Below are positions 1 to 64,000 of a stretch of DNA of 64,000 bases, in pieces. Each line of letters begins with the position of its first letter. Positions within the stretch are counted from its first letter, which is position 1. The position numbers and the translations under genes were made by a program. The stretch lies in NCBI RefSeq assembly GCF_014518425.1, contig NZ_JACVCU010000003.1, positions 620,001 to 684,000 on the forward strand, read 5' to 3'. This DNA comes from Terrabacter sp. MAHUQ-38 (lineage in GTDB: Bacteria; Actinomycetota; Actinomycetes; Actinomycetales; Dermatophilaceae). The notes below the pieces were generated by a model. That model searched no databases, had not been told where the DNA came from, and saw nothing but the letters and a program-made list of their open reading frames with translations.

Positions 1-1680
1 TCGTATGAGACGGTGACGACGCTCGGCACGAACATCAGCGCAGCGCTCGCCTCGCGGCTGGAACTGCCCACCGGGGTGGCGGCACAGACCGACCAGTTCG
101 AGACCGACGAGCTCAGGTCGGTCGGCGTGCAGGCAACCTTCGATGTGACAGCCGGAACCACGTACACGGTCACCAAGTACGTCGGGATAGCCAGCTCCCA
201 GGACGCCGAGGACCCCTTGTCCGCTGCTCGCGCCGCCGCGGCGGCCGCGGCGGATACCGGGTACGTCGACCTGCTGGCCGAGCACGAGAGGGCATGGGCC
301 GAGCTCTGGCGCGCTGACATCGAGGTCCTGGGTGATCCGGAGCTGCAGCTGCAGGTCCGCGCGAGCATGTTCTACCTGCTGCAGAGCACCCGTGCCGGGG
401 TGAACTGGAGCCTGTCCCCCTGCGGCCTGTCCGGTGATGGATACGGCTACAACGGGCACATCTTCTGGGACACGGAGACCTGGATGTATCCAGCGCTGCT
501 CGCACAGCATCCGGATATCGCGGTGGGCGCGAACACCTATCGGCAGCAGCGTCTGGCGGAGGCACGCAGATATGCGACCCTGACCGGGTTCGCAGGTGCC
601 AGGTTCCCCTGGGAGAGCTCCCTGCGAGGAGACGAACAGACCCCACCCGGCTGGGAGATGGGCGAGCTCGAGCACCACATCACCGCTGACGTCGCCCTCG
701 CCCAGTGGCAGTACTACCTCGCCACCGGCGATCGCGGCTGGCTCGCGGAGAAGGCCTGGCCGGTACTGGAGGGGGCCGCCGACTTCTGGGTGAGCTCCGC
801 TGTCGCCAATGAGGCCGGCGGCTACGACATCAACAAGGTGATGGGTCCGGACGAGTATCACTTCCCTGTCGACAACAGCGCGTACACCAACGTCGCGGCC
901 GCCGAGACCCTGCGGATCGCCACCCGCGCGGCGAAGGTGGTTGGCGTGGCCGCGGACCCGAACTGGACCCGGGTCGCCGATGGACTGCGGGTGCCGTTCG
1001 ACGAAGATCGGAACATCCATCTGCAGTACGACGGCTACGACGGCGAAACCATCAAGCAGGCCGACGTGGTCATGCTGCAGTATCCCTGGGAACACCCCAT
1101 GCACCCCGAGGTGGCGCGCAACGACATCGACTACTACGCGCCGCGCACGGACCCGGACGGACCGTCCATGACCGACTCCATCCACTCCATCGCCCACGCA
1201 GCGCTGGGTACCCCAGGGTCCGCCTCCTACGACTTCATGCGCCGCAGCGTGGAGCCGTTTCTGCGCGGACCGTTCAACCAGTTCGCCGAGGGACGTCACG
1301 CAGGCGTGTTCACCTTCACGACCGGACACGGGGGATTCCTGCAGATCTTCCTGTACGGCTTCAGCGGCATGCGCTGGCGTGAAGACCGAGTCAGGCTCGA
1401 CCCGATCCTGCCACCTCAGCTGCTCGGCCTCACGCTGCGCCGGATCTTGTGGCAAGGACGCGCGTTCGACGTCGCCATTGGCCCGGAGCGCACGACGGTC
1501 ACGCTGACCGGAGGCCTCCCGATGACAGTCGAGGTCGCGGGCAAGACCTTCCCGCTGCACCAGTGCGAACCGGTCACCGTGCCCACCCGACGGCCTGGCC
1601 AGGGGCCTACTGGCGACCCCACCCGGTGTGTCGAGGCCGCGAGCTCGCCCATCCCGACCACCTCTCCTCAGGTGCCGTGA
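1..1680 (+). CDS. Glycoside hydrolase family 65 enzyme, 5' end missing
   Basis: The reading frame is open from the first base, so the N-terminal part lies outside the window; 559 residues remain of a family usually above 700. GH65 members hydrolyse or phosphorolyse alpha-glucosides such as trehalose, maltose or kojibiose. The (alpha/alpha)6-barrel is recognisable from a GHIFWDTE-type motif near residue 150 of the visible part and from GPDEYHFPVDNSAYTN, whose Glu (about 285) is the expected general acid. A short C-terminal beta-sandwich with GFSGMRW and the FDV/TVTLTGG strands follows. The stop overlaps or closely precedes the GH3 gene, so the two are probably co-transcribed and act on the same oligosaccharide. 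Phosphorylase versus hydrolase cannot be decided here. No signal peptide can be judged. Confidence 0.85.
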   Translation, partial: SYETVTTLGTNISAALASRLELPTGVAAQTDQFETDELRSVGVQATFDVTAGTTYTVTKYVGIASSQDAEDPLSAARAAAAAAADTGYVDLLAEHERAWAELWRADIEVLGDPELQLQVRASMFYLLQSTRAGVNWSLSPCGLSGDGYGYNGHIFWDTETWMYPALLAQHPDIAVGANTYRQQRLAEARRYATLTGFAGARFPWESSLRGDEQTPPGWEMGELEHHITADVALAQWQYYLATGDRGWLAEKAWPVLEGAADFWVSSAVANEAGGYDINKVMGPDEYHFPVDNSAYTNVAAAETLRIATRAAKVVGVAADPNWTRVADGLRVPFDEDRNIHLQYDGYDGETIKQADVVMLQYPWEHPMHPEVARNDIDYYAPRTDPDGPSMTDSIHSIAHAALGTPGSASYDFMRRSVEPFLRGPFNQFAEGRHAGVFTFTTGHGGFLQIFLYGFSGMRWREDRVRLDPILPPQLLGLTLRRILWQGRAFDVAIGPERTTVTLTGGLPMTVEVAGKTFPLHQCEPVTVPTRRPGQGPTGDPTRCVEAASSPIPTTSPQVP

Positions 1681-1724
1681 CCGGGAACGCGCCGGCATCT
1701 CCCCAGAGTTCACCGGGAGCTTCC

Positions 1725-4016
1725 GTGACCACGACTTCGCCGCCCTTCCGGGACGCCTCGAGACCGCTCGAGGAACGCCTCGAGGATCTGCTCGCCCGTA
1801 TGACGCTGCAAGAGAAGATCGGGCAGATGCTGCAGCTGGACGCCCGGGACGACCTGGATTACGTCGTGGCGAACAAGCTGGCTGGGTCGATCTTGCACGC
1901 CTCGCCCGAGCGCATGCTTGCCGCCATCGAGCTGTCGGCAGCCACCAGGCTGGGCATTCCACTGCTGACCGCCGACGATTGCATCCACGGCCACTCGTTC
2001 TGGCCCGGTGCCACGATCTTCCCCACCCAGCTGGGGATGGCCTGCTCCTGGGACGCCGAGCTTGTCGAGCGCATGGCCCGCGCCACCGCGGTGGAAGTCG
2101 CCGCGACGGGTATCCACTGGACCTTCTCGCCGGTGCTGTGCATCACCCGCGACCTGCGATGGGGCCGCGTGAACGAGACCTTCGGGGAGGACCCACTTCT
2201 CATCGGGGAGCTGGGTGCCGCCATGGTCCGTGGCTACCAGGGAGCTGGACTGCACGACCCGACAGCAGTCCTTGCCTGCGCCAAGCACTTCGCGGGCTAC
2301 TCGGAGACGCAGGGCGGACGCGACGCCAGCGAGGCGGACCTGAGCCGGCGCAAGCTGCGCTCGTGGTTCCTTCCGCCGTTCGAAAGGGCCGCCCGCGAGG
2401 GCTGCCGCACGTTCATGCTCGGCTACCAGTCGATCGACGGGGTCCCGGTCACCGCGAACAGGTGGCTGCTGAACGACGTCCTCAAGGACGAATGGAAGTT
2501 CACCGGCACGCTCGTGACCGACTGGGACAACGTGGGCCGGATGGTGTGGGAGCAGCGGGTCTGCGCCGCCGACGTCGAGGCGGCAATGGTCGCCGTACGC
2601 GCGGGAAACGATCTGGTGATGACGACCCCGAGCTTCTTTGAAGGCGCCCAAGAAGCGGTGCGCCGAGGCCTGCTCGGTGAGAAGGAGATCGACGACGCCG
2701 TACGCCGCATCCTGCGCCTGAAGTTCGAGCTCGGCCTGTTCGAGGACCCGCGTGCGCCCGACCCCGAGCGACAGCGGGCCGTGATCGGGTGCCGCGAGCA
2801 TGCCGAGCTCAATCTCGAGATGGCCCGCCGTTCCTTGGTGCTGCTGCGCAACGACGGCGTGTTGCCCCTCGAGGGAGGGCTCACTGCGGACGACCGCGGG
2901 CGCGCCCTCGCGAACGGTCAGGTCCGCACGATCGCGGTCATCGGCCCCAACGCCGACGACCCGCAGGCCATGCTGGGCGACTGGGCCGGCGCGTCGGGTC
3001 AAGTGGACTGGATGCCGGACGGGCACCCGCGCGAGACCGTCACGACGGTGCTCGACGGGTTCCGCTCAGCCGTTCCCGACGGGTGGACTGTCACCTACGC
3101 CCGCGGCACCGACATCGAACGCCTCGTGCCAGACCCGGAAGGGCCGGAGTACCTCGACGGGCAACCACGTCCGCCCCTGTTCACGCCCGCGCCAGTCGAC
3201 GACGCCCTGATCGCGGAGGCGGTGAGCGCCGCGCGTACCGCTGACTACGTTGTCGCTGTTGTCGGGGACACAGTCGCGTTGACGGGTGAGGGTTGCTCCA
3301 CCGCGACCCTCGATCTGCAGGGCGGACAGGTCGCCCTCCTCGAGGCGCTCGTCGCCACCGGAACACCCGTCGTCGTGGTGCTGCTCCACGGCAAGCCCTC
3401 GGTACTCCCCGACGCCGCGCTGGCGGCGACAGCGCTGATCGAGGCCTTCAACCCAGGCATGAGAGGAGGCCAGGCGTTGGCCGAGCTCGTGCTCGGTCTC
3501 ATCGAGCCGTCGGGACGCCTGCCCCTTTCAGTGCCACGGCATGTCGGGCAGCAGCCCGTCTACTACAACCAGGTGCGGGGCCAGCATGGTGAGCGTTACG
3601 CCGACCTGACCCAGGAACCATTGTTTGTCTTCGGAGAGGGCCTGTCCTACAGCGCGATCGAGTACACCGATCTCGCCATCATCGACGAAGTCGTGGCATT
3701 GGACGGCGTGGTTCGCGCCGAGGTGACCGTCTCCAACACCGGCGCCCGACCGGTGCTGGAGACCGTGCAGGCCTACATCAGCGACCTCGTGACGAGCGTC
3801 ACGTGGGCGAAACAGGAACTGAAGGCCTGGCAGCAGGTCACAGTCCCACCCGGTGACAGCGTACGGGTCCAGCTGAGAATCCCCGCCGCCGCCTGCTCCC
3901 TGGTCGACGCCGAAGGGCGCCGGGTCGTCGAGCCAGGCGCCTTCGACCTGCTCGTCGGACACAGCTCACGGGCGGCCGACCTGCTTCGCGCCCGCTTCAT
4001 CCTCAGTCAGCCATGA
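1725..4016 (+). CDS. Glycoside hydrolase family 3 beta-glucosidase-like enzyme
   Basis: Probable cytoplasmic beta-glucosidase or related exo-glycosidase of about 763 residues. Domain order is typical of GH3: an N-terminal TIM barrel starting with LEERLEDLLARMTLQEKIGQ, the RWGR/ETFGEDP and KHFAGY motifs, and the nucleophile Asp in VTDW (about residue 266). The alpha/beta sandwich (ARRSLVLLRNDGVLPL, IAVIGPNA) and a C-terminal fibronectin-III-like domain (VSNTGARPVLETVQAYI) follow. The GTG at 1725 is chosen because GGGAG lies five bases upstream and the protein then begins at the family's usual first helix; GTG 1677, overlapping the GH65 stop, is the alternative. No secretion signal is visible. 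Pairing with GH65 suggests breakdown of an imported glucoside by genes left of the window. Confidence 0.9.
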   Translation: MTTTSPPFRDASRPLEERLEDLLARMTLQEKIGQMLQLDARDDLDYVVANKLAGSILHASPERMLAAIELSAATRLGIPLLTADDCIHGHSFWPGATIFPTQLGMACSWDAELVERMARATAVEVAATGIHWTFSPVLCITRDLRWGRVNETFGEDPLLIGELGAAMVRGYQGAGLHDPTAVLACAKHFAGYSETQGGRDASEADLSRRKLRSWFLPPFERAAREGCRTFMLGYQSIDGVPVTANRWLLNDVLKDEWKFTGTLVTDWDNVGRMVWEQRVCAADVEAAMVAVRAGNDLVMTTPSFFEGAQEAVRRGLLGEKEIDDAVRRILRLKFELGLFEDPRAPDPERQRAVIGCREHAELNLEMARRSLVLLRNDGVLPLEGGLTADDRGRALANGQVRTIAVIGPNADDPQAMLGDWAGASGQVDWMPDGHPRETVTTVLDGFRSAVPDGWTVTYARGTDIERLVPDPEGPEYLDGQPRPPLFTPAPVDDALIAEAVSAARTADYVVAVVGDTVALTGEGCSTATLDLQGGQVALLEALVATGTPVVVVLLHGKPSVLPDAALAATALIEAFNPGMRGGQALAELVLGLIEPSGRLPLSVPRHVGQQPVYYNQVRGQHGERYADLTQEPLFVFGEGLSYSAIEYTDLAIIDEVVALDGVVRAEVTVSNTGARPVLETVQAYISDLVTSVTWAKQELKAWQQVTVPPGDSVRVQLRIPAAACSLVDAEGRRVVEPGAFDLLVGHSSRAADLLRARFILSQP

Positions 4017-4728
4017 CCTCCCTCCCCCGCCAAGTTTCAACGACCAGAGGTCAAGACGCAGACGCTTCCGTTTGCGCCGCGTGGTGGATGCGGGCGAGGA
4101 GCGGTCGCCACCGGTCGGCGCGTTTGGCGGCCTCGATCTCTGCGGACGTGAGGCGCACCGAACTGGCTCCTCGGTGATCTGCTTCTCGCGATGTTGGGTG
4201 TGGATCGCCGCGCCTTCGGCCTCGAGCCGGGTCGGGTTCGTGGCCGCGCTGGCTTCGTCGCGGCGGGTTTCGATGGCGGACTGGTCCGCGCCCTCGTGCG
4301 CGAGGGACCTGATTGAGAACGTCGACGGCGTGGACCTCGACGGGCTCGTCGGGGGCGGTGGCGAGGTCCGGGGTCGTACCTCCTGTCGACATAGAGCCGG
4401 TTGCTATCGCGTCCCAGCTGCACGCCTACGCTGGCGACGCCAGGGTGGACAGCCATCAAGCGACGCCGGCCGTCGGCAGACCGCTCTCAGCTGGCAGGGA
4501 CGGCGCCCATCCGACCTGAATGCTCTCGACAGGCGCTCCGCGCGCAGAGACCCGTTTCAACCACGAAGGGTCGCTGCGGCCTTGCTGACCTGCGTCTGCC
4601 AGGAGTTGACGAAGAGAGGTAGATGGTCACTTAGATGGTCACCCAGTCATGCACCGCTGAGCAGAGGCTTACACCGAGTCGGCGATAACCTACCGAACAG
4701 GCGCGGTAACAGGCGCCTGACCAGCAGA
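4017..4728. other. Gene-poor stretch with a decayed minus-strand coding remnant
   Basis: No intact gene is convincing. On the minus strand between about 4390 and 4050 protein-like sequence hops between frames: DLATAPDEPVEVHAVDVL in one, SAIETRRDEASAATNPTRLE in another, and LTSAEIEAAKRADRWRPLLA back in the first. This is what a frameshifted pseudogene would look like; its family is not recognised. The right part (from 4587) belongs to the direct repeat described separately. I read the stretch as debris of an older integrated element. Confidence 0.4.
4621..4642. repeat. Paired 10-bp direct repeats, candidate integrase arm site A
   Basis: AGATGGTCAC occurs twice with a 12-base period. The same architecture recurs at 4891-4912 and 6284-6305 with consensus RGAKGGWCAS. 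Tandem decamers flanking an att core are typical of tyrosine-integrase arm-type sites; binding is inferred. Confidence 0.45.
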
Positions 4729-4756
4729 AACGCCCCCGGCAGAAGCCGGGGGCGTT
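4729..4756 (-). terminator. Hairpin downstream of the truncated tRNA-Thr copy
   Basis: Arms AACGCCCCCGGC (4729-4740) and GCCGGGGGCGTT (4745-4756) form a perfect 12-bp stem with an AGAA loop. On the minus strand it follows the tRNA-like fragment just as the equivalent hairpin at 6393-6419 follows the intact tRNA, so it is a duplicated tRNA terminator. Confidence 0.6.
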
Positions 4757-4757
4757 G

Positions 4758-4803
4758 CTGGAGCCGCTTATCGGAATCGAACCGATGACCTATTCATTAC
4801 GAG
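4758..4803 (-). other. Truncated tRNA-Thr 3' segment, probable att site
   Basis: These 46 bases repeat the CCA end, acceptor 3' strand, T arm and part of the anticodon arm of the tRNA-Thr gene at 6422-6498. The few differences include a compensating pair in the T stem (ATCGG/CCGAT instead of GTCGG/CCGAC). Homology ends abruptly after TATTCATTACGAG inside the anticodon stem, so no tRNA can be made. A duplicated tRNA 3' end is the usual footprint of integrase-mediated insertion. Repeat pairs on both sides (4621-4642 and 4891-4912) give it the layout of an attP or of a junction between two tandem elements. Confidence 0.65.
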
Positions 4804-4890
4804 CGCTGCGAATCCAATTGGACAGCAATGAAACGGGCAACCGGCATCGTCCACGTACGTCCACCGTGGACCGCACCGCGACCTTGCGGT

Positions 4891-4912
4891 GGATGGTCAG
4901 TTGGATGGACAG
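4891..4912. repeat. Paired 10-bp direct repeats, candidate integrase arm site C
   Basis: GGATGGTCAG and GGATGGACAG, 12-base period, lie about 88 bases to the right of the truncated tRNA copy, that is on the opposite side of the core from site A. Same consensus as sites A and B. Confidence 0.4.
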
Positions 4913-4999
4913 TCGGACCACGGCTCGCATATGCGCCACACGCCCCGAACGCCTTGGCACGGTTGGCCGCGAAGTGAGCCGGCGCCGGCACGCGCGCAG

Positions 5000-5167
5000 T
5001 CAGGCGCGGTCCCTCTCAGTGAAGGCGAAAGTGAACCACAAAGCAGCGGCCACGAGCAGTGGGATTCGCCAAGCTGGAGCTTCGAGCCAGAACGTGACAA
5101 CACAAAAGGCGAACAAAGCCCCGATCGCGAGAAAAAGGTTGACAAGACTCTTCTTGCCTAGATGCAT
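5000..5167 (-). CDS. Small membrane protein, 55 residues
   Basis: Begins MHLGKKSLVNLFLAIG and contains two hydrophobic stretches (about 9-27 and 33-48) followed by a short charged tail ERDRA, so it should sit in the membrane as a two-helix hairpin. GGGAG seven bases upstream of the ATG is a good ribosome site. It starts 16 bases after the stop of the 168-residue gene, so they form a two-gene unit. No family recognised. It lies between the two tRNA-Thr att repeats and is therefore probable island cargo. Confidence 0.6.
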   Translation of the reverse strand: MHLGKKSLVNLFLAIGALFAFCVVTFWLEAPAWRIPLLVAAALWFTFAFTERDRA

Positions 5168-5183
5168 GTCAGTGCTCCCATGT

Positions 5184-5690
5184 TCAATCCCAGTATGCCG
5201 CGTTGCGCCTCTTGGCAGCCGCCTTCTTGGCCGCCTGGCGCCTCGCATAGTCTCCATCGCTGCTTGGCTTACGGCCGTGCCAGTCGTAATCGTCGTGGGG
5301 ACGGTACTTGGGCGGCGTGCCCCACCCATTGCAGCTCCGAGTCCCGTACAAGCCAACGACCGCTCCAGCGAAGCCGGCGAGGCGGCCGCCAGAGAACGCG
5401 AGGATGCCCAGCCTCCCCTCGGCGTCGGCGTCGGCCCACTCGTCGGCATCGTAGGTTCTCTCGACATGCGCGGCCTCGACGGCCCACGCGGTAGAGCGGT
5501 CCGTCCCGACCCGGTGCGTCCGCTGACCGCGCTTCGGCAGTATCCGGCGCAACGCAGCGACCACCTCTCGCCCGGTCGCACGGAGGGCGTGGTCGGTGGC
5601 TGCGGGGTTAGCCAGCAGCGCGCCCCACACCGCTAGGGCGACCCCTAACCAACGCGTCCAGTCCTCGAGGGCTGCAGCACTCCCCGTCAC
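5184..5690 (-). CDS. Hypothetical protein with one N-terminal membrane segment
   Basis: 168 residues starting at GTG. A hydrophobic segment (about 13-27, LGVALAVWGALLANP) is followed by a basic stretch, an acidic patch (TYDADEWADADAEG), a second weakly hydrophobic Gly/Ala segment (about 95-112) and a Lys/Arg/Ala-rich end finishing NAAYWD. This resembles small phage or plasmid proteins but no family is recognised. It shares a transcript with the 55-residue membrane protein downstream and lies wholly inside the att-bounded island. It is favoured over overlapping frames because the downstream gene has a clear ribosome site just after its stop and its composition is less Arg/Pro-biased. Confidence 0.5.
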   Translation of the reverse strand: MTGSAAALEDWTRWLGVALAVWGALLANPAATDHALRATGREVVAALRRILPKRGQRTHRVGTDRSTAWAVEAAHVERTYDADEWADADAEGRLGILAFSGGRLAGFAGAVVGLYGTRSCNGWGTPPKYRPHDDYDWHGRKPSSDGDYARRQAAKKAAAKRRNAAYWD

Positions 5691-5941
5691 CCGACAAGGG
5701 CTATCACAAAAAGGGGGCCTTGCCGAGTCGTGTGCCGCGGTGGGCTGCCGCCACTTGGACGCGTTCCCTCTGAGCCTCGGACGGCTGCGAGTCTTCGAGC
5801 GCGTCGACCTGGCGGACGTGACGCACGCTCATCGGCATGTGGGGACGTCCCGCACCTTAGAAGTGATCGTTTCCGAAACGTGCTGGCGCGGGGTATGGGT
5901 CCCGTGCAGGCTCGCTAGCGAGTTGGAGGAAGAGCGTCCCG

Positions 5942-6193
5942 CTCTCCCCAACGCAGCCAGCGCCGTCGGCGGCCGTACTGACCCCTGCCGAGCCGGATCA
6001 CCCGTGGCCGGACGAGGTCTCTTCCAACCGATTCGGATCCTCTCGGGACAAGGTCGCTCTGACGAAAGTTCAGCCGGACATCGTCGCCGAGGTGAGCGCC
6101 GACCGGGCCACGCACGCTGGCGCCTTCCGGCACGCGGTCCGGTTCATCCGGCACCGTCCTGACCTGGATCCGGACCTGAGGTCACACACCTAA
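5942..6193 (+). pseudogene. C-terminal fragment of an ATP-dependent DNA ligase
   Basis: The frame ending at TAA 6191-6193 reads PDHPWPDEVSSNRFGSS, then KVALTKVQPDIVAEVSAD, then GAFRHAVRFIRHRPDLDPDL. These are the characteristic closing blocks of the OB-fold domain of actinobacterial ATP-dependent ligases of the LigC/LigD type. Only about 80 residues remain; the adenylation domain with its KxDG lysine is absent, and upstream the frame loses similarity with no start codon or ribosome site. It is therefore a dead remnant. Such accessory ligases occur both on actinobacterial chromosomes and on mobile elements, so it may be former island cargo or chromosomal sequence damaged by insertion. Confidence 0.7.
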
Positions 6194-6283
6194 TCCCGCG
6201 CCGCGCACCCCGGTGCCACGCGCCACAAGGGGCTCCGCGAGGTTGCTTCGACCTGCGTCTGTCAGGACTTCGTGAAGGGAGGT

Positions 6284-6305
6284 AGAGGAACACTTAGAGG
6301 GACAC
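6284..6305. repeat. Paired 10-bp direct repeats, candidate integrase arm site B
   Basis: AGAGGAACAC and AGAGGGACAC with a 12-base period, at the same distance from the tRNA core as site A is from the truncated copy. Confidence 0.4.
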
Positions 6306-6392
6306 CCCAGTCAGCCGCCGCCGACCAGAGAGCCATACGCGGGATCCTCGATGACCTACCGGGTAGGCAAGAATCAGCGCCTGACCAGCAGA

Positions 6393-6419
6393 AACGCCCC
6401 CGGCGTGGCCGGGGGCGTT
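6393..6419 (-). terminator. Intrinsic-type terminator of tRNA-Thr
   Basis: Arms AACGCCCCCGGC and GCCGGGGGCGTT pair perfectly over 12 bp with a three-base loop. On the minus strand the stem is followed by TTTCT, directly after the CCA end of the tRNA. Confidence 0.7.
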
Positions 6420-6421
6420 GC

Positions 6422-6498
6422 TGGAGCCGCTTGTCGGAATCGAACCGACGACCTATTCATTACGAGTGAATCGCTCTGGCCGACTGAGCTAAAGCGGC
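6422..6498 (-). tRNA. tRNA-Thr (anticodon CGT)
   Basis: Read on the minus strand, the gene has a 7-bp acceptor stem (GCCGCTT/AAGCGGC), a D arm containing TAGCTCAGT, an anticodon arm ATTCA-CTCGTAA-TGAAT giving anticodon CGT (codon ACG), and a T arm with GGTTCGATTCC. The CCA end is encoded. Total length 77 bases. Its 3' part is the target of the integration described for 4758-6466; the intact gene is retained because the integrated end restored it. Confidence 0.95.
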
Positions 6499-6541
6499 TG
6501 GCCGTGATCGGCGCGACAGGCGCGACCGAGCACGGAGGTTG

Positions 6542-6547
6542 AGTATA
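6542..6547 (-). promoter_or_regulatory. Possible -10 box for tRNA-Thr
   Basis: TATACT on the minus strand about 44 bases before the tRNA 5' end, in an otherwise GC-rich gap. The -35 region (around TTTCTC) is poor. Confidence 0.35.
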
Positions 6548-6624
6548 CGCACGACCCCTGCCGGAGAAAAATCGCCCGCTGGACCCGCGTCAGACCACGC
6601 GTCGGGCCCCTTGCCGGTGGCCCG

Positions 6625-8367
6625 TCAGGAGCCGCATGTGTACTCGTCCTCGGGCGCGAGGAACCGGCCAAGGTAGTCCTCGACGACGTCGTCCGCGCAG
6701 TCGTTGCCGGTCCCGTAGGCCCCGTGCCCCTCGGTCGAGACGGTGACCAGCCGAGAGCGCACGATCTCGCCGGCGAGCGCCTCGGTGTCCTCGATCGGGG
6801 TGGTCCGGTCGTCCTCGTTGCCGATGACGAGGACCGGTGTGGCGACGTCCGCGCCGACGAGCAGGGTCTCGCGCAGCGTGCCGGTCCACCCTTCGCACGG
6901 GTCGGGCCCAGGTGGCTCGATGCGCGCCCAGAGCGGGTGGTTGTCGAGCACGTCGCGGCTCGGGACGACGGAGTCCCACGGCGTCGGCGGCCAGTCGGCG
7001 CAGGAGACCAGCAGATGCGAGCGCCCGAAGGTCGTGGCGGGGTACGTGCCGTCCTCATCGCGCTCGGTGACGACCATGGCGAACCATGCGAGGTCCTCGC
7101 CGTCGTCCTCGTTGATCGCGAGGTCGAGCGCGTCGACGAGGGCGGGCCACGAGCTCGGGTCCTGAAGCCCGAAGCCGATCGCCGTGCTCGCCCAGCCCTC
7201 GGTGAGCAGCGGCAGGCTCTCGTGGCCGCTGGCGAGCGGCCTGCGGTCCAGTTCGTCGAGGAACTCGACGAGGGTGCGGGTGACGGCGTCCGTGTCCTTG
7301 CCGAGCGGGCACTCGATGCTCGAGCCGCAGTCGGTCGCGAAGTCGTCCACGACATCGTCGAAGTCGTACGCCCAAGCGCGCGCCGCCGCGTCGACCTCCT
7401 CCTGGGTCGGCTCCTCCTCGCCGAGCGCGTCGGGCAGGACGGCGGAGTCGAGGACCATGAGGCCGACCCGCGAGGTGAAGAAGTCGGCGTAGACGGCGCC
7501 GATCATCGTGCCGTAGCTGACGCCGTAGTAGTTGAGCCGCTCGTCCCCCACGGCCGAACGCAGGATGTCGAGGTCGCGCGCGACCGACTCGGACCCCATG
7601 TTGGCCGCGAGCACCCCTCCGCGGGCGAGGCAGCGGCGGTTGCGCTCGGCGGGAGCACGCCGGTACGCGGCGCGCTCCGCGGCCGTGTCGGGGGTGGGGT
7701 CAGCGGCATACGCGGCATCGAGGTCGGCGTCACTGAGGCAGTCGACTGCGTCGGACTCCCCCATCCCCCGCGGGTCGAAGCCGATGACGTCGTAGCGCTC
7801 GCGGACTGCGTCACCGAAGAAGGACGGGGCCTCGCTGACGAAGTCGATGCCGGATCCGCCGGGACCGCCCGGGTTGATGAAGAGCGAGCCGATCCGCTCC
7901 TTCGGCACCGAGGCCTCGAGCCGGCGCAACGCGATCGACGTCGTGCCACCGGCTGGGTCCGCGTAGTCCACCGGCACCGTGACGGCGCCGCAGTCGAAGA
8001 GCTCGTCGTCGTCGCACGAGTGCCACGAGACGGCCCTGCCGTAGAACGCCGCCAGCTCGGGCTGCTCGGGCGCCTCGGCGACGACTGGTCCCGGGAAGGA
8101 GATCCTCGTCGTCGCCGGCCGGTCAGGGTCCGCTCGCTTGCCGTCGGCGTCCCCCGGCCCGGAGGACGCAGGGCTCGGTGTGGCGCTGCCACCGGACGCG
8201 ATCGGCGGTGGCTCGGCAGGCCCGTGGGACGGGGCGACGGCGAGCAGGAAGAGCGCGGCGAGGACCGCGGCGGAGAGGAGGGGCGCGAGCAGTCGGCTCA
8301 GCAGGTCGTGCCGTCGGCCGGCGCCGTCCCCCTGAGCAGGTACCCGTCCACGGCGGAGTCCACGCAC
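6625..8367 (-). CDS. Secreted TAP-family alpha/beta hydrolase (peptidase S33-like), copy 3
   Basis: About 580 residues. A basic N terminus and hydrophobic segment (LLSAAVLAALFLLAV) suggest an uncleaved signal anchor or signal peptide, then a Ser/Pro/Gly-rich linker. The catalytic domain has the oxyanion motif INPGGPGGSG, the nucleophile Ser in GVSYGTM, Asp in LVIGNEDDRTTP and His in STEGHGAYG. It ends with a TAP-like C-terminal domain containing paired cysteines. Known relatives release N-terminal di- or tripeptides outside the cell. No ATG fits; GTG at 8365-8367, overlapping the upstream gene by 70 bases, is the best start. It is last of three related genes in one orientation. Confidence 0.85.
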   Translation of the reverse strand: MRGLRRGRVPAQGDGAGRRHDLLSRLLAPLLSAAVLAALFLLAVAPSHGPAEPPPIASGGSATPSPASSGPGDADGKRADPDRPATTRISFPGPVVAEAPEQPELAAFYGRAVSWHSCDDDELFDCGAVTVPVDYADPAGGTTSIALRRLEASVPKERIGSLFINPGGPGGSGIDFVSEAPSFFGDAVRERYDVIGFDPRGMGESDAVDCLSDADLDAAYAADPTPDTAAERAAYRRAPAERNRRCLARGGVLAANMGSESVARDLDILRSAVGDERLNYYGVSYGTMIGAVYADFFTSRVGLMVLDSAVLPDALGEEEPTQEEVDAAARAWAYDFDDVVDDFATDCGSSIECPLGKDTDAVTRTLVEFLDELDRRPLASGHESLPLLTEGWASTAIGFGLQDPSSWPALVDALDLAINEDDGEDLAWFAMVVTERDEDGTYPATTFGRSHLLVSCADWPPTPWDSVVPSRDVLDNHPLWARIEPPGPDPCEGWTGTLRETLLVGADVATPVLVIGNEDDRTTPIEDTEALAGEIVRSRLVTVSTEGHGAYGTGNDCADDVVEDYLGRFLAPEDEYTCGS

Positions 8368-10031
8368 GAGTTGCCAGCGTAATAGGTGCCGTGTCCGTCG
8401 TGGTCGGAAGTGAGAAGAACGCCCGATGCGAGGTCGTTCGCGAGCTGTTTGGTGCCGCCGATGGGTGTCGCGGGATCGCGTTCGTTGCCGATGACGAGGA
8501 TCGGGTCGGCGCCGACGGCGAGCGTCGTGCCCTTCGGGGTGCGGCCGGCCGTGGGCCAGGTGCGACAGTTGTCGTAGAGCTCGCCTGTCATCCGCGCCCA
8601 CAGGGGGTGGTCGCGCCTGGCCCTCGCCTGGGCGGCGGCGAGCGACGGGTCCGACGACGCGCGAGGCCAGTCGGCGCACCGCACCGGGATCATCGCCTGC
8701 AGGTAGGTGCCGGGTGCGTAGGCGCCGCTGATGCTGCGCTCGACGACCGACATTCCCTTGGCGAGCAGGATGTCGCCCCTGCCGGCGAACGCCTGGGCCA
8801 GGCCCTTGTTGAGTGTCGGCCACGAGGTGTCGGAGTAGAGGCACATGAAGATGGAGAAGCCGACCCAGCCCTCGCCGATGCGGGTCAGACCCGGCTTGTT
8901 CGTCGTGAGGCCGTGGCGCTCGACGTCGTCGAGCAGGTCGACGATCTTCTGCCGGGCTCCGGCCTTCTCCCTGCCCAGAGCGCAGTCTGGGCGGCCGACG
9001 CACCAGTCGATGAACGCGTCGATCGAGGACTCGAAGCCCTGGATGTCGTAGGTCATCTCCTGCGCCTCGGTCTGGTTCGGCGACATGGCCGAGTCGAGGA
9101 CCATCCGGCCGGCCTTCGCGGGGAACAGGTCGGCGTAGACGGCGCCGAGGAACGTCCCGTAGGAGCCACCGAAGAAGTTGAGCTTCTCGTCGCCGACGAG
9201 CACGCGCAGGACATCCATGTCGCGGGCCACCTCGGTCGTGCTCATGTGCCGGGCCCGGTCTCCGCCGCGCTCGGCGCAGCGCTTCGTCACGCCGTCGACG
9301 TCGGCGAGCAGCTCGGAGCGCTCGGCCGCGGAGTCGGGCGTCGGGTCGGCGCTGAAGAGCAGGTCCATGTCCGAGCTGGTGAGGCACCCGACCGGACTGG
9401 ACCCGCCGATGCCGCGAGGGTCGAAACCGACGACGTCGTAGGCGGCACGCAAAGCCGGCGAGAAGACGAACGACGCGTACTGTGCGTACTCCACGCCGGA
9501 GCCGCCGGGACCCCCGGGGTTGATGACGAGCGAACCGAGTCGCTTGGCGGGGTCGGTGGCCGGGGCCTTGCGCAGCGCGAGGGTGAACCGGTCGCCCGTG
9601 GGCCGGGCGTAGTCGACCGGGACCTCCATCGTCGCGCACTGGTGCCTGGCGTTGTCGGAGCAGGATGACCAGTCGAGCTTCTGGGTGTAGAAGGTGGCGA
9701 GCGCTGCCGCGTAGTCCTTCGTCACGGGGCGGCTCGGCGTCGACCCTGGCGACGTCGACCCGCTCGCGCCCGGCGCCGTCACGCGGACCTGGGGCTGCGC
9801 GACCGGCGGAGGGCTGCCGATGCGCCACGCCGCGAGGACCACGGCGAAGACCACCGCGAGGACGGCGACCGAGGCGAGCACCGTACGCAGCGGCGACCGC
9901 GGTCGCGCGGCATACGCGCCCGGATGGGGCGGCTGCGCGCCCGGGGCCGGCGGCGGGTAGTCCGACGGCAGGGCGGCATACCCTGTTGGGCCGTCAGGGA
10001 GGTCCTCGGGCCGTGGGGGGTCGTTCAGCAC
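8298..10031 (-). CDS. Secreted TAP-family alpha/beta hydrolase, copy 2
   Basis: 577 residues. A Pro-rich cytoplasmic head (PPRPEDLPDGPTGYAALP) precedes a single membrane segment (about residues 50-70, TVLASVAVLAVVFAVVLAAW), so this copy is anchored as a type II membrane protein with the enzyme outside. Motifs: INPGGPGGSGVEY, nucleophile in GGSYGTFLG, Asp in VIGNERDPATP, His in SDHDGHGTYY. The C terminus repeats the family pattern NSCVDSAVDGYLL. The start GTG at 10029-10031 overlaps the TGA of copy 1, implying coupled translation. It differs from the other copies mainly in topology (anchor versus lipoprotein). Confidence 0.85.
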   Translation of the reverse strand: MLNDPPRPEDLPDGPTGYAALPSDYPPPAPGAQPPHPGAYAARPRSPLRTVLASVAVLAVVFAVVLAAWRIGSPPPVAQPQVRVTAPGASGSTSPGSTPSRPVTKDYAAALATFYTQKLDWSSCSDNARHQCATMEVPVDYARPTGDRFTLALRKAPATDPAKRLGSLVINPGGPGGSGVEYAQYASFVFSPALRAAYDVVGFDPRGIGGSSPVGCLTSSDMDLLFSADPTPDSAAERSELLADVDGVTKRCAERGGDRARHMSTTEVARDMDVLRVLVGDEKLNFFGGSYGTFLGAVYADLFPAKAGRMVLDSAMSPNQTEAQEMTYDIQGFESSIDAFIDWCVGRPDCALGREKAGARQKIVDLLDDVERHGLTTNKPGLTRIGEGWVGFSIFMCLYSDTSWPTLNKGLAQAFAGRGDILLAKGMSVVERSISGAYAPGTYLQAMIPVRCADWPRASSDPSLAAAQARARRDHPLWARMTGELYDNCRTWPTAGRTPKGTTLAVGADPILVIGNERDPATPIGGTKQLANDLASGVLLTSDHDGHGTYYAGNSCVDSAVDGYLLRGTAPADGTTC

Positions 10032-11581
10032 TTGAGGCCGTCCTTGGGCACGCGACCCTGCACGTAGTAGGCGTCGATGGCGCTGTTGACGCACGTGTTG
10101 CTCCGACCGTATGCCGTGTGCCCGTCGCCGTCGAAGGACACGAGGACCGCGTTGTCGAGCTGGTCGCGCAGGCGCACGGACCACTCGTAGATCGTCGCGG
10201 GGTCACGGGTCGTGCCGACGACGACGATCGGGTCGCTGCCGGCCGCTTTGACGGTGTGCGGCCCGACGGCCGATTTCACCGGCCACACGCCGCATGGAAG
10301 AGCACTCCAGGCGAGGTTCGCACCCCATGTCGGCGCCTTGGTGGAGAAGTCCTTGGCGTACCTCTCGTATGCCGAAAGGTCGGGGCTGTCGGGTCGGTCG
10401 AGGCAGTTGACGGCGAAGATCGACTCCAGGAGGTTGCCGTCGTACCCGCCGCCGGGACGGCGGTGGGCGTAGGAGTCGGCCAGCGCCATGAGGGCCTGTC
10501 CGTTGCCCGACTGCGCCTCCTTGAGCGCGTCGGTGAGGAACCCCCATGCCGCTTGGTCGTAGAGGGCGATGGCGACGCCCAGGCGGGCCCAGCCCTCGGT
10601 CAGCCTCGGCGCGCTCGGGTCGCCGGTGGGGAGGGGGTTGCGGTCGACCTGCCGGAAGAACTCGTCGAGTCTCTTGCGCGCCTCGTCAGGCGTGCTGCCG
10701 AGCGGACACGTCGCCTCGGTGACGCAGTCCTCGAGGTAGGCCTGCGTCGCGATCTGGAAGCCGCGGGCCTGGCCCTCCCCCAGCTCGGCGCTCGTCAGGT
10801 CGGGAGGCACGACCCCGTCGAGGACGACTCGCCCGACGCGCTGCGGGAAGAGGTCGGCGTAGGTGGACCCGAGGAACGTGCCGTAGGACTTGCCGAGGTA
10901 GTTGAGCTGGGAGTCGCCGAGCGCGGCGCGCAGGATGTCCATGTCGCGGGCGGCGTCGGTGGTCGAGAGGTGCTTGACGAGGTCGGGGTTGTCGGCCTCG
11001 CAGCCGGCCGCCATCGCCTTGGCCTGCGTCAGCAGGGCCTGCTCCTCGCTCGGGTCGTCAGGTGTCGGGTCGGTCGACAGGAACCGGTCGAGAGCCCGGT
11101 CGTCGAGGCAGTCGATCGGGTCGGAGCTCGCAACACCGCGCGGGTCGAAGCCGACCAGGTCGTAGTAGCGGCGCACCTCCGGGCCGCCGATGGTCTCGGC
11201 ACCGCCGCGGACGTAGTCGATGCCGGACGCGCCGGGCCCGCCGGGGTTGACGAGGAGCGAGCCCAGGCGCTTCGACTGGTCGCGCGCCTTGACCCGCGCG
11301 ACCTTGATCGTGAGGTCCTTCGACGGGTCGGGGGCGGCGTGGTCGAGCGGGACGCGGAGGCCGGCGCACTCGAGGTTGCCGCACTTCTTCCACTCGAGCT
11401 TCTGGGCGTAGTAGGGCGCAAGGGCCTGTGTGGGCGGCGCCGTCACCGGAGGAAGGCCCGTCTTCGAGGCCGGCGCGACGGGGGGCTCGGAGGTCGTGCA
11501 CGCCGCGGTGGCCAGCACCAGAGCCGTCATCGCCAGGGTCGCGGTGAGGGCACGGGCGATGGCGGCAGGGCGTGTCGTCAT
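10025..11581 (-). CDS. TAP-family alpha/beta hydrolase lipoprotein, copy 1
   Basis: 518 residues. The signal sequence ends in a lipobox (LATAAC), so the mature enzyme should be lipid-anchored outside the membrane. Then VNPGGPGASGIDY (oxyanion), nucleophile Ser in GKSYGTFLGS, Asp in VGTTRDPATIYEW and His in FDGDGHTAYG, closing with NTCVNSAIDAYYVQG. Extracellular aminopeptidase activity is inferred from the family. In many actinobacteria a single gene of this kind follows holB; here it is the first of three, most simply explained by tandem duplication and divergence. Confidence 0.88.
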   Translation of the reverse strand: MTTRPAAIARALTATLAMTALVLATAACTTSEPPVAPASKTGLPPVTAPPTQALAPYYAQKLEWKKCGNLECAGLRVPLDHAAPDPSKDLTIKVARVKARDQSKRLGSLLVNPGGPGASGIDYVRGGAETIGGPEVRRYYDLVGFDPRGVASSDPIDCLDDRALDRFLSTDPTPDDPSEEQALLTQAKAMAAGCEADNPDLVKHLSTTDAARDMDILRAALGDSQLNYLGKSYGTFLGSTYADLFPQRVGRVVLDGVVPPDLTSAELGEGQARGFQIATQAYLEDCVTEATCPLGSTPDEARKRLDEFFRQVDRNPLPTGDPSAPRLTEGWARLGVAIALYDQAAWGFLTDALKEAQSGNGQALMALADSYAHRRPGGGYDGNLLESIFAVNCLDRPDSPDLSAYERYAKDFSTKAPTWGANLAWSALPCGVWPVKSAVGPHTVKAAGSDPIVVVGTTRDPATIYEWSVRLRDQLDNAVLVSFDGDGHTAYGRSNTCVNSAIDAYYVQGRVPKDGLKC

Positions 11582-11643
11582 GTCCGAAACCGTAGCTGGT
11601 CGACCTGTATGCGACGGCGCCCGAGTCCGGGTCGTGACCGCAT

Positions 11644-11657
11644 CGAGCCCGGGCTCG
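11644..11657. repeat. Perfect 14-bp palindrome CGAGCCCGGGCTCG
   Basis: Lies in the 130-base gap between holB and the first TAP hydrolase gene. It could be a protein site or a short hairpin; nothing else is visible in the gap. Confidence 0.3.
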
Positions 11658-11711
11658 GGGTCTGGACCCTTGGACGGGGGGACGTCCGGAACCGGCCGAG
11701 GGCGCGTGCCC

Positions 11712-12872
11712 TCAGACGCCGAGGTCGCGCGGCACCCGCAGCTGCAGCGCCATCGCCTCGAGGGCCAGCAGCGGTGACACGTTGGCGTTGATGCGCTCAC
11801 GCGCCTCGTTGATGGCGTCCATGGCCGCGAGCAGCTGTTCGGGGGCGAAGACGCCGGCGAGAGCGCGCACCTTGTCGACGGCGTCGGGGTTGACGAGGTC
11901 GACGTCGGAGCGCAGCCGAAGGACGAGTGCGTCGCGGTAGACCGACGTGAGGTCGACGAGCGCCCGGTCGACGACGTCACGGGCGTAGCGCGTGGCCCGC
12001 GTCTTCTGCTCGCGCTCGAGGGCGGCCAGCTGCGAGCGGATGTGTGGCGGCTGGGTGCGGGCCGTCGGGTCGGCACCGAGCGTCTCCATGAGTCGGGCGC
12101 GCTCGGCGGCGTCGCGTTCGGCACCGGACGCGCTCGACTCCTCGTCGGCGATCTGGGCGAGGTCGGCGGCCGCGCCGATGGCGTCACCGACGCCGAGGAT
12201 CTTCGTCGCCATGGCGATGACGTCGCGCCGGCGGATGCGGGCCTGCTCGTCGCGGGCCAGGCGGCGGGCCAGGCCGACGTGAGACTGTGCGGCGCGGGCG
12301 GCATACAACGCCATGGCGGGGTCGATCCCGTCGCGGCGCTGGAGCAGCTCGGCGACGGCCTCGACCGGCGGCGTGCGCAGACGCACGTGGCGCGAGCGCG
12401 AACGGATCGTGACGATGACGTCCTCGAGGCTCGGCGCGCACAGCATCCAGACGGTGCGCGGCGTGGGCTCCTCGAGCGCCTTGAGCAGGGCGTCGGCGGG
12501 GGCGTCGGTGTAGGCGGTGAGGCGGTCGGCGTCCTCGATGATGATGATGCGCCAGCGGCCCACCGACGGGCGCAGGGCAGCCTCCTGCACCAGAGCCCGG
12601 GCCTCGGCGACCTTGATCGACAGCCCCTCGGTGGCCACGACCTTGACGTCGGCGTGGCTGCCGTCGAGGGCCGTGCGGCACTCGCGGCACTCGCCGCACC
12701 CGCCGTCAGGGCACTGCAGCGCGGCGGCGAACGCGCGGGCCGCCGTCGAGCGGCCGGAGCCGGGCGGTCCGGTGAAGAGCCAGGCGTGGGTCATGGCGGA
12801 CTCGTCGCGCACCGCGCGCGAGAGCGTCTCGATGGTGGGCTCCTGCCCGACGAGGTCGTCCCAGACGGTCAT
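11712..12872 (-). CDS. holB: DNA polymerase III subunit delta'
   Basis: 386 residues. Delta' is the rigid stator of the clamp loader that places the beta clamp on DNA. Visible: N-terminal VWDDLVGQ, P-loop-like GPPGSGRST (35-43), a zinc-binding cluster with Cys 54, 59, 62 and 65, the Walker-B equivalent IIIIEDADRLT, and LLKALEEPTPRTVW with the SRS motif (RSRSRH) around 165. The C-terminal helical collar is longer and Ala/Arg-rich as usual in actinobacteria. The ATG overlaps the tmk stop (ATGA), and tmk-holB is a conserved pair, so coupled expression of DNA synthesis genes is expected. Confidence 0.95.
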   Translation of the reverse strand: MTVWDDLVGQEPTIETLSRAVRDESAMTHAWLFTGPPGSGRSTAARAFAAALQCPDGGCGECRECRTALDGSHADVKVVATEGLSIKVAEARALVQEAALRPSVGRWRIIIIEDADRLTAYTDAPADALLKALEEPTPRTVWMLCAPSLEDVIVTIRSRSRHVRLRTPPVEAVAELLQRRDGIDPAMALYAARAAQSHVGLARRLARDEQARIRRRDVIAMATKILGVGDAIGAAADLAQIADEESSASGAERDAAERARLMETLGADPTARTQPPHIRSQLAALEREQKTRATRYARDVVDRALVDLTSVYRDALVLRLRSDVDLVNPDAVDKVRALAGVFAPEQLLAAMDAINEARERINANVSPLLALEAMALQLRVPRDLGV

Positions 12873-13528
12873 GCCCGGCCCGTCGTCACGCGGTCGACGC
12901 CGTCGACGACGGCGGCGTGGAGGTGCTCGACGGACCTGCTGGCGTCGAGGACGAGGTAGCGCTCGGGGTCCTGCGCGGCGAGCTCGAGGTAGCCGCGGCG
13001 GACGGCGGCGTGGAAGGCGTCGGCCTCGGACTCGAGCCGGTCGTGCACGTCGCCGCGACGCTCGCGACCGACCTCGGGCGTGACGTCGAGGACGATCGTC
13101 AGGTCCGGGAGGAGGCCCCCGACGGCCCAGTGCTGGAGGTCGGTGATCTCACTCGGGCCGAGCTCGCGGCCGGCGCCCTGGTAGGTGATCGAGCTGTCGA
13201 CGTAGCGGTCGGTGATGACCACCTTGCCCTCGGCCAGCGCCGGGCGGATGAGCTGGTCGACGTGGTGGGCCTTGTCGGCCGCGAAGAGCAGGGCCTCGGC
13301 CCGCGCCGACACGTGGTCGCCGTGCAGCACGAGCTCGCGGATCTGTGCGCCCAGGGGTGTGCCGCCAGGCTGGCGGGTCACGACCACCTCGCGCCCGCGT
13401 TGCTCGAGCGCGTCGGTGAGCAGGCGCACCTGGGTCGACTTGCCCGCGCCGTCACCGCCCTCGAAGCACACGAAGAGCCCGGGGGCGGTGTCGACTCGGG
13501 GGGTCGCGGCCGCGAGGTTCTCCGTCAC
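12869..13528 (-). CDS. tmk: Thymidylate kinase
   Basis: 219 residues; phosphorylates dTMP to dTDP in the cytosol. P-loop GGDGAGKST at 24-32, base-binding TRQPGGTPLG near 51-60, DRYVDSSITYQG near 110, and a LID segment ERRGDVHDRLE near 165. It has an extended N terminus (about 17 residues) before the first strand. First gene of the tmk-holB pair. The usual upstream neighbour topA is not here but about 43 kb to the right, in the same orientation. Confidence 0.95.
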   Translation of the reverse strand: MTENLAAATPRVDTAPGLFVCFEGGDGAGKSTQVRLLTDALEQRGREVVVTRQPGGTPLGAQIRELVLHGDHVSARAEALLFAADKAHHVDQLIRPALAEGKVVITDRYVDSSITYQGAGRELGPSEITDLQHWAVGGLLPDLTIVLDVTPEVGRERRGDVHDRLESEADAFHAAVRRGYLELAAQDPERYLVLDASRSVEHLHAAVVDGVDRVTTGRA

Positions 13529-13586
13529 GCCCCGAGCCTATGCCAGCATCCCGACACGAGCCCCCGCACCGCCCCTCCCGCAACAC

Positions 13587-13644
13587 ACCGAGAAAGGTCA
13601 CAGCGCACCGGGATCGGACCGCGGTGAGCTGTGACCTTCTCGGT
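13587..13644 (-). terminator. Long inverted repeat between asd and tmk
   Basis: ACCGAGAAAGGTCACAGC (13587-13604) pairs with GCTGTGACCTTCTCGGT (13628-13644), an almost perfect 17-bp stem with one extra base and a 23-base loop. It follows the asd stop on the minus strand and precedes tmk; a terminator or attenuator is the simplest role, with no T run. Confidence 0.5.
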
Positions 13645-13674
13645 CTGTTTCCAGGAAAGGCGGAAGGGGTCGGA

Positions 13675-14718
<1,044 letters not shown>

Positions 14719-14779
14719 TTACGGCCCGGGGCAGGGTGCCCCGGGCCGCGTTCATTCCTCGGTCAGGCGGGTCAGCTGC

Positions 14780-15541
14780 TCACTCGGCGTGCCGGTCGGC
14801 GTTGGCGTGGATGGCGTCGCGGACGTATGCCGCGAGCCCCGGCTCCTGGTCGTCGTACGTCTTCGTGAACCGCGGGTCTGCGACGTACATGTCGGCGAGC
14901 CCGCGGTGGAAGTCGTGGTCGATGTCGTAGAAGCGGTCGTTGATGTGCCGGCGGTGCTGCTCGGCGGCATCCATCGCAGCCTCGCTCGTCGCGGGCTCAC
15001 CGGACCGTTTGGCCGCGACGAAGGCCGCTCCGACCGCCTCCATCTCGGCCTTGACCTCGGCCCAGTCGGCCTTGGTGTAGCGCTTGACGCGCGCGGCCGA
15101 CTGCTTCCACGCGTCGGTGTGACCCCAGCGCTCGTGGGCCTCCTGCTGGTACTCGTCCTCGAAGCCGTCGCCGAAGAGCTCCTTGAGGTCTTCGGGGGTG
15201 GCGGGTTCGTTGCTCATCTCTCTCTCCAGTGCTCGGTCGATGGCCACGACGATGTCGGTGAGCTCGTCGAGCCGGGTCATGACCGCTTCACGTTGCCGAC
15301 GCAGGTGGGCCACCGCGTCCTCGCCGTTGTCGAGCAGCGTCGCGATCTCCTCCAGCGGCATCTCGAGCCGCCGGTAGACCACGATCTGCTGCAACCGCGT
15401 GAGGTCCTCGTCGGTGTAGAGCCGATAGCCCGCCCGCGAGCGCTCGCTCGGGGTGAGCAGGCCGATCTCGTCGTAGTGGTGCAACGTGCGCACCGTCACG
15501 CCGAACACGTCGGCCACCTGCCCCACCGTCCAGGTGGTCAT
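14780..15541 (-). CDS. MerR-family regulator with TipAS-like antibiotic-binding domain
   Basis: 253 residues. An N-terminal winged helix (TVGQVADVFGVTVRTLHHYDEIGLL, then SRAGYRLY) is followed by a dimerising coiled coil (about 75-115). The C-terminal domain (about 120-253) contains SAARVKRYTKADW, HRRHINDRFYDI and the MYVADPRFTKTYD block typical of TipAL/SkgA proteins, whose TipAS part traps thiopeptides or other drugs. Start 15541 has AAGGA eight bases upstream; ATG 15562 would coincide with the predicted transcription start and could be a leaderless start. It is probably an autoregulated drug-responsive activator; no obvious target gene is adjacent. Confidence 0.9.
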   Translation of the reverse strand: MTTWTVGQVADVFGVTVRTLHHYDEIGLLTPSERSRAGYRLYTDEDLTRLQQIVVYRRLEMPLEEIATLLDNGEDAVAHLRRQREAVMTRLDELTDIVVAIDRALEREMSNEPATPEDLKELFGDGFEDEYQQEAHERWGHTDAWKQSAARVKRYTKADWAEVKAEMEAVGAAFVAAKRSGEPATSEAAMDAAEQHRRHINDRFYDIDHDFHRGLADMYVADPRFTKTYDDQEPGLAAYVRDAIHANADRHAE

Positions 15542-15568
15542 CTCCTGCGTCCTTCCGGTCATGCCACG

Positions 15569-15599
15569 AGGTTCACGCCTCACGTCGCGTGAGGGTCAA
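15569..15599 (-). promoter_or_regulatory. MerR-type promoter with dyad in a 19-bp spacer
   Basis: On the minus strand TTGACC (-35, 15599-15594) is separated by 19 bases from GAACCT (-10-like, 15574-15569), and the spacer holds the dyad CTCACG-CGA-CGTGAG. An overlong spacer carrying the operator is the signature of MerR-activated promoters, so the regulator gene just downstream is very likely autoregulated. Confidence 0.65.
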
Positions 15600-15687
15600 G
15601 TCCCTTTCGCAGAGGGCGTCCCCGGAGCCCGCGAGGGCGGTCGACACCGAGCCCTCCCAGCGTATGCCGGGCGCCTAGAGTGAGCGC

Positions 15688-16458
15688 GTGCACCGTCGCC
15701 TCGCGCTCGTCCGCCGACCCTCCCCCCGGCTCGCGGACGGGCTCGTGACGCACATCGAGCGCTCGCGCTCCGTCGACGCCGGGCTGGCCCTGCGTCAGTG
15801 GCAGGAGTACGTCGACGTGCTACGGCGGCGCGGCTGGTCGGTGGTCGAGGCGCCGCCGGTCGACGACTGTCCCGACGGCGTCTTCATCGAGGACCAGGTC
15901 GTCGTGCACGGCGACGTGGCAGTGCTGTGCCGGTCCGGTGCGCCGGAGCGCCGCGGCGAGGCGGTGGGGGTCCGGGAGGCCGTCGAGGCGCTCGGCTACC
16001 GAACGGTCGAGGTCGAGGCCCCCGGGACGCTCGACGGCGGCGACGTCCTCAAGCACGGCCGCTTCGTGTGGGTCGGGGTCGGCGGCCGCACCAACCCGTC
16101 TGGCGTCGAGCAGCTGCGCCAGGCGTTCGTCGGGCACCGCGTCGAGGTCGTCCCGGTGCCGGTGTCGAAGGTGCTGCACCTGAAGTCGGCCGTGACGGCG
16201 CTGCCCGACGGCACCGTCATCGGCCACCCACCCCTCGTCGACGACCCCAGCGTCTGGGACCAGTTCCTCGCTGTTCCAGAAGATTCCGGCGCTCACGTCG
16301 TGCTGCTCGGCGGCACGTCGGTGCTCATGTCGGCCGCTGCGCCGCGCACGGCCCACCTGCTGACCATGCGCGGGCTCGACGTGACGGTGGTCGACATCTC
16401 CGAGTTCGAGAAGCTCGAGGGCTGCGTCACCTGCCTGTCGGTCCGACTGCGCGGCTGA
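15688..16458 (+). CDS. Dimethylargininase (DDAH) / guanidino-group-modifying hydrolase
   Basis: 256 residues of the pentein fold. Hydrolyses N-omega-methylated arginines to citrulline plus methylamines. Visible: THIERSRSVDAGLALRQW near 21-38, DGVFIEDQ (63-70), TLDGGDVL (114-121), catalytic His164 in KVLHLKSAVT and nucleophile Cys249 in GCVTCLSVR. Start is GTG. Sits alone between divergent merR and the FAD enzyme gene. The stop lies inside a 12-bp tandem repeat, so the coding end could vary between strains. Confidence 0.9.
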   Translation: MHRRLALVRRPSPRLADGLVTHIERSRSVDAGLALRQWQEYVDVLRRRGWSVVEAPPVDDCPDGVFIEDQVVVHGDVAVLCRSGAPERRGEAVGVREAVEALGYRTVEVEAPGTLDGGDVLKHGRFVWVGVGGRTNPSGVEQLRQAFVGHRVEVVPVPVSKVLHLKSAVTALPDGTVIGHPPLVDDPSVWDQFLAVPEDSGAHVVLLGGTSVLMSAAAPRTAHLLTMRGLDVTVVDISEFEKLEGCVTCLSVRLRG

Positions 16459-16508
16459 CGGCGCGGCTGACGGCGCGGCTGACGGCGCGGCTGACGGCGC
16501 GGCTGATG
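16449..16508 (+). repeat. Five tandem copies of a 12-bp unit
   Basis: GCGCGGCTGACG is repeated five times without interruption; the last copy has one C-to-T change. The first copy includes the stop of the dimethylargininase gene, and every copy carries a TGA in the same phase because 12 is a multiple of three. A slippage-prone minisatellite. Confidence 0.9.
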
Positions 16509-16600
16509 GGTCGGTCGTACCGCGAGATGACTCGTCGTCGGCCGCAGCGGATGGTCTCGGCGAGGTCTAGGCTCGCGACGGGGCCGAGTCGATCAGTGGG

Positions 16601-17860
16601 GTGAAACCTCTCGTGGACGCTGACGTCGTCATCGTGGGTGCTGGGCTGGCAGGACTGAGGTGTGCGAGGCGCCTGACCGAGCTCGGTCACGAGGTGCTCG
16701 TCCTCGAGTCCTCCGACGGGGTCGGGGGGCGCATCCGCACCGACGTCGTCGACGGGTTCCGTTGTGACCGTGGCTTCCAGGTGCTCAACCCGGCCTATCC
16801 GGCGGTCCGGCGCTGGGTCGACATCGGCAGGCTCGACCTCAAGCCGTTCGGCTCCGGAGTCCTGGTGCGCCGCTCCGACGGCCTCCAGGTCCTCGCAGAC
16901 CCGGTGCGCGAGCCCCGGCTGCTGGCGCGGACGATGCGCAGCGGCTACCTCCACCCACGCGAGCTCGCCGGCGTCACACGATGGACGGCTCGCGCGATCG
17001 CCGACCCGAAAACCATTCTGGGCCAACCGGACTCGAAGCTCTCACAGTCGTTCGACGACGCCGGCGTCACGGGTCGGCTGAGACGTGAGGTGCTCGACCC
17101 GCTCCTCGCGGGCGTGCTCGTGGACAGCCACGGCCAGTCGTCGGCCAACTTCACGAAGCTGCTCGTGCGGATGTTCGCCCTCGGTCGGCCGGCCGTGCCG
17201 GCGACCGGCATGCAGGCCCTGCCCGAGCAGGTGGCCGGCCCCCTCGGTGACCGGGTGCGGCTGGGCAGCCGCGTCGAGTCGATCACGCCTGACGGCAAGG
17301 CCGTCCACGTGGGCGTCGACGGTCAGCGGGTCACGGCCAGGGCCGTGGTCGTCGCCACCGACCCGGTCGGCGCCGCGCACCTCACCCCCCTTCCGGAACC
17401 TCCGACCCGGGGGCTGGTCACGTGGTGGTTCGACGCCCCCGAGCCCCCGCACACGCTGCCCCTCGTCGCGGTGGACGGGCGGCGCCACGACTCGACGCCA
17501 CCCGGGCCAGTCTGGAACACCGCGGTGATGACGGCCGCCGCACCGAGCTACGCGCCCCCGACCAAGCACCTCGTCGAGGCGACCTGCCTGCTCGACCGTC
17601 CCGATGGCGACGCGTCCGAGGCGGACGTGCTGCGGCACGTGGGCGAGATCTACGGGCGCGACACGTCGACGTGGCAGGTCGTGACCCGACACCGTGTCGA
17701 GGCGGCCCTGCCCGCCATGACGCCGCCCCTCGAGGTCCGGGCGCCCGTCAGCCTGGGAGACGGCGTCTTCGTGTGCGGAGACCACCGTGACACCGCCTCG
17801 ATCCAGGGGGCGCTCGTCTCCGGACAACGCGCGGCCGAGGCCGTCAACGCCCACCTCTGA
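16601..17860 (+). CDS. FAD-dependent amine oxidase / protoporphyrinogen-oxidase-like protein
   Basis: 419 residues starting at GTG. The N-terminal Rossmann motif VVIVGAGLAGLRCARRL (9-25) and the following LVLESSDGVGGRIRTD are the FAD-binding signatures of the amine-oxidase superfamily, and the C-terminal VFVCGDHRDTASIQGALVSG completes the flavin site. Substrate is not evident; related bacterial proteins include carotenoid or squalene desaturase-like oxidoreductases and HemG/HemY relatives, but there are no haem or carotenoid genes nearby. Probably cytosolic, monocistronic, convergent with the MFS gene. Confidence 0.8.
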   Translation: MKPLVDADVVIVGAGLAGLRCARRLTELGHEVLVLESSDGVGGRIRTDVVDGFRCDRGFQVLNPAYPAVRRWVDIGRLDLKPFGSGVLVRRSDGLQVLADPVREPRLLARTMRSGYLHPRELAGVTRWTARAIADPKTILGQPDSKLSQSFDDAGVTGRLRREVLDPLLAGVLVDSHGQSSANFTKLLVRMFALGRPAVPATGMQALPEQVAGPLGDRVRLGSRVESITPDGKAVHVGVDGQRVTARAVVVATDPVGAAHLTPLPEPPTRGLVTWWFDAPEPPHTLPLVAVDGRRHDSTPPGPVWNTAVMTAAAPSYAPPTKHLVEATCLLDRPDGDASEADVLRHVGEIYGRDTSTWQVVTRHRVEAALPAMTPPLEVRAPVSLGDGVFVCGDHRDTASIQGALVSGQRAAEAVNAHL

Positions 17861-17896
17861 CCACCGCTGCCGGGCCCACACGGGTGCCGGCCCGGC

Positions 17897-19459
17897 TCAC
17901 CGGCTCGAGAGCACCGCCTGGTCTGCGGACCGGTGCCCTGCCGAGCGGTGCCGTGGCAGTGCGACGAGCGCCACGGCGGCACCGACGAGGAGCAGCGCGG
18001 CGGCCGCGAGGTCGCTCACGTGCATCCCGTCGACGTATGCCGTCCGCGCCGCCTCGAGCACCGCCTCGCCACGGGCGCCGCCGAGCCGGCCCGCGACGAC
18101 GACGGCCTCTCCGAGTGTCTGCGTCGCAGCCTCGTGCACCTTCGCCGGCAGCCCTGCCGGCAGCAGGGCGTCGAGCCGAGCCGCGTAGACGGCGCCGAGG
18201 ATGCTGCCGAGGACGGCCATGCCGAGCGCCCCACCGAGCTCGCCGGCCGTCTCGACGAGGGCCGACACGGAGCCCGCACGGTCTGCCGGGGCCACGCCGA
18301 TGGCGTACTCCGTGACGAGCGTTGCGACGGAGACCAGACCGATGGCCACGAAGGATGCGCACGCGAGGGCGACCCAGATCGTCGAGTCGGCCCCGGCCAA
18401 GCGCATGGACGCGAATCCTGCTGCGGCCACGACGAATCCGGAGGCCATGACGACGGGCCGGCCGATGCGGAGCGACAGTGCGGCTGCCGTCGGTGCTGCG
18501 GCCCCGACCGCGACGGACGGCAGCAGGCTCCACAGCGCGGACGCGAGCGGGCTGTACCCGAGCACCGACTGGAGGTACTGCGTCATGAGGATCGCGTTGC
18601 CCATGACCCCGAACATCCCGATCACCTGGACGACGACGGAGCCGCCGAAACCGCGCACCGCGAAGAGGGCCGGGTCGACCATGGGAGAGGAGATGCGCGA
18701 CTGGCGGCGCGCGAAGGCCACGGACGCGCCGGCTCCGACGACGGCATACGGCAGGAGGGACAGAGAGCACCCGTCAGCAGCCAGTGACTTGAGGACGTGG
18801 ATGACGGGCAGGATCGCGAGGAGCGACAGCGCGGAGCTCAGCAGGTCGACCCGGCTCATGACCGACCGCGACTCGGGCAGCAGGAAGGGGGCGACGGCGA
18901 GCAGCGCGAGCATGACGGGCACGTTGATGAGGAACACCGAACCCCACCAGAAGTGCTCGAGGAGCACGCCGGAGATGACCGGGCCGATGCCGACGCCGCC
19001 GGCCATGACGGCCGACCAGACGCCGACCGCCTTCGCGCGTTCACCGTCGTCGCTGAAGAGGTTGCGCACGATGGCGAGGGTGCTGGGCATGAGGGTCGCC
19101 CCGCCGATCCCGAGCAGTGCGCGCGCCGTGATGAGCCAGCCCGCGCTCGGGGCGTAGGCCGCCAACCCGGAGGCGAGCCCGAACGCGACTGCGCCGAGGA
19201 GCAGGAGCCGACGTCGCCCGATGCGGTCGGCGACGCCGCCCATGGTGAGGAGCAGGCCGGCCAGCACGAAGCCGTAGACGTCGAACATCCACAGCTGCTG
19301 GGTCGCGGTGGGAGCGAGCGACTCGGCGATGTGCGGCACGGCGAAGAAGAGGACGGAGACGTCCATGGAGACGACGAGCAGCGGCAGGCAGAGGACCGCA
19401 AGCGCAGTCCACTCGCGGCGGCCCGCGGTCCGCGGACGGGTGGAGGTCTGGGACATCAT
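17897..19459 (-). CDS. MFS drug exporter, DHA2-type
   Basis: 520 residues with many hydrophobic helices. After a short polar head (RPRTAGRREWTAL) come motif C-like and motif A features: DVSVLFFAVPHIAESL in helix 1, the loop GGVADRIGRRRLLLLGA and the antiporter motif WSAVMAGGVGIGPVISGVLLE. These fit 14-helix proton-driven exporters of the QacA/EmrB group. ATG 19459 has AAAGG five bases upstream. Divergent from a TetR regulator gene with an inverted repeat between them, the standard arrangement of a repressor controlling its exporter. Confidence 0.9.
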   Translation of the reverse strand: MMSQTSTRPRTAGRREWTALAVLCLPLLVVSMDVSVLFFAVPHIAESLAPTATQQLWMFDVYGFVLAGLLLTMGGVADRIGRRRLLLLGAVAFGLASGLAAYAPSAGWLITARALLGIGGATLMPSTLAIVRNLFSDDGERAKAVGVWSAVMAGGVGIGPVISGVLLEHFWWGSVFLINVPVMLALLAVAPFLLPESRSVMSRVDLLSSALSLLAILPVIHVLKSLAADGCSLSLLPYAVVGAGASVAFARRQSRISSPMVDPALFAVRGFGGSVVVQVIGMFGVMGNAILMTQYLQSVLGYSPLASALWSLLPSVAVGAAAPTAAALSLRIGRPVVMASGFVVAAAGFASMRLAGADSTIWVALACASFVAIGLVSVATLVTEYAIGVAPADRAGSVSALVETAGELGGALGMAVLGSILGAVYAARLDALLPAGLPAKVHEAATQTLGEAVVVAGRLGGARGEAVLEAARTAYVDGMHVSDLAAAALLLVGAAVALVALPRHRSAGHRSADQAVLSSR

Positions 19460-19475
19460 GACGGCCTTTCGATCT

Positions 19476-19506
19476 GTGTACGCAACATAGTGTTTATCTC
19501 GTACAC
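19476..19506. promoter_or_regulatory. Candidate TetR operator between MFS and regulator genes
   Basis: GTGTACG (19476-19482) and CGTACAC (19500-19506) form a perfect 7-bp inverted repeat around an AT-richer 17-base centre, placed just upstream of both divergent starts. Inferred binding site of the TetR protein encoded at 19560. Confidence 0.5.
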
Positions 19507-19559
19507 GGAAGGTACGCCACATCTGCGTATGGCGCAAGCAGTTGGCTAGGATGAGCGCC

Positions 19560-20345
19560 ATGACCGAGCTTCCGCGCTACCTCCAGCTCCTCTGGGACCG
19601 CGAGCCGGAGGGGCGTCGAGGCCCGAAGCCGGGACGGAACATCCAGGAGATCGGCGCCGCGGCCGTCGCCATCGCCGACGCCGAGGGACTCGACGCCGTC
19701 TCGATGAAGAGCGTCGCGGGAGCGATCGGCCTCACGACGATGTCGCTGTACCGCTACGTCGACAGCAAGGACGAGCTGCATGCCGTCATGCTGGACGTGG
19801 CCTACGGCCCACCGGGCCTCGCCTACGGCGACGACGAGGGGTGGCGCGAGCGCATCACGCGATGGTCCCGGACCATCACCGAGCGCCGGGTCAGCCACCC
19901 GTGGACCACCGAGACGCCCCAGGTCTCACCGCCGCTCACCCCGAACGCGATCGCCTGGATGGAGTCCGGGCTCGAGGCGCTCGAGGGCGCTCCGCTGACC
20001 AACCAGCAGCGCCTCTCGTCCATGCTCGCCATCGACGGCTGGGCGCAGAACCATGTGCGACAGGCCCAGCAGATGGGGCTCGTCGGCCCCGTCGACCCCG
20101 ACGGGCCGCAGGGCACCTACCTGCAGATCATCGGCCAGCTCATCGACCCGGCGAGCTTCCCCCACCTGGCGAGCGCCGGCCCCGAGGCGCTCGACGACGA
20201 CGACGAGGACTTCTTCGCCGAGGAGTTCGCCCGCGGCCTCGACCTGCTGCTCGACGGCATCGAGGCGCTCATCGAGCGCTCCGGCTCGGACGGCCCGGCC
20301 GCTGGTGCGGCTGGCTCGGCACCTGGCTCGCGATCCCCGCGATGA
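19560..20345 (+). CDS. TetR-family repressor, tetracycline-repressor C-terminal type
   Basis: 261 residues. The HTH (about 30-75) includes IADAEGLDAVSMKSVAGAIG, then LTTMSLYRYVDSKDELHAVM, with RGPKPGRN before it as in this subgroup. The ligand domain contains HPWTTE and a DFFAEEFARGLDLLLDGIEAL end. ATG 19560 is preferred (AGGA about nine bases upstream); ATG 19551 and TTG 19542 are possible. Likely represses the divergent exporter. Its last 77 bases overlap antisense with the end of the next TetR gene, which explains the unusual Ser/Gly/Ala-rich tail. Confidence 0.88.
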   Translation: MTELPRYLQLLWDREPEGRRGPKPGRNIQEIGAAAVAIADAEGLDAVSMKSVAGAIGLTTMSLYRYVDSKDELHAVMLDVAYGPPGLAYGDDEGWRERITRWSRTITERRVSHPWTTETPQVSPPLTPNAIAWMESGLEALEGAPLTNQQRLSSMLAIDGWAQNHVRQAQQMGLVGPVDPDGPQGTYLQIIGQLIDPASFPHLASAGPEALDDDDEDFFAEEFARGLDLLLDGIEALIERSGSDGPAAGAAGSAPGSRSPR

Positions 20346-21057
20346 ACATGTCGATGCCGAAGAGGAAGCGTTCCTCGCCGTCGCCCTCCATCATCTCCGT
20401 GAGGTGCGAGGTCATGGTCGGGAAGCGGTCCCTGGGCAGCGAGGCGAAGAACTCGCCGACCTGGTCGAAGTAGGCACGACCGAGCTCCTCGGACTCCTCG
20501 GGCGTCGAGCCGCCGAAGCGCTGCTGCATGATCCAGCCCTCGTAGGCGTCGGCGGCGATGTAGAGCGAGAGCCGGTCGAGCGCCCAGGCAGCGACGTGCA
20601 CCGGCACGCCCCCTTGCAGCATCGCCGCGAGCATGGCCTCGGCGCCCGCCAGGGAGGGCTCGGTCGTCGGGATGTCGGCGAAGCTCAGCAGGGCGATGTC
20701 GGCGTGCCGGCGGTAGACCTCATGGCAGCTGAGGGCGAACTGCCGCACGCCCTCCTCCCACCCAAGGTCGGCGAAGTCGGGGAACGCGACCTCCGCGATG
20801 ACGCGCTCGTGCACGCGCTGGAGCAGCTCCTCGCGCGAGTCCACGTACGCGTAGAGCGAGGCAGGGCCGGTACCCAGCTCGCTCGCGACGCGCCGCATGG
20901 TGACGCCGTCCGTCCCTTCGACATCGATGATGGCGAGCGCCACGTCGACGATGCGCTCCAGCGAGATCGGGGTGCGCGCGCGGATCTCCCGTGGCTGGGG
21001 TCGCCACGGGGGCACCGGGATCGGGCCCGCCGCCCCTGCGGCTTCCGGGTTCGTCAT
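20269..21057 (-). CDS. TetR-family repressor
   Basis: 262 residues. HTH around 30-75: ISLERIVDVALAIIDVEG, TMRRVASELGTGPASLYAYVDSREELLQRV. The C-terminal domain is TetR_C-like (FADIPTTEPSLAGAEAMLAAML, AADAYEGWIMQQRFG). ATG at 21057 has GGAGG five bases upstream. It is divergent from the MFS gene at 21181 with several CGAACA/TGTTCG inverted repeats between, so it should repress that exporter and itself. Its Gln/Pro/Arg-rich tail is encoded opposite the tail of the preceding TetR gene. Confidence 0.88.
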   Translation of the reverse strand: MTNPEAAGAAGPIPVPPWRPQPREIRARTPISLERIVDVALAIIDVEGTDGVTMRRVASELGTGPASLYAYVDSREELLQRVHERVIAEVAFPDFADLGWEEGVRQFALSCHEVYRRHADIALLSFADIPTTEPSLAGAEAMLAAMLQGGVPVHVAAWALDRLSLYIAADAYEGWIMQQRFGGSTPEESEELGRAYFDQVGEFFASLPRDRFPTMTSHLTEMMEGDGEERFLFGIDMFIAGIASQVPSQPHQRPGRPSRSAR

Positions 21058-21079
21058 GCCTGCCTCCTCGTCGCCGTCC

Positions 21080-21156
21080 GTTGACGAACATCGTACTTGA
21101 CGCGAACGTTGTTCGTGAGTAGAACAGTGTTCGTCAACCCTGTCGAACACTGTTCG
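21080..21156. promoter_or_regulatory. Array of nested inverted repeats, candidate TetR operators
   Basis: GTTGACGAACA (21080-21090) is matched by TGTTCGTCAAC (21128-21138). CGAACGTTGTTCG (21103-21115) is near-palindromic. GAACAGTGTTCG (21122-21133) is matched by CGAACACTGTTC (from 21144). The half-site CGAACA/TGTTCG thus recurs at least five times between the divergent regulator and exporter starts, suggesting co-operative repressor binding. Confidence 0.6.
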
Positions 21157-21180
21157 CCACCGACCGGATGGAGTCCGCGA

Positions 21181-22641
21181 ATGTCCACCCAGCTCTCCCC
21201 CAGCCCGTCCCGGGCCACGACCCCGCACCCCTGGCGCTGGGCCGCTCTCTTCGTCATCCTCGCCGCCGAGGTGATGGACCTGCTCGACGCGCTCGTCACC
21301 GTCATCGCCGGCCCCTCCGTGGTCCGCGACATCGGCGGCACGTCGACCTCGATCCAGTGGTTCACCGCCGCCTACACCGTCGCCATGGCGGCCGGCCTGC
21401 TCCTCGGCGGGCGTCTCGGCGACATCCACGGCCGCCGCCGGATGTTCCTCGTCGGCATGGCCGGCTTCACCATCGCATCGCTCGTGTGCGCCGCCGCACA
21501 GTCACCCGAGATGCTCCTCGCGACGCGCGTCGTCCAGGGCTTCTTCGGGGCCGCGATGATCCCCCAGGGCCTCGGCATGATCAAGGAGATGTTCCCGCCC
21601 GAGGAGCTGGGCCGGGCCTTCGGCGCCTTCGGACCCGTCATGGGCCTGTCGTCGGTGGGCGGTCCCGTTCTCGCCGGCTGGCTCGTCTCGTCCGACTTCT
21701 TCGGGCTCGGCTGGAGGATGATCTTCGCCATCAACGTGCCGATCGGCGTCGCCGGCCTCGTCGCGGGCCTCCGGTACCTGCCCGCCTCGGCACCGCGCCG
21801 CGACCTGCACGTCGACGTCCCGGGTTCGCTGCTCGCCACCCTCGGCATGACTTCGCTCATCGTCCCCCTCATCCAGGGACGCGAGCTCGGTTGGCCCGCT
21901 TGGTGTCTCGCTCTGCTGGCACTCTCGCTCGGGGCGTTCACGTCCTTCGCCGTCGTCGAGCGCCGCCGCGACCGGTCCGGCCTGCCCACCCTCGTCGTGC
22001 CCTCCCTCTTCGGCCGACGCGCCTTCACCTCGGGCCTGCTCACCGGCCTGGCGTTCTTCGGGTCGCTCATGGGCAGCTCGCTCGTCTTCACCCTCTTCGT
22101 CCAGCTCGGCCTCGGTTTCGACGCCCTCCACGCCGGTCTCGCCGGCCTGCCCCAGGCCCTGGGCATGACGGTCGGCTTCGGTCTCGCCCAGGCGTTCAAC
22201 GCGCGCCTCGGTCGCCGCCTCATGCACATCGGCGGGGCGCTGGTCGTCGCCGGCATGGCCGGGCTCGTCGCGACCATCGGGGCTGCCGGCGCCTCGGTCG
22301 GCATCTGGACCATGGCACCGGCGCTCCTCGTCATGGGTGCGGGCATGGGTCTGACGATGGCGCCGTTCTTCGACATCGTGCTCGCGGGCGTCTCACCCGA
22401 GGAGTCGGGCTCTGCCTCCGGCACGCTGACGTCGGTCCAGCAGGTCGGTGGCGCCCTCGGCATCGCGATCCTCGGAACGGTGTTCTTCAGCCAGGTCGAG
22501 GCGGACGCGGGCCCGCCGCGCCCCGGCGCGTTCGAGTCGGCCACGCAGTCGAGCCTCTGGGTCGCTGCCGGGATGGTCGCCGTCGGCTGGTTGCTCACCT
22601 TCCTCCTGCCGAGGAGGGCCGAGCACTACGACGCACCCTGA
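21181..22641 (+). CDS. MFS exporter, DHA2-type
   Basis: 486 residues with many hydrophobic helices. Helix 1 carries VMDLLDALVTVIAGPSVVRDI; motif A is GGRLGDIHGRRRMFLVG; the antiporter motif lies around FGPVMGLSSVGGPVLAGWLV. ATG 21181 has GGAG eight bases upstream; the longer frame from 21097 would run through the operator region and is rejected. Likely an efflux pump for a toxic compound, controlled by the divergent TetR gene. Related to but clearly distinct from the exporter at 17897. Confidence 0.9.
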   Translation: MSTQLSPSPSRATTPHPWRWAALFVILAAEVMDLLDALVTVIAGPSVVRDIGGTSTSIQWFTAAYTVAMAAGLLLGGRLGDIHGRRRMFLVGMAGFTIASLVCAAAQSPEMLLATRVVQGFFGAAMIPQGLGMIKEMFPPEELGRAFGAFGPVMGLSSVGGPVLAGWLVSSDFFGLGWRMIFAINVPIGVAGLVAGLRYLPASAPRRDLHVDVPGSLLATLGMTSLIVPLIQGRELGWPAWCLALLALSLGAFTSFAVVERRRDRSGLPTLVVPSLFGRRAFTSGLLTGLAFFGSLMGSSLVFTLFVQLGLGFDALHAGLAGLPQALGMTVGFGLAQAFNARLGRRLMHIGGALVVAGMAGLVATIGAAGASVGIWTMAPALLVMGAGMGLTMAPFFDIVLAGVSPEESGSASGTLTSVQQVGGALGIAILGTVFFSQVEADAGPPRPGAFESATQSSLWVAAGMVAVGWLLTFLLPRRAEHYDAP

Positions 22642-22673
22642 CCCTGGGCAACCACCTACCCACCCTTCGGCAC

Positions 22674-22739
22674 CGAACGCCGCGTTCGAGCTCGAAATCA
22701 CCGGTACACCACCGCGTTCGGCAGCGAACGCGGCGTTCG
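22674..22739 (+). terminator. 15-bp perfect inverted repeat after the MFS gene
   Basis: CGAACGCCGCGTTCG (22674-22688) and CGAACGCGGCGTTCG (22725-22739) are exact reverse complements with a 36-base loop. Each arm is itself nearly palindromic. Lies between convergent genes, so it probably terminates both; no T run. Confidence 0.55.
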
Positions 22740-22771
22740 ACGGGAAGGGGCGGAACGGCATACGCGGTCGG

Positions 22772-23368
22772 TCAGCCGGGCCACTCCTCGCGGAGCAGGG
22801 CCCACGTGTTGTCGTCGAGCCAGGTGCCCTCCTTGCCCAGAGACTTCGCCCGGATCGTTGCCTCGTGGCGCATGCCGATGCGGCGCAGGACGCGGTTGGA
22901 GGCGATGTTGTCGGCGTACGCGTCAGCGGCGATCCGCCGCAGACCGAGGTCGCGGAAGCCGATGACGAGCAGCTCGGCCGCGGCCTCGGCCGCGAGGCCG
23001 CGGCCGTGCACGTCGGGGTGCAGCGCGTAGCCGATCGTGCCCTCCCACTCGTCGGTCGGCGTGCGCGCGATGCTGTGGCAGGGCTCGAGCCGGAGCATCA
23101 CGTCACCGACGACGCGGCCCGTGCCGGCCTCCTCGACGGCGAGGCCGAGCAGGGGCTCGGTCGCCCCCGGCAGTCCGCGCGCCATGCGGTCGCGGATCCG
23201 GGCCTCGACCTCGCCACGCGTCAGCACGTCGTGGCTGAGGTGGGCGACGACCTCGGGAAGGCTGCGAAAGGCGAGGATCGCGCCGACGTCGTCGAGGCGC
23301 AGCGGCCGCAGCACCAGCCGGGCGGTCCGCCTCGGCCACGGCAGCCGTGCGAGGTCTGGACGGGGCAC
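22772..23368 (-). CDS. GNAT N-acetyltransferase (RimJ/RimL type)
   Basis: 198 residues. After TARLVLRPLRLDDVGAILAF (first strand and helix) comes the acetyl-CoA loop region GYALHPDVHGRGLAAEAAAEL and then GLRRIAADAYADNIASNRVLRRIGM, the classic RimJ/RimL pattern for acetylating protein N-termini or small amines. The GTG start overlaps the TAG stop of the upstream serine hydrolase (TAGTG), indicating translational coupling. Longer upstream frames would lie inside that gene and are rejected. Substrate unknown. Confidence 0.85.
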   Translation of the reverse strand: MPRPDLARLPWPRRTARLVLRPLRLDDVGAILAFRSLPEVVAHLSHDVLTRGEVEARIRDRMARGLPGATEPLLGLAVEEAGTGRVVGDVMLRLEPCHSIARTPTDEWEGTIGYALHPDVHGRGLAAEAAAELLVIGFRDLGLRRIAADAYADNIASNRVLRRIGMRHEATIRAKSLGKEGTWLDDNTWALLREEWPG

Positions 23369-24741
23369 TAGCGCCAGCCGCCCTCGTCGACACCGCCCGG
23401 GACGTCGGCCTCGGGGTCGTAGGGCGTGCGGGTGAACCGGAACGACGCGAGGTCGAGGTGCGAGGCGGTGCCGTCGGGGCGCCGGACCACGCGCAGCGGC
23501 TCGCCCGTGAAGTAGCCGTCGAGCCCGACCCATTCGTCCTCACCGGCCGGGGCGAAGCGTGAGCCGCGCGCCTGGCCCGGCTCGCCGAGGACGAGGTGGT
23601 CCCCGACGGCCTTGGCCACGGTGACCGACGGGCCCCAGTGCCACGTGCCGACGAGCTCGAGCACGCCGGTGTCGCCGTCTGCGTGCCACGGCTCGGGCGT
23701 ACGCGGCTCCCTCTCCAGGAAGGCCTTGAGCAGCTCGGGCGCGACCAGACCCATCCCGCTCGTCGTGTTGGTGAGGATGACGACGCCGTCGCCCGTCTCC
23801 ACGCCGACCCGCAGCCCCGCGAGGAAGCCGGGCATCGAACCACCGTGCCCGGCATACCTCGTGCCCTCGACGTTCCACACCTGCCAGCCGAGGCCGTGCG
23901 CCGTCGTCCACGGCTGGCCGGGGTTGTCGGCGATGGTGTGCGGCTCGTACATCTCCGCGAGGGTGTCGGCCGAGAGCACGCCGGCCGTGTCCCCGCCGGC
24001 GAAGGCGGCCCACCGAGCCAGGTCCTGCACCGTGGTCCACAGCTGGCCCGCGGGCGCCATGGCCCCGGCGTCGTGCTCGGGCTCGGGCAGCAGGACGTCG
24101 GCGAACGGGTGGACGGCCAGGCCCTGCGCCGCCTTGCCGTCGGGACGCATCGTCGTGCGCCCCATGCCGAGCGGTTCGAGCAGGTCACGGCGCAGGACGT
24201 CGAACCAGTGAACGCCGTGGGCGCGGGCCACGAGCTCGCCCAGCGCCGCGAAGCCGACGTTCGTGTAGTGGAAGCGGCGGCCGGCCCGGAAGCGTTGTCC
24301 CACCGGCGATGCGGCGAGCGCATCCCAGTCGCCCCCCGGCGTGCGCTCCCACCACGGGCCGTTCGTCTCCGCCTGGACTCCGGCACCGTGCGAGAGGAGC
24401 TGCGCGATCGTCGACGCACCGAGCCGAGAGCCGGGCACGTGCATGTCGAGCTGGTCGAGCAGGTCGAGCCGGCCGGCATCGCGCAGCCGCATCACGGCGA
24501 CCGCCACGAACGTCTTCGTGATCGAGCCCATCCGGTACTGCGTGTCGATGTCGGCGACGACGCCGTCAGCCCGGCCGTCGAGGGTGCCGATGGCGTCGGA
24601 CCACGCGAGCCCGCCGTCGCGCACGATGCCCGCCGCGACCGACGGCAGGCGTCCGCGACGCTGCTCCGTCGCGAGCAGGTGGTGCAGGTGACGGGCCGTC
24701 GTGGCGTCGGCGGACGAGCCGCGAGGTGCGGTGCTGGGCAT
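23368..24741 (-). CDS. Beta-lactamase-fold serine hydrolase (class C / esterase-like)
   Basis: 457 residues. S73-x-x-K76 in GSITKTF is the nucleophile pair, the YTN near 158-160 is the Tyr motif, and HGGSMPGFLAG near 281 replaces KTG. These are the three signatures of the class C beta-lactamase/DD-peptidase/esterase superfamily. No signal peptide is visible before residue 30, so it may be cytoplasmic. The C-terminal part (ELVGTWHWG, VGLDGYFTGEPLRVV) is a lipocalin-like beta domain common in this group. Translationally coupled to the acetyltransferase gene downstream. An esterase or peptidase acting on a small substrate is more likely than resistance. Confidence 0.85.
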   Translation of the reverse strand: MPSTAPRGSSADATTARHLHHLLATEQRRGRLPSVAAGIVRDGGLAWSDAIGTLDGRADGVVADIDTQYRMGSITKTFVAVAVMRLRDAGRLDLLDQLDMHVPGSRLGASTIAQLLSHGAGVQAETNGPWWERTPGGDWDALAASPVGQRFRAGRRFHYTNVGFAALGELVARAHGVHWFDVLRRDLLEPLGMGRTTMRPDGKAAQGLAVHPFADVLLPEPEHDAGAMAPAGQLWTTVQDLARWAAFAGGDTAGVLSADTLAEMYEPHTIADNPGQPWTTAHGLGWQVWNVEGTRYAGHGGSMPGFLAGLRVGVETGDGVVILTNTTSGMGLVAPELLKAFLEREPRTPEPWHADGDTGVLELVGTWHWGPSVTVAKAVGDHLVLGEPGQARGSRFAPAGEDEWVGLDGYFTGEPLRVVRRPDGTASHLDLASFRFTRTPYDPEADVPGGVDEGGWR

Positions 24742-24882
24742 GCCGCCAGAGTAGTGAGCGGACCGGCAGAGCCACCCGGCGAGCCTGCGTCGGACGACGC
24801 GTCTCACGTACAGCATCTGTTGTAGGCAGGACTCCGCCCTGCGCCGGTGGCCGGGCCCGAGGGCGGCGCGGATGCTGAGGGA

Positions 24883-26466
24883 GTGAACACGCCCATCGTC
24901 ACCTCGCTCGGACACGCCGGCCTTCGCATCGACGCACCGGGACTTGCCATGCTCTGCGACCCGTGGATGTCTCCCGGCGGGGCGTTCATGGGGTCGTGGT
25001 TCCCCTTCCCCGACAACTCGCACCTCCGGACGGCCCACGTCCTCGACGCCGACTGGGTCGCCATCTCCCACGAGCACCTCGACCACCTCGACCTCCAGCT
25101 GCTGCGTGGGCTGCCGGAGCGCGTACGGATCATCATCCCGAGGTACCCGGCGCCGGAGATGTACAACCGCATCCGCGAGGGGGGCATCCACAACGTCGTC
25201 ATCGAGCTCGACAGCTGGGAGCGGTTCCCGCTCAACGACCACGGCGACTGGGTCACCGTGGTCCAGGAGCAGTCGCCCATGTGCCACGACTCCGCCATCC
25301 TCATCGTGGCGGCGGGACACAGCATCCTGCACACGAACGACGCCCGCCTCTCGGTCGCGCAGCTGCGGCGCGTGGCAGCCGAGGCCGGGCGCCCGCCCGA
25401 CCTGATGGGGGTGCAGATGTCAGGCGCCTCGTGGCACCCCATCTGTTACACCTACCCGCCCGACGTCATGCAGTCGATGAGCGCTGACAAGCGCATCGGC
25501 AAGTTCAAGGCCGTCAGCCGTCTGCTGCGGTCCGCGCCGCCCCGGATCGCCATGCCGTATGCCGGACCGCCGTGCTTCCTGGACCCCTCGCTGCAGCGGC
25601 ACAACGTCCACCTGCGACCGCCCGGCATCTTCCCGGACCAGGCGCAGGCGACCGCGTTCCTGCGTGAGCGGCTGCCGAACCAGGAGGTGGCCATGCTGCT
25701 TCCCGGTGACCGGATCCACGTCGGCACCGGACTGGTCGAACGCGACCACCGTTGGGACGGCTTCTCGTTCGACAACGCGGACGGTTACCTGGCGGACTAC
25801 GCAGACCGCCGACGTCACGAGATCGCGGCCGTCTACGAGGCGTACCCCGACCCGCCCCGCGGCAGCGGCCTGGCGACGCGGTTCAGCGACCACTTCGCCG
25901 CCCTGGGCGCCATGTCCGACTACTTCCTGCACCGGATCGACATGATCGTGCGGTTCGTCGTCGACGGCGCCGACGGCGGGGTGTGGGACGTGGAGCTGGG
26001 CCCGTCACGATGCCGGATCGACCTCACGGGCAGCTCGGCCCACCCCGGGTACGAGCTGCGCGTCGAGGCCCGCTGGCTCGACGCGGTGCTCACCGGGAGG
26101 ATGCGGTGGGAGGACCTCTTCCTGTCGCTGCGCATCAGCGCCTCTCGCGATCCCGACCGCTACAACGACTACCTCGTCGGCCTGCTCAAGCACGCCGACG
26201 CCGGGGCGCTGGAGGCCGTCGAGAGGTACGAGACCGAACGGGATCCTCACGACACGGTCATGGTGACTGGCGAGGACGGCGCGTGGGAGGTGAGCCGTTA
26301 CTGTCCCCACGCCGGTGAGGACCTGTCCCACGGAGCGATCATCCGCGACGGCGTGCTGCGCTGCCTCGGGCACAACTTCGACTTCGACCTCGCGACCGGC
26401 GAGTGCCTGAACGCGCGCTGCGACCCTCTGGTCAGCCGCCCTGTGGCACCCATCGTCGTCCCGTGA
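24883..26466 (+). CDS. Metallo-beta-lactamase-fold / Rieske fusion protein (NamH/CMAH-like)
   Basis: About 527 residues. The N-terminal metallo-beta-lactamase domain has intact metal ligands HEHLDH (63-68) and downstream CHDSAILIVAAG and HTNDARLS. The C-terminal domain is a complete Rieske [2Fe-2S] centre, C474-x-H476 ... C494-x-x-H497. This pairing is known in sugar hydroxylases, the CMP-Neu5Ac hydroxylase type and mycobacterial NamH, which converts UDP-MurNAc to the N-glycolyl form. A hydroxylase of a nucleotide-activated N-acetyl sugar is therefore plausible but not proven. GTG 24883 places the first beta strand (IVTSLGHAGLRI) at the start; GTG 24847 is an alternative. Its last 35 bases overlap antisense with the sugar transferase gene that ends the polysaccharide operon. 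Confidence 0.8.
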   Translation: MNTPIVTSLGHAGLRIDAPGLAMLCDPWMSPGGAFMGSWFPFPDNSHLRTAHVLDADWVAISHEHLDHLDLQLLRGLPERVRIIIPRYPAPEMYNRIREGGIHNVVIELDSWERFPLNDHGDWVTVVQEQSPMCHDSAILIVAAGHSILHTNDARLSVAQLRRVAAEAGRPPDLMGVQMSGASWHPICYTYPPDVMQSMSADKRIGKFKAVSRLLRSAPPRIAMPYAGPPCFLDPSLQRHNVHLRPPGIFPDQAQATAFLRERLPNQEVAMLLPGDRIHVGTGLVERDHRWDGFSFDNADGYLADYADRRRHEIAAVYEAYPDPPRGSGLATRFSDHFAALGAMSDYFLHRIDMIVRFVVDGADGGVWDVELGPSRCRIDLTGSSAHPGYELRVEARWLDAVLTGRMRWEDLFLSLRISASRDPDRYNDYLVGLLKHADAGALEAVERYETERDPHDTVMVTGEDGAWEVSRYCPHAGEDLSHGAIIRDGVLRCLGHNFDFDLATGECLNARCDPLVSRPVAPIVVP

Positions 26467-27100
26467 CCAGGTAGCGGACGGTCCGGGCGAGCACGAGGAC
26501 CGTCGCCCGGACCGAGGGGTCCGCCAGGAACATCTGGTCGACGGCGATGCGGCGCGGGACGAGGTTCTCGACGTACCACCGCTCGATGTCGACCGCCGAG
26601 TCCTCGAGGCTCACGTCGTCGCGCAGGCTGATCTGTGCGGGCCCGGTCAGGCCCGGCGTCTGGTCCAGGATCCACCTCAGCTCGTTCGGGTAGTAGGCCG
26701 CGAGCGCCGGAGTCTCCGGTCGGGGACCGACGAGCGTCATGTCGCCGCGCAGCACGTTGAGCAGCTGGGGCAGCTCGTCCAGGCTCGTCCGGCGCAGCAC
26801 CCGACCGGGGCCCGTCACCCGCGCGTCACCGGACCGGGTCAGGTCGGGCCCCTCGCGGTCGGTGCGCATCGTCCGGAACTTGTACATGGTGAACTCGCGG
26901 CGCCCCGTCGTGATCCGGCGCTGCCGGAAGATGACAGGTCCGGGGCTGGTCAGGCGTATGAGCACCGCCACCACGAGCAGGACGGGCGAGAGCAGAAGCA
27001 GCGCCGTGCCGGCGACGAGGACGTCGATCGCCCGTCGCCCCTGCGACACCCCACGGGGGGTCGAGGAGCCTCCGTTGGTCGGGTAGGTCTGCGGCATCAT
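26432..27100 (-). CDS. Initiating sugar-phosphate transferase (PglC/WcaJ catalytic type)
   Basis: 222 residues. Transfers a sugar-1-phosphate from a nucleotide sugar to undecaprenyl phosphate, the first step of glycan assembly. One hydrophobic re-entrant helix (about 27-50, with SPGPVIFRQRR after it), the KFRTMRTD loop (74-81), the catalytic Asp-Glu in SLDELPQ (107-112), and GDMTLVGPRPE (119-129). Lacks the extra N-terminal membrane helices of the large WcaJ form. ATG 27100 or 27097. Last gene of the minus-strand polysaccharide run, four bases after the preceding stop, and convergent with the Rieske gene. Confidence 0.92.
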   Translation of the reverse strand: MMPQTYPTNGGSSTPRGVSQGRRAIDVLVAGTALLLLSPVLLVVAVLIRLTSPGPVIFRQRRITTGRREFTMYKFRTMRTDREGPDLTRSGDARVTGPGRVLRRTSLDELPQLLNVLRGDMTLVGPRPETPALAAYYPNELRWILDQTPGLTGPAQISLRDDVSLEDSAVDIERWYVENLVPRRIAVDQMFLADPSVRATVLVLARTVRYLVTGRRWVPQGG

Positions 27101-27104
27101 GAGG

Positions 27105-28133
27105 TCATCCGGCTCCCGAGGCGACGAAGATCGTCGAGAAGATGGCAGTGGCGGCGGCGACGTCGGGGGCCAGGCCCACCTGGAGGGCGGACGGCGTCAT
27201 GTGGGTCCACAGGTCGACGTCCTTGGAACGCCGCTCCCGCAGCTGCTGGACGAGCGCGTTCGACGTGAGCCCGGGGTCGGTCAGGGTGTAGGTCCCGCCT
27301 TTGTACGGCTGGCCCCACGTCCAGATGTCGACGGCCTGTGCGCCGTGCGAGAGGGGGATGTCGACGAATGTCTCGACGTCCGCGGCCGCCGACGCGTCGG
27401 TGCCCTGGTACTTGCCGGGGTGGGCCAGCGCCTTCCGGGCCTGCAGCCGGACCTTGTTACCCCAGCGGCGGTCGGCCTCCTGCCAGATGACCGCCATCGC
27501 AGCATTCCTCGAGGTTCCCCAGCCTGAGTAGTCGCTCCCCTTGCGCAGCCCGGGGCTGAGGTCGATGACGTCGACGCCCCCGGCGTTGATGTAGCCGTCG
27601 ACAGCGGCCAGGCTCGTCGCCGGGTCGCGGGTGCGCTCGGCCTCCGCACAGGCCGCGCGACTCGCGGACGAGGGCCCCTCCGCGTCCCACCACGAGACGC
27701 AGCCGAGCTCCGGCACGATGAAGTCGACGAGGACCTTGCGCCCGGGCAGCCGCTCGTGGATGGCCTTCGTGGTCTGCGCGAGGAAGTCACGCGCCTGCTC
27801 GGGTGACGCTCCGTCGCGGTACCCGAGCTCGTCCGCGATCTTGATGCCGTCGACCCCGGGCCGGTCGGCGAGCGCGAGGACCCGGGCGAGCACGTCCTCG
27901 TAGCGCTCCGCTCCTGCGAGCCAGGCCTTGAGCAGGTCGGTCTCGATCCAGACCCTGCCACCCTGGGCCACCACGGCGTCCACGAGAGCGGCGTACTGCG
28001 GGCGCACCTCCGCCTTCGTGCTCCCCCCGTCAGGGCCCGGGGTGCCGTTGGTGCACGACCCGCCCAGCAGCACGAGCGCCACCGCCACGCCCAGCGTGGC
28101 GGTACGGAGCCGGAGCCGTCCCTTGGCAGCCAT
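27105..28133 (-). CDS. Lipoprotein, possible TIM-barrel glycosidase-like protein
   Basis: 342 residues. The signal ends in a clear lipobox (VLLGGSC), so it is lipid-anchored on the outer face of the membrane. The mature part reads like an alpha/beta barrel: RVWIETDLLKAWL, GVDGIKIADELGYRDG, KVLVDFIVPELGC, GVDVIDLSPGLR, AVDIWTWGQPYKGG. Acidic residues end several strands, as in glycoside hydrolases, but no family signature is certain. AAGGA six bases upstream supports the ATG. Its position between flippase and priming transferase genes suggests trimming, hydrolysis or anchoring of the polymer. Confidence 0.65.
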   Translation of the reverse strand: MAAKGRLRLRTATLGVAVALVLLGGSCTNGTPGPDGGSTKAEVRPQYAALVDAVVAQGGRVWIETDLLKAWLAGAERYEDVLARVLALADRPGVDGIKIADELGYRDGASPEQARDFLAQTTKAIHERLPGRKVLVDFIVPELGCVSWWDAEGPSSASRAACAEAERTRDPATSLAAVDGYINAGGVDVIDLSPGLRKGSDYSGWGTSRNAAMAVIWQEADRRWGNKVRLQARKALAHPGKYQGTDASAAADVETFVDIPLSHGAQAVDIWTWGQPYKGGTYTLTDPGLTSNALVQQLRERRSKDVDLWTHMTPSALQVGLAPDVAAATAIFSTIFVASGAG

Positions 28134-29548
28134 CACTCGTCCTTCCGCAGCCTGTACCAGGCCCACACGAGGAGGACGTCGGTGACGAGGTAGGCGGCCG
28201 CACTCGCCCAGGCAGCGCCGTTGGACCCGTGCGCGGGTATGAGTGCGATGTCGAGGGCCAGCGTGACGACGAAACCGGCCCCGAGGATGGCCGAGTTCAG
28301 ACCGGGCCTGCCGGTGCCCAGCAGGAAGCCGGACCCCACGCCGGCAGCGGGCTCGGCGAGCAGGCCGAGCGCTATCCACGCCGCGGGCCACCGCGCTGAC
28401 TCGAACCCGTCCCCGTAGAGGAACGGGAGCACGACGAAGCCGCTCGCGGCGACGACCGCCGCCAGGATGGCCCCCAACGCGAGGAGCTTCGGCAGGCTGG
28501 GGAGCCCCTCCAGCGTTGCGATGGCTCCGGTACGTGCAGATGCGGGCGCCCGTGCAGCAGCGGTTGCGCGGTCGGCTCGGGCTCCCGGGACGTCGGTACC
28601 GTCGGGAGCCCGCTCGCCGGACACGGCAGCCTCGGCAGCAGGTACGTCCGTGCCGGCCGCGCTCCGGGCGAACTGCGGGTAGGTGACCCAGGTCAGTGCG
28701 AGCGCGGGGAGCCGCAGCAGCTCGGCCAGCTTCGAGGCGACGACGTAGACGCCGACCTGAGCCGGCCCGGCGAGTGCACCGAGGATGATCACGTCGAGGC
28801 GCAGGTTGAGCAGGCTCAGGACTCCTCCGACCTGCGCCCGCATCCCGAAGGCCGTCATCCGACGGGCCAGGGCGAGGTCGTACCGTCCGACCAGCGCGTG
28901 TCCGCGGGTCCCTCTGGCGAGACGGTGCCAGGCGAGCGCCGCGACAAGCACGTCTGCGACGAGGAGGGAGACGACGAGCAGCACGCCGCTGCGGGCGCCC
29001 GCCCACCACAGGAGCAGGTACACCGGAACGAAGGCCGCCTCCTCCGCAGCGGTCACTACGTTCGAGCCGCGCGTGTCGCCGAGGGCCTGCAGACTCGCCT
29101 TGCCGACCGCCACCGGCAGCTGGGTGGCCACCGTGACACCGGTCAGGACCACGACTGCGAACGTCGTCGTCGTCATCAGGTGCTCGTGGATGACGACGCT
29201 GAAGAGCATCCACACCGCGGTGCCGAGCAAGCCTCCGAGCACCATGAGGGTGTGCACCGTGGGCCAGAGTCGGGGGTGGTCGCCGTCGCTGCCACCGATG
29301 AAGAAGCCCATGGCACCGGGCAGACCGCAGGCGGACACGACTCCCACGACGCCCGGGAGCACTCTCATGAGGGCGAGGAGCCCGACGTCCTCGGCGCCGC
29401 CCGAGCGGGCGACGAGAACGGTGACCAGGGCTACGGACACCAGGGCGACGAGGCGGGCGCCGAGGTTGCCGAACACGTGTCGCGTGGCCGACGGGCGCCG
29501 TCTCGCTGCCCGGGCGGCGCCCGGACGCGTACGGCTCAGCGGTTCCAT
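28133..29548 (-). CDS. Wzx-like lipid-linked oligosaccharide flippase
   Basis: 471 residues, membrane protein of the polysaccharide-transporter/MATE superfamily. About 12 hydrophobic helices are suggested, starting with ATRHVFGNLGARLVALVSVALV. RLDVIILGALAGPAQVGVYVVASKLAEL is the typical central helix pair. An Ala/Arg/Asp-rich hydrophilic insert (about 300-345) separates the two halves and is unusually long. It should move undecaprenyl-linked repeat units across the membrane. The stop overlaps the start of the lipoprotein gene by one base (TGATG); the start overlaps the upstream polymerase gene by 13 bases. Confidence 0.82.
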   Translation of the reverse strand: MEPLSRTRPGAARAARRRPSATRHVFGNLGARLVALVSVALVTVLVARSGGAEDVGLLALMRVLPGVVGVVSACGLPGAMGFFIGGSDGDHPRLWPTVHTLMVLGGLLGTAVWMLFSVVIHEHLMTTTTFAVVVLTGVTVATQLPVAVGKASLQALGDTRGSNVVTAAEEAAFVPVYLLLWWAGARSGVLLVVSLLVADVLVAALAWHRLARGTRGHALVGRYDLALARRMTAFGMRAQVGGVLSLLNLRLDVIILGALAGPAQVGVYVVASKLAELLRLPALALTWVTYPQFARSAAGTDVPAAEAAVSGERAPDGTDVPGARADRATAAARAPASARTGAIATLEGLPSLPKLLALGAILAAVVAASGFVVLPFLYGDGFESARWPAAWIALGLLAEPAAGVGSGFLLGTGRPGLNSAILGAGFVVTLALDIALIPAHGSNGAAWASAAAYLVTDVLLVWAWYRLRKDE

Positions 29549-30867
29549 CGCCGCCTCGCTGACGCGACCATCCAGGCCCCCGGGTCCAGTCCTGCGACGA
29601 GCCCGAGGAACGCCCACAGGTGCCGGAAGTGCAGGACCTCGTAGAAGAACGCGGACACGACGAAGCCGCACCCGAGCGCGAGCAGGATCTCGGGGCGGGG
29701 GACGAGGTGACGCACCCAGTCCGTCTGCGGCTTCGTCCCGGTCCGTCCGAGGCGGACCGCGACGGCCGCGATGAGCACCGTCAGTCCGGCGCCGCCCAGC
29801 GCACCGCGTTCGACGATGGTGGCGAGGTAGTCGTTGTGGGCTTCCTTGACGTAGGGCGCCGCGGTTCCCTTGAGGGTCGCCTTGGTGCGCCCGGGACCCA
29901 CGCCGACGAGGTCTCCCTGCAGGTACAGGCTCAGGGTCTCGGATGCCAGCACCTGTCTGGACCCGCTGGACTCGTCCGTGCGCCCGAGCGAGTCCCGGAG
30001 CAGCTGGGCACTGTCAGCCGCGCTGGCCCGGATGTCGGAGAGACTGACGTAGGGCGCCAGCAGGGCGAGCGCGACGGCGCTCAGCGTCGCCAGGGCGGCC
30101 GCCGCGAGCACCCCTCGACGGCGCCGGACGAGCAGCAGCACGCCGACGACGCCCATCGTGCCGAGCGCGAGCGCTGCTCCGTTGGACCCCGTGAACAGGA
30201 TGGCCAGCAGCAGGATCGCGATGGTGGCGAACCGGGTGACGCCGTGACGCACGACAGACGTGGCGAGGACCAGGCCGATGATGACGAGGAAGTAGTTCGC
30301 GGCCAGGTTGGGGTCATCGAAGGTCAGGGAGGCGCGACCACCGTCCTCGGCGGTGATGCCGGCGAGCCAGTTGATGCCCGCGATCCAGCCGAAGCACATC
30401 GCCGCGGCCCAGGCGACACCGGACCACACCCAGGCGCGCAGCACCAGTTCGAGGAGCCAGCGGCGGTGTCGCACCGCGTTGGCGACGGCCGCCCCCCAGA
30501 GCAGCAGGAACAGGTCCTGGACGACGGCCAGGGCCGCGCTCTCGGCCGAGGCGAGGTACGCGGCCACCGCGCCGGCGACCATGAGCAGGCCCATCGGCAG
30601 CAGGTAGGGCACCGTGACGTCCAGGCGCTGGGCACGCAGCCACACGAAGACCCCGATGACCGCCGCGATGATGCCGACGTCGGCCAGTCCGGTGTTGCCC
30701 GGCCCGCTCGGGACCAGCATCGGCAGCAACACGAAGGACGCAACGAGGAGGTAGCCCACGCGTCGCGGCCCGGGTTCGAAGTAGGGGTGCTCGAGGGTCC
30801 TGCGGTCGAAGGGGGCCGGGATCCGGGTGACGAGGGGGGCCCGATCGACGGGACCGGTCACGGCCAC
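29536..30867 (-). CDS. Wzy/O-antigen-ligase-family polymerase
   Basis: 443 residues with about 10-12 hydrophobic helices. The diagnostic Wzy_C block KEAHNDYLATIVERGALGG (around residue 340-358), which contains the conserved His in the large periplasmic-side loop, is present, with SLYLQGDLVGVGPGR before it. Joins repeat units at the outer face of the membrane. GTG start, overlapping the kinase-like gene stop by ten bases, so it is translationally coupled with its neighbours. Confidence 0.85.
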   Translation of the reverse strand: MAVTGPVDRAPLVTRIPAPFDRRTLEHPYFEPGPRRVGYLLVASFVLLPMLVPSGPGNTGLADVGIIAAVIGVFVWLRAQRLDVTVPYLLPMGLLMVAGAVAAYLASAESAALAVVQDLFLLLWGAAVANAVRHRRWLLELVLRAWVWSGVAWAAAMCFGWIAGINWLAGITAEDGGRASLTFDDPNLAANYFLVIIGLVLATSVVRHGVTRFATIAILLLAILFTGSNGAALALGTMGVVGVLLLVRRRRGVLAAAALATLSAVALALLAPYVSLSDIRASAADSAQLLRDSLGRTDESSGSRQVLASETLSLYLQGDLVGVGPGRTKATLKGTAAPYVKEAHNDYLATIVERGALGGAGLTVLIAAVAVRLGRTGTKPQTDWVRHLVPRPEILLALGCGFVVSAFFYEVLHFRHLWAFLGLVAGLDPGAWMVASARRRWNR

Positions 30868-31919
30868 GAGAGCAGCTCCGCACCGAGCGACAGGTGGTGG
30901 TGCGCGAAGTCGCCGTGGTCACTGGTCGCGGCGATCTCCGCCAGACCGAGCAGCAGGACCTCCCGCCACAGCCCCGGGTCCCGTCCGGTGGCCTGCAGTC
31001 CGTCCGAGACGAAACGCCGCATAAGGTCCGGGAGCCAGCCCGAACCGGCGAACGCGTAGCGGACGCCTTCACCCCACGGACCGGCCACCAGGCCCCGGTG
31101 CCCGGCGACCCGACGACCGGGTGTCGTGTGGCGGTCGAGGTACAGGGCGTAGCTCAGCGCGAACCGGGCGCGGTCGCGGAGCGGGTCGTCGATGAAGGTC
31201 GCGTGCTCCCAGTCGATCACCCCGGCGACAGCACCGTCACGGCGCAGGATGTTGCCGCACCAGAAGTCGCCGTGCACCACGGACGCGGGGCGGTCCGCGG
31301 ACAGGTCGGACGCGATCGAGGTGACGTGCTCTGCGAGGGCGTGCGCCGACGCATCGGACGGCCAGCGCGCGACCAGCGCCCGCGCGATGCTGCCGGCGGT
31401 GCCGCAGCCGGTGCCGACGGCGTTGCCGATGGCGGTGGGGCTCTGGACGTGACCGGGCGGCAGGCCGGCGTCGGCGAGCGAGTCGAGCCACGTCCCAGCG
31501 CACTCGAAGTCGTGCTGGACGGCTCGGGCGCTCGAGGTGTGTCGCCACCGGTGGTAGTCGATCGACATCGGCACGCCCTCGTGCGCCGTCGTCACCATCA
31601 CCGCTCCTGCCGCGTCGTGGCGCACGTCGAGGAGCCGAGGCACCGTGCCGCCGACGAGGGTGGGGTCGCCTTCGGCCAGCTGCTGCAGCGCCCGGGCCTC
31701 GGCGGCAACGGCTGCGCGAGCCCCGGTAGTCAGCGCGACCTTGACCGCGAGAAGCGGCGTTCGCCCCTTAGGAGGGAAGGCGATGATCGTCGCCTTGGGA
31801 TTCTCGTCCTTCGACATGGCGAGCACCACGAGACGGCCCCGGTGCGGCCCCAGGTGGTCACGCAGCACAGCATCCAGCAGGTCGCCGAGTCCGGCATCCA
31901 GGACGGCAGGGTTCGTCAT
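30858..31919 (-). CDS. Aminoglycoside-phosphotransferase-like kinase
   Basis: 353 residues. Kinase-like fold: catalytic loop VVHGDFWCGNIL (about 211-222; Asp base and Asn) and the metal-binding Asp in GVIDWEHA (about 231). Relatives phosphorylate aminoglycosides, choline, homoserine or sugars. In this position, between glycosyltransferase and polymerase genes, phosphorylation of a sugar or of a decorating group is more plausible than drug resistance; relatives are seen in actinobacterial polysaccharide loci. The N-terminal lobe (AFPPKGRTPLLAVKV) carries the likely ATP-binding Lys. ATG overlaps the preceding stop (ATGA). Confidence 0.75.
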   Translation of the reverse strand: MTNPAVLDAGLGDLLDAVLRDHLGPHRGRLVVLAMSKDENPKATIIAFPPKGRTPLLAVKVALTTGARAAVAAEARALQQLAEGDPTLVGGTVPRLLDVRHDAAGAVMVTTAHEGVPMSIDYHRWRHTSSARAVQHDFECAGTWLDSLADAGLPPGHVQSPTAIGNAVGTGCGTAGSIARALVARWPSDASAHALAEHVTSIASDLSADRPASVVHGDFWCGNILRRDGAVAGVIDWEHATFIDDPLRDRARFALSYALYLDRHTTPGRRVAGHRGLVAGPWGEGVRYAFAGSGWLPDLMRRFVSDGLQATGRDPGLWREVLLLGLAEIAATSDHGDFAHHHLSLGAELLSWP

Positions 31920-32356
31920 CCTCGCCTCCCGATGACCAGGCGTCCCGGAACGACGAGGACGAGCAGGCGCGCGGCGAGACCCGCACCCGGCCGACCCGCT
32001 GCAGCCAGGGAGAGCCAGAGCCGCAGCGCGACGTCGACGGCCAGGCGTCCCCGGCTCAGGTCGGGCGGTGTGGTGGCCAGGGTCGACATGAGCCAGCGCA
32101 GGCTGGCGGGGTCGTCGTTCGCCACGAAGGTGGCGCGGTCCCAGGTCGGGAGGACGACGTACTCGGCGTCGACCACGACTCCCAGCCGGGCTGCGTGCCG
32201 GCGTAGGCGAGCCCGGCTGCCGAGGCGACGGTCGGCGAGTGCGACCGGTGCGCCCGGTGGCAGCGCCAAGACGCGGTCCGCGTCGCCCGAGCTGCCCGGC
32301 CACGCAAGGGCCGCGCTCTGCGGCAGAAGGACTCGGGCGGCGGCCGGGATGCTCAC
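31916..32356 (-). CDS. Unrecognised 146-residue protein of the polysaccharide operon
   Basis: No family recognised. It begins VSIPAAARVLLPQSAALAWPG and contains LADRRLGSRARLRRHAARLG, a mixed beta-rich centre (VVVDAEYVVLPTWDRATFVA), the segment ASLRWLMSTLATTPP and a hydrophobic, Arg-flanked C-terminal helix (LLVLVVPGRLVIG) that could touch the membrane. Both ends overlap their neighbours by four bases (GTGA and ATGA), so it is certainly translated with the GT4 and kinase-like genes and probably works with them; the kinase-like protein is the best candidate partner. Confidence 0.6.
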   Translation of the reverse strand: MSIPAAARVLLPQSAALAWPGSSGDADRVLALPPGAPVALADRRLGSRARLRRHAARLGVVVDAEYVVLPTWDRATFVANDDPASLRWLMSTLATTPPDLSRGRLAVDVALRLWLSLAAAGRPGAGLAARLLVLVVPGRLVIGRRG

Positions 32357-33528
32357 CGACGCCTCCCGGAGTCGGCGCCGACGAGGCGGCGGCGCGGTTC
32401 CCCGACCTTCAGTGAGTAGACGTCGTCGAGCACGCTCCCCCCGGTCTCGACGTCGTAGCGGCTGCCGAGGTGCTCCCGGGCGCGGGCCGCCCAGCGTTCG
32501 GCCTTGTCCGGGTGACGCAGGGTGTAGTCGAGGGCGCCCGCGAGCAGGTCGGGTCTCATCGGAGGAACGAGCAGGCCGGTCTCACCGGGGATCACGACGT
32601 CCGGCACGGCATTCACCGCGGTGGCAACGACCGGCACACCGCACTGCTGGGCCTCGACGATGACGCAGGGCAGACCCTCGTACCGGCTGGCGAGCGCGAA
32701 GACGTCGAACGCCGGCAGCAGCTCGGCGACGTCGGCGCGGTTCCCGAGTAGCCTCACCCGGTGGCTCAGGCCCATCGCGCGCACCTGTTCGGCGGTCTGC
32801 TCGGCGAGCTCGCCGTCGCCGGCCCACACGAGGACGGCGGGCACCTCCATCCGGCGGAGCGCGGCCAGCATGACCTCAGGCGCCTTCTGGAAGTCGAGCC
32901 GGCCGACGGTGCCGATGACGAACGCGGCGTCGGGCAGCGCGAGCCGCGCCCTGGCCCGCGCCCGGGACTCGGGAGTGAGGACGACGTCCGACGCGTCCAC
33001 GGCCGGGCCCACGGTGTACAGCTGCTCCGGCCGGGCCAGGCCACGACGCAGCGCCTCGACGGCGACGCCGGTGCCGACCGCGAGATACGCGTCGGTGATC
33101 CGCGAGAGTCGCCGCTCGATGCCGACGTACGCCGCGTGTACGGCGGGGTTCTGGAAGTCGTGGAAGGGGAACCCGTGGAGGGTGTGCACGATGAGGTCCA
33201 CGCCGGCACGGTGTGCGGCGAGCCGGCCCAGGGCTCCCGCCTTCGCACTGTGCGTGTGGACGATGTCGACCTCCCGCGCCCGCACGAGGGCTGTCAGACG
33301 GGTCAGTGCGCTCAGGTCCTGGCGAGGGCTGATCGGCGACACGAGCTCGGGCAGGACGACGACCTCGACGCCGTTCTCGCGGGCACGGTCGAGCAAGGGT
33401 CCGTACCGTGTGCCGGTCACCAGAACGCTCTCGTATCGCGATGGGTCGAGTGCCACGGCACCGCGCACCGCCACTCCCCCGGCGCCCGCGATGCACCTGG
33501 TGATCACATGCATGACACGTCGCCTCAT
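32353..33528 (-). CDS. GT4-family glycosyltransferase
   Basis: 391 residues, GT-B fold. N-terminal acceptor domain: HVITRCIAGAGGVAVRGAVAL (the GGA-type loop), DIVHTHSAKAGALGRLAA, VHTLHGFPFHDFQNP. C-terminal donor domain: VIGTVGRLDFQKAPEVML, and the EX7E motif in RYEGLPCVIVEAQQCGVPVV (around 275-295). Cytosolic, membrane-associated. It is the only recognisable conventional glycosyltransferase in the locus. ATG has GGAGG ten bases upstream and overlaps the HprK-like stop (ATGA). Confidence 0.92.
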   Translation of the reverse strand: MRRRVMHVITRCIAGAGGVAVRGAVALDPSRYESVLVTGTRYGPLLDRARENGVEVVVLPELVSPISPRQDLSALTRLTALVRAREVDIVHTHSAKAGALGRLAAHRAGVDLIVHTLHGFPFHDFQNPAVHAAYVGIERRLSRITDAYLAVGTGVAVEALRRGLARPEQLYTVGPAVDASDVVLTPESRARARARLALPDAAFVIGTVGRLDFQKAPEVMLAALRRMEVPAVLVWAGDGELAEQTAEQVRAMGLSHRVRLLGNRADVAELLPAFDVFALASRYEGLPCVIVEAQQCGVPVVATAVNAVPDVVIPGETGLLVPPMRPDLLAGALDYTLRHPDKAERWAARAREHLGSRYDVETGGSVLDDVYSLKVGEPRRRLVGADSGRRR

Positions 33529-34532
33529 GACTGCCACACCTCCTGCGGCTGGTTCCCGACGGGTCCCAGCAGGTCGACCACCTGGCGCAGCCCCAGCGAC
33601 GGGGTGGGCGGCAGGTGGAGCTCGAACGCGCGCGCACTGCTGGCGAGCTCGTCGCACACCGCGGCCACCGGAGGGTGCACCGGACCCAACCCGGTGCCGA
33701 GCGCGGCGGTGGCGGCGAAGGTCCAGTACCGGCGGAGCTCGCCCGCAGAGTAGGTGCCCCCGACGAGCTCACGCGCCGCTGCCGCCGGCGGGATGCTGTG
33801 CATCACGGCTTCGGCCTGCTGCCCACGCCGCAGCACGATGATCGCCGTGGGCTCCACCGACTCGGCCAACCCCGACCAGATGCCCTCTCGGCGGCCGTGC
33901 GGCATCCTGCGGCCCGTTCCCTCGTCTCGTCGCGGCGGTTCGAGCACACCGTGCACGGTCCGTCCGTCGGTGACGCAGAGGTTGTCGCTGACGGGGACCC
34001 CACCGGCTGCGTCCACGGTGGCGAGCAAGGTCGACTTGCCCACCCCGCCGGGCCCCGCGAACACGAGCGCGCTGCTCCCCACGGTGGCCGCGGACGTGTG
34101 CAGTGGTACGTGTCCCCTGACACCCGCCCACCACAGCGCGGGGTACTGGAGGACCGCAGCGCGGTGCAGGAGCACGCGGCGGTCGGGCGCGGCGAGGCCG
34201 AGGAGGTGGTGTCGCCACGTGGGACGGGGGAACACGACGACCTGGAGGTGGTCGCCCTGCGGTGAGAGCTCGAGGTCGAGCCCGCTGGAGCAGGCGTCGG
34301 CCATGACCACGGTGGTCCCGTCGGACCACGCACCACGGGTGAGGGGGCGCAGTGCGGCGCGGGGACTCGGGGGCCTGCTGTCGTGACGCGCGACCCGGAC
34401 GCGCACGTCCGGGCTCGCAGCGCCGGCCCCGGCGAGCTCCTGACCGGCGCAGGCCTCTCGGGCCAGGTCAGCCCACGGACCGTAGGCGTCGACCTCGACG
34501 ACCAGCCCGGCGCTGCGCATTCGCACCTTCAT
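33525..34532 (-). CDS. HprK-like P-loop protein of the polysaccharide operon
   Basis: 335 residues. Walker A FAGPGGVGKSTLLATVDAAG (G160-T168) followed by VPVSDNLCVTDGRTVHG has the strand order of HPr kinase/phosphorylase C-terminal domains, but the HPr-specific signature is not visible. HprK-related proteins of unknown substrate occur in several actinobacterial biosynthetic loci. Many Arg and acidic patches, no membrane segment, so probably a cytosolic kinase or regulator. ATG has GGAGG ten bases upstream and overlaps the Wzz-like stop. A regulatory phosphorylation role on an assembly enzyme is only a guess. Confidence 0.65.
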   Translation of the reverse strand: MKVRMRSAGLVVEVDAYGPWADLAREACAGQELAGAGAASPDVRVRVARHDSRPPSPRAALRPLTRGAWSDGTTVVMADACSSGLDLELSPQGDHLQVVVFPRPTWRHHLLGLAAPDRRVLLHRAAVLQYPALWWAGVRGHVPLHTSAATVGSSALVFAGPGGVGKSTLLATVDAAGGVPVSDNLCVTDGRTVHGVLEPPRRDEGTGRRMPHGRREGIWSGLAESVEPTAIIVLRRGQQAEAVMHSIPPAAAARELVGGTYSAGELRRYWTFAATAALGTGLGPVHPPVAAVCDELASSARAFELHLPPTPSLGLRQVVDLLGPVGNQPQEVWQS

Positions 34533-35962
34533 CGGTGGAACACCTCCTGCTGGCTGTCGAAGTGCTGCCGGTCGCCACCGACAGGGGCATCGGTGCCGGC
34601 ACCTGCCCCGGCGGGACGACCGGACTCGACCGTGTCGGGAGACCCGGGCCCCTCCGTGGCGTCCATCCGGCGGTCGAGAGCAGGTGTGACCTGCTCGGGC
34701 GCCTCGGCCGTCGACGCGGCGGAACGGTGGCTCTTGACGGCGTCGTGATGCGGGGCCTCGGCCCGGCCACGACGCCGGAGCCAACGTGGCCACTTGTACG
34801 TCACGACCCCGACCAGGGGCCAGCCGAGTCCGTCGAGAAGAGCTGTCACCGGTTCCAGGTCGCGCGCGAGCACCTTCAAGGGCACCAGCAGCACGGCGAC
34901 CGGCCTGCCGCTGGGGTCGACCCACTGGCCGCCGAGGACCGCGCCGGGCAGCCGGTGGGGGTTCTCGATCGGATCCGGACCGAGGCGATGTGCCAACCCC
35001 CGAGCCCACGAGTCATCGGCGTGCCTCACCGGAAGCAGGAACAGGCTCTCCGCTTCGTAGCGCTGGCCGAGAAGGGCGATGCGGTCGGCGATGAGGCCCG
35101 CCGCCTCCTTGACCCTCTCGTCCGTCAGGTCGTGTCCGGAGATGTGGCCGAGGTGCGGGGTGTCGAGGGCGTACGCGATGGCCCGCGGACGGCGAAGCCG
35201 GGGGCGTATGGCCTCTCGCGCTGCGGCGAGACCCAGCCCGAGCAGGGTGCCGATGAACAACGCGAGGACGGCCTTCTGAGCGGTGTCCTTCGGCAGCGGC
35301 GCCAGCGGTTCACGCGCAGGGTCGAGGAGCACTGCCTTGGCCCGTGACAGCTCGGCCAGGTCGAGCTCGGACAGCTGCCGCTCGAACTCCGTCTGGCTGG
35401 CCATGAGCGCACTCAGCTGTGCCTGGATGGCAAGGACGTCGCCGGGTTGCGCCCGGGACAGCTTGCCCACCAAGGCCTTTCGCTGCCTGCCGATCTCGAC
35501 CAGCTTCTGGTTGACCTTGGCGCGCCCCTCCTCGACGGTCTGCTGGTCACCGAGGTTCGAGAACTGCAGCACACTCTTCGTGATCGAAGATGCGATCGCG
35601 GCTGCTCGACGCGGCTCCGTGTCGGTCACCGCGATCTCGACCACGGACGACACGCCGACACGGCGAACGGCGATGTGCTCCTCCGCGAAGGTCGCGGGGT
35701 CGACGGCCAGGTTGACGTCGTCCAGTGCCGAGCGGACGACGGAGACGCTCGTGGCGATGCCGAGCACCCGCTCGCTCGTCGCGTCGGCCTGCACGTTCGA
35801 GGCCGCGGGGTCGCGCCCCATCTGCACCCGCGCCAGGGCCTCGTAGAGGGGTGGAGTCCTGTCCCCGATGACGATCGAGCCGACCACCGGCAGCAGCATG
35901 CAGATCAGGATCAGCAGCCAGTGGCCGCGGACCACCCGATGCACCGCTTCGTCGATCGTCAT
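34529..35962 (-). CDS. Wzz-like chain-length / polysaccharide co-polymerase protein
   Basis: 477 residues. One membrane segment at about 14-32 and another at about 226-245 enclose an extracytoplasmic domain. That domain has TATV-like repeats early and a coiled-coil stretch (about 140-200, VNQKLVEIGRQRKALVGKLSRAQ). This is the Wzz/PCP topology. The C-terminal 230 residues are cytosolic; a degenerate BY-kinase-like fold is possible but no Walker A is visible, so tyrosine kinase activity is unlikely. ATG 35962 is preferred over GTG 35971. First gene of the densely overlapping run 35962-26432. Confidence 0.8.
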   Translation of the reverse strand: MTIDEAVHRVVRGHWLLILICMLLPVVGSIVIGDRTPPLYEALARVQMGRDPAASNVQADATSERVLGIATSVSVVRSALDDVNLAVDPATFAEEHIAVRRVGVSSVVEIAVTDTEPRRAAAIASSITKSVLQFSNLGDQQTVEEGRAKVNQKLVEIGRQRKALVGKLSRAQPGDVLAIQAQLSALMASQTEFERQLSELDLAELSRAKAVLLDPAREPLAPLPKDTAQKAVLALFIGTLLGLGLAAAREAIRPRLRRPRAIAYALDTPHLGHISGHDLTDERVKEAAGLIADRIALLGQRYEAESLFLLPVRHADDSWARGLAHRLGPDPIENPHRLPGAVLGGQWVDPSGRPVAVLLVPLKVLARDLEPVTALLDGLGWPLVGVVTYKWPRWLRRRGRAEAPHHDAVKSHRSAASTAEAPEQVTPALDRRMDATEGPGSPDTVESGRPAGAGAGTDAPVGGDRQHFDSQQEVFHR

Positions 35963-36044
35963 GCGTCCCACCCCCTTCTTGACCTCTTGAGCCGACGGTA
36001 GGTCGCGTCCCCGCGACGGACATCACCCGCCGGGACGACGTTGG

Positions 36045-36055
36045 AGTACGTCAAA
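36045..36055 (-). promoter_or_regulatory. TTTGACGTACT motif upstream of the Wzz operon
   Basis: About 85 bases before the Wzz-like start. The identical 11-mer is found at 46070-46080 upstream of the pseudo-receiver regulator gene. It contains TTGACG, a good -35 box, though the -10 is weak in both cases (TGATGT here). Either a shared promoter element or a site for one of the two LuxR-type regulators of the locus. Confidence 0.35.
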
Positions 36056-36133
36056 CGACTGACTCCCGCGTCCAGCCGGCGGGCGGTGGCAGGCCGCCGG
36101 CGCTCCGGTGGCGCGCTCCGGGGGCAGGCCGGC

Positions 36134-36179
36134 GGCCGGGACGACTTCACCCGGGGGGGTCGGTGGGGTCGTCCCGGCC
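36134..36179 (-). terminator. Hairpin downstream of the beta-helix gene
   Basis: GGCCGGGACGAC (36134-36145) and GTCGTCCCGGCC (36168-36179) are exact reverse complements. It lies between the end of the large secreted-protein gene and the Wzz promoter region, so it separates two transcription units. The gap 35963-36231 holds nothing else except the motif at 36045. Confidence 0.6.
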
Positions 36180-36231
36180 TGTCCCGCGGCGCCAGGCAGC
36201 GGGGGTAGGTGGCCGGCGGGGAGAGGAGGCC

Positions 36232-39200
36232 CTAGAGCCGGAGCGTCGTCGACGTGGTGTCCGAGAGGCCGGCCCCGTCGGTGACCTTGAGGGTGACCGT
36301 GTAGCGACCGCCCGTGGAGTAGCTGCAGGTCGCCTTCGATGTCGTCGTCGGCCCTACAACGGTCCCGTTGCCACAGGTGTAGGTGTACGTGAGCGCCGTG
36401 CCTTCGGGGTCGGAGGACTTCGATGCATCGAGCGTCGCCACGGTCGGCGCCTTGGTGGCCGACAGGGTCACGGTGAGACTCGCGACCGGCGCCTTGTTCG
36501 AGCCGATGACGAGCTTGATGTTCGGGCTCGACGCCTGCTGCCCCGCGTCGTCGGTGACCGTGAGCTTCGCGTTGAACGTGCCGCCCGCCGAGTAGCTGCA
36601 CGTGGCCACCGCCGAGGTCTGGGGCCCGACCTTGGTGCCGTTGCCGCAGGTGAACGTGTAGCTCAAGGGGCGACCCTCGGGGTCCGACGACGCCGAGGCG
36701 TCGAAGGTGGCCGTCGTGGGGGCGACCGCAGCCGGCGCCGACGTCATCTTCATGCTCGCCTTGGGGGCCTGGTTGGCATTTGCCGTCACCGTGGCCGTGG
36801 CCTGTGCCGTGCTGCCGCCGTCGCTCACGGTGACCGAGGCCGTGAAGGTGCCCGCGGTGGAGTACGTGCAGCTGGCGGTGCGGGCGGACTGGGGCCCGAT
36901 GGCCGCCGCCCCGTTGCCGCAGCTGAAGGTGTAGGTGAGTGCCGCTCCCTCGGGATCGGACGACCCTGTGGCGTCGAGGGCCACGACGAACGGGACCACA
37001 CCGGTCGCCGGGCTGACCGCGAGCCGGGCGGTGGGCGGCAGGTTCGCCGAGACGGTGACGGTAGCGGTGGCACTCGCGGTGGCACCCGCGTCATCGGTCA
37101 CCGTGACCGACGCCGTGAACGTCCCGGCCGAGGGGTAGGTGCAGCTCGTGCTGCCGGCCGACTGGGGCCCGATGGCCGCGGAGCCGCTGCTGCACGTGAA
37201 GGTGTAGGTCAGGCTGCGCCCCTCCGGGTCGCTCGAGCCGGTGGCGTCCAGCGTCACGGTGAGCGGGGCCTTACCGCTGGACGGCGAGGCTGTCAGGCTG
37301 GCGACCGGCGCCTGGTTGCCGGCGACGGTGACCGTCGCGGTGGCGGAGGACGTGAAGCCGTTCGCGTCCGTGACGTCGACAGAGGCCGTGAAGACGCCCA
37401 CAGCGGCATACGCACACGCCGCCGTGGCCCCCGTCTGCGGACCGACCGTTGTCCCGTTGCCGCACCGGAAGGTGTAGCCGGTGACCGGGCTGCCTCCGGG
37501 CGTCGTGCCCGCCGCCGAGAGCGTCACGGACAGGGGCGCCACGCCGCTGGCGGGGCTGGCGGAGAGCGCGGCGACCGGACCCTCGGTGGACTGGGCCGAA
37601 CCGTTGTACTCCAGGGCGCCGCGGTCACCGTAGGCCGGGCTGCCGGCTCCCGTGTCGGCGACCGCCACGACGTCCACCGGAGCGACGCCGTCGTGGTCGT
37701 CCACCGAAGCGCCCGCGATGCCGAGGTGGGCCGAGTCGACTGCAGGAGAGGTGACCTGGAGGCGGAGGTCGAAGGCCGCGGGGTCGACGAACCGCGGGTC
37801 CTCGCCGATGTCAGCCGCACCCTGCCCGCTGGCGGCACGGAACGCGTCGACGGTGTCGTACGGGGCCGAGTTCCACTCGTAGAGCGGGCCGCCCGCCGTC
37901 ATGAACACCACGTTGCGGGTGACGACGGATCCGGGGGTCGAGATCTCGTCGAGGCGGATGTCGCCGATGGTCCGGTCGCTGCCGACGGCGTTGTCGACAC
38001 TGATGTTGTTGGCCACGACGGCTCCGGAGCAGCCGCCCTCGAGGTTGATCCCGGCGGCGCTGTTGCCCACCACCGTGTTGCCGATGACGCGGTCGCCCGC
38101 CGACCTGAGGCAGTCGAGTCCGTGGTCACCGTTGTCATAGGCGAGGTTGCGCCGAACCGTCGCGTTGGTGGAGTCGGTGTAGATCTCGATGCCCGAGTCC
38201 TGGTTGGAGTAGGACGTGTTGTCCTCGACCGTCGCACCGGTCGAACCGAGGCTGAGGTCGATGCCGGCGGCCAGGCGCTGGGTCGGGTGCGCGTTGTCGT
38301 GGGCCACGTTTCCCGCCACGCTGGCTCCCGTGCTGCCCTGGATGCTGATCCCGTGGTAGCCGTTGGTGGACACCGTGTTCCCTGCGATGACGGCGCCCGA
38401 GCCGCTGGACACGCGGATGCCGATGGACCCGTTTCCGGTGCTCGTCGACCCGGACACCCGGGTTCCTGTCGAGCGGTCGGACGAGATGCCGTAGCTCGAG
38501 GCGCTCGTGACCCGGACCGACGAGACCACCATGCCGGCCGAGTCCTGGATGCTCACACCGACGCCGTTCTGGCCGACGAAGGAGAACCCGTCGACCACGA
38601 CCGAGTCCGAGCTCCACAGCTTGAACCCGTACGTCCGCGTCGAAGCCTCGATCGCGACCGAGCTGCCGGGGTTGGAGCCGCCGAGGTCGACGTAGAGGGT
38701 GGAGCCCGCGGCGTCGAAGAAGAACGAGCCGGCCGTCGTCGTCGTGGCGCTGGATGCCGCCGCGAGGCGGGCGCCGTCGCGCAGCACCTGCGTGACCGGT
38801 GAGGCGGACGTCAGGGGCGTGCGCCAGGCCGATGTAGACGTCGCGGTCCACAGGGCGGGGTTCGAGAGGTTCGTCGTGCCGATGACGCGTGCCACGCCGT
38901 TGGCGCGGAAGGTCAGGGGCGCGGTCGCCATGCCGTCGTTCGTCGGCGTGACCTGCTCCCGGTAGTCGCCCGCCTCGACGACGACGGAGTCCCCGGCGAG
39001 GGCCAGGCTCGCGGCGCGGCTGATCGTGCAGAACGGCGTCGTCGTGCCGTTGCCGGAGTCGGAGCACGAGGGCGATGCGCCGTCGACGTGGTAGGTGACC
39101 AGGGGTCGGTCGGTGAGCGCCACGGGGACCTCGCCGGTCGAGGTGAGCCCACCCGCGTCAGTGACCGTGACGGTCACGACGTGCGTACCGCTCGTGACAT

Positions 39201-40995
39201 AGTCGTGCGAGGCGATACCGGAGGCCTGCGGCCCCACGACGGTGCCGTCCCCGAAGTTGAACGTGTATGCCGTGATGCCCGCGCCGTCCACGTCGCTCGA
39301 TCCCGTCGCGTCGGCCGTGACGTGCACCGCCGGTGGGACCTGCCCGGTCGTCGTGGAGACCACGAGCGCTGCGTGCGGAGCGTTGGTCGCCGAGTCGCCC
39401 GCCTGCGGGAGCCGCTCGAGGGCGCCACGGTCCGCGTAGGCCGGCGTGCCGGCCCCACGGTCGACCACGGTCGGGTCGTCGGTGACGCTGGTGCCGACAC
39501 GGTCCACGGGCTCGAAACCTGCTGCGCCTGCGTCGGCGGAGTCGATCGCCGCGGACTGCGCCGAGAGCCGGAGGTCGCCTGCGGCTGCGTCGACGAACTG
39601 CGGGTCCTGGCCGAGCCCCGACGGCTCCTGACCGGTGCCCTGCGTGAACTCCGCCATCGTGCGGTACCGAGTGAGGCCGATGCGGATCGCCGGCACCCAG
39701 CTGCTGTTCCAGAAGAGGTCGCTGTCGGCGGAGAAGCCGGTCATCGACGTCTGCTCGACATAGAGGTCGTTCTCGCCCGTGGCCAGGCCGTTGTCGACGC
39801 CGATGTTGTTGCGCAGGGTTGCCCCGGTGCTCACGCCCTCGACGGAGAAGCCGTCCTTCCGGTTTCCGTAGGCGGTGTTCGAGATGTACCTCGTGTTGAC
39901 GGCGGCCTGGGTGTCGAAGCCGTGGTCGCCGTTGCGGTAGCTGACGTTGCGCACGACGAGCGCCCGCGCGGACCCGTTGTAGACCTGGATGCCGGAGTCC
40001 TGGTTGTCGTGCACGACGTTGCCGCGCACCACCGTGTCCGGAGATGTCGAGTTGACGTCGATACCCGCGGCCGTGTTGCTACCCGAGGGCACGACGTTGC
40101 CGAACGACTCGTTGCCCTCGATGGTGTTCCCCGAGGCGCCCTGGAGCGAGATGCCGTGGAGCCCCGACGCGCTGACCGTGCTGCCGGAGACCCGCGACCC
40201 CGTCGTCGCGGTGAGCTTGATGCCGATGGAGGCGCTCCGGCTGACCGTCAGTGACGACAGCACGACGTTCGAGCTCGTCCCCTCGACGAGCACGCCGTTG
40301 ATGCCGCTCTCGGTGCTCGAGACGTGGTCCACCGCGACGCCGCTGCTGCCGGTGATGCGCACGCCGGCGTTGTTCTGGCCACGCGTTTCGAAGCCGGAGA
40401 TCTCGATGTTCGATCTGCTCGCGACGTTGAACCCGTAGGTCTGCGCGCCAGCGACGACGGTGCTGCCGCTCGGGGACGCTCCGCCGACGTTGAGGTAGAG
40501 CACCTTGGTAGTGGCGTCGTGGAAGAAGGACCCGCTCGTCATGGCGGACTGGGAGGCTGCCAGTGTCAGGCGGGTGCCGTCGACGAACACCTGGCGGAGA
40601 GTGCTGGCGGGGGCATAGGGCGTACTCCAGACACCCCCACCGGCGTCCGTCCACGGACCCGCTGACACGTCCTTCGAGCCGAGGACGAGGACGCCGGGGC
40701 CGGTGGCCACGAAGCGGATCGGCGAGCCGGCAGCGCCGGAACCGTTGACCGTCACCTGCTCCGCGTACGTGCCGGGTCGCACGTTGACGACGTCACCGGC
40801 AGCCGTCGCTCTGGTGGCGGCCGCACTGATGGTGCAGAAGGGCGTCGTCTCGGTGCCGGTCCCCGTGTTGCTGCAGGAGACGGTGTTGTCCACCCAGTAC
40901 GCCGTCGCGGCGGCCGCGGGGCCTGCGGAGACGAGGGTGGTGCCCAGCGCGAGCGCGAACACGGCGAGGGTGCCAGTCAGGCCTCGACGGTGCAT
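36232..40995 (-). CDS. Large secreted protein with two parallel beta-helix modules and PKD domains
   Basis: 1587 residues with a signal peptide cut after AAAA near residue 31. Two homologous modules (about 32-540 and 632-1135) each open with a WVDN/HVDG...C...TTPFCTISxAA block and GTYAEQVTV/GDYREQVTP. Each continues with repeated short coils of the GNTVSxNGYHGISIQG type, which build a right-handed parallel beta-helix. A PKD domain (about 545-630) links them. Five more PKD repeats (1135-1587) follow, each with TFxCGNG...ACxY, predicting one disulfide per repeat. Beta-helices of this type (NosD/pectate-lyase/epimerase clan) cut, epimerise or bind polysaccharides. ATG 40995 has GGAGG five bases upstream. 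Probably a glycan-acting or adhesive surface protein of the polysaccharide locus; no cell-wall anchor motif is seen. Confidence 0.85.
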   Translation of the reverse strand: MHRRGLTGTLAVFALALGTTLVSAGPAAAATAYWVDNTVSCSNTGTGTETTPFCTISAAATRATAAGDVVNVRPGTYAEQVTVNGSGAAGSPIRFVATGPGVLVLGSKDVSAGPWTDAGGGVWSTPYAPASTLRQVFVDGTRLTLAASQSAMTSGSFFHDATTKVLYLNVGGASPSGSTVVAGAQTYGFNVASRSNIEISGFETRGQNNAGVRITGSSGVAVDHVSSTESGINGVLVEGTSSNVVLSSLTVSRSASIGIKLTATTGSRVSGSTVSASGLHGISLQGASGNTIEGNESFGNVVPSGSNTAAGIDVNSTSPDTVVRGNVVHDNQDSGIQVYNGSARALVVRNVSYRNGDHGFDTQAAVNTRYISNTAYGNRKDGFSVEGVSTGATLRNNIGVDNGLATGENDLYVEQTSMTGFSADSDLFWNSSWVPAIRIGLTRYRTMAEFTQGTGQEPSGLGQDPQFVDAAAGDLRLSAQSAAIDSADAGAAGFEPVDRVGTSVTDDPTVVDRGAGTPAYADRGALERLPQAGDSATNAPHAALVVSTTTGQVPPAVHVTADATGSSDVDGAGITAYTFNFGDGTVVGPQASGIASHDYVTSGTHVVTVTVTDAGGLTSTGEVPVALTDRPLVTYHVDGASPSCSDSGNGTTTPFCTISRAASLALAGDSVVVEAGDYREQVTPTNDGMATAPLTFRANGVARVIGTTNLSNPALWTATSTSAWRTPLTSASPVTQVLRDGARLAAASSATTTTAGSFFFDAAGSTLYVDLGGSNPGSSVAIEASTRTYGFKLWSSDSVVVDGFSFVGQNGVGVSIQDSAGMVVSSVRVTSASSYGISSDRSTGTRVSGSTSTGNGSIGIRVSSGSGAVIAGNTVSTNGYHGISIQGSTGASVAGNVAHDNAHPTQRLAAGIDLSLGSTGATVEDNTSYSNQDSGIEIYTDSTNATVRRNLAYDNGDHGLDCLRSAGDRVIGNTVVGNSAAGINLEGGCSGAVVANNISVDNAVGSDRTIGDIRLDEISTPGSVVTRNVVFMTAGGPLYEWNSAPYDTVDAFRAASGQGAADIGEDPRFVDPAAFDLRLQVTSPAVDSAHLGIAGASVDDHDGVAPVDVVAVADTGAGSPAYGDRGALEYNGSAQSTEGPVAALSASPASGVAPLSVTLSAAGTTPGGSPVTGYTFRCGNGTTVGPQTGATAACAYAAVGVFTASVDVTDANGFTSSATATVTVAGNQAPVASLTASPSSGKAPLTVTLDATGSSDPEGRSLTYTFTCSSGSAAIGPQSAGSTSCTYPSAGTFTASVTVTDDAGATASATATVTVSANLPPTARLAVSPATGVVPFVVALDATGSSDPEGAALTYTFSCGNGAAAIGPQSARTASCTYSTAGTFTASVTVSDGGSTAQATATVTANANQAPKASMKMTSAPAAVAPTTATFDASASSDPEGRPLSYTFTCGNGTKVGPQTSAVATCSYSAGGTFNAKLTVTDDAGQQASSPNIKLVIGSNKAPVASLTVTLSATKAPTVATLDASKSSDPEGTALTYTYTCGNGTVVGPTTTSKATCSYSTGGRYTVTLKVTDGAGLSDTTSTTLRL

Positions 40996-41071
40996 GGGGT
41001 CCTCCATCTGGTGCCGCACTCGGACGAGTTCGCGACGGTCGGTCTTGTGGTTGTTGTCGGGTGAAGGAGTC

Positions 41072-41102
41072 GAGGTCCGACGGCACGACGCCGTCCGACC
41101 TC
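41072..41102 (-). terminator. Hairpin between RtcB-like and beta-helix genes
   Basis: GAGGTCCGACGGC and GCCGTCCGACCTC pair over 13 bp with one mismatch and a five-base loop, just after the RtcB-like stop. May end that transcript or attenuate it, so the secreted protein may have its own promoter in 40996-41070. Confidence 0.5.
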
Positions 41103-41112
41103 GGCGTCCGGG

Positions 41113-42573
41113 TCAGTGCAGGACGGCGAACGGGCGCATCCGCGCCACGGGGCGCACGATGCGGTGGTCGGACAGGACGCTCATGGCGGCGTTGACGCCG
41201 TTGTCGTCGAGGTGATGGGCCTGGGTCGGGGCCTCGTCGGTGTAACGGAAGCGGAGGGTGTGACGGCCCGACGGGTCCAGGACGGAACGGCCGTCCTTCT
41301 CGAACTGGTCGATGACCGTGCCTGCGCCGTGGCACGCCGAGTGCAGGCTGTCGGCGCTGCGGTCGCCGGCGACGGCGAGGTACGAGGACGTGCGGTGGGT
41401 TCCGGGGAGGAGCACGGCCTGCCCGGTGCGTGCGAACACGGTGCCCTCGGGCATCTGGCTGGCGGGGAAGGCCCGGCACGAGTTGTGCCGGTGCACGACC
41501 GCCCGTCGGCCGTCGACCTGCTCCTCGTAGATGGAGTTGTGCGGCGAGTCCACGACGAGACGTCCCGTCTCGCCGCCGAAGACCCGCTGGGCGATGGAGC
41601 GCAGCGCTCCGTACGTCGCGAGCCGGAACGCATACCCGTAGTTCATCGCCGCGGCGTTCGCGAGCATGAGCCGTTGGCCCTCGTCGCTGTCGAGCTCGAC
41701 CGGCGCGCACCCCTTGGCGAAGTACAGCCGCATCCTCTCCCGCATCTGGGCCGCGGACCGCGAGGTGGCGAGGTGGAACAGCGGCTTCTGCACGGCCATG
41801 GCGGCCCGCATGACGCGTGCCGTGTCACGCCGGCGCTGGAAGAGGTGGCCGATCTCCCCCGTGAGCACACCCCCACCGGCGTGGTACTGCAGCGTCACCT
41901 GGCCCTCGCGCACCCCGAGCAGCTCGGCCATCTCGGGATCGAGGATCTCCTCGACCTCCTGCAGCTCGACGAAGTGGTTCGACGGGCCGATGGTGCCGAA
42001 CCGGAGCCGCGCCAGCTGCCAGGTCAGCGCGGGCATCTCACGGCGCAGCCGGGTGCCGCCGCCCCACTGCTCGAGGTCGACGCGGCCACCCTCCTCGATC
42101 CGTTCCAGCTCGCGCGAGTCGACGCCCCACCGCTCGGCGGCGAACATGGCGCCGTCGACCGCGGACGCCACGACCTCGTCGCGCGTGAGCTCGCGACCCC
42201 CTCTTGTCGGGTAGGGGTAGCGCTCCTTGACCGCGCGGTAGAACTCGCCGATCGCGCGCTCTGCGGGTCGGTCGCAGTCGAGGGCGATGAGCGCCATCCC
42301 GCAGTTCACGGACGAGCTCGTGAAGGTGGGGCGGATCGTGCCAACAGTCGCGACGGCAATGCTCGACGGCATCTCCATCGCACGCTTGTGATGGAAGTCC
42401 GGCAGGACCACCGGTGGTGCTGCGAGGTCGAGCCCGACCGCCCCCAGCTCGAGCCGCCGGAGCACGGCCTCGTCGGCGGCCATGCCCGGCCCGTCGAAGA
42501 CACGTGCGGTCGGCGTGGCAGCGGCATCCGGGTGTACGCCCTCGCCGCGTGCGCTGATGACGGTCAGGTCCAC
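41113..42573 (-). CDS. Divergent RtcB-family protein in a polysaccharide locus
   Basis: 486 residues. RtcB enzymes join RNA 2',3'-cyclic phosphate and 5'-OH ends using Mn2+ and GTP. Family blocks visible: LPDFHH (57-62), NCGMALI (C91), GTIGPSNHFVE (N199, H200, E203), YHAGGG (H231), VVHRHNSCRAFP (H361), LPGTHRTSSY, and SACHGAG (H415, the guanylylated His position). Departures: the usual DIGCGM reads SVNCGM, so the metal-binding Asp is Ser88; HRKGAT reads HRHNSC; and the terminal Lys-Gly is replaced by a C-terminal His486. No tRNA-repair partner such as archease or RtcA is nearby; neighbours are CapD-like and beta-helix genes. GTG start with AGAGGA about six bases upstream. Active RNA ligase, altered substrate, or non-catalytic role are all open. 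Confidence 0.85.
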   Translation of the reverse strand: MDLTVISARGEGVHPDAAATPTARVFDGPGMAADEAVLRRLELGAVGLDLAAPPVVLPDFHHKRAMEMPSSIAVATVGTIRPTFTSSSVNCGMALIALDCDRPAERAIGEFYRAVKERYPYPTRGGRELTRDEVVASAVDGAMFAAERWGVDSRELERIEEGGRVDLEQWGGGTRLRREMPALTWQLARLRFGTIGPSNHFVELQEVEEILDPEMAELLGVREGQVTLQYHAGGGVLTGEIGHLFQRRRDTARVMRAAMAVQKPLFHLATSRSAAQMRERMRLYFAKGCAPVELDSDEGQRLMLANAAAMNYGYAFRLATYGALRSIAQRVFGGETGRLVVDSPHNSIYEEQVDGRRAVVHRHNSCRAFPASQMPEGTVFARTGQAVLLPGTHRTSSYLAVAGDRSADSLHSACHGAGTVIDQFEKDGRSVLDPSGRHTLRFRYTDEAPTQAHHLDDNGVNAAMSVLSDHRIVRPVARMRPFAVLH

Positions 42574-42655
42574 GGTGTGTCCTCTTTCCTCGTCTGGCTT
42601 GGTCGTGCGGTGATGGTGGTCCGGTGTGGTCGTGCGGTGTCGGCCGCGGTGTCGG

Positions 42656-44164
42656 TCAGAAGTCGTCCGGGTAGAGCACGGCCGACTGCCGTGGCGCCTC
42701 GTCCACGGGTCGCTCGTAGTTGCCGAGGATCGTTCCGAGCTGGCGCTTCACGTCCTCCACGGCGTTGCGCGAGGCCGTCTGGAAGAGCACCTCCAGGTGG
42801 TCCGTGAAGTCCGGGTCGGGGTCGGTCGACGAGGTGCTGAAGATGCGCGGGTGCGCGGTGGGGACCGGTTGCTCGTGCGAGGCGAAGAGAGCCTCGTGCA
42901 GCTTCTCTCCAGGGCGCAGTCCCGTGAACCGGATGTCGGGGCCGGCGAAGCCGATCTGACGCGCGTAGCTCTCGACGAGGTCGATGATCCGCACCGGCTT
43001 GCCCATGTCGAGCACGAACGTCTCCCCGCCCCGGGCCAGGTGCGCGGCCTCGAGCACGAGGCCCACTGCCTCCTCGATCGTCATGAAGAAGCGGGTGACG
43101 TCAGGATGCGTGACGGTGATCGGCTCGTCGTTGCGCATCTGCTCGGCCAGCACGGACAGCAGCGACCCGCGACTGCCCAGCACGTTCCCGAAGCGCACGG
43201 CAGCCACGATGGTCCTGCCGCCGGACGGCGCCGCCTGCTTGACCACGCGTTCGGCCAGCTGCTTGGTGGCGCCCAGGACGGACGTCGGGTCAGCAGCCTT
43301 GTCGGTCGAGATGAGGATGAACCGCTTGACGTCGGCCGCGACGGCGGCGCGCACCACGTTCAGCGTGCCGAGCACGTTGGACTTCACGCCCTCGCACGGA
43401 TGACGCTCGAGCATCGGGAGGTGCTTGAGCGCCGCCGCGTGGAAGATCACGTCAGGGCGCAGGTCCGCGATGATCTGGCTCATCCGCTCGGCGTCCCGGA
43501 TGTCGGCCACGACGACGTCGTCGGAGTCGAGCAGCCCTTCGCCGGTCAGCTCGAGCTGCAGCCGGTGCAGGTTGGACTCGTCGTGGTCGAGCATCATGAG
43601 CCGCTCCGGCCCGAAGCCGCCGACCTGCCTGCAGAGCTCACTGCCGATCGACCCGCCGGCACCCGTCACCAGCACGCGCGCTCCCCTGATGGTGCCCTCG
43701 ACCTCGGGCGAAACCACGTGCATCTCGGGTCGGCCGATGAGCGCGCCCACCTCGAGCGAGCGCAGGTCGGTGCCCGCCGCGTCGCGCTGGAGCACGGACA
43801 CGAACGAGGGCAGGTGGCGCACGCTCGCCCCGACCCGCGCTGCCGTCATGGCGAGCAGCCGGACCTGCGCGGTCGGCAGGCCCGGTATCGCCAGCAGCAC
43901 GACGTCCACGCGCTGGACCGTCGCCACGGCGAGCAGGTCAGCCAGGGTGCCGAGCACGGGAAGCCGGCGCACGACCCGCTTGTCGGTGTCGTCGTCGAGG
44001 AAACCGATGGGTGCGAGGCCGAAGTCGGGAACCTTCTGCAGGTCCCGCGCCAGGGCGCGGCCTGCCTCGCCGGCGCCGACGATGAGCGTGCGAAGGCCCT
44101 TCTGCAGCGTCGGTATGAACCCGAGCTCCGCCGGGGTCCACTGGTACTGGAGTGCTGTGGTCAC
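42656..44164 (-). CDS. FlaA1/CapD-like UDP-sugar 4,6-dehydratase, soluble form
   Basis: 502 residues. Two Rossmann units: VGAGEAGRALARDLQ (29-43) and the SDR core VLVTGAGGSIGSEL (about 162-175). The active-site block is STDKAADPTSVLGATK (about 286-301), where the dehydratase-specific residue after SV is Leu rather than the usual Met. Converts UDP-GlcNAc-type sugars to 4-keto-6-deoxy intermediates. Unlike WbpM/CapD it lacks the four N-terminal membrane helices, so it should be cytosolic. Its start overlaps the aminotransferase stop (GTGA), and the pair would yield a 4-amino-4,6-dideoxy sugar. Confidence 0.9.
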   Translation of the reverse strand: MTTALQYQWTPAELGFIPTLQKGLRTLIVGAGEAGRALARDLQKVPDFGLAPIGFLDDDTDKRVVRRLPVLGTLADLLAVATVQRVDVVLLAIPGLPTAQVRLLAMTAARVGASVRHLPSFVSVLQRDAAGTDLRSLEVGALIGRPEMHVVSPEVEGTIRGARVLVTGAGGSIGSELCRQVGGFGPERLMMLDHDESNLHRLQLELTGEGLLDSDDVVVADIRDAERMSQIIADLRPDVIFHAAALKHLPMLERHPCEGVKSNVLGTLNVVRAAVAADVKRFILISTDKAADPTSVLGATKQLAERVVKQAAPSGGRTIVAAVRFGNVLGSRGSLLSVLAEQMRNDEPITVTHPDVTRFFMTIEEAVGLVLEAAHLARGGETFVLDMGKPVRIIDLVESYARQIGFAGPDIRFTGLRPGEKLHEALFASHEQPVPTAHPRIFSTSSTDPDPDFTDHLEVLFQTASRNAVEDVKRQLGTILGNYERPVDEAPRQSAVLYPDDF

Positions 44165-45372
44165 GAGGCTTCTCCCTCCTCGGCGAGCGCGGCACACACC
44201 GCGTCCACCTCTGCGTTCGTGATGATGGCGTCCATGGGCAGGGACAACGTTCGGTCGAAGACGGCATCCACCCCGGGGAGCCCGCCCGCCGGAAGTACGC
44301 ACTGACGCTTGAACCACGTCAGGTGGTGCACCGGGATGAAGTGCACGGACGTCCCGATGCCGCGCTCGCGGAGCCGGTCGATGAGCTGGTCCCGACCGAT
44401 CCCGTACTCGGGCATCACGCGCACGGCATACAGGTGCCACGCGTGCGTCCCGGTCGCGGGGCGAGCCGGCAGGCGCAGACCCGCCACCTGGGCCAGCGCG
44501 GCGTCATAGCGGTCGGCCACGACGCGCCGGCGGGCCTGCATCTCGTCGAAGCAGCGCAGCTGCGCCCGGCCCATCGCCGCCTGCACGTCGGTCATGTTCG
44601 CCTTGATGCCGTCGACGGTCACGTCGTAGCGCCAGCCCCCACCGGGTAGATAGCGGCGCCACGCATCCTTGGACATGCCGTGCAGGCGCATCTCCCGCAC
44701 CCGGGCGGCCAGCACCGGGTCGTTGGTGGTGACCATGCCGCCCTCGCCGATCGGCAGGTTCTTCGTCGCGTAGAAGCTGAAGCACGTGGCGTGGGAGATG
44801 GTCCCCACGGGCGTCTCGCCGACCCAGGTCCCCAACGCGTGCGCGGCGTCCTCGACGACGTGCGTCAGGGCGACTCCGGCGGCCTCGGCGAGGGCCTGCA
44901 CCTCGGTCGGCAGGCCGCCGAGGTGGACGACGACGAGCGCGTCGACACCGCCGCACTCGGCGGCGGCGGCCGCGACCGTGCTAGGGCTCGGCATGCCCGT
45001 GACCTCGTCCACGTCGGCCAGCACGGCGACGTGCCCGGCGTGCGCAATGGCCGCTGCGGCGCCACAGAAGGTCATGGCCGACATCAGCACCTTGGACCGC
45101 GGTGGGAGCTGCAGGGCTCGCAGGGACAGCTCGATGGCCGCGGTGCACGAGCTCACGGCCACGGCGTCGTCGGCCCCGAGGTAGCGGGCGAACTCGGTCT
45201 CGAACTCGACGACCTGCTGCCCGGAGGTGATCCAGCCCGTGGCGAGCACGTCGAGCACGGCCTGGCCCGCCTCCGGCGAGATGTACGTGCGTGTGAAGGG
45301 CACCGTGCGAGACGGTGCCTCGGCAACGCCCTCGGCGGATGCCGTCGGTGCCCGGCGGGCCAGCTCAACCAT
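44161..45372 (-). CDS. DegT/DnrJ/EryC1/StrS-family sugar aminotransferase
   Basis: 403 residues, fold type I PLP enzyme. Schiff-base Lys204 in FSFYATKNLPIGEGG, PLP-ring Asp175 in VEDAAHALG, and the N-terminal ATGWITSGQQVVEFETEFARYLG typical of nucleotide-sugar aminotransferases. It probably aminates the 4-keto sugar made by the neighbouring dehydratase; relatives include PglE, PseC and PerA. The start overlaps the upstream regulator stop by eight bases, tying sugar synthesis to the regulatory genes. Confidence 0.92.
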   Translation of the reverse strand: MVELARRAPTASAEGVAEAPSRTVPFTRTYISPEAGQAVLDVLATGWITSGQQVVEFETEFARYLGADDAVAVSSCTAAIELSLRALQLPPRSKVLMSAMTFCGAAAAIAHAGHVAVLADVDEVTGMPSPSTVAAAAAECGGVDALVVVHLGGLPTEVQALAEAAGVALTHVVEDAAHALGTWVGETPVGTISHATCFSFYATKNLPIGEGGMVTTNDPVLAARVREMRLHGMSKDAWRRYLPGGGWRYDVTVDGIKANMTDVQAAMGRAQLRCFDEMQARRRVVADRYDAALAQVAGLRLPARPATGTHAWHLYAVRVMPEYGIGRDQLIDRLRERGIGTSVHFIPVHHLTWFKRQCVLPAGGLPGVDAVFDRTLSLPMDAIITNAEVDAVCAALAEEGEAS

Positions 45373-46012
45373 GGGTCTTCTCCAGACCCGCGCTCAACGC
45401 GATCGCGGCCGGGGCGGAACGGACGTGAAGCTTGCGGAGGATGCGCCGCACGTAGGTGCGCACGGTGTTGTCGGAGAGATCCAGGGCCTCGCCCACCTGG
45501 CGTCGACTCATGCCGGCCGCGAGACAGGACAACACGTCCGACTCGCGCCGGGTCAGCGGGTGGGTGGCGAGGGTGGCTGCCCGGCCCTGGCCATCGAGGC
45601 GTGACACGAGGAGCGCTCGCAACGGCTCGGTCGGGTAGTACGACTCGCCCCTTCCCACGTCGCGCACAGCGGCCAGGAGCTCGTTCAGCCCGTCCTGCCG
45701 GGTGAGCCACCCCCTGGCGCCGGACGCGATGGCGTCGAGGAGCAGGGGCTCGTCGTCGGCATCCGCGATGAGGACGATCCCGAGCAGCGGGTGGGCCGCC
45801 GACAGGTCGAGCAGCCGCGCCATGGGCGTGTTCTCGTCGAGTCCCAGCATGAGGACGTCACAGGCACCGAAGAGGCCGCACTCGGCGGCGAGGTCGAGGG
45901 AAGGGGCCGTCCCCACCACGACGAGGTCGGTGGCCTCAGAGAGGCAGCGGCACAGCGCGTCGACGAAACCCTGTCTGCTGTCGACCATCCCGACGCGCGT
46001 CGCACTGTCCAT
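45365..46012 (-). CDS. LuxR-type regulator with degenerate receiver domain
   Basis: 215 residues. The C-terminal LuxR HTH (about 150-210) is intact: LTRRESDVLSCLAAGMSRRQVGEALD, then LSDNTVRTYVRRILRKL. The N-terminal half has the receiver fold but lacks its chemistry: the phosphorylated Asp is Gly57 (VLMLGLDEN), the acidic pair is reduced to VDS (10-12), and the conserved Lys is Arg in WLTRQDG. It therefore cannot be phosphorylated in the usual way and may respond to a ligand or to dimer partners. It is the first gene of the aminotransferase-CapD unit and a likely local regulator of the polysaccharide genes. Confidence 0.85.
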   Translation of the reverse strand: MDSATRVGMVDSRQGFVDALCRCLSEATDLVVVGTAPSLDLAAECGLFGACDVLMLGLDENTPMARLLDLSAAHPLLGIVLIADADDEPLLLDAIASGARGWLTRQDGLNELLAAVRDVGRGESYYPTEPLRALLVSRLDGQGRAATLATHPLTRRESDVLSCLAAGMSRRQVGEALDLSDNTVRTYVRRILRKLHVRSAPAAIALSAGLEKTHG

Positions 46013-46069
46013 GTGAAGCAGCGTGCCGCCTGTGCTGCGTGAGCGAACCCACCGCGCGCGGGACCTCGT

Positions 46070-46080
46070 AGTACGTCAAA
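46070..46080 (-). promoter_or_regulatory. TTTGACGTACT motif upstream of the pseudo-receiver gene
   Basis: Same 11-mer as at 36045-36055. Here it overlaps the stop of the upstream response regulator gene and lies about 60 bases before the pseudo-receiver start, the region where its promoter should be. Confidence 0.35.
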
Positions 46081-46735
46081 AGGATGACGCCCGGACGTGG
46101 GCAGGCCATGCCACGTCCTTGGCGTGCGCTGCCACGAGCGCAGACGCCTGGAGCCGCGAGTGGACCCCGAGCTTGGCCAGCACGTTCTGCACGTGGGTGC
46201 GGGCCGTGCTCGGCCGCACCTGGAGGGCCGCCGCGATCTGGATCGTGCTCAGTCCGTCCACGACACAGCGCAGGACCTGCCATTCACGGTCGGTGAGGAA
46301 GGTCAGCATCCACAGCTGGTCGTCGCCGCGGTCACGCGCCCTGAGGGCGCTCTGGAGCAGGGTCGGCTCGATGGCGAGGTGACCTCTGGCCGCCATGGCG
46401 ATCGCTTCGAGCAGGTCGCTCAGCGGCCGGTCCTTGCGCATGAATCCCGCCGCGCCGGCGGCGATCGCCCGGGCGACCATCTGGACGGACGCGTCGCCCG
46501 AGAACATCACGACCTTCGTCTCACTGGAGGCCGCCCTGATGTCCGCGATCACGTCGATGCCGGACCCCTCCGGAAAGCTGGCGTCGAGCAGGCACACATG
46601 CGGCTGGTGCGTACGCGCGGCCTCGACCGCTTCCTCGGGGCAGTGCGCCTTCACGACGTCGTGCCCCTCGCCGCCGAGTGCCATGCACAGGGCGTCGAGG
46701 ATCAGCGCGTGGTCATCGCAGACGACCAGTCTCAT
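46076..46735 (-). CDS. NarL/LuxR-type response regulator
   Basis: 219 residues. Intact receiver: acidic pair in VVCDDHALIL (7-8), phospho-acceptor Asp51 in VCLLDASFPEG, Lys in GFMRKDRPL. C-terminal LuxR HTH (about 150-210): LTDREWQVLRCVVDGLSTIQIAAALQ, then RPSTARTHVQNVLAKLG. It follows the histidine kinase gene by 11 bases, forming a two-component pair. Target sites are unknown; the shared TTTGACGTACT motif is one candidate. Confidence 0.9.
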   Translation of the reverse strand: MRLVVCDDHALILDALCMALGGEGHDVVKAHCPEEAVEAARTHQPHVCLLDASFPEGSGIDVIADIRAASSETKVVMFSGDASVQMVARAIAAGAAGFMRKDRPLSDLLEAIAMAARGHLAIEPTLLQSALRARDRGDDQLWMLTFLTDREWQVLRCVVDGLSTIQIAAALQVRPSTARTHVQNVLAKLGVHSRLQASALVAAHAKDVAWPAHVRASSF

Positions 46736-46746
46736 GACGTGCCCAC

Positions 46747-47373
46747 TCACGACACTGCGCGGTGGGTGCTGCTCGTGGGCAGCGCGATCTCGGCGACGGC
46801 TCCGCCGCCCTCGGCTGCCGCCAGGCGGAAGGCGCCGTTGCACGCAGCGACCATGGCCCGCACGGTCGTGAGCCCGAGCGACGTCCGGTGCCCGATGCGG
46901 CCGAGGCCGGGTCCGTCGTCCTGCACCGTGACGTGCATGGTGGTTCCGCGATCCGCCACGGTGACCACCACGTGCCCGTCCGGTCCGGCCGCGCGAACCG
47001 CGTTGTCCACCAAGCACCCGAGGGCCCTGCTCAGGGCGACGGGCCGAGCCCACACCCAGCCTTCGCCCTGTGCGGTGACCTCGATGCTCGCGGTCGTCGT
47101 GGACCGCGCCCGCGCCGCCACGCACTCTGCGATCTCACGAGCCTCGACCCACTGCAGCCAGTCGTTCGCTGCATCGTCGAGGCTCGAGTCGACCAGCTGT
47201 GCCAACCACTGCGCCTGCTCACTGATGGCGTGCAGCTTGCCGTCCACGTCACCCTTGGGCGACGACGACAGGAGCATGATGGCCGCCAGCGGCTCCCGCA
47301 GGTCGTGGAACAGCGCGCGGATGGTGTCGATCTCCCGGTTCCCCCCAGGCACATCTCGACTGTGCTCGTACAT
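46747..47373 (-). CDS. Soluble histidine kinase without sensor domain
   Basis: 208 residues. H box FHDLREPLAAIMLL (His23), N box CLVDNAVRAAGPDG and G boxes VQDDGPGLGRIGHRTSLGLTTVRAM are all present, so it can bind ATP and phosphorylate. It has no membrane segment, PAS or GAF domain, and only about 20 residues precede the H box. The signal must come from a partner protein or the cytosol. GGAAGG eight bases upstream supports the ATG. First gene of the regulatory end of the polysaccharide locus. Confidence 0.85.
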   Translation of the reverse strand: MYEHSRDVPGGNREIDTIRALFHDLREPLAAIMLLSSSPKGDVDGKLHAISEQAQWLAQLVDSSLDDAANDWLQWVEAREIAECVAARARSTTTASIEVTAQGEGWVWARPVALSRALGCLVDNAVRAAGPDGHVVVTVADRGTTMHVTVQDDGPGLGRIGHRTSLGLTTVRAMVAACNGAFRLAAAEGGGAVAEIALPTSSTHRAVS

Positions 47374-47660
47374 TCTCGATGCCTTCCGATCCCCCCGGCA
47401 GCCAACCGTGGCCGCCTATAACACTTGTACGAATCCCCCTCGAGCCACCGAACCCCCGTCAGCGTGAAATCGCCCGACGCGTTCAGGTTAGGACGCGGTT
47501 CAGCGGTTGGAAGCCGATCGCCCAATCTGCTGGAACAACAGCCGCATAGGGGTTTGAAGGGGCCCAATCTCCCGAAATCCGCAGATGGGTACGCGTCTGG
47601 CGTGGCGCAGAGCACCCCGGCAGGATGGGACGGCGGCCCCACGGCCGCTCTGCATCGGAT

Positions 47661-47676
47661 ATCTTGACGTCAAGAT
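47661..47676. promoter_or_regulatory. Perfect 16-bp palindrome ATCTTGACGTCAAGAT in the idh leader
   Basis: Lies 63 bases before the isocitrate dehydrogenase start in the 365-base divergent gap (47374-47738), in its only markedly AT-rich part, and contains TTGACG, a good -35 box. A regulator site controlling idh is inferred. Elsewhere in the gap I see no RNA gene or further ORF. Confidence 0.45.
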
Positions 47677-47738
47677 TTATTCGAGGATCCTCTATTTCCG
47701 GATCTCGGCACCACCAGCAACCGAACGGAGCACCTGCG

Positions 47739-49961
<2,223 letters not shown>

Positions 49962-49977
49962 GCACCGCGCGGCCGAA

Positions 49978-50012
49978 AGTGCCCACTCGACTCTCGGAGT
50001 CGGGTGGGCACT
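49978..50012. terminator. Bidirectional hairpin between idh and the GntR gene
   Basis: AGTGCCCACTCGACTC (49978-49993) pairs with GAGTCGGGTGGGCACT (49997-50012), 16 bp with one mismatch and a three-base loop. The same AGTGCCCACTCGACT arm recurs inverted in the hairpin at 52988-53034. Confidence 0.7.
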
Positions 50013-50089
50013 CTGCTGCCCTGACGACCTCCGCCCGTCGAGAGGCCACCATCGGCGGGCCCTCGATCGTCCGGGTGAGATCGCTCGGC

Positions 50090-50830
50090 TCAGGAGGGGT
50101 CGCGCTCACGGAGAGCGTCGCTGGCCTCGGTGATGATTGCCTGCATGGCGGCGGACGCGGCCGGGCCGTCGCCTGACTGGATGGCCTGGGCGACGTCACC
50201 GTGCAGCCGGACGGCGACGGGGTTGGGTGTCGCCGGCATGAGGTCGTGATGCGTGCGGCCGGCCAGCACCTCGCCGACGACGTCCTTCAGGGCCGCGAGC
50301 ATCTCGTTGCCGGACGCGTCCAGCATCGTGGCGTGAAAGAGCTGGTCCGCCTTCAGGTAGGCATCGAGGTCGCCCGACTTGGCGTGCACCGCCATCTGCA
50401 TCACGGCGCCCACCATGGCGCCGCACTGCTCGGGCGTCGCATGCTCGGCGGCGAGCTCGGCAGCCACGGGCTCGAACCCGCGGCGCAGCTCACCGAGGGA
50501 CAGCAGCTGCTGCTCACGGCCGGGGCCGTCAAGGCGCCACCGGATGACCCGCGGGTCGAAGACGTTCCATGACGAGCTGGGCAGGACCCGCACGCCGAGG
50601 CGCTTGCGGGCTTCGACGAGTCCCATCGAGCCGAGCACACGTACGGCCTCGCGCACGACCGAGCGTGAGACCCCGTAGCGCTCGTCGAGCTGGTCGATGC
50701 GCAGGACGGTGTGCACGGGCAGGTCACCCGAGACGATCTGCTGCCCGAGCGCGTCGAGCACGCTCGCGTGCAGGGCGGGACGGGTGCCTCCCGCGGCGGC
50801 ACCCTGACGGTGGTCTCGGTCGACGGGCAT
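50090..50830 (-). CDS. GntR/FadR-family repressor, probably of the gluconate genes
   Basis: 246 residues from ATG 50830 (ATG 50857 possible). N-terminal winged helix: [60 protein letters not shown]-terminal FCD domain with metal-binding residues in [32 protein letters not shown] and [10 protein letters not shown]. It is divergent from gluconokinase and permease genes across a 157-base AT-richer gap (50831-50987), the typical layout of a gluconate-responsive repressor. Confidence 0.88.
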
Positions 50831-50987
50831 GGCGCCAGCCTGACACATAGCCGCCATAGCCCAAGACGGGCCTCCTTAAATCAGTTTTATTTGTCACTCC
50901 ATCTTGAAAAGACTGCCTTCTATGCTCCACTCTTGGTCGAGGCGACTCGACGATGAGCGTTCGAGCCGGACGAAGGAGTCACGGAAC

Positions 50988-51548
50988 ATGCAGCAGCACC
51001 CACCACCCCTGGTCGTCGTGATGGGGGTGTCCGGCTCGGGCAAGACCACGGTCGGCGCCGCCCTGGCGCAGCGACTGAGCGTGCCCTTCGCGGACGCCGA
51101 CGACTTCCACCCACGAGCCAACATCCACAAGATGTCGGCAGGCGTCCCCCTCGACGACCACGACCGACGCCCGTGGCTCGCGGCCATCGCCGGGTGGCTC
51201 GCCGAGCACCGGTCGACGGGCGGCGTCATGAGCTGCTCGGCTCTGCGTCGCGGCTACCGCTCCGTGCTCGCGGATGCGGCGCCGCACGTCGTGTTCCTGC
51301 ACCTGCACGGAGCGCCCGAGGTCATCGCGGCCCGGGTCGCCGGCCGCCCCGGTCACTTCATGCCGGCCGCCCTCGTCGCGTCGCAGTTCGCCACCCTCGA
51401 GCCACTCGAGCCCGACGAGCGCGGCGCCGTCCTCGAGGTCGACCAGCCGGTCGACGACCTCGTCCGACAGTCACTGGCGCGTCTCGCCGCCCAGTCCACT
51501 ACTCCCCGGCCGAACGCCTGGCCTGACCTGGAAGCGACCGCCCGATGA
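50988..51548 (+). CDS. gntK: Gluconokinase
   Basis: 186 residues. Phosphorylates gluconate to 6-phosphogluconate for the pentose phosphate pathway. P-loop MGVSGSGKTTVG (about 12-23), ADADDFHPRANIHKMSAGVPLDD (substrate-binding, family-specific), SCSALRRGYR, and GRPGHFMPAALVASQFATLE. ATG 50988 has GAAGGAG nine bases upstream; the longer frame from 50904 runs through the promoter. Stop overlaps the permease start (ATGA), so the two are coupled. Confidence 0.95.
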   Translation: MQQHPPPLVVVMGVSGSGKTTVGAALAQRLSVPFADADDFHPRANIHKMSAGVPLDDHDRRPWLAAIAGWLAEHRSTGGVMSCSALRRGYRSVLADAAPHVVFLHLHGAPEVIAARVAGRPGHFMPAALVASQFATLEPLEPDERGAVLEVDQPVDDLVRQSLARLAAQSTTPRPNAWPDLEATAR

Positions 51549-52954
51549 CGACCACCGACCTGCTCCCCCTCCTCCACACCACGATCCAGACGTCGGCCGG
51601 CGCGGCCGACGAGCTGCCTGCCATCCCGGCGGCGCGTCTCATCCCGGCCGCCCTGCTCGGCATCGCGCTGCTCGTGGTGCTCATCGTGCGCTTCAAGCTG
51701 CACCCGTTCCTCGCGCTGACGTTCGGTTCACTCACCGTGGGCGCGGTGTCCGGGGTCCCCATGTCAGACGTCATGGACAGCTTCACGAAGGGTTTCGGCA
51801 GCACCGCGGCCGGCGTCGGCATCCTCATCGCCCTCGGTGCGATGTTCGGCAAGCTCCTTGCCGACTCGGGAGGAGCCGACGAGATCGTGGACACGATCAT
51901 CGGGCGCAGCTCCCCGCGCACGCTTCCGTGGGCCATGGCCGCGGTCGGCGCGCTCATCGGCCTGCCGATGTTCTTCGAGATCGGCCTCGTGCTCCTGATG
52001 CCGGTGATCTTCCTCGTGGCGCGCCGGTCCGAGCTCTCACTCGTCCGCGTCGGCATCCCGGCCCTCGCCGGCCTGTCCGCCATGCACGGCCTCGTGCCGC
52101 CGCACCCGGGGCCGCTCGTCGCGATCGACGCCCTCAAGGCCGACCTCGGCATCACGCTCGGCCTCGGCATCCTCGTCGCCATCCCGACGATCGCGGTCGC
52201 CGGACCGTGGTTCGCGCGTCTCGCGGGCCGCTGGGTCGATGTGCCCGCGCCGGAGCTCTTCGAGCCCCACGAGTCGCAGGACGGCGCGCGCCCCTCGTTC
52301 GGCACGACCCTCTTCAGCGTCCTCACCCCGGTCGTCCTCATGATGGGTAAGGCACTGGCCGACATCCTCGCCGCCGAGGACACCCCGGTGAGGCAGGTTC
52401 TCGACTTCCTCGGGACACCGCTCATCGCCCTGCTCATCGCCGTCATCGTCGCCATGTTCACCCTCGGCCGCGGCGCCGGCATGGGCATCAAGCAGGTCGC
52501 GGCCTCGCTCGAGCAGTCGCTGCCCCCGATTGCCGGCATCATCCTCATCGTCGCCGCCGGTGGCGGTTTCAAGCAGACGCTCGTCGACACCGGCATCGGC
52601 CGGCTCGTCGCGGACTGGATCGACAGCAGCGGGTTGTCGGTCCTGCTCCTCGCCTGGCTGGTCGCCGTACTGATCCGCCTCGCGACCGGCTCGGCCACCG
52701 TGGCCACCGTGACCGCCTCCGGCATCCTGGCGCCGTTGGCCGCGAGCATGACGACGACCGAGGTGTCGCTCATGGTGCTCGCCATCGGCGCGGGCTCGGT
52801 CTTCTTCTCGCACGTCAACGACGCCGGCTTCTGGCTCGTCAAGGAGTACTTCGGCCTCAAGGTCGGCGAGACGATCAAGACCTGGTCGGCCATGGAGACC
52901 GTGCTGTCGGTCACGGGGCTCGGCCTCGTGCTGCTCCTCGACCTCGTCGTCTAG
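51545..52954 (+). CDS. gntP: Gluconate:H+ symporter, GntP family
   Basis: 469 residues, about 12-14 hydrophobic helices. Family motifs: GVGILIALGAMFGKLLADSGGAD, GLPMFFEIGLVLLMPV, GLSAMHGLVPPHPGPL, and SVFFSHVNDAGFWLVKEYFGL near the end. Takes up gluconate for the kinase encoded just upstream. A slightly long N terminus (about 30 residues before the first helix). Ended by the hairpin at 52988. Confidence 0.95.
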   Translation: MTTTDLLPLLHTTIQTSAGAADELPAIPAARLIPAALLGIALLVVLIVRFKLHPFLALTFGSLTVGAVSGVPMSDVMDSFTKGFGSTAAGVGILIALGAMFGKLLADSGGADEIVDTIIGRSSPRTLPWAMAAVGALIGLPMFFEIGLVLLMPVIFLVARRSELSLVRVGIPALAGLSAMHGLVPPHPGPLVAIDALKADLGITLGLGILVAIPTIAVAGPWFARLAGRWVDVPAPELFEPHESQDGARPSFGTTLFSVLTPVVLMMGKALADILAAEDTPVRQVLDFLGTPLIALLIAVIVAMFTLGRGAGMGIKQVAASLEQSLPPIAGIILIVAAGGGFKQTLVDTGIGRLVADWIDSSGLSVLLLAWLVAVLIRLATGSATVATVTASGILAPLAASMTTTEVSLMVLAIGAGSVFFSHVNDAGFWLVKEYFGLKVGETIKTWSAMETVLSVTGLGLVLLLDLVV

Positions 52955-52987
52955 CGCGGACCACCAGACCGACCGGGTCTGCCTGTG

Positions 52988-53034
52988 CACAGTGCCCCAC
53001 TCGACTCAGCGCACAGTCGAGTGGGCACTGTGCG
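52988..53034. terminator. Bidirectional hairpin after gntP
   Basis: GCACAGTGCCCCACTCGACT (52988-53007) pairs with AGTCGAGTGGGCACTGTGC (53016-53034); one bulged C, eight-base loop. Between convergent gntP and the acyl-CoA dehydrogenase gene. Its core repeats the arm of the hairpin at 49978-50012. Confidence 0.7.
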
Positions 53035-53047
53035 CGGGTCGCACCCG

Positions 53048-54262
53048 CTACTGGATACGGACGCCGCTGATGGCCCGGGCGATGACGAGGCGCTGGATCT
53101 CCGAGGTGCCCTCGAAGATCGTGTAGATCTTCGCGTCGCGCGACCACCGCTCGACCGGGTGGTCCGTGACGTAGCCGGCGCCGCCGAGGATCTGGACCGC
53201 CTTGTCGGTCACCGCCACCGCGACCTCGCCCGCCTTGAGCTTGCTCATCGAGCCCTCGGCCGCGGAGAACGGCTGGTTGGTGCGGCCCATCCAGGACGCC
53301 CGCCAGACGAGCAGGCGAGCGGCGTCGATCTCGGTGCGCATGTCGGCGAGCGCGAAGGCGATCGCCTGGTTCTCGATGATGGGCCGGCCGAAGGCGACGC
53401 GGTCCTTGGCGTAGTCGAGGGCGTACTCGTACGCCGCGCGCGCGATCCCGATGGCCTGCGCGCCGACCGTGGGGCGCGAGATCTCGAACGTCCGCATCGC
53501 GGCCTGGCCGCTCGCAGCGGTCCCCTCGCGAGCTCGGGCCAGCCGCTCGTCGAGCCGGTCCTTGCCGCCGAGCAGGCACGAACCGGGCACCCGGACGTCG
53601 TCGAGGTAGACGTCCGCCGTGTGCGAGGCGCGCAGCCCGAGCTTGCGCAGCTTCCTGCCGCCCTCGAGTCCCGGAGTGCCCGGCGGGACGACGAACGCCG
53701 CCTGACCGCGAGAGCCGAGCTCGGGGTCGACGACGGCGGTCACGACGTGGACGTTGGCGATGCCGCCGTTGGTGATGTAGGCCTTCTGGCCGTTGATGAC
53801 CCACTCGTCGCTGGCCTCGTCGTAGCGGGCCCGGGTGCGCATCGCGCCGACGTCGGACCCCGCCTGCGGCTCGGTGGTGGCGAATGCACCGAGCTTGGGG
53901 TCGTCGGCGTCGCCGTAGCACTGGGGCAACCACTCGACCAGCTGGTCGGGCGTGCCGGAGCCGTAGATCGCCGCTACGGCGAGGGTCGTGCCGAAGATCG
54001 ACATGCCGATGCCGGCGTCACCCCAGAACAGCTCCTCGTTGGCGAGGTTGAGCGAGATGCCGGTCGGGTCGGCCCAGCACTGGGCCAGGAACTCGAAGCC
54101 GTAGAGACCGTGCTTCGCCGCCTCCCGGATGATCGGCCACGGCGTCTCCTCACGGGCGTCCCACTCCGCCGCGGCCGGGCGGACGCGGTCGGCCGCGAAT
54201 CCGTGAACCCAGTCGCGCAGCTCGACCTGGTCGTCATCCAGGGCGAGCGAGAACTCGGCCAC
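53048..54262 (-). CDS. Acyl-CoA dehydrogenase
   Basis: 404 residues, FAD enzyme catalysing alpha,beta-dehydrogenation of an acyl-CoA. Visible: FATTEPQAGSDVGAM (flavin/substrate loop), GQKAYITNGG, YALDYAKDRVAFGRPI, AVQILGGAGYVTDHPVERWSRD and the catalytic Glu384 in TIFEGTSEIQRLVIARAI. Chain-length class cannot be told; the N terminus resembles the group often paired with SCP2-like proteins. GTG start. It follows the SCP2-domain gene by ten bases, consistent with a joint lipid-degradation role. Confidence 0.92.
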   Translation of the reverse strand: MAEFSLALDDDQVELRDWVHGFAADRVRPAAAEWDAREETPWPIIREAAKHGLYGFEFLAQCWADPTGISLNLANEELFWGDAGIGMSIFGTTLAVAAIYGSGTPDQLVEWLPQCYGDADDPKLGAFATTEPQAGSDVGAMRTRARYDEASDEWVINGQKAYITNGGIANVHVVTAVVDPELGSRGQAAFVVPPGTPGLEGGRKLRKLGLRASHTADVYLDDVRVPGSCLLGGKDRLDERLARAREGTAASGQAAMRTFEISRPTVGAQAIGIARAAYEYALDYAKDRVAFGRPIIENQAIAFALADMRTEIDAARLLVWRASWMGRTNQPFSAAEGSMSKLKAGEVAVAVTDKAVQILGGAGYVTDHPVERWSRDAKIYTIFEGTSEIQRLVIARAISGVRIQ

Positions 54263-54272
54263 GACTCGCGCC

Positions 54273-54740
54273 TCAGGCCTTGGGGATGTCGAAGAAGTTC
54301 GCGATGTTGGCGGCGAGGCCGAGGTCGCCCTTGGCCTTGATCTTGCCGGTCATGAACATCATGACGGGGTTGCCGCTCTTGGTGATGACCTTCGTGAAGT
54401 CGACCGGCGACATCGCGAGCGAGAGCGTCGCGTCGCCGTCGTGGCCGGGCACCGACGTGCACGTGCCGTCGGCAAAGCGCACGGTCCACTCGTCGGCCCT
54501 GCCGTCGGGCCGACCGGTGATGCTCCAATGGGTCGTGGCGGTCGTCGAGCCGGCCCGGTCGGCCCGGAAGAGCTCGGGCATGCGCCGGAAGATCGCGCCG
54601 ATGATCGGCTCGCGGTTCGCGCTTTCCATGACCTCCTTGACGTCCTTGTCGGACATCTCCTTGACGATCCTGATGAACTCACCCGGCTCGACGGCGGCGA
54701 GCTGCTCGGGGGTGGCGGTCGTGAAGTCGATCTCGGTCAT
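54273..54740 (-). CDS. SCP2 sterol-binding-domain protein
   Basis: 155 residues. C-terminal half matches the SCP2 lipid-binding fold (WTVRFADGTC, ATLSLAMSPVDFTKVITKSGNPVMMFMTGKIKAKGDL, ending NFFDIPKA). The N-terminal part (PEQLAAVEPGEFIRIVKEMSD) is helical. Such small proteins bind fatty acyl groups or sterols. Directly upstream of the acyl-CoA dehydrogenase gene, for which it may act as a carrier. Confidence 0.88.
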   Translation of the reverse strand: MTEIDFTTATPEQLAAVEPGEFIRIVKEMSDKDVKEVMESANREPIIGAIFRRMPELFRADRAGSTTATTHWSITGRPDGRADEWTVRFADGTCTSVPGHDGDATLSLAMSPVDFTKVITKSGNPVMMFMTGKIKAKGDLGLAANIANFFDIPKA

Positions 54741-54791
54741 CGGGTCCTCCGGAGGAACGGCATTGTTACCGCGAGTAGGTTACCGGACGGT

Positions 54792-55583
54792 TCAGCCGTC
54801 GAGGAACCATCCCACGACCATCCCCTCGGGGCGGCCCGGCTCGAGGTAGTGCTCGAACGAGAAGGCCCCGGCGAACATCTCGGCCGGCATCTGGAGCATG
54901 CCCTGCGCGTCGGACTGGCTCGCGTGCGCCTTGAGCGCCGACCTCTTCACCTCGAGGAAGTCGCTGACGTCGCACGCCCAGTGGAGCTCCTCCTCGAGGC
55001 TGCCGAGAGGGTTGCCGTCGTCCATGGGGGCACTCGGGTCCCACTCGCCCACGTCGTGGCCGGCGGCCATGGCCGCCTCGTGGGAGCGGATCATCGCGGT
55101 GCGGTTCATCGAGCCCTCGAGGTAGCGCGGCGTCCCCGCGATCTCGGCCGCGCGCTTGGTCACCGCGTGCACCTTGACGTGGTCGGGGTGCCCGTAGCCA
55201 CCGTGCCAGTCGTAGCCGACGACGACGTCGGCGTCCTCCTCACGCAGGACGGCCGCCAGGCGCTGCGCCGCCTCCTCCGTGTCGGCCCGCGCGAAGCTCG
55301 CCTCGTGGTCGTTCTGCGCCCACCCGGTCATGCCGGAGTCGGCGTAGCCGAGGAACTCGACGCGGTGCGTGCCGATGACGGCGCCCGCCGCGGCGGCCTC
55401 GGCGCGACGACGGTCGACGACGCTCTCACCCTCCGCGAGGTCGTCGGGTGCGTCGCCGTGGTCGCCGTTGGTCGCGACGACGAGGACGACACGGTGGCCC
55501 TCGCTCACGGCGCGCGCCATCGAGCCCGCGGACTGCGAGGCCTCATCGTCGGGGTGGGCGTGGACGAAGACAACTGTTGCCAT
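54792..55583 (-). CDS. LmbE/PIG-L-family deacetylase (MshB/Mca-like)
   Basis: 263 residues. Zinc motif HAHPDDE (8-14, His10, Asp13) and the third ligand His in GYDWHGGYGHPDHVKVH (about 127-143) define the family, which removes N-acetyl groups from GlcNAc-type substrates or cleaves mycothiol conjugates. The arrangement resembles actinobacterial LmbE proteins more than MshB, but mycothiol S-conjugate amidase activity cannot be excluded. Short gaps on both sides; same direction as SCP2 and acyl-CoA dehydrogenase genes. Confidence 0.85.
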   Translation of the reverse strand: MATVVFVHAHPDDEASQSAGSMARAVSEGHRVVLVVATNGDHGDAPDDLAEGESVVDRRRAEAAAAGAVIGTHRVEFLGYADSGMTGWAQNDHEASFARADTEEAAQRLAAVLREEDADVVVGYDWHGGYGHPDHVKVHAVTKRAAEIAGTPRYLEGSMNRTAMIRSHEAAMAAGHDVGEWDPSAPMDDGNPLGSLEEELHWACDVSDFLEVKRSALKAHASQSDAQGMLQMPAEMFAGAFSFEHYLEPGRPEGMVVGWFLDG

Positions 55584-55612
55584 GGCGTCAGCCTCTCACC
55601 GCCCGCCGACGC

Positions 55613-56047
55613 TCACAGCGGCAGCCGGTAGACGAGGAAGCCGTCACGCACCGCCACCTCGTCGTAGAGGCGTCGCGCCGTCGCGTTCGTCTCGTGGGTC
55701 TGCCAGTAGACGCGGCTGCAGCCCCGCTCCCTGGCCCATTCCGCCACGGCCTCGATGAGAGCCCGCCCGACGCCCCTCCCCCGCGCCTCGGACGCGGTGA
55801 AGAGGTCCTGCAGGTAGCAGACGTCCGGCCCCGAGGTGCTCGGGTGCACGAGGAAGTGCGTGATGCCGACCAGCGTGTCGTCCAACCAGGCGCCGCGCGC
55901 GTGCATCCTTGTGCCGGAAGCGAACTCGCCCCACGCCCTGTCGTATGCCGCCTGCTCCAGGTCGCGCTCGTAGAAGGCGATGTACGCGCGGAAGAGCTCT
56001 TCCCATCGCTCACGGTCGTCGGCTTGAAGAGCTCGGGTCTCGATCAC
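55613..56047 (-). CDS. GNAT-family N-acetyltransferase
   Basis: 144 residues, GTG start. Acetyl-CoA motif LFTASEARGRGVGRALIEAVAEWARERG (about 85-112), then VYWQTHETNATARRLYDEVA, the spermidine-acetyltransferase-like signature, ending GFLVYRLPL. Substrate unknown. Stands 30 bases upstream of the LmbE-like gene in the same direction. Confidence 0.88.
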   Translation of the reverse strand: MIETRALQADDRERWEELFRAYIAFYERDLEQAAYDRAWGEFASGTRMHARGAWLDDTLVGITHFLVHPSTSGPDVCYLQDLFTASEARGRGVGRALIEAVAEWARERGCSRVYWQTHETNATARRLYDEVAVRDGFLVYRLPL

Positions 56048-56144
56048 GTGCCGACGCTAGCGGGACCGGAGGCCGGCCGGGAGGGCCACCCGGCGGCATT
56101 CGCAATGGGCCACTGGCCGGCGCGGCGGCCGGCGGGCATGCGAC

Positions 56145-56177
56145 GGGGAGGCCACTCGATGCCCGACTGGCCTCCCC
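56145..56177 (-). terminator. Hairpin downstream of topA
   Basis: GGGGAGGCCA (56145-56154) and TGGCCTCCCC (56168-56177) are exact reverse complements, eight bases after the topA stop on the minus strand. Confidence 0.6.
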
Positions 56178-56185
56178 GCCAGGAG

Positions 56186-58972
56186 TCACGCCTTCTTGGC
56201 CGCGCTCTTGCGCGCCGTCGTCTTCTTCGCCGTCTTCTTGGCGGTCTTCTTCACGGCGCGCTTGCGGGTCGTCGGGCCCTTGGCGCGCTTCTCGGCGAGC
56301 AGCTCGTAGCCGCGCTCCGGCGTGATGCTCGCCGGGTCGTCGTCCTTGCGGAGAGTCGCGTTGGTCTCACCGTCGGTGACATAGGGACCGAAGCGACCGT
56401 CCTTGACGACGACGGGTTTGCCGCTCACGGGGTCGGCGCCGAGCTCCTTGAGCGGCGCGGACGCGGCGGCCCGGCCGCGCTGCTTGGGCTGCGCGTAGAT
56501 CGCGAGGGCCTCCTCGAGCGTGATGTCGAAGAGCTGCTGCTCGTTGGCCAGCGAGCGCGAGTCCGTCCCCTTCTTGAGGTACGGGCCGTAGCGACCGTTC
56601 TGCGCCGTGATCTCCACGCCCTCGGCGTCCGTGCCGACGACACGCGGCAGCGACAGGAGCTTGAGGGCCGCCTCGAGGTCGAGCGTCGCGAGCTCCATGT
56701 CCTTGAACAGCGAGGCGGTGCGCGGCTTGGCCTTGGCGGCCTTCGCGGTGCGCTTCTTCGGGCCACCCGCGCCGTTCACCTCGGCCGCGGCGTCGTCCTC
56801 GATGACCTCGGTGACGTAGGGGCCGTAGCGGCCGGCCCTGGCGATGATCTCGCGGCCGGTCTCGGGGTCGCGGCCGAGCACCTTGCCGTCATCGGCGGCG
56901 ACCTCGAGCAGCTCCCGGGCCTTGGCGGGCGTCATCTCGTCGGGCGCGATGTCGTCGGTGATCGTGGCGCGGCGGGGGGTCGCAGGCACGTCGGCTCCCT
57001 CGGCCACCTCGCCGGTGGCGAGGTCGACACCGGCCGGCACGACCTCCTCGACGTACGGGCCGTAGCGGCCGACGCGCACCACCATGCCGTCGCCGAGCGG
57101 GATCGTCGAGATCTCCTTCGCGTCGATCTCACCGAGGTCGTCGACGAGGTGCTTGAGCCCCTCCGCGGAGGTCGCCTCCTCGCCGAAGTAGAACCGCCTG
57201 AGCCAGTCGACCCGGCGCTCGTCGCCGTTGGCGATGCGGTCGAGGTCCTCCTCCATCGAGGCGGTGAACTCGTAGTCGACGAGGTTGCCGAAGTGCTCCT
57301 CGAGCAGCCTGGTCACCGCGAACGCGAGCCACGTCGGGACGAGCGCCTGGCCCTTGGTGAAGACGTAGCCGCGGTCCTGGATCGTGCCGAGCGTCGCGGC
57401 ATACGTGGACGGGCGGCCGATGCCGCGCTCCTCCATCGCCTTGACGAGCGTTGCCTCGGTGTAGCGCGCGGGAGGGCTCGTCTCGTGCCCGTCGGCCTCG
57501 GCGCGCACCACCTCGAGCGGGACGCCGGCGCTCAGCTTGGGCAGGCGGCGCTCCTCCTCGGCGGCCTCCGCCCGGGCGGTCGCCTCGTCGTCACGGCCCT
57601 CCTCGTATGCCGCGAGGAAGCCCTTGAAGGTGATGACGGTGCCGCTCGCGCTGAACTCGACGCTCTGCGCACCCTCGACGGCGGTGTCGACGGCGAGCTT
57701 GACGGTGGCGGTGGAGCCGCGGGCGTCGGCCATCTGCGAGGCGACCGTCCGCTTCCAGATCAGCTCGTAGAGCGCGAACTCCTCGCCGCGCAGCTCTCCG
57801 GCGACCTGGGCCGGCGAGCGGAACCGGTCGCCCGCCGGGCGGATGGCCTCGTGCGCCTCCTGGGCGTTCTTGACCTTCTTCTCGTAGCGGCGCGGGCTGT
57901 CGGGCACGTACTCGGCGCCGTACATGTCGCGCGCCTGGCTCCGGGCGGCCGTCAGGGCGGCGTCCGACAGCGTCGTGCTGTCGGTACGCATGTAGGTGAT
58001 GTAGCCGTTCTCATAGAGTCGCTGGGCCACGCGCATCGCGTTCTTCGAGCTGAGGCGCAGCTTGCGCGACGCCTCCTGCTGGAGCGTCGAGGTCGTGAAC
58101 GGCGCCGACGGCCGACGGGTGTACGGCTTCTCCTGGACGTCGGTGACGCGGGCCGTGAGCGGCAGGCAGGCCTGCGCGATCCGGGTGGCGAGTGCCTCGT
58201 CCAGGTGTACGACGCCCTTGCCGGCCTGTGTCGTGAGGCGGCCGTCGTCGCCGAAGTCCCGGCCCGAGGCCACCCGTGCGCCGTCGACCGAGGAGAGGCG
58301 CGCGGTGAACTGCTGGCCGGCCCCGTCGGGGGTGAAGTCGCCCTCGACGTCCCAGTAGGACGCGCGCACGAACGCCATGCGCTCGCGCTCGCGCTCGACG
58401 ACCATGCGGGTCGCGACGGACTGGACGCGGCCGGCCGACAGGCCCTGGCGCACCTTGCGCCACAGGACCGGGCTGACCTCGTAGCCGTAGAGGCGGTCGA
58501 GGATGCGCCGCGTCTCCTGCGCGTCGACCATCGCGGTGTCGATCTCGCGGGTGTCGTTGACGGCGCGCTGGATCGCCTCGCGGGTGATCTCGTGGAACAC
58601 CATGCGCTTGACGGGAACCCGCGGCTTCAGTGCCTCCAGGAGGTGCCACGCGATGGCCTCGCCCTCGCGGTCCTCATCGGTGGCGAGGTAGAGCTCGCTC
58701 GAGTCCTTGAGCAGCCGCTTGAGCTCCGCGACCTTCTTCTTCTTGTCCGGGTCGACGACGTAGTAGGGGTCGAAGCCGTTCTCGACGTCCACGGCGAACT
58801 TGCCGTAGGGGCCCTTCTTCATGTCGGCGGGCAGCTCGGACGGGTTGGGCAGGTCACGGATGTGACCCACGGACGCCTCGACCTCGAAGTCGCCCCCGAG
58901 GTATCCGGCGATCGTCTTCGCCTTGGCTGGCGACTCGACGATGACGAGCTTGCGGCCCTTGCCTGCAGCCAT
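56186..58972 (-). CDS. topA: DNA topoisomerase I
   Basis: 928 residues; type IA enzyme relaxing negative supercoils. Toprim domain from KLVIVESPAKAKTIAGYLGG (about 7-26) with DEDREGEAIAW; active-site Tyr327 in YITYMRTDSTTLSD; C-terminal repeats containing RYGPYVTE/RYGPYLKKG/RFGPYVTDG blocks that lack zinc cysteines, as in actinobacteria; and a Lys/Ala-rich tail (KKTAKKTAKKTTARKS) that aids processive binding. In many actinobacteria tmk-holB lie directly downstream; here they do not. Confidence 0.97.
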   Translation of the reverse strand: MAAGKGRKLVIVESPAKAKTIAGYLGGDFEVEASVGHIRDLPNPSELPADMKKGPYGKFAVDVENGFDPYYVVDPDKKKKVAELKRLLKDSSELYLATDEDREGEAIAWHLLEALKPRVPVKRMVFHEITREAIQRAVNDTREIDTAMVDAQETRRILDRLYGYEVSPVLWRKVRQGLSAGRVQSVATRMVVERERERMAFVRASYWDVEGDFTPDGAGQQFTARLSSVDGARVASGRDFGDDGRLTTQAGKGVVHLDEALATRIAQACLPLTARVTDVQEKPYTRRPSAPFTTSTLQQEASRKLRLSSKNAMRVAQRLYENGYITYMRTDSTTLSDAALTAARSQARDMYGAEYVPDSPRRYEKKVKNAQEAHEAIRPAGDRFRSPAQVAGELRGEEFALYELIWKRTVASQMADARGSTATVKLAVDTAVEGAQSVEFSASGTVITFKGFLAAYEEGRDDEATARAEAAEEERRLPKLSAGVPLEVVRAEADGHETSPPARYTEATLVKAMEERGIGRPSTYAATLGTIQDRGYVFTKGQALVPTWLAFAVTRLLEEHFGNLVDYEFTASMEEDLDRIANGDERRVDWLRRFYFGEEATSAEGLKHLVDDLGEIDAKEISTIPLGDGMVVRVGRYGPYVEEVVPAGVDLATGEVAEGADVPATPRRATITDDIAPDEMTPAKARELLEVAADDGKVLGRDPETGREIIARAGRYGPYVTEVIEDDAAAEVNGAGGPKKRTAKAAKAKPRTASLFKDMELATLDLEAALKLLSLPRVVGTDAEGVEITAQNGRYGPYLKKGTDSRSLANEQQLFDITLEEALAIYAQPKQRGRAAASAPLKELGADPVSGKPVVVKDGRFGPYVTDGETNATLRKDDDPASITPERGYELLAEKRAKGPTTRKRAVKKTAKKTAKKTTARKSAAKKA

Positions 58973-59187
58973 GGTGCACCTTCAACTTCCCGCATTCACG
59001 TGCAGCGGATTCGTCGCTGCGTGGGCGTGAACGCGCCCCGACCGTAACAGCCCGCGTCAAGAGCGGGCTCCCGACATCCGCAAACCGTCCGGAGGTGCCG
59101 GTCGCCGGGATGAGGGTGAGGAATTCACCGGGCGGCGCCGGCGTTCCCGTGGTAGTTTATTCTTCAATGACATCGGAAGGAACCCAG

Positions 59188-59967
59188 ATGGCCGCCCCCG
59201 TCCTCTACCTCAGCCATGGCGCCCCGCCGCTCGCCGACGACGAGCGCTGGACGGCCGAGCTCGCGGGATGGTCCGCCGACCTGCCGACGCCGAAGGACGT
59301 CCTCATCGTCTCGGCCCACTGGGAGGACGCCCCGACGACCCTCGGGTCGACCACGGGCGCCCCTCTGACCTACGACTTCTGGGGCTTCCCGCAGCACTAC
59401 TACGAGGTGACCTACGACGCGCCGCCCGCCCCGAGCCTGGCCGACGACGTGACGCGGCTGCTCACCTGGCCCGGCCACGAGGTCCACCGCGACGAGGCGC
59501 GCGGGCTCGACCACGGCGCGTACGTGCCCCTCAAGGAGATGTTCCCCGACGCGGACGTGCCGGTGCTGCAGATGTCGATGCCGACGCTCGACCCGCGTGG
59601 CCTCTTCGAGATCGGCCGACGACTCGCGCCGCTGCGGGAGCAGGGCACGATGATCGTCGGCTCCGGCTTCACGACCCACAACCTGCGCTGGTTCAACCCA
59701 CGCGCCGGTTCCGACGCGCCGCCACCGCAGGCGAGCGCCGAGTTCGACCACTGGGCCCAGGAGGCCATGCGCGCCCAGGACGTCGACGGGCTCCTCGACT
59801 TCCTCGACAAGGCTCCCGCCGCCCACGAGGCACACCCGCGCACCGAGCACTTCGCGCCGCTCTTCGTCACGCTCGGCGCCGCCTACGAGTCCGGCGGCCT
59901 CGACAACAAGAGCGTCATCGACGGGTTCTGGTTCGGCCTGTCCAAGCGGTCCTGGCAGTTCGACTGA
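59188..59967 (+). CDS. DODA-type aromatic-ring-opening dioxygenase-like protein
   Basis: 259 residues of the 4,5-DOPA-dioxygenase (LigB-like) superfamily. Metal-ligand regions: LYLSHGAPPL (His near 10), VSAHWEDAP (His near 51) and RGLDHGAYVPLKEMFP (His near 112), with GSGFTTHNLRW near 165. The small bacterial members often act on catecholic substrates but most are uncharacterised. ATG 59188 has GAAGGA six bases upstream and is preferred to ATG 59167. Divergent from topA. The 387-base gap behind it (59968-60354) contains two hairpins and no gene. Confidence 0.88.
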   Translation: MAAPVLYLSHGAPPLADDERWTAELAGWSADLPTPKDVLIVSAHWEDAPTTLGSTTGAPLTYDFWGFPQHYYEVTYDAPPAPSLADDVTRLLTWPGHEVHRDEARGLDHGAYVPLKEMFPDADVPVLQMSMPTLDPRGLFEIGRRLAPLREQGTMIVGSGFTTHNLRWFNPRAGSDAPPPQASAEFDHWAQEAMRAQDVDGLLDFLDKAPAAHEAHPRTEHFAPLFVTLGAAYESGGLDNKSVIDGFWFGLSKRSWQFD

Positions 59968-60060
59968 CGTCGGTCGCCGACGTCCCTCCGACGTCCGTAC
60001 CGGCGACGGGAACCCGCGCGTCAGGCCCCTCGTTCTGCTTGGTGTGGGTTCCCACTCACG

Positions 60061-60102
60061 CGGCCGCGGCTCGGAACCTCCCCTGACACCGAGCCGCGGC
60101 CG
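60061..60102 (+). terminator. Hairpin downstream of the dioxygenase gene
   Basis: CGGCCGCGGCTCGG (60061-60074) and CCGAGCCGCGGCCG (60089-60102) pair perfectly. A second inverted repeat, CCGGGAGGG (about 60112) with CCCTCCCGG (about 60150), follows. A TACAGT at about 60211 could be a -10 for the telA operon. Confidence 0.6.
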
Positions 60103-60354
60103 CCCCGTCTCCGGGAGGGCCCCGACCCGGGTCCGTGACGACCCTGGTCCCTCCCGGAAACGTGCGGGGAACCCTGACATTCGTCATCCCGTCGCAGGCG
60201 CACGGCCCGTACAGTGGCCGTACGCCCGGCTGGACACGCAAGGCGCCTGAGGTATGCCGCCACGGCCCACCGCGAGCAGGTGCCGTCCCGACGGGCGAGG
60301 GACTTCGGTCGCGTCGCCGACGCGACCGGCACGCGAGGGAAGGACCCGTTCGAG

Positions 60355-61626
60355 ATGACTGACCAGCCCGCCCCCCAGGCCGCTGCCCAGGCGGCCGCGC
60401 CCACCCAGGTGGCCCCCCTCGAGCCGCCGCCCGGTGAGGCGTTCATCCTCACCGCGCCCGCCCCGACGGCCGCGGTGGCCGAGACCGCCGCCCCCAAGAT
60501 GGCGCCGGCGGTGCCCGAGGCCGCCCTGCCCGGCCTCGATGCCAAGGTCGACACCTACCTCGACTCCCTCACGAAGGCCGCCGCCAAGTCTCCCGAGTGG
60601 GAGCACAAGGCCGCCGATGTGCGCTCCATGGGCAACGACGAGGTGCGGTTCGCCGCCGAGTCGTCCAACCGGATGCTGCAGATGCCGGTCAAGGCGCTCA
60701 ACGAGGGCGGACTCTCCGGCAACTCGAAGGTCGGCAAGACGCTGCTCGACCTGCGCCGCACCGTCGAGGACCTCGACCCGGGACAGGCGACGGGCGCCAA
60801 GAAGTTCCTCGGCATGATCCCCTTCGGCGACAAGGTCACCGACTACTTCCGCAAGTACCAGTCGGCGCAGAGCCACCTCAACGGCATCCTGCACTCCCTC
60901 CAGTCCGGGCAGGACGAGCTGGTCAAGGACAACGTCGCCCTCAACCTCGAGAAGAAGAACCTCTGGGAGTCGATGGGCCGGCTCAACCAGTACGTCTACG
61001 TGGCCGAGCGGCTCGACGCCAAGCTCGCCGCCCAGGTCGCGACGCTGGAGACGACCGACCCCGAGCGCGCCAAGGCGCTGCGCGAGGACGTCCTCTTCTA
61101 CGTCCGCCAGAAGCACCAGGACCTGCTGACCCAGCTCGCGGTCTCGATCCAGAACTACCTCGCGATCGACATCATCATCAAGAACAACATCGAGCTGATC
61201 AAGGGCGTGGACCGTGCCACGACGACCACCGTCTCGGCGCTGCGCACGGCCGTCATCGTGGCCCAGGCGCTGAACAACCAGCAGCTCGTCCTCGACCAGA
61301 TCACCGCGCTCAACACGACGACATCGGGCATCATCGAGCGCACGTCCGAGGCGCTCAAGCAGAACTCCGCCCGCATCCAGGAGCAGTCGGCCAGCGCGAC
61401 CCTCTCGATCGAGTCGCTGCAGAAGGCGTTCGCCAACATCTACGAGACGATGGATGCCATCGACCAGTTCAAGGTGCGGGCGCTCGACAACATGGCGGCG
61501 ACGATCGGCACCCTCGAGTCCGAGGTCGCCAAGTCGCGCACCTATCTCGACCGCGTCTCCAAGCAGGACGCCCGCCGTGCCGACAACGTCGCACCCGGCC
61601 TGCTCGACATCGGCTCCGGCCGGTGA
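60355..61626 (+). CDS. TelA-family toxic-anion-resistance protein
   Basis: 423 residues. A Pro/Ala-rich head (about 1-60) precedes a largely helical body: KKFLGMIPFGDKVTDYFRKYQSAQSHLNGIL, ELVKDNVALNLEKKNLWESMGRL, LLTQLAVSIQNYLAIDIIIKNNIELIKGVDRAT and TTVSALRTAVIVAQALNNQQLVLDQI. These are the hallmark segments of TelA proteins (Pfam TelA), linked to tellurite or envelope-stress resistance in various bacteria; the molecular role is unknown. ATG 60355 has GAAGGA ten bases upstream. First gene of an operon with an unknown protein and an AAA+ ATPase. Confidence 0.92.
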   Translation: MTDQPAPQAAAQAAAPTQVAPLEPPPGEAFILTAPAPTAAVAETAAPKMAPAVPEAALPGLDAKVDTYLDSLTKAAAKSPEWEHKAADVRSMGNDEVRFAAESSNRMLQMPVKALNEGGLSGNSKVGKTLLDLRRTVEDLDPGQATGAKKFLGMIPFGDKVTDYFRKYQSAQSHLNGILHSLQSGQDELVKDNVALNLEKKNLWESMGRLNQYVYVAERLDAKLAAQVATLETTDPERAKALREDVLFYVRQKHQDLLTQLAVSIQNYLAIDIIIKNNIELIKGVDRATTTTVSALRTAVIVAQALNNQQLVLDQITALNTTTSGIIERTSEALKQNSARIQEQSASATLSIESLQKAFANIYETMDAIDQFKVRALDNMAATIGTLESEVAKSRTYLDRVSKQDARRADNVAPGLLDIGSGR

Positions 61627-61784
61627 CGGGTCGCGCGACGAGGGCGTGCGGAACGCCTGGCAAGCGGTGACGGGGCGCGTGACGCGCCGGTGAGGTGAGC
61701 GGGCTGCGCCGACGCGCGAGCGTGCAGCAGGATGTGCATGGCCGACCAGCGGTCGGCGCGTGGGTGACCAGAGGGGACAACGCA

Positions 61785-62381
61785 GTGGGAATCCGGTCGT
61801 GGTTCGGGTTGGACAAGCCCGAGGCACCCGAGCCCGTGCGCGCCGGGCCGCCGACGACGGAGCAGCTGCTCGGGGCGCTCGACGCCATCGAGCAGCAGGC
61901 CCGCGACGGCAAGGTGCCCGGGGTCGTCCTGTCCCGGCTGCTCCGCGTCACCCGCATCGTGCGCCAGACCCTCCCGCGCCTCGCCAACCTCGGCCTCGGC
62001 AGCCGCCAGGGCTACAACGTCATGGCGACCGTGACCGACTACCTCCCGGTCGCCATCGGCAACTACCTGCGGCTGCCGCGCGACTGGGCCGACACCCGGC
62101 CGATCGCGGCCGGAAAGAGCTCGGTGATGCTCCTCGTCGACCAGCTCGACCTGCTCGGCTCGACGATGGACAAGGTCTACGACGCCGTCAACCGCGCCGA
62201 CGCCGAGGCGATCATCGTGCACGGCGCGTTCCTCGAGGAGAAGTTCGGGCACGCCTCCGCCGGAGGCGTCCTCGGCCTCGGGCCCGACCCCGTCCAGTCC
62301 GCACCGCCGCCCGCCACCGGCACCGCCGGAGCGACCGGCACCGCGGCCACGTCCCCCGACCCGCTGGCACCGCCCGAGTGA
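61785..62381 (+). CDS. Unrecognised protein between telA and the AAA+ gene
   Basis: 198 residues from GTG 61785, with GAGGGG about eight bases upstream. Helical middle (PTTEQLLGALDAIEQQARDG, VVLSRLLRVTRIVRQTLPRL), then VMATVTDYLPVAIGNYLRLPRDWADTRPI, then a helix DQLDLLGSTMDKVYDAVNRADAEAI, and a Pro/Ala/Thr-rich tail. No known family seen; no membrane segment. In Bacillus a TelA homologue is next to xpaC, so this could be the functional counterpart, but similarity cannot be judged by eye. Its spacing to the AAA+ gene (15 bases) implies one transcript. Confidence 0.7.
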   Translation: MGIRSWFGLDKPEAPEPVRAGPPTTEQLLGALDAIEQQARDGKVPGVVLSRLLRVTRIVRQTLPRLANLGLGSRQGYNVMATVTDYLPVAIGNYLRLPRDWADTRPIAAGKSSVMLLVDQLDLLGSTMDKVYDAVNRADAEAIIVHGAFLEEKFGHASAGGVLGLGPDPVQSAPPPATGTAGATGTAATSPDPLAPPE

Positions 62382-62396
62382 GGATCCCCGACGCCC

Positions 62397-64000
62397 ATGA
62401 GCAGTGACGAGTCCCGCCTCGCCGAGAGCCTGGAGCAGCTGAGCGACGTCGCCGCAGAGGCGGGGCTCGACCCGTCCGCGGCCCGGGCCGAGGGGCTGCG
62501 CGTCGCCGCCGCACTGGCGGAGGCCGTGCCCGGCGCCGCTCCCGCGTGGGCCGAGGTGGCCCACCCGGGCCTGACCGACCTCGGCCGCATCCACGAGGCG
62601 TTCTTCGACGCCGCCTCTCGCGGCAGGCGCTGGCGCGGAGCCCCGACCGACCTGCTCGAGGCTCTCGTCGCGTCCCGCCACTCGCTCGCGGGCGAGTACG
62701 CCGAGGCGCTGACCGAGGTCGCGTCGTCGGCCGTCATGCTCGGCACGGCACCCATCTGGGTCATCGCCAACGCGTCGGCGGCCTCCGGGGCCTACCTCGC
62801 TGCGGCGCGCTCCGCGTCGCAGCGCGTGCCGGCGTTCCCCGGGACCGAGCTCGGCGGCATACCCGGGATGGGCCTCGGGTCCCCCGACGTCATGCGCCCG
62901 AGCTTCCCGGGCCCGATGGACGCCACGTTCGTCGATCCGCTTGGCACCCAAGGCGGCTGGCCTCAGCCCCCGGGACACCCGGCCAACGGTGCGGCCGCGG
63001 GTGCCGAGCCCACCGAGCCCGCAGCCGCGCCCGAGGAGCCGGCGGTGCCGGAGAGGTCGGTCGAGGAGCTGCTCGGCGAGCTCGACGCGATGATCGGCCT
63101 GGGACGGGTGAAGAAGGAGATCCACCGTCAGGTCGCGCTGCTCACCGTCGAGAAGATGCGCACCCAGGCGGGCCTCAAGGCGCCGAAGATGAGCCGGCAC
63201 CTGGTCTTCGTCGGCAACCCCGGCACCGGCAAGACGACGGTCGCGCGGCTGGTCGGCGCCATCTACAAGGCGCTCGAGCTGCTGCCGAAGGGCCAGCTCG
63301 TCGAGGTGGACCGCAGCGAGCTCGTCGCCGGCTACGTCGGGCAGACGGCCATGAAGACCGCCGAGGTCTGCGCCAAGGCCGTCGGCGGCGTGCTCTTCAT
63401 CGACGAGGCCTACTCGCTGACCGGCGACCAGTACGCCCAGGAGGCGGTCAACACCCTCGTCAAGGAGATGGAGGACCACCGCGAGGACCTCGTCGTCATC
63501 GTCGCCGGCTACCCCGACCCCATGGTCGCCTTCATTGCCCAGAACCCCGGGCTGGCGAGCCGGTTCACGACGACGATCGAGTTCGACGACTACTCCGACG
63601 ACGAGCTGCTCGCCATCCTCGACGCGATCGCCGGGGCCAGCGACTACGAGGTCACCGACGAGGCGCGCGAGCGGGTGGCGCACATCCTCCAGGCGACGCC
63701 ACGCACCCCCGCCTTCGGCAACGGCCGGTTCTCCCGCAACCTCTTCGAGCACGCTGTCGGTCGGCACGCGTGGCGTCTCAAGGACGCCACGGAGCCGACG
63801 CGCGACGAGCTGCGTCTACTCACCGCAGACGACTTCACCGAGCAACCCGACGAGGCAGAGACGCCCGAGACCCTGGAACCACCGACGGCGGCTCCCACCG
63901 AGTCGGTTCAGGATCCGGAGAGGGTCAGGGCAGACCCTGATGGTCCGACCGGCCCCGATGGGGCAGTCTCGGACGAGCAGCACCCGACCAACGAGGACAC
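62397..64000 (+). CDS. AAA+ ATPase of the CbbX/SpoVK type, 3' end outside the window
   Basis: At least 534 residues; the frame is open to the right edge. An Ala/Glu-rich helical N-terminal domain of about 220 residues (DESRLAESLEQLSDVAAEAG...) has no recognised family. Then a CbbX/SpoVK-like AAA+ module: LDAMIGLGRVKKEIHRQVALL, Walker A FVGNPGTGKTTVARLVG (about 272-288), GYVGQTA, Walker B GVLFIDEAYSLTG (about 329-341), and SRFTTTIEFDDYSDDELLAIL with the arginine finger region. An acidic Pro/Thr/Asp-rich tail follows. The module also resembles EccA of type VII secretion, but no ESX gene is present here. Located after telA and the unknown gene, so it may remodel a TelA-linked complex. Confidence 0.88.
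   Translation, partial: MSSDESRLAESLEQLSDVAAEAGLDPSAARAEGLRVAAALAEAVPGAAPAWAEVAHPGLTDLGRIHEAFFDAASRGRRWRGAPTDLLEALVASRHSLAGEYAEALTEVASSAVMLGTAPIWVIANASAASGAYLAAARSASQRVPAFPGTELGGIPGMGLGSPDVMRPSFPGPMDATFVDPLGTQGGWPQPPGHPANGAAAGAEPTEPAAAPEEPAVPERSVEELLGELDAMIGLGRVKKEIHRQVALLTVEKMRTQAGLKAPKMSRHLVFVGNPGTGKTTVARLVGAIYKALELLPKGQLVEVDRSELVAGYVGQTAMKTAEVCAKAVGGVLFIDEAYSLTGDQYAQEAVNTLVKEMEDHREDLVVIVAGYPDPMVAFIAQNPGLASRFTTTIEFDDYSDDELLAILDAIAGASDYEVTDEARERVAHILQATPRTPAFGNGRFSRNLFEHAVGRHAWRLKDATEPTRDELRLLTADDFTEQPDEAETPETLEPPTAAPTESVQDPERVRADPDGPTGPDGAVSDEQHPTNED

Follow-up and report, generated by a model that had tools for sequence, protein, structure and literature searches.

An RtcB-like protein with an altered active site in actinobacterial exopolysaccharide loci suggests reuse of an RNA ligase fold

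Introduction

To our knowledge, RtcB has been described solely as acting on the ends of nucleic acids, and we know of no substrate class outside nucleic acids for its fold. The family models NF007153 and TIGR03073 describe another RtcB offshoot, which we take to be the PrfH-linked RtcB paralogue. Nor are we aware of any described Wzx/Wzy-type locus that holds an RtcB homologue; in the open-access literature, as far as titles and abstracts disclose, no polysaccharide-linked RtcB subfamily of the kind reported here was found.

Published work on the RtcB active site follows a two-metal scheme (PMC10630183). In human RTCB, metal A is held by C122, H259 and H353 and metal B by D119, C122 and H227, while the base is bound by Glu230, Ser409 and Lys504 (PMC8668186). 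P. horikoshii RtcB on its own is inactivated by each of the substitutions D65A, D95A, N202A, H203A, F204A, E206A, H404A and K480A (PMC3973293). According to the same source, Archease restores GMP transfer to the RNA 3'-phosphate by the D95A variant and does not restore ligation, so that loss of D95 can separate nucleotidyl transfer from sealing. The equivalent human variant, D119A, was guanylylated only weakly and did not ligate even when Archease was present (PMC10944509). R237 of Tb-RtcB was proposed as an RNA contact, and the same report describes the hydrolysis of 2',3'-cyclic phosphates by RtcB (PMC12135372); DNA 3' capping is reported as a further activity (PMC4499129). By its numbering, R237 would correspond to R238 here. 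Residue numbers below are those of P. horikoshii RtcB unless they refer to the window protein.

The protein described in this work shares with the RtcB RNA ligases (PF01139; P. horikoshii, PDB 1uc2, and others) nearly the whole domain, the nucleophilic histidine, the metal-A ligands, His203, Phe204, Glu206 and Ser385. It belongs to a clade that differs from canonical RtcB in the absence of Asp95, Lys480, Lys351, Arg238 and Arg408, in its genomic setting and in a long stem branch. Its locus has in common with Wzx/Wzy-dependent exopolysaccharide loci the initiating transferase, a GT4 glycosyltransferase, a flippase-like protein, a Wzy_C protein, a Wzz-like protein, a UDP-sugar dehydratase and an aminotransferase. 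A clade that keeps the nucleophile and most of the nucleotide pocket in such a locus would show the fold recruited for sugar chemistry, and our analysis suggests that an RNA ligase fold has been reused for the making of surface polysaccharide.

Results and Discussion

An RtcB homologue within a Wzx/Wzy-type locus

The window, by which we mean the whole stretch of 64,000 nucleotides analysed, carries at 41113-42573 on the minus strand a gene with a GTG start that encodes 486 amino acids. The sole Pfam match of the protein is RtcB (PF01139; E 3.4e-48, 165.4 bits against a cut-off of 27, profile positions 16-424 of 426), and its best solved relative in a search of the PDB is P. horikoshii RtcB (E 1.3e-33). 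The preliminary description of this DNA had named an RtcB homologue here without giving its strand, and the open reading frame is real on both grounds. A chance reading frame is excluded by the Pfam match and the homologues, though a plus-strand frame of 563 amino acids overlaps the gene. The two models of the RtcB paralogue recognise the protein at scores far under their cut-offs (NF007153: E 4e-22, 79 bits against 407; TIGR03073: E 4e-14, 52 bits against 272), and no release factor was found among the 16 locus proteins scanned.

The neighbours are those first described, a UDP-sugar 4,6-dehydratase on one side and a beta-helix/PKD protein, which we would guess to be exported, on the other (Table 1; gene calls are from our own simple caller). 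An initiating transferase, a flippase, a Wzy polymerase and a glycosyltransferase, all by Pfam, stand together in this locus, as is expected of the Wzx/Wzy type. A Pfam/NCBIfam scan of the 16 locus proteins of the window, four of them with no Pfam match, found no other nucleotidyltransferase.

Table 1. Locus genes and aligned active-site residues in the window. Window residue numbers come first; their P. horikoshii equivalents follow.
Feature	Position	Strand	Basis
Initiating phosphoglycosyl transferase (Bac_transf)	26432..27100	-	Pfam 173 bits
Conserved locus protein, lipoprotein-like start	27105..28133	-	no family match
Wzx-type flippase	28133..29476	-	Polysacc_synt_3 34.1 bits
Wzy-type polymerase / O-antigen ligase-like	29536..30867	-	Wzy_C 51.4 bits
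APH-fold kinase-like protein, HGD...N and DWE motifs	30858..31919	-	Pfam APH 48.6 bits; 14-row alignment
Small protein, read as methyltransferase remnant	31916..32176	-	own gene call, start probably too late (relatives 137-156 aa); no Pfam match
GT4 glycosyltransferase	32353..33513	-	Glycos_transf_1 117 bits
HprK-related P-loop protein	33525..34532	-	TIGR04352 E 3e-4, weak; no Pfam match
Wzz-like chain-length determinant, weak	34529..35962	-	TIGR03017 E 1.9e-7, 30 bits against cut-off 423; no Pfam match
Right-handed beta-helix and PKD-repeat protein, 1591 aa	36232..41007	-	Pfam on ORF to 41019; start from own gene caller
His415 = guanylylated His404, kept	41329..41331	-	
His363 for Lys351 (HRKGAT block now HRHNSC)	41485..41487	-	
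His345 = His329, metal-A ligand, kept	41539..41541	-	
His231 = His234, metal-A ligand, kept	41881..41883	-	
His200 = His203, kept	41974..41976	-	
Cys91 = Cys98, metal ligand, kept in all readable members	42301..42303	-	
Ser88 for metal-B ligand Asp95	42310..42312	-	alignment to P. horikoshii RtcB
UDP-HexNAc 4,6-dehydratase, PseB/CapD-like	42656..44164	-	Polysacc_synt_2 334 bits (longer ORF); TIGR03589 185 bits, under cut-off
DegT/PseC-like aminotransferase	44161..45372	-	Pfam 330 bits; TIGR03588 283 bits, under cut-off
LuxR-type regulator	45365..46012	-	GerE 58 bits
LuxR-type response regulator	46076..46735	-	Response_reg and GerE on longer ORF 46076-47125; start from own caller
Histidine kinase-like protein	46747..47373	-	HATPase_c 45 bits

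A separate clade of actinobacterial proteins

Relatives of the window protein form an RtcB-like clade from 18 scattered actinobacterial genomes in total, with Terrabacter, Intrasporangium, Humibacillus and Nostocoides named among the carriers. The gene occurs in 12 of 186 genomes of the window's family (8 of 53 genera), and in 2 of 396, 3 of 394 and 4 of 396 genomes of the order, class and phylum samples, the window's own genome being counted each time. Carriers from other families are G588, G598, G609, G994 and G1028; the order and class of G588 and the class of G598 are small groups of 3, 3 and 5 genomes. A scan of genome contigs, which detects close relatives only, returned 8 loci. These sets are samples, all from within the phylum, and not the whole tree. 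Scoring per genome extended to at most 4 candidates for the order, phylum and class samples; within the family the limit was 8 for the protein search and 11 for the profile searches. Queries with the window protein gave clade matches of at least 539.7 bits, against less than 170 bits between the clade and canonical RtcB models or chains; the search thresholds were 1e-50 to 1e-60, at which anything much weaker than the clade matches would escape. Loci L003-L009 were equated from coordinates with genomes G173, G099, G175, G018, G045, G039 and G101, and L033, which shares a contig with L009, was left out of the genome counts.

A maximum-likelihood tree of 35 rows separates the 18 clade members from 17 canonical RtcBs, drawn from archaea, several bacterial phyla and phages, by one branch with support 100/100. 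This stem is very long (2.95 changes per column); the tree is rooted at its midpoint, and long branches also occur in three of the canonical rows. The RtcB of a Haloarcula plasmid was left out because it seemed incomplete: its match begins at query residue 155, and the residue at D65 is unusual. The separate subfamily that the preliminary description had envisaged is thus borne out as one clade with residues of its own in 18 genomes. A recent phage or plasmid gene is ruled out: no close copy turned up in the viral contigs scanned, the 6 phage records have at most 26% identity to the protein, and plasmid relatives have at most 31% among the matches listed (15 of 22 records). A blastn search against E. 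coli genomes gave no match.

Substitutions in the active site

The motifs noted at the outset, SVNCGM (within SSSVNCGM), HRHNSC and a C-terminal histidine, are all found in the window protein. Alignment to P. horikoshii RtcB places its Ser88 at the metal-binding D95, as had been claimed, and sets His415, the residue singled out beforehand for guanylylation, against the guanylylated H404; R408 is matched by T419. The exchange of the terminal lysine for histidine holds for this protein and fails as a trait of the clade, in which Lys480 is lost throughout in favor of His (10), Thr (5) or Asn (3).

Every readable row of the clade keeps C98, H203, F204, E206, H234, H329, S385 and H404. By alignment, the residue H404 is present in all 18 members, as are the metal-A ligands H234 and H329; C98 stands in 17 of 17 readable rows, one contig being cut before it. 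D65 is kept in 16 of 17 readable rows (L079 differs, being a draft contig in which the frame is broken at this point) and N202 in 16 of 18. Among the guanine contacts, F204, E206 and S385 are kept and K480 is lost. D95, in contrast, is replaced in 17 of 17 readable rows (Ser in 13, Ala in 4; one row is cut), K351 in 18 of 18 (His in 16, Tyr in 2) and R408 in 18 of 18 (Thr in 14, Ser in 4), while R238 is glycine in all 18. G352 and Y451 are also lost throughout the clade, the alignment being unsure at Y451. In the 17 canonical RtcBs, D95, K351, R408 and Y451 are invariant, and R238 is leucine in 2.

The canonical set has 42 invariant columns, of which the clade keeps 17 wholly and 8 mostly and has lost 17; stated otherwise, for 25 of the 42 the residue is retained by at least 75% of the clade. 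Columns named in the literature as catalytic or metal-binding, D95 included, are kept in 9 of 10 cases, against 16 of 32 for the others (Fisher p 0.03); the p value becomes 0.09 when K480 is added as a loss. The conservation thus appears biased to the catalytic core to a modest degree.

The locus is shared across genomes

The RtcB-like gene lies amid one type of Wzx/Wzy exopolysaccharide locus in 17 of the 18 genomes, which ties it to glycan loci instead of leaving its homologues scattered. The eighteenth, G1028, offers a contig of 4.8 kb with one neighbour, a beta-helix protein, which alone is no proof of the locus. In G994 the kinase, Wzx/Wzy-like and beta-helix genes lie beside the RtcB-like gene, the last of these on the other strand. 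Neighbourhood clustering covered 17 loci from 16 genomes (L009 and L033 come from one contig). The partners there are the APH-fold kinase (16 loci), GT4 and the PseC-like aminotransferase (15 each), the dehydratase, the HprK-like and the Wzx/Wzy-like proteins (13 each), the Wzz-like protein (12), the initiating transferase and the methyltransferase-like remnant (10 each) and the beta-helix/PKD protein (5); some of the missing partners reflect the ends of contigs or stretches. Gene order varies between near and divergent loci, and the RtcB-like gene stays. It is adjacent to the kinase, or one small gene apart, in four loci (L010, L029, L031 and L032), and five genes separate the two in the window.

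Of the 186 family genomes, a profile of the kinase hits 12, and these are precisely the 12 with the RtcB-like gene. The profile of the HprK-like protein found 11 of these 12 and no other of the 186, the one missed, G175, being a genome of 74% completeness. With these two profiles, the locus was not seen in the family without the RtcB-like gene. The shared presence of the three genes therefore indicates that the locus is passed on as a whole, and the joint presence of the RtcB-like gene and the kinase may reflect only that. The 14-row kinase alignment lacks L005, whose kinase is on another contig, and L004, whose kinase is cut by the end of the stretch; alignment A3 has 11 rows and lacks L027 and L033.

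Purifying selection and a variable block in the locus

The window was set against other loci in eight comparisons; among the locus proteins, the RtcB-like one had the highest identity in six, was tied in one and came second to the dehydratase in one. Between L031 and L032 the RtcB-like protein is 95% identical, against 97% for GT4. The dN/dS of the gene is 0.10-0.21 in five pairs (own Nei-Gojobori script); it is under purifying selection, and a decaying paralogue is rejected on these values. For the kinase, dN/dS is two to four times as high in three of the four pairs measured for both genes.

The loci of the congeners G171 and G174 are mosaic. The regulators, aminotransferase, dehydratase and RtcB-like gene are 85-98% identical, mostly at least 92%. 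Identity drops to 61-89% over approximately L026:10500-19200 (compared with L027), which spans the Wzz-like, HprK-like, GT4, methyltransferase-like, kinase and Wzx/Wzy-like genes, and returns to 93-96% beyond. To judge from these identities, this segment resembles the variable, serotype-like block of a capsule-type locus. The constant part contains the RtcB-like gene along with the sugar-nucleotide enzymes (dehydratase and aminotransferase), and the kinase lies in the variable block.

Canonical RtcB, Archease and defense families

A check for a canonical RtcB elsewhere in the host genome had been called for, and there is one, on another contig (G000:C11:281976-283091, 398 bits), with the motifs VGVDIGCGM, TRKGAIR and SHGAGR and the ending VKG. 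Across the 15 of 18 carrier genomes covered (all save that of L010, G994 and G1028), a canonical RtcB was found in 8, in two pieces in G609, and not found in 7. A stand-in for a missing canonical RtcB is thereby rejected: 8 of the 15 have both, and among the other 7 the stated completeness is 100% for 5. Archease, a partner of only some RtcBs, was found in none of the 15 genomes, the host's included, a result that says little, as the control search was blank in E. coli too. PADLOC assigned no family to the RtcB-like protein, the kinase or the HprK-like protein, and a defense system known to PADLOC is rejected for the three.

Proposed function

We tentatively propose as the most economical reading, at something short of even confidence, that the RtcB-like protein is a built-in enzyme of the Wzx/Wzy-type exopolysaccharide pathway, an RtcB-derived nucleotidyltransferase that has a phosphorylated sugar or glycan as its substrate and has lost RNA ligation. 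Activity is suggested by the retained nucleophile and metal-A site and a largely intact nucleotide pocket; RNA ligation would be lost because D95 and an RNA contact are gone; and the locus is the reason for a role in polysaccharide, with a sugar or glycan phosphate as the presumed substrate. In this mechanism, His415 would attack the alpha phosphate of an NTP, aided by one metal held by Cys91, His231 and His345, to give an enzyme-NMP. The NMP would then pass to a phosphate carried by a sugar or by a lipid-linked glycan intermediate, and the product would be of the nucleotide-diphospho-sugar type. Such a transfer would be RtcB's own second step, in which NMP goes onto a 3'-phosphate, with sealing lost along with Asp95 and the RNA-contact arginine. 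The kinase of the locus would presumably make the phosphate acceptor. A tight hand-over from kinase to RtcB-like protein is weakened, however, by the place of the kinase in the variable block, by its higher dN/dS and by the five genes between the two in the window. With the sugar-1-phosphate nucleotidyltransferases (GDP- and UDP-sugar pyrophosphorylases) only the proposed type of reaction, NMP onto a phosphate, would be common; the family is unrelated.

The choice of NTP is not fixed by the sequence because the guanine-contacting Lys480 is gone. His415 may not be nucleotidylated at all, since human D119A is guanylylated only weakly (PMC10944509) and a search of 15 genomes for Archease found it in none. 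The fuller claim, that this is a histidine-nucleotidylated RtcB-family transferase activating phosphorylated sugars or glycans in exopolysaccharide assembly, is put forward with a little more reserve. As far as is known, it would be the first case in which the RtcB fold serves substrates of a class other than nucleic acids. If so, labelling members of this clade as RNA ligases from the RtcB domain alone could be wrong, and the clade also offers a natural test of the purpose of Asp95.

Losses of D95 and K480 impair known RtcB enzymes, and for this reason two other readings keep some weight. The protein could be a single-metal hydrolase or lyase, in which a metal held by Cys, His and His serves to cleave sugar or glycan phosphate esters, cyclic or otherwise, and His415 acts as general acid or base. 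The retention of the metal-A ligands, H203, D65 and H404 together with the loss of the metal-B aspartate and the guanine-contacting lysine would suit such an enzyme, as would the cyclic phosphate hydrolysis by RtcB itself described in PMC12135372; yet the guanine-contacting Phe204 and Glu206 are invariant, which a hydrolase that uses no nucleotide would not need, and we hold this reading to be somewhat unlikely. A catalytically dead scaffold or sensor, which would bind nucleotide or metal and tune the polysaccharide machinery without chemistry, is in our estimate unlikely. It would account for the loss of D95, without which neither P. horikoshii RtcB nor human RTCB ligates in the papers cited above, and for the position of the gene in the constant part of the locus. 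It is difficult to reconcile with a nucleophilic histidine and a full set of metal-A ligands that are invariant in members down to 53% identity with the window protein, and with the standing of the RtcB-like protein as usually the best conserved of the locus, which is unusual for a dead enzyme.

The same loss of D95 bears on a ligase in the wide sense, which would join a glycan or lipid-linked phosphate to the hydroxyl of another unit in a phosphodiester bridge, by the three-step logic of RtcB on a non-RNA substrate. In its favor are the nucleophile, the metal-A site and a largely preserved nucleotide pocket, and also the kinase-like protein of the locus, but in the papers cited above substitutions at D95 (D119) abolish sealing in both the P. 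horikoshii and the human enzyme, and we find it decidedly improbable. Least probable of all is a role at the RNA level, whether as a regulator or as a ligase, with locus transcripts or tRNA as the target. The preliminary description had raised a regulator of the locus RNA, for which the fold family speaks and nothing else; R238, by numbering the RNA contact proposed in PMC12135372, is glycine in 18 of 18 members, and K351 and R408, invariant in the 17 canonical RtcBs, are replaced. At Rfam gathering thresholds the window has one element only, a tRNA-Thr at 6.4 kb, approximately 35 kb from the RtcB-like gene, so that none lies near the locus. The presence of the gene follows the polysaccharide locus, and the distribution of canonical RtcB among the carriers shows that the protein is not simply its substitute.

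Other features of the locus

The small methyltransferase-like protein adjoins the APH-fold kinase and is seemingly fused to it in L029 (L029:8010-9287); longer versions are found at L028:14280-14906 and L030:6990-7619. The pair may faintly resemble WbdD, a kinase-methyltransferase chain terminator. A promoter and terminator scan of 40900-47800 gave one site resembling each, with 0.3 expected for promoters and 1.0 for terminators. The two LuxR-type regulators and the histidine kinase (45365-47373) head the locus in near relatives and were not seen in the stretches L028-L032. At 24883-26466 lies what appears by eye to be an enzyme of the metallo-beta-lactamase fold with a Rieske-type tail, which has cluster members in two other loci.
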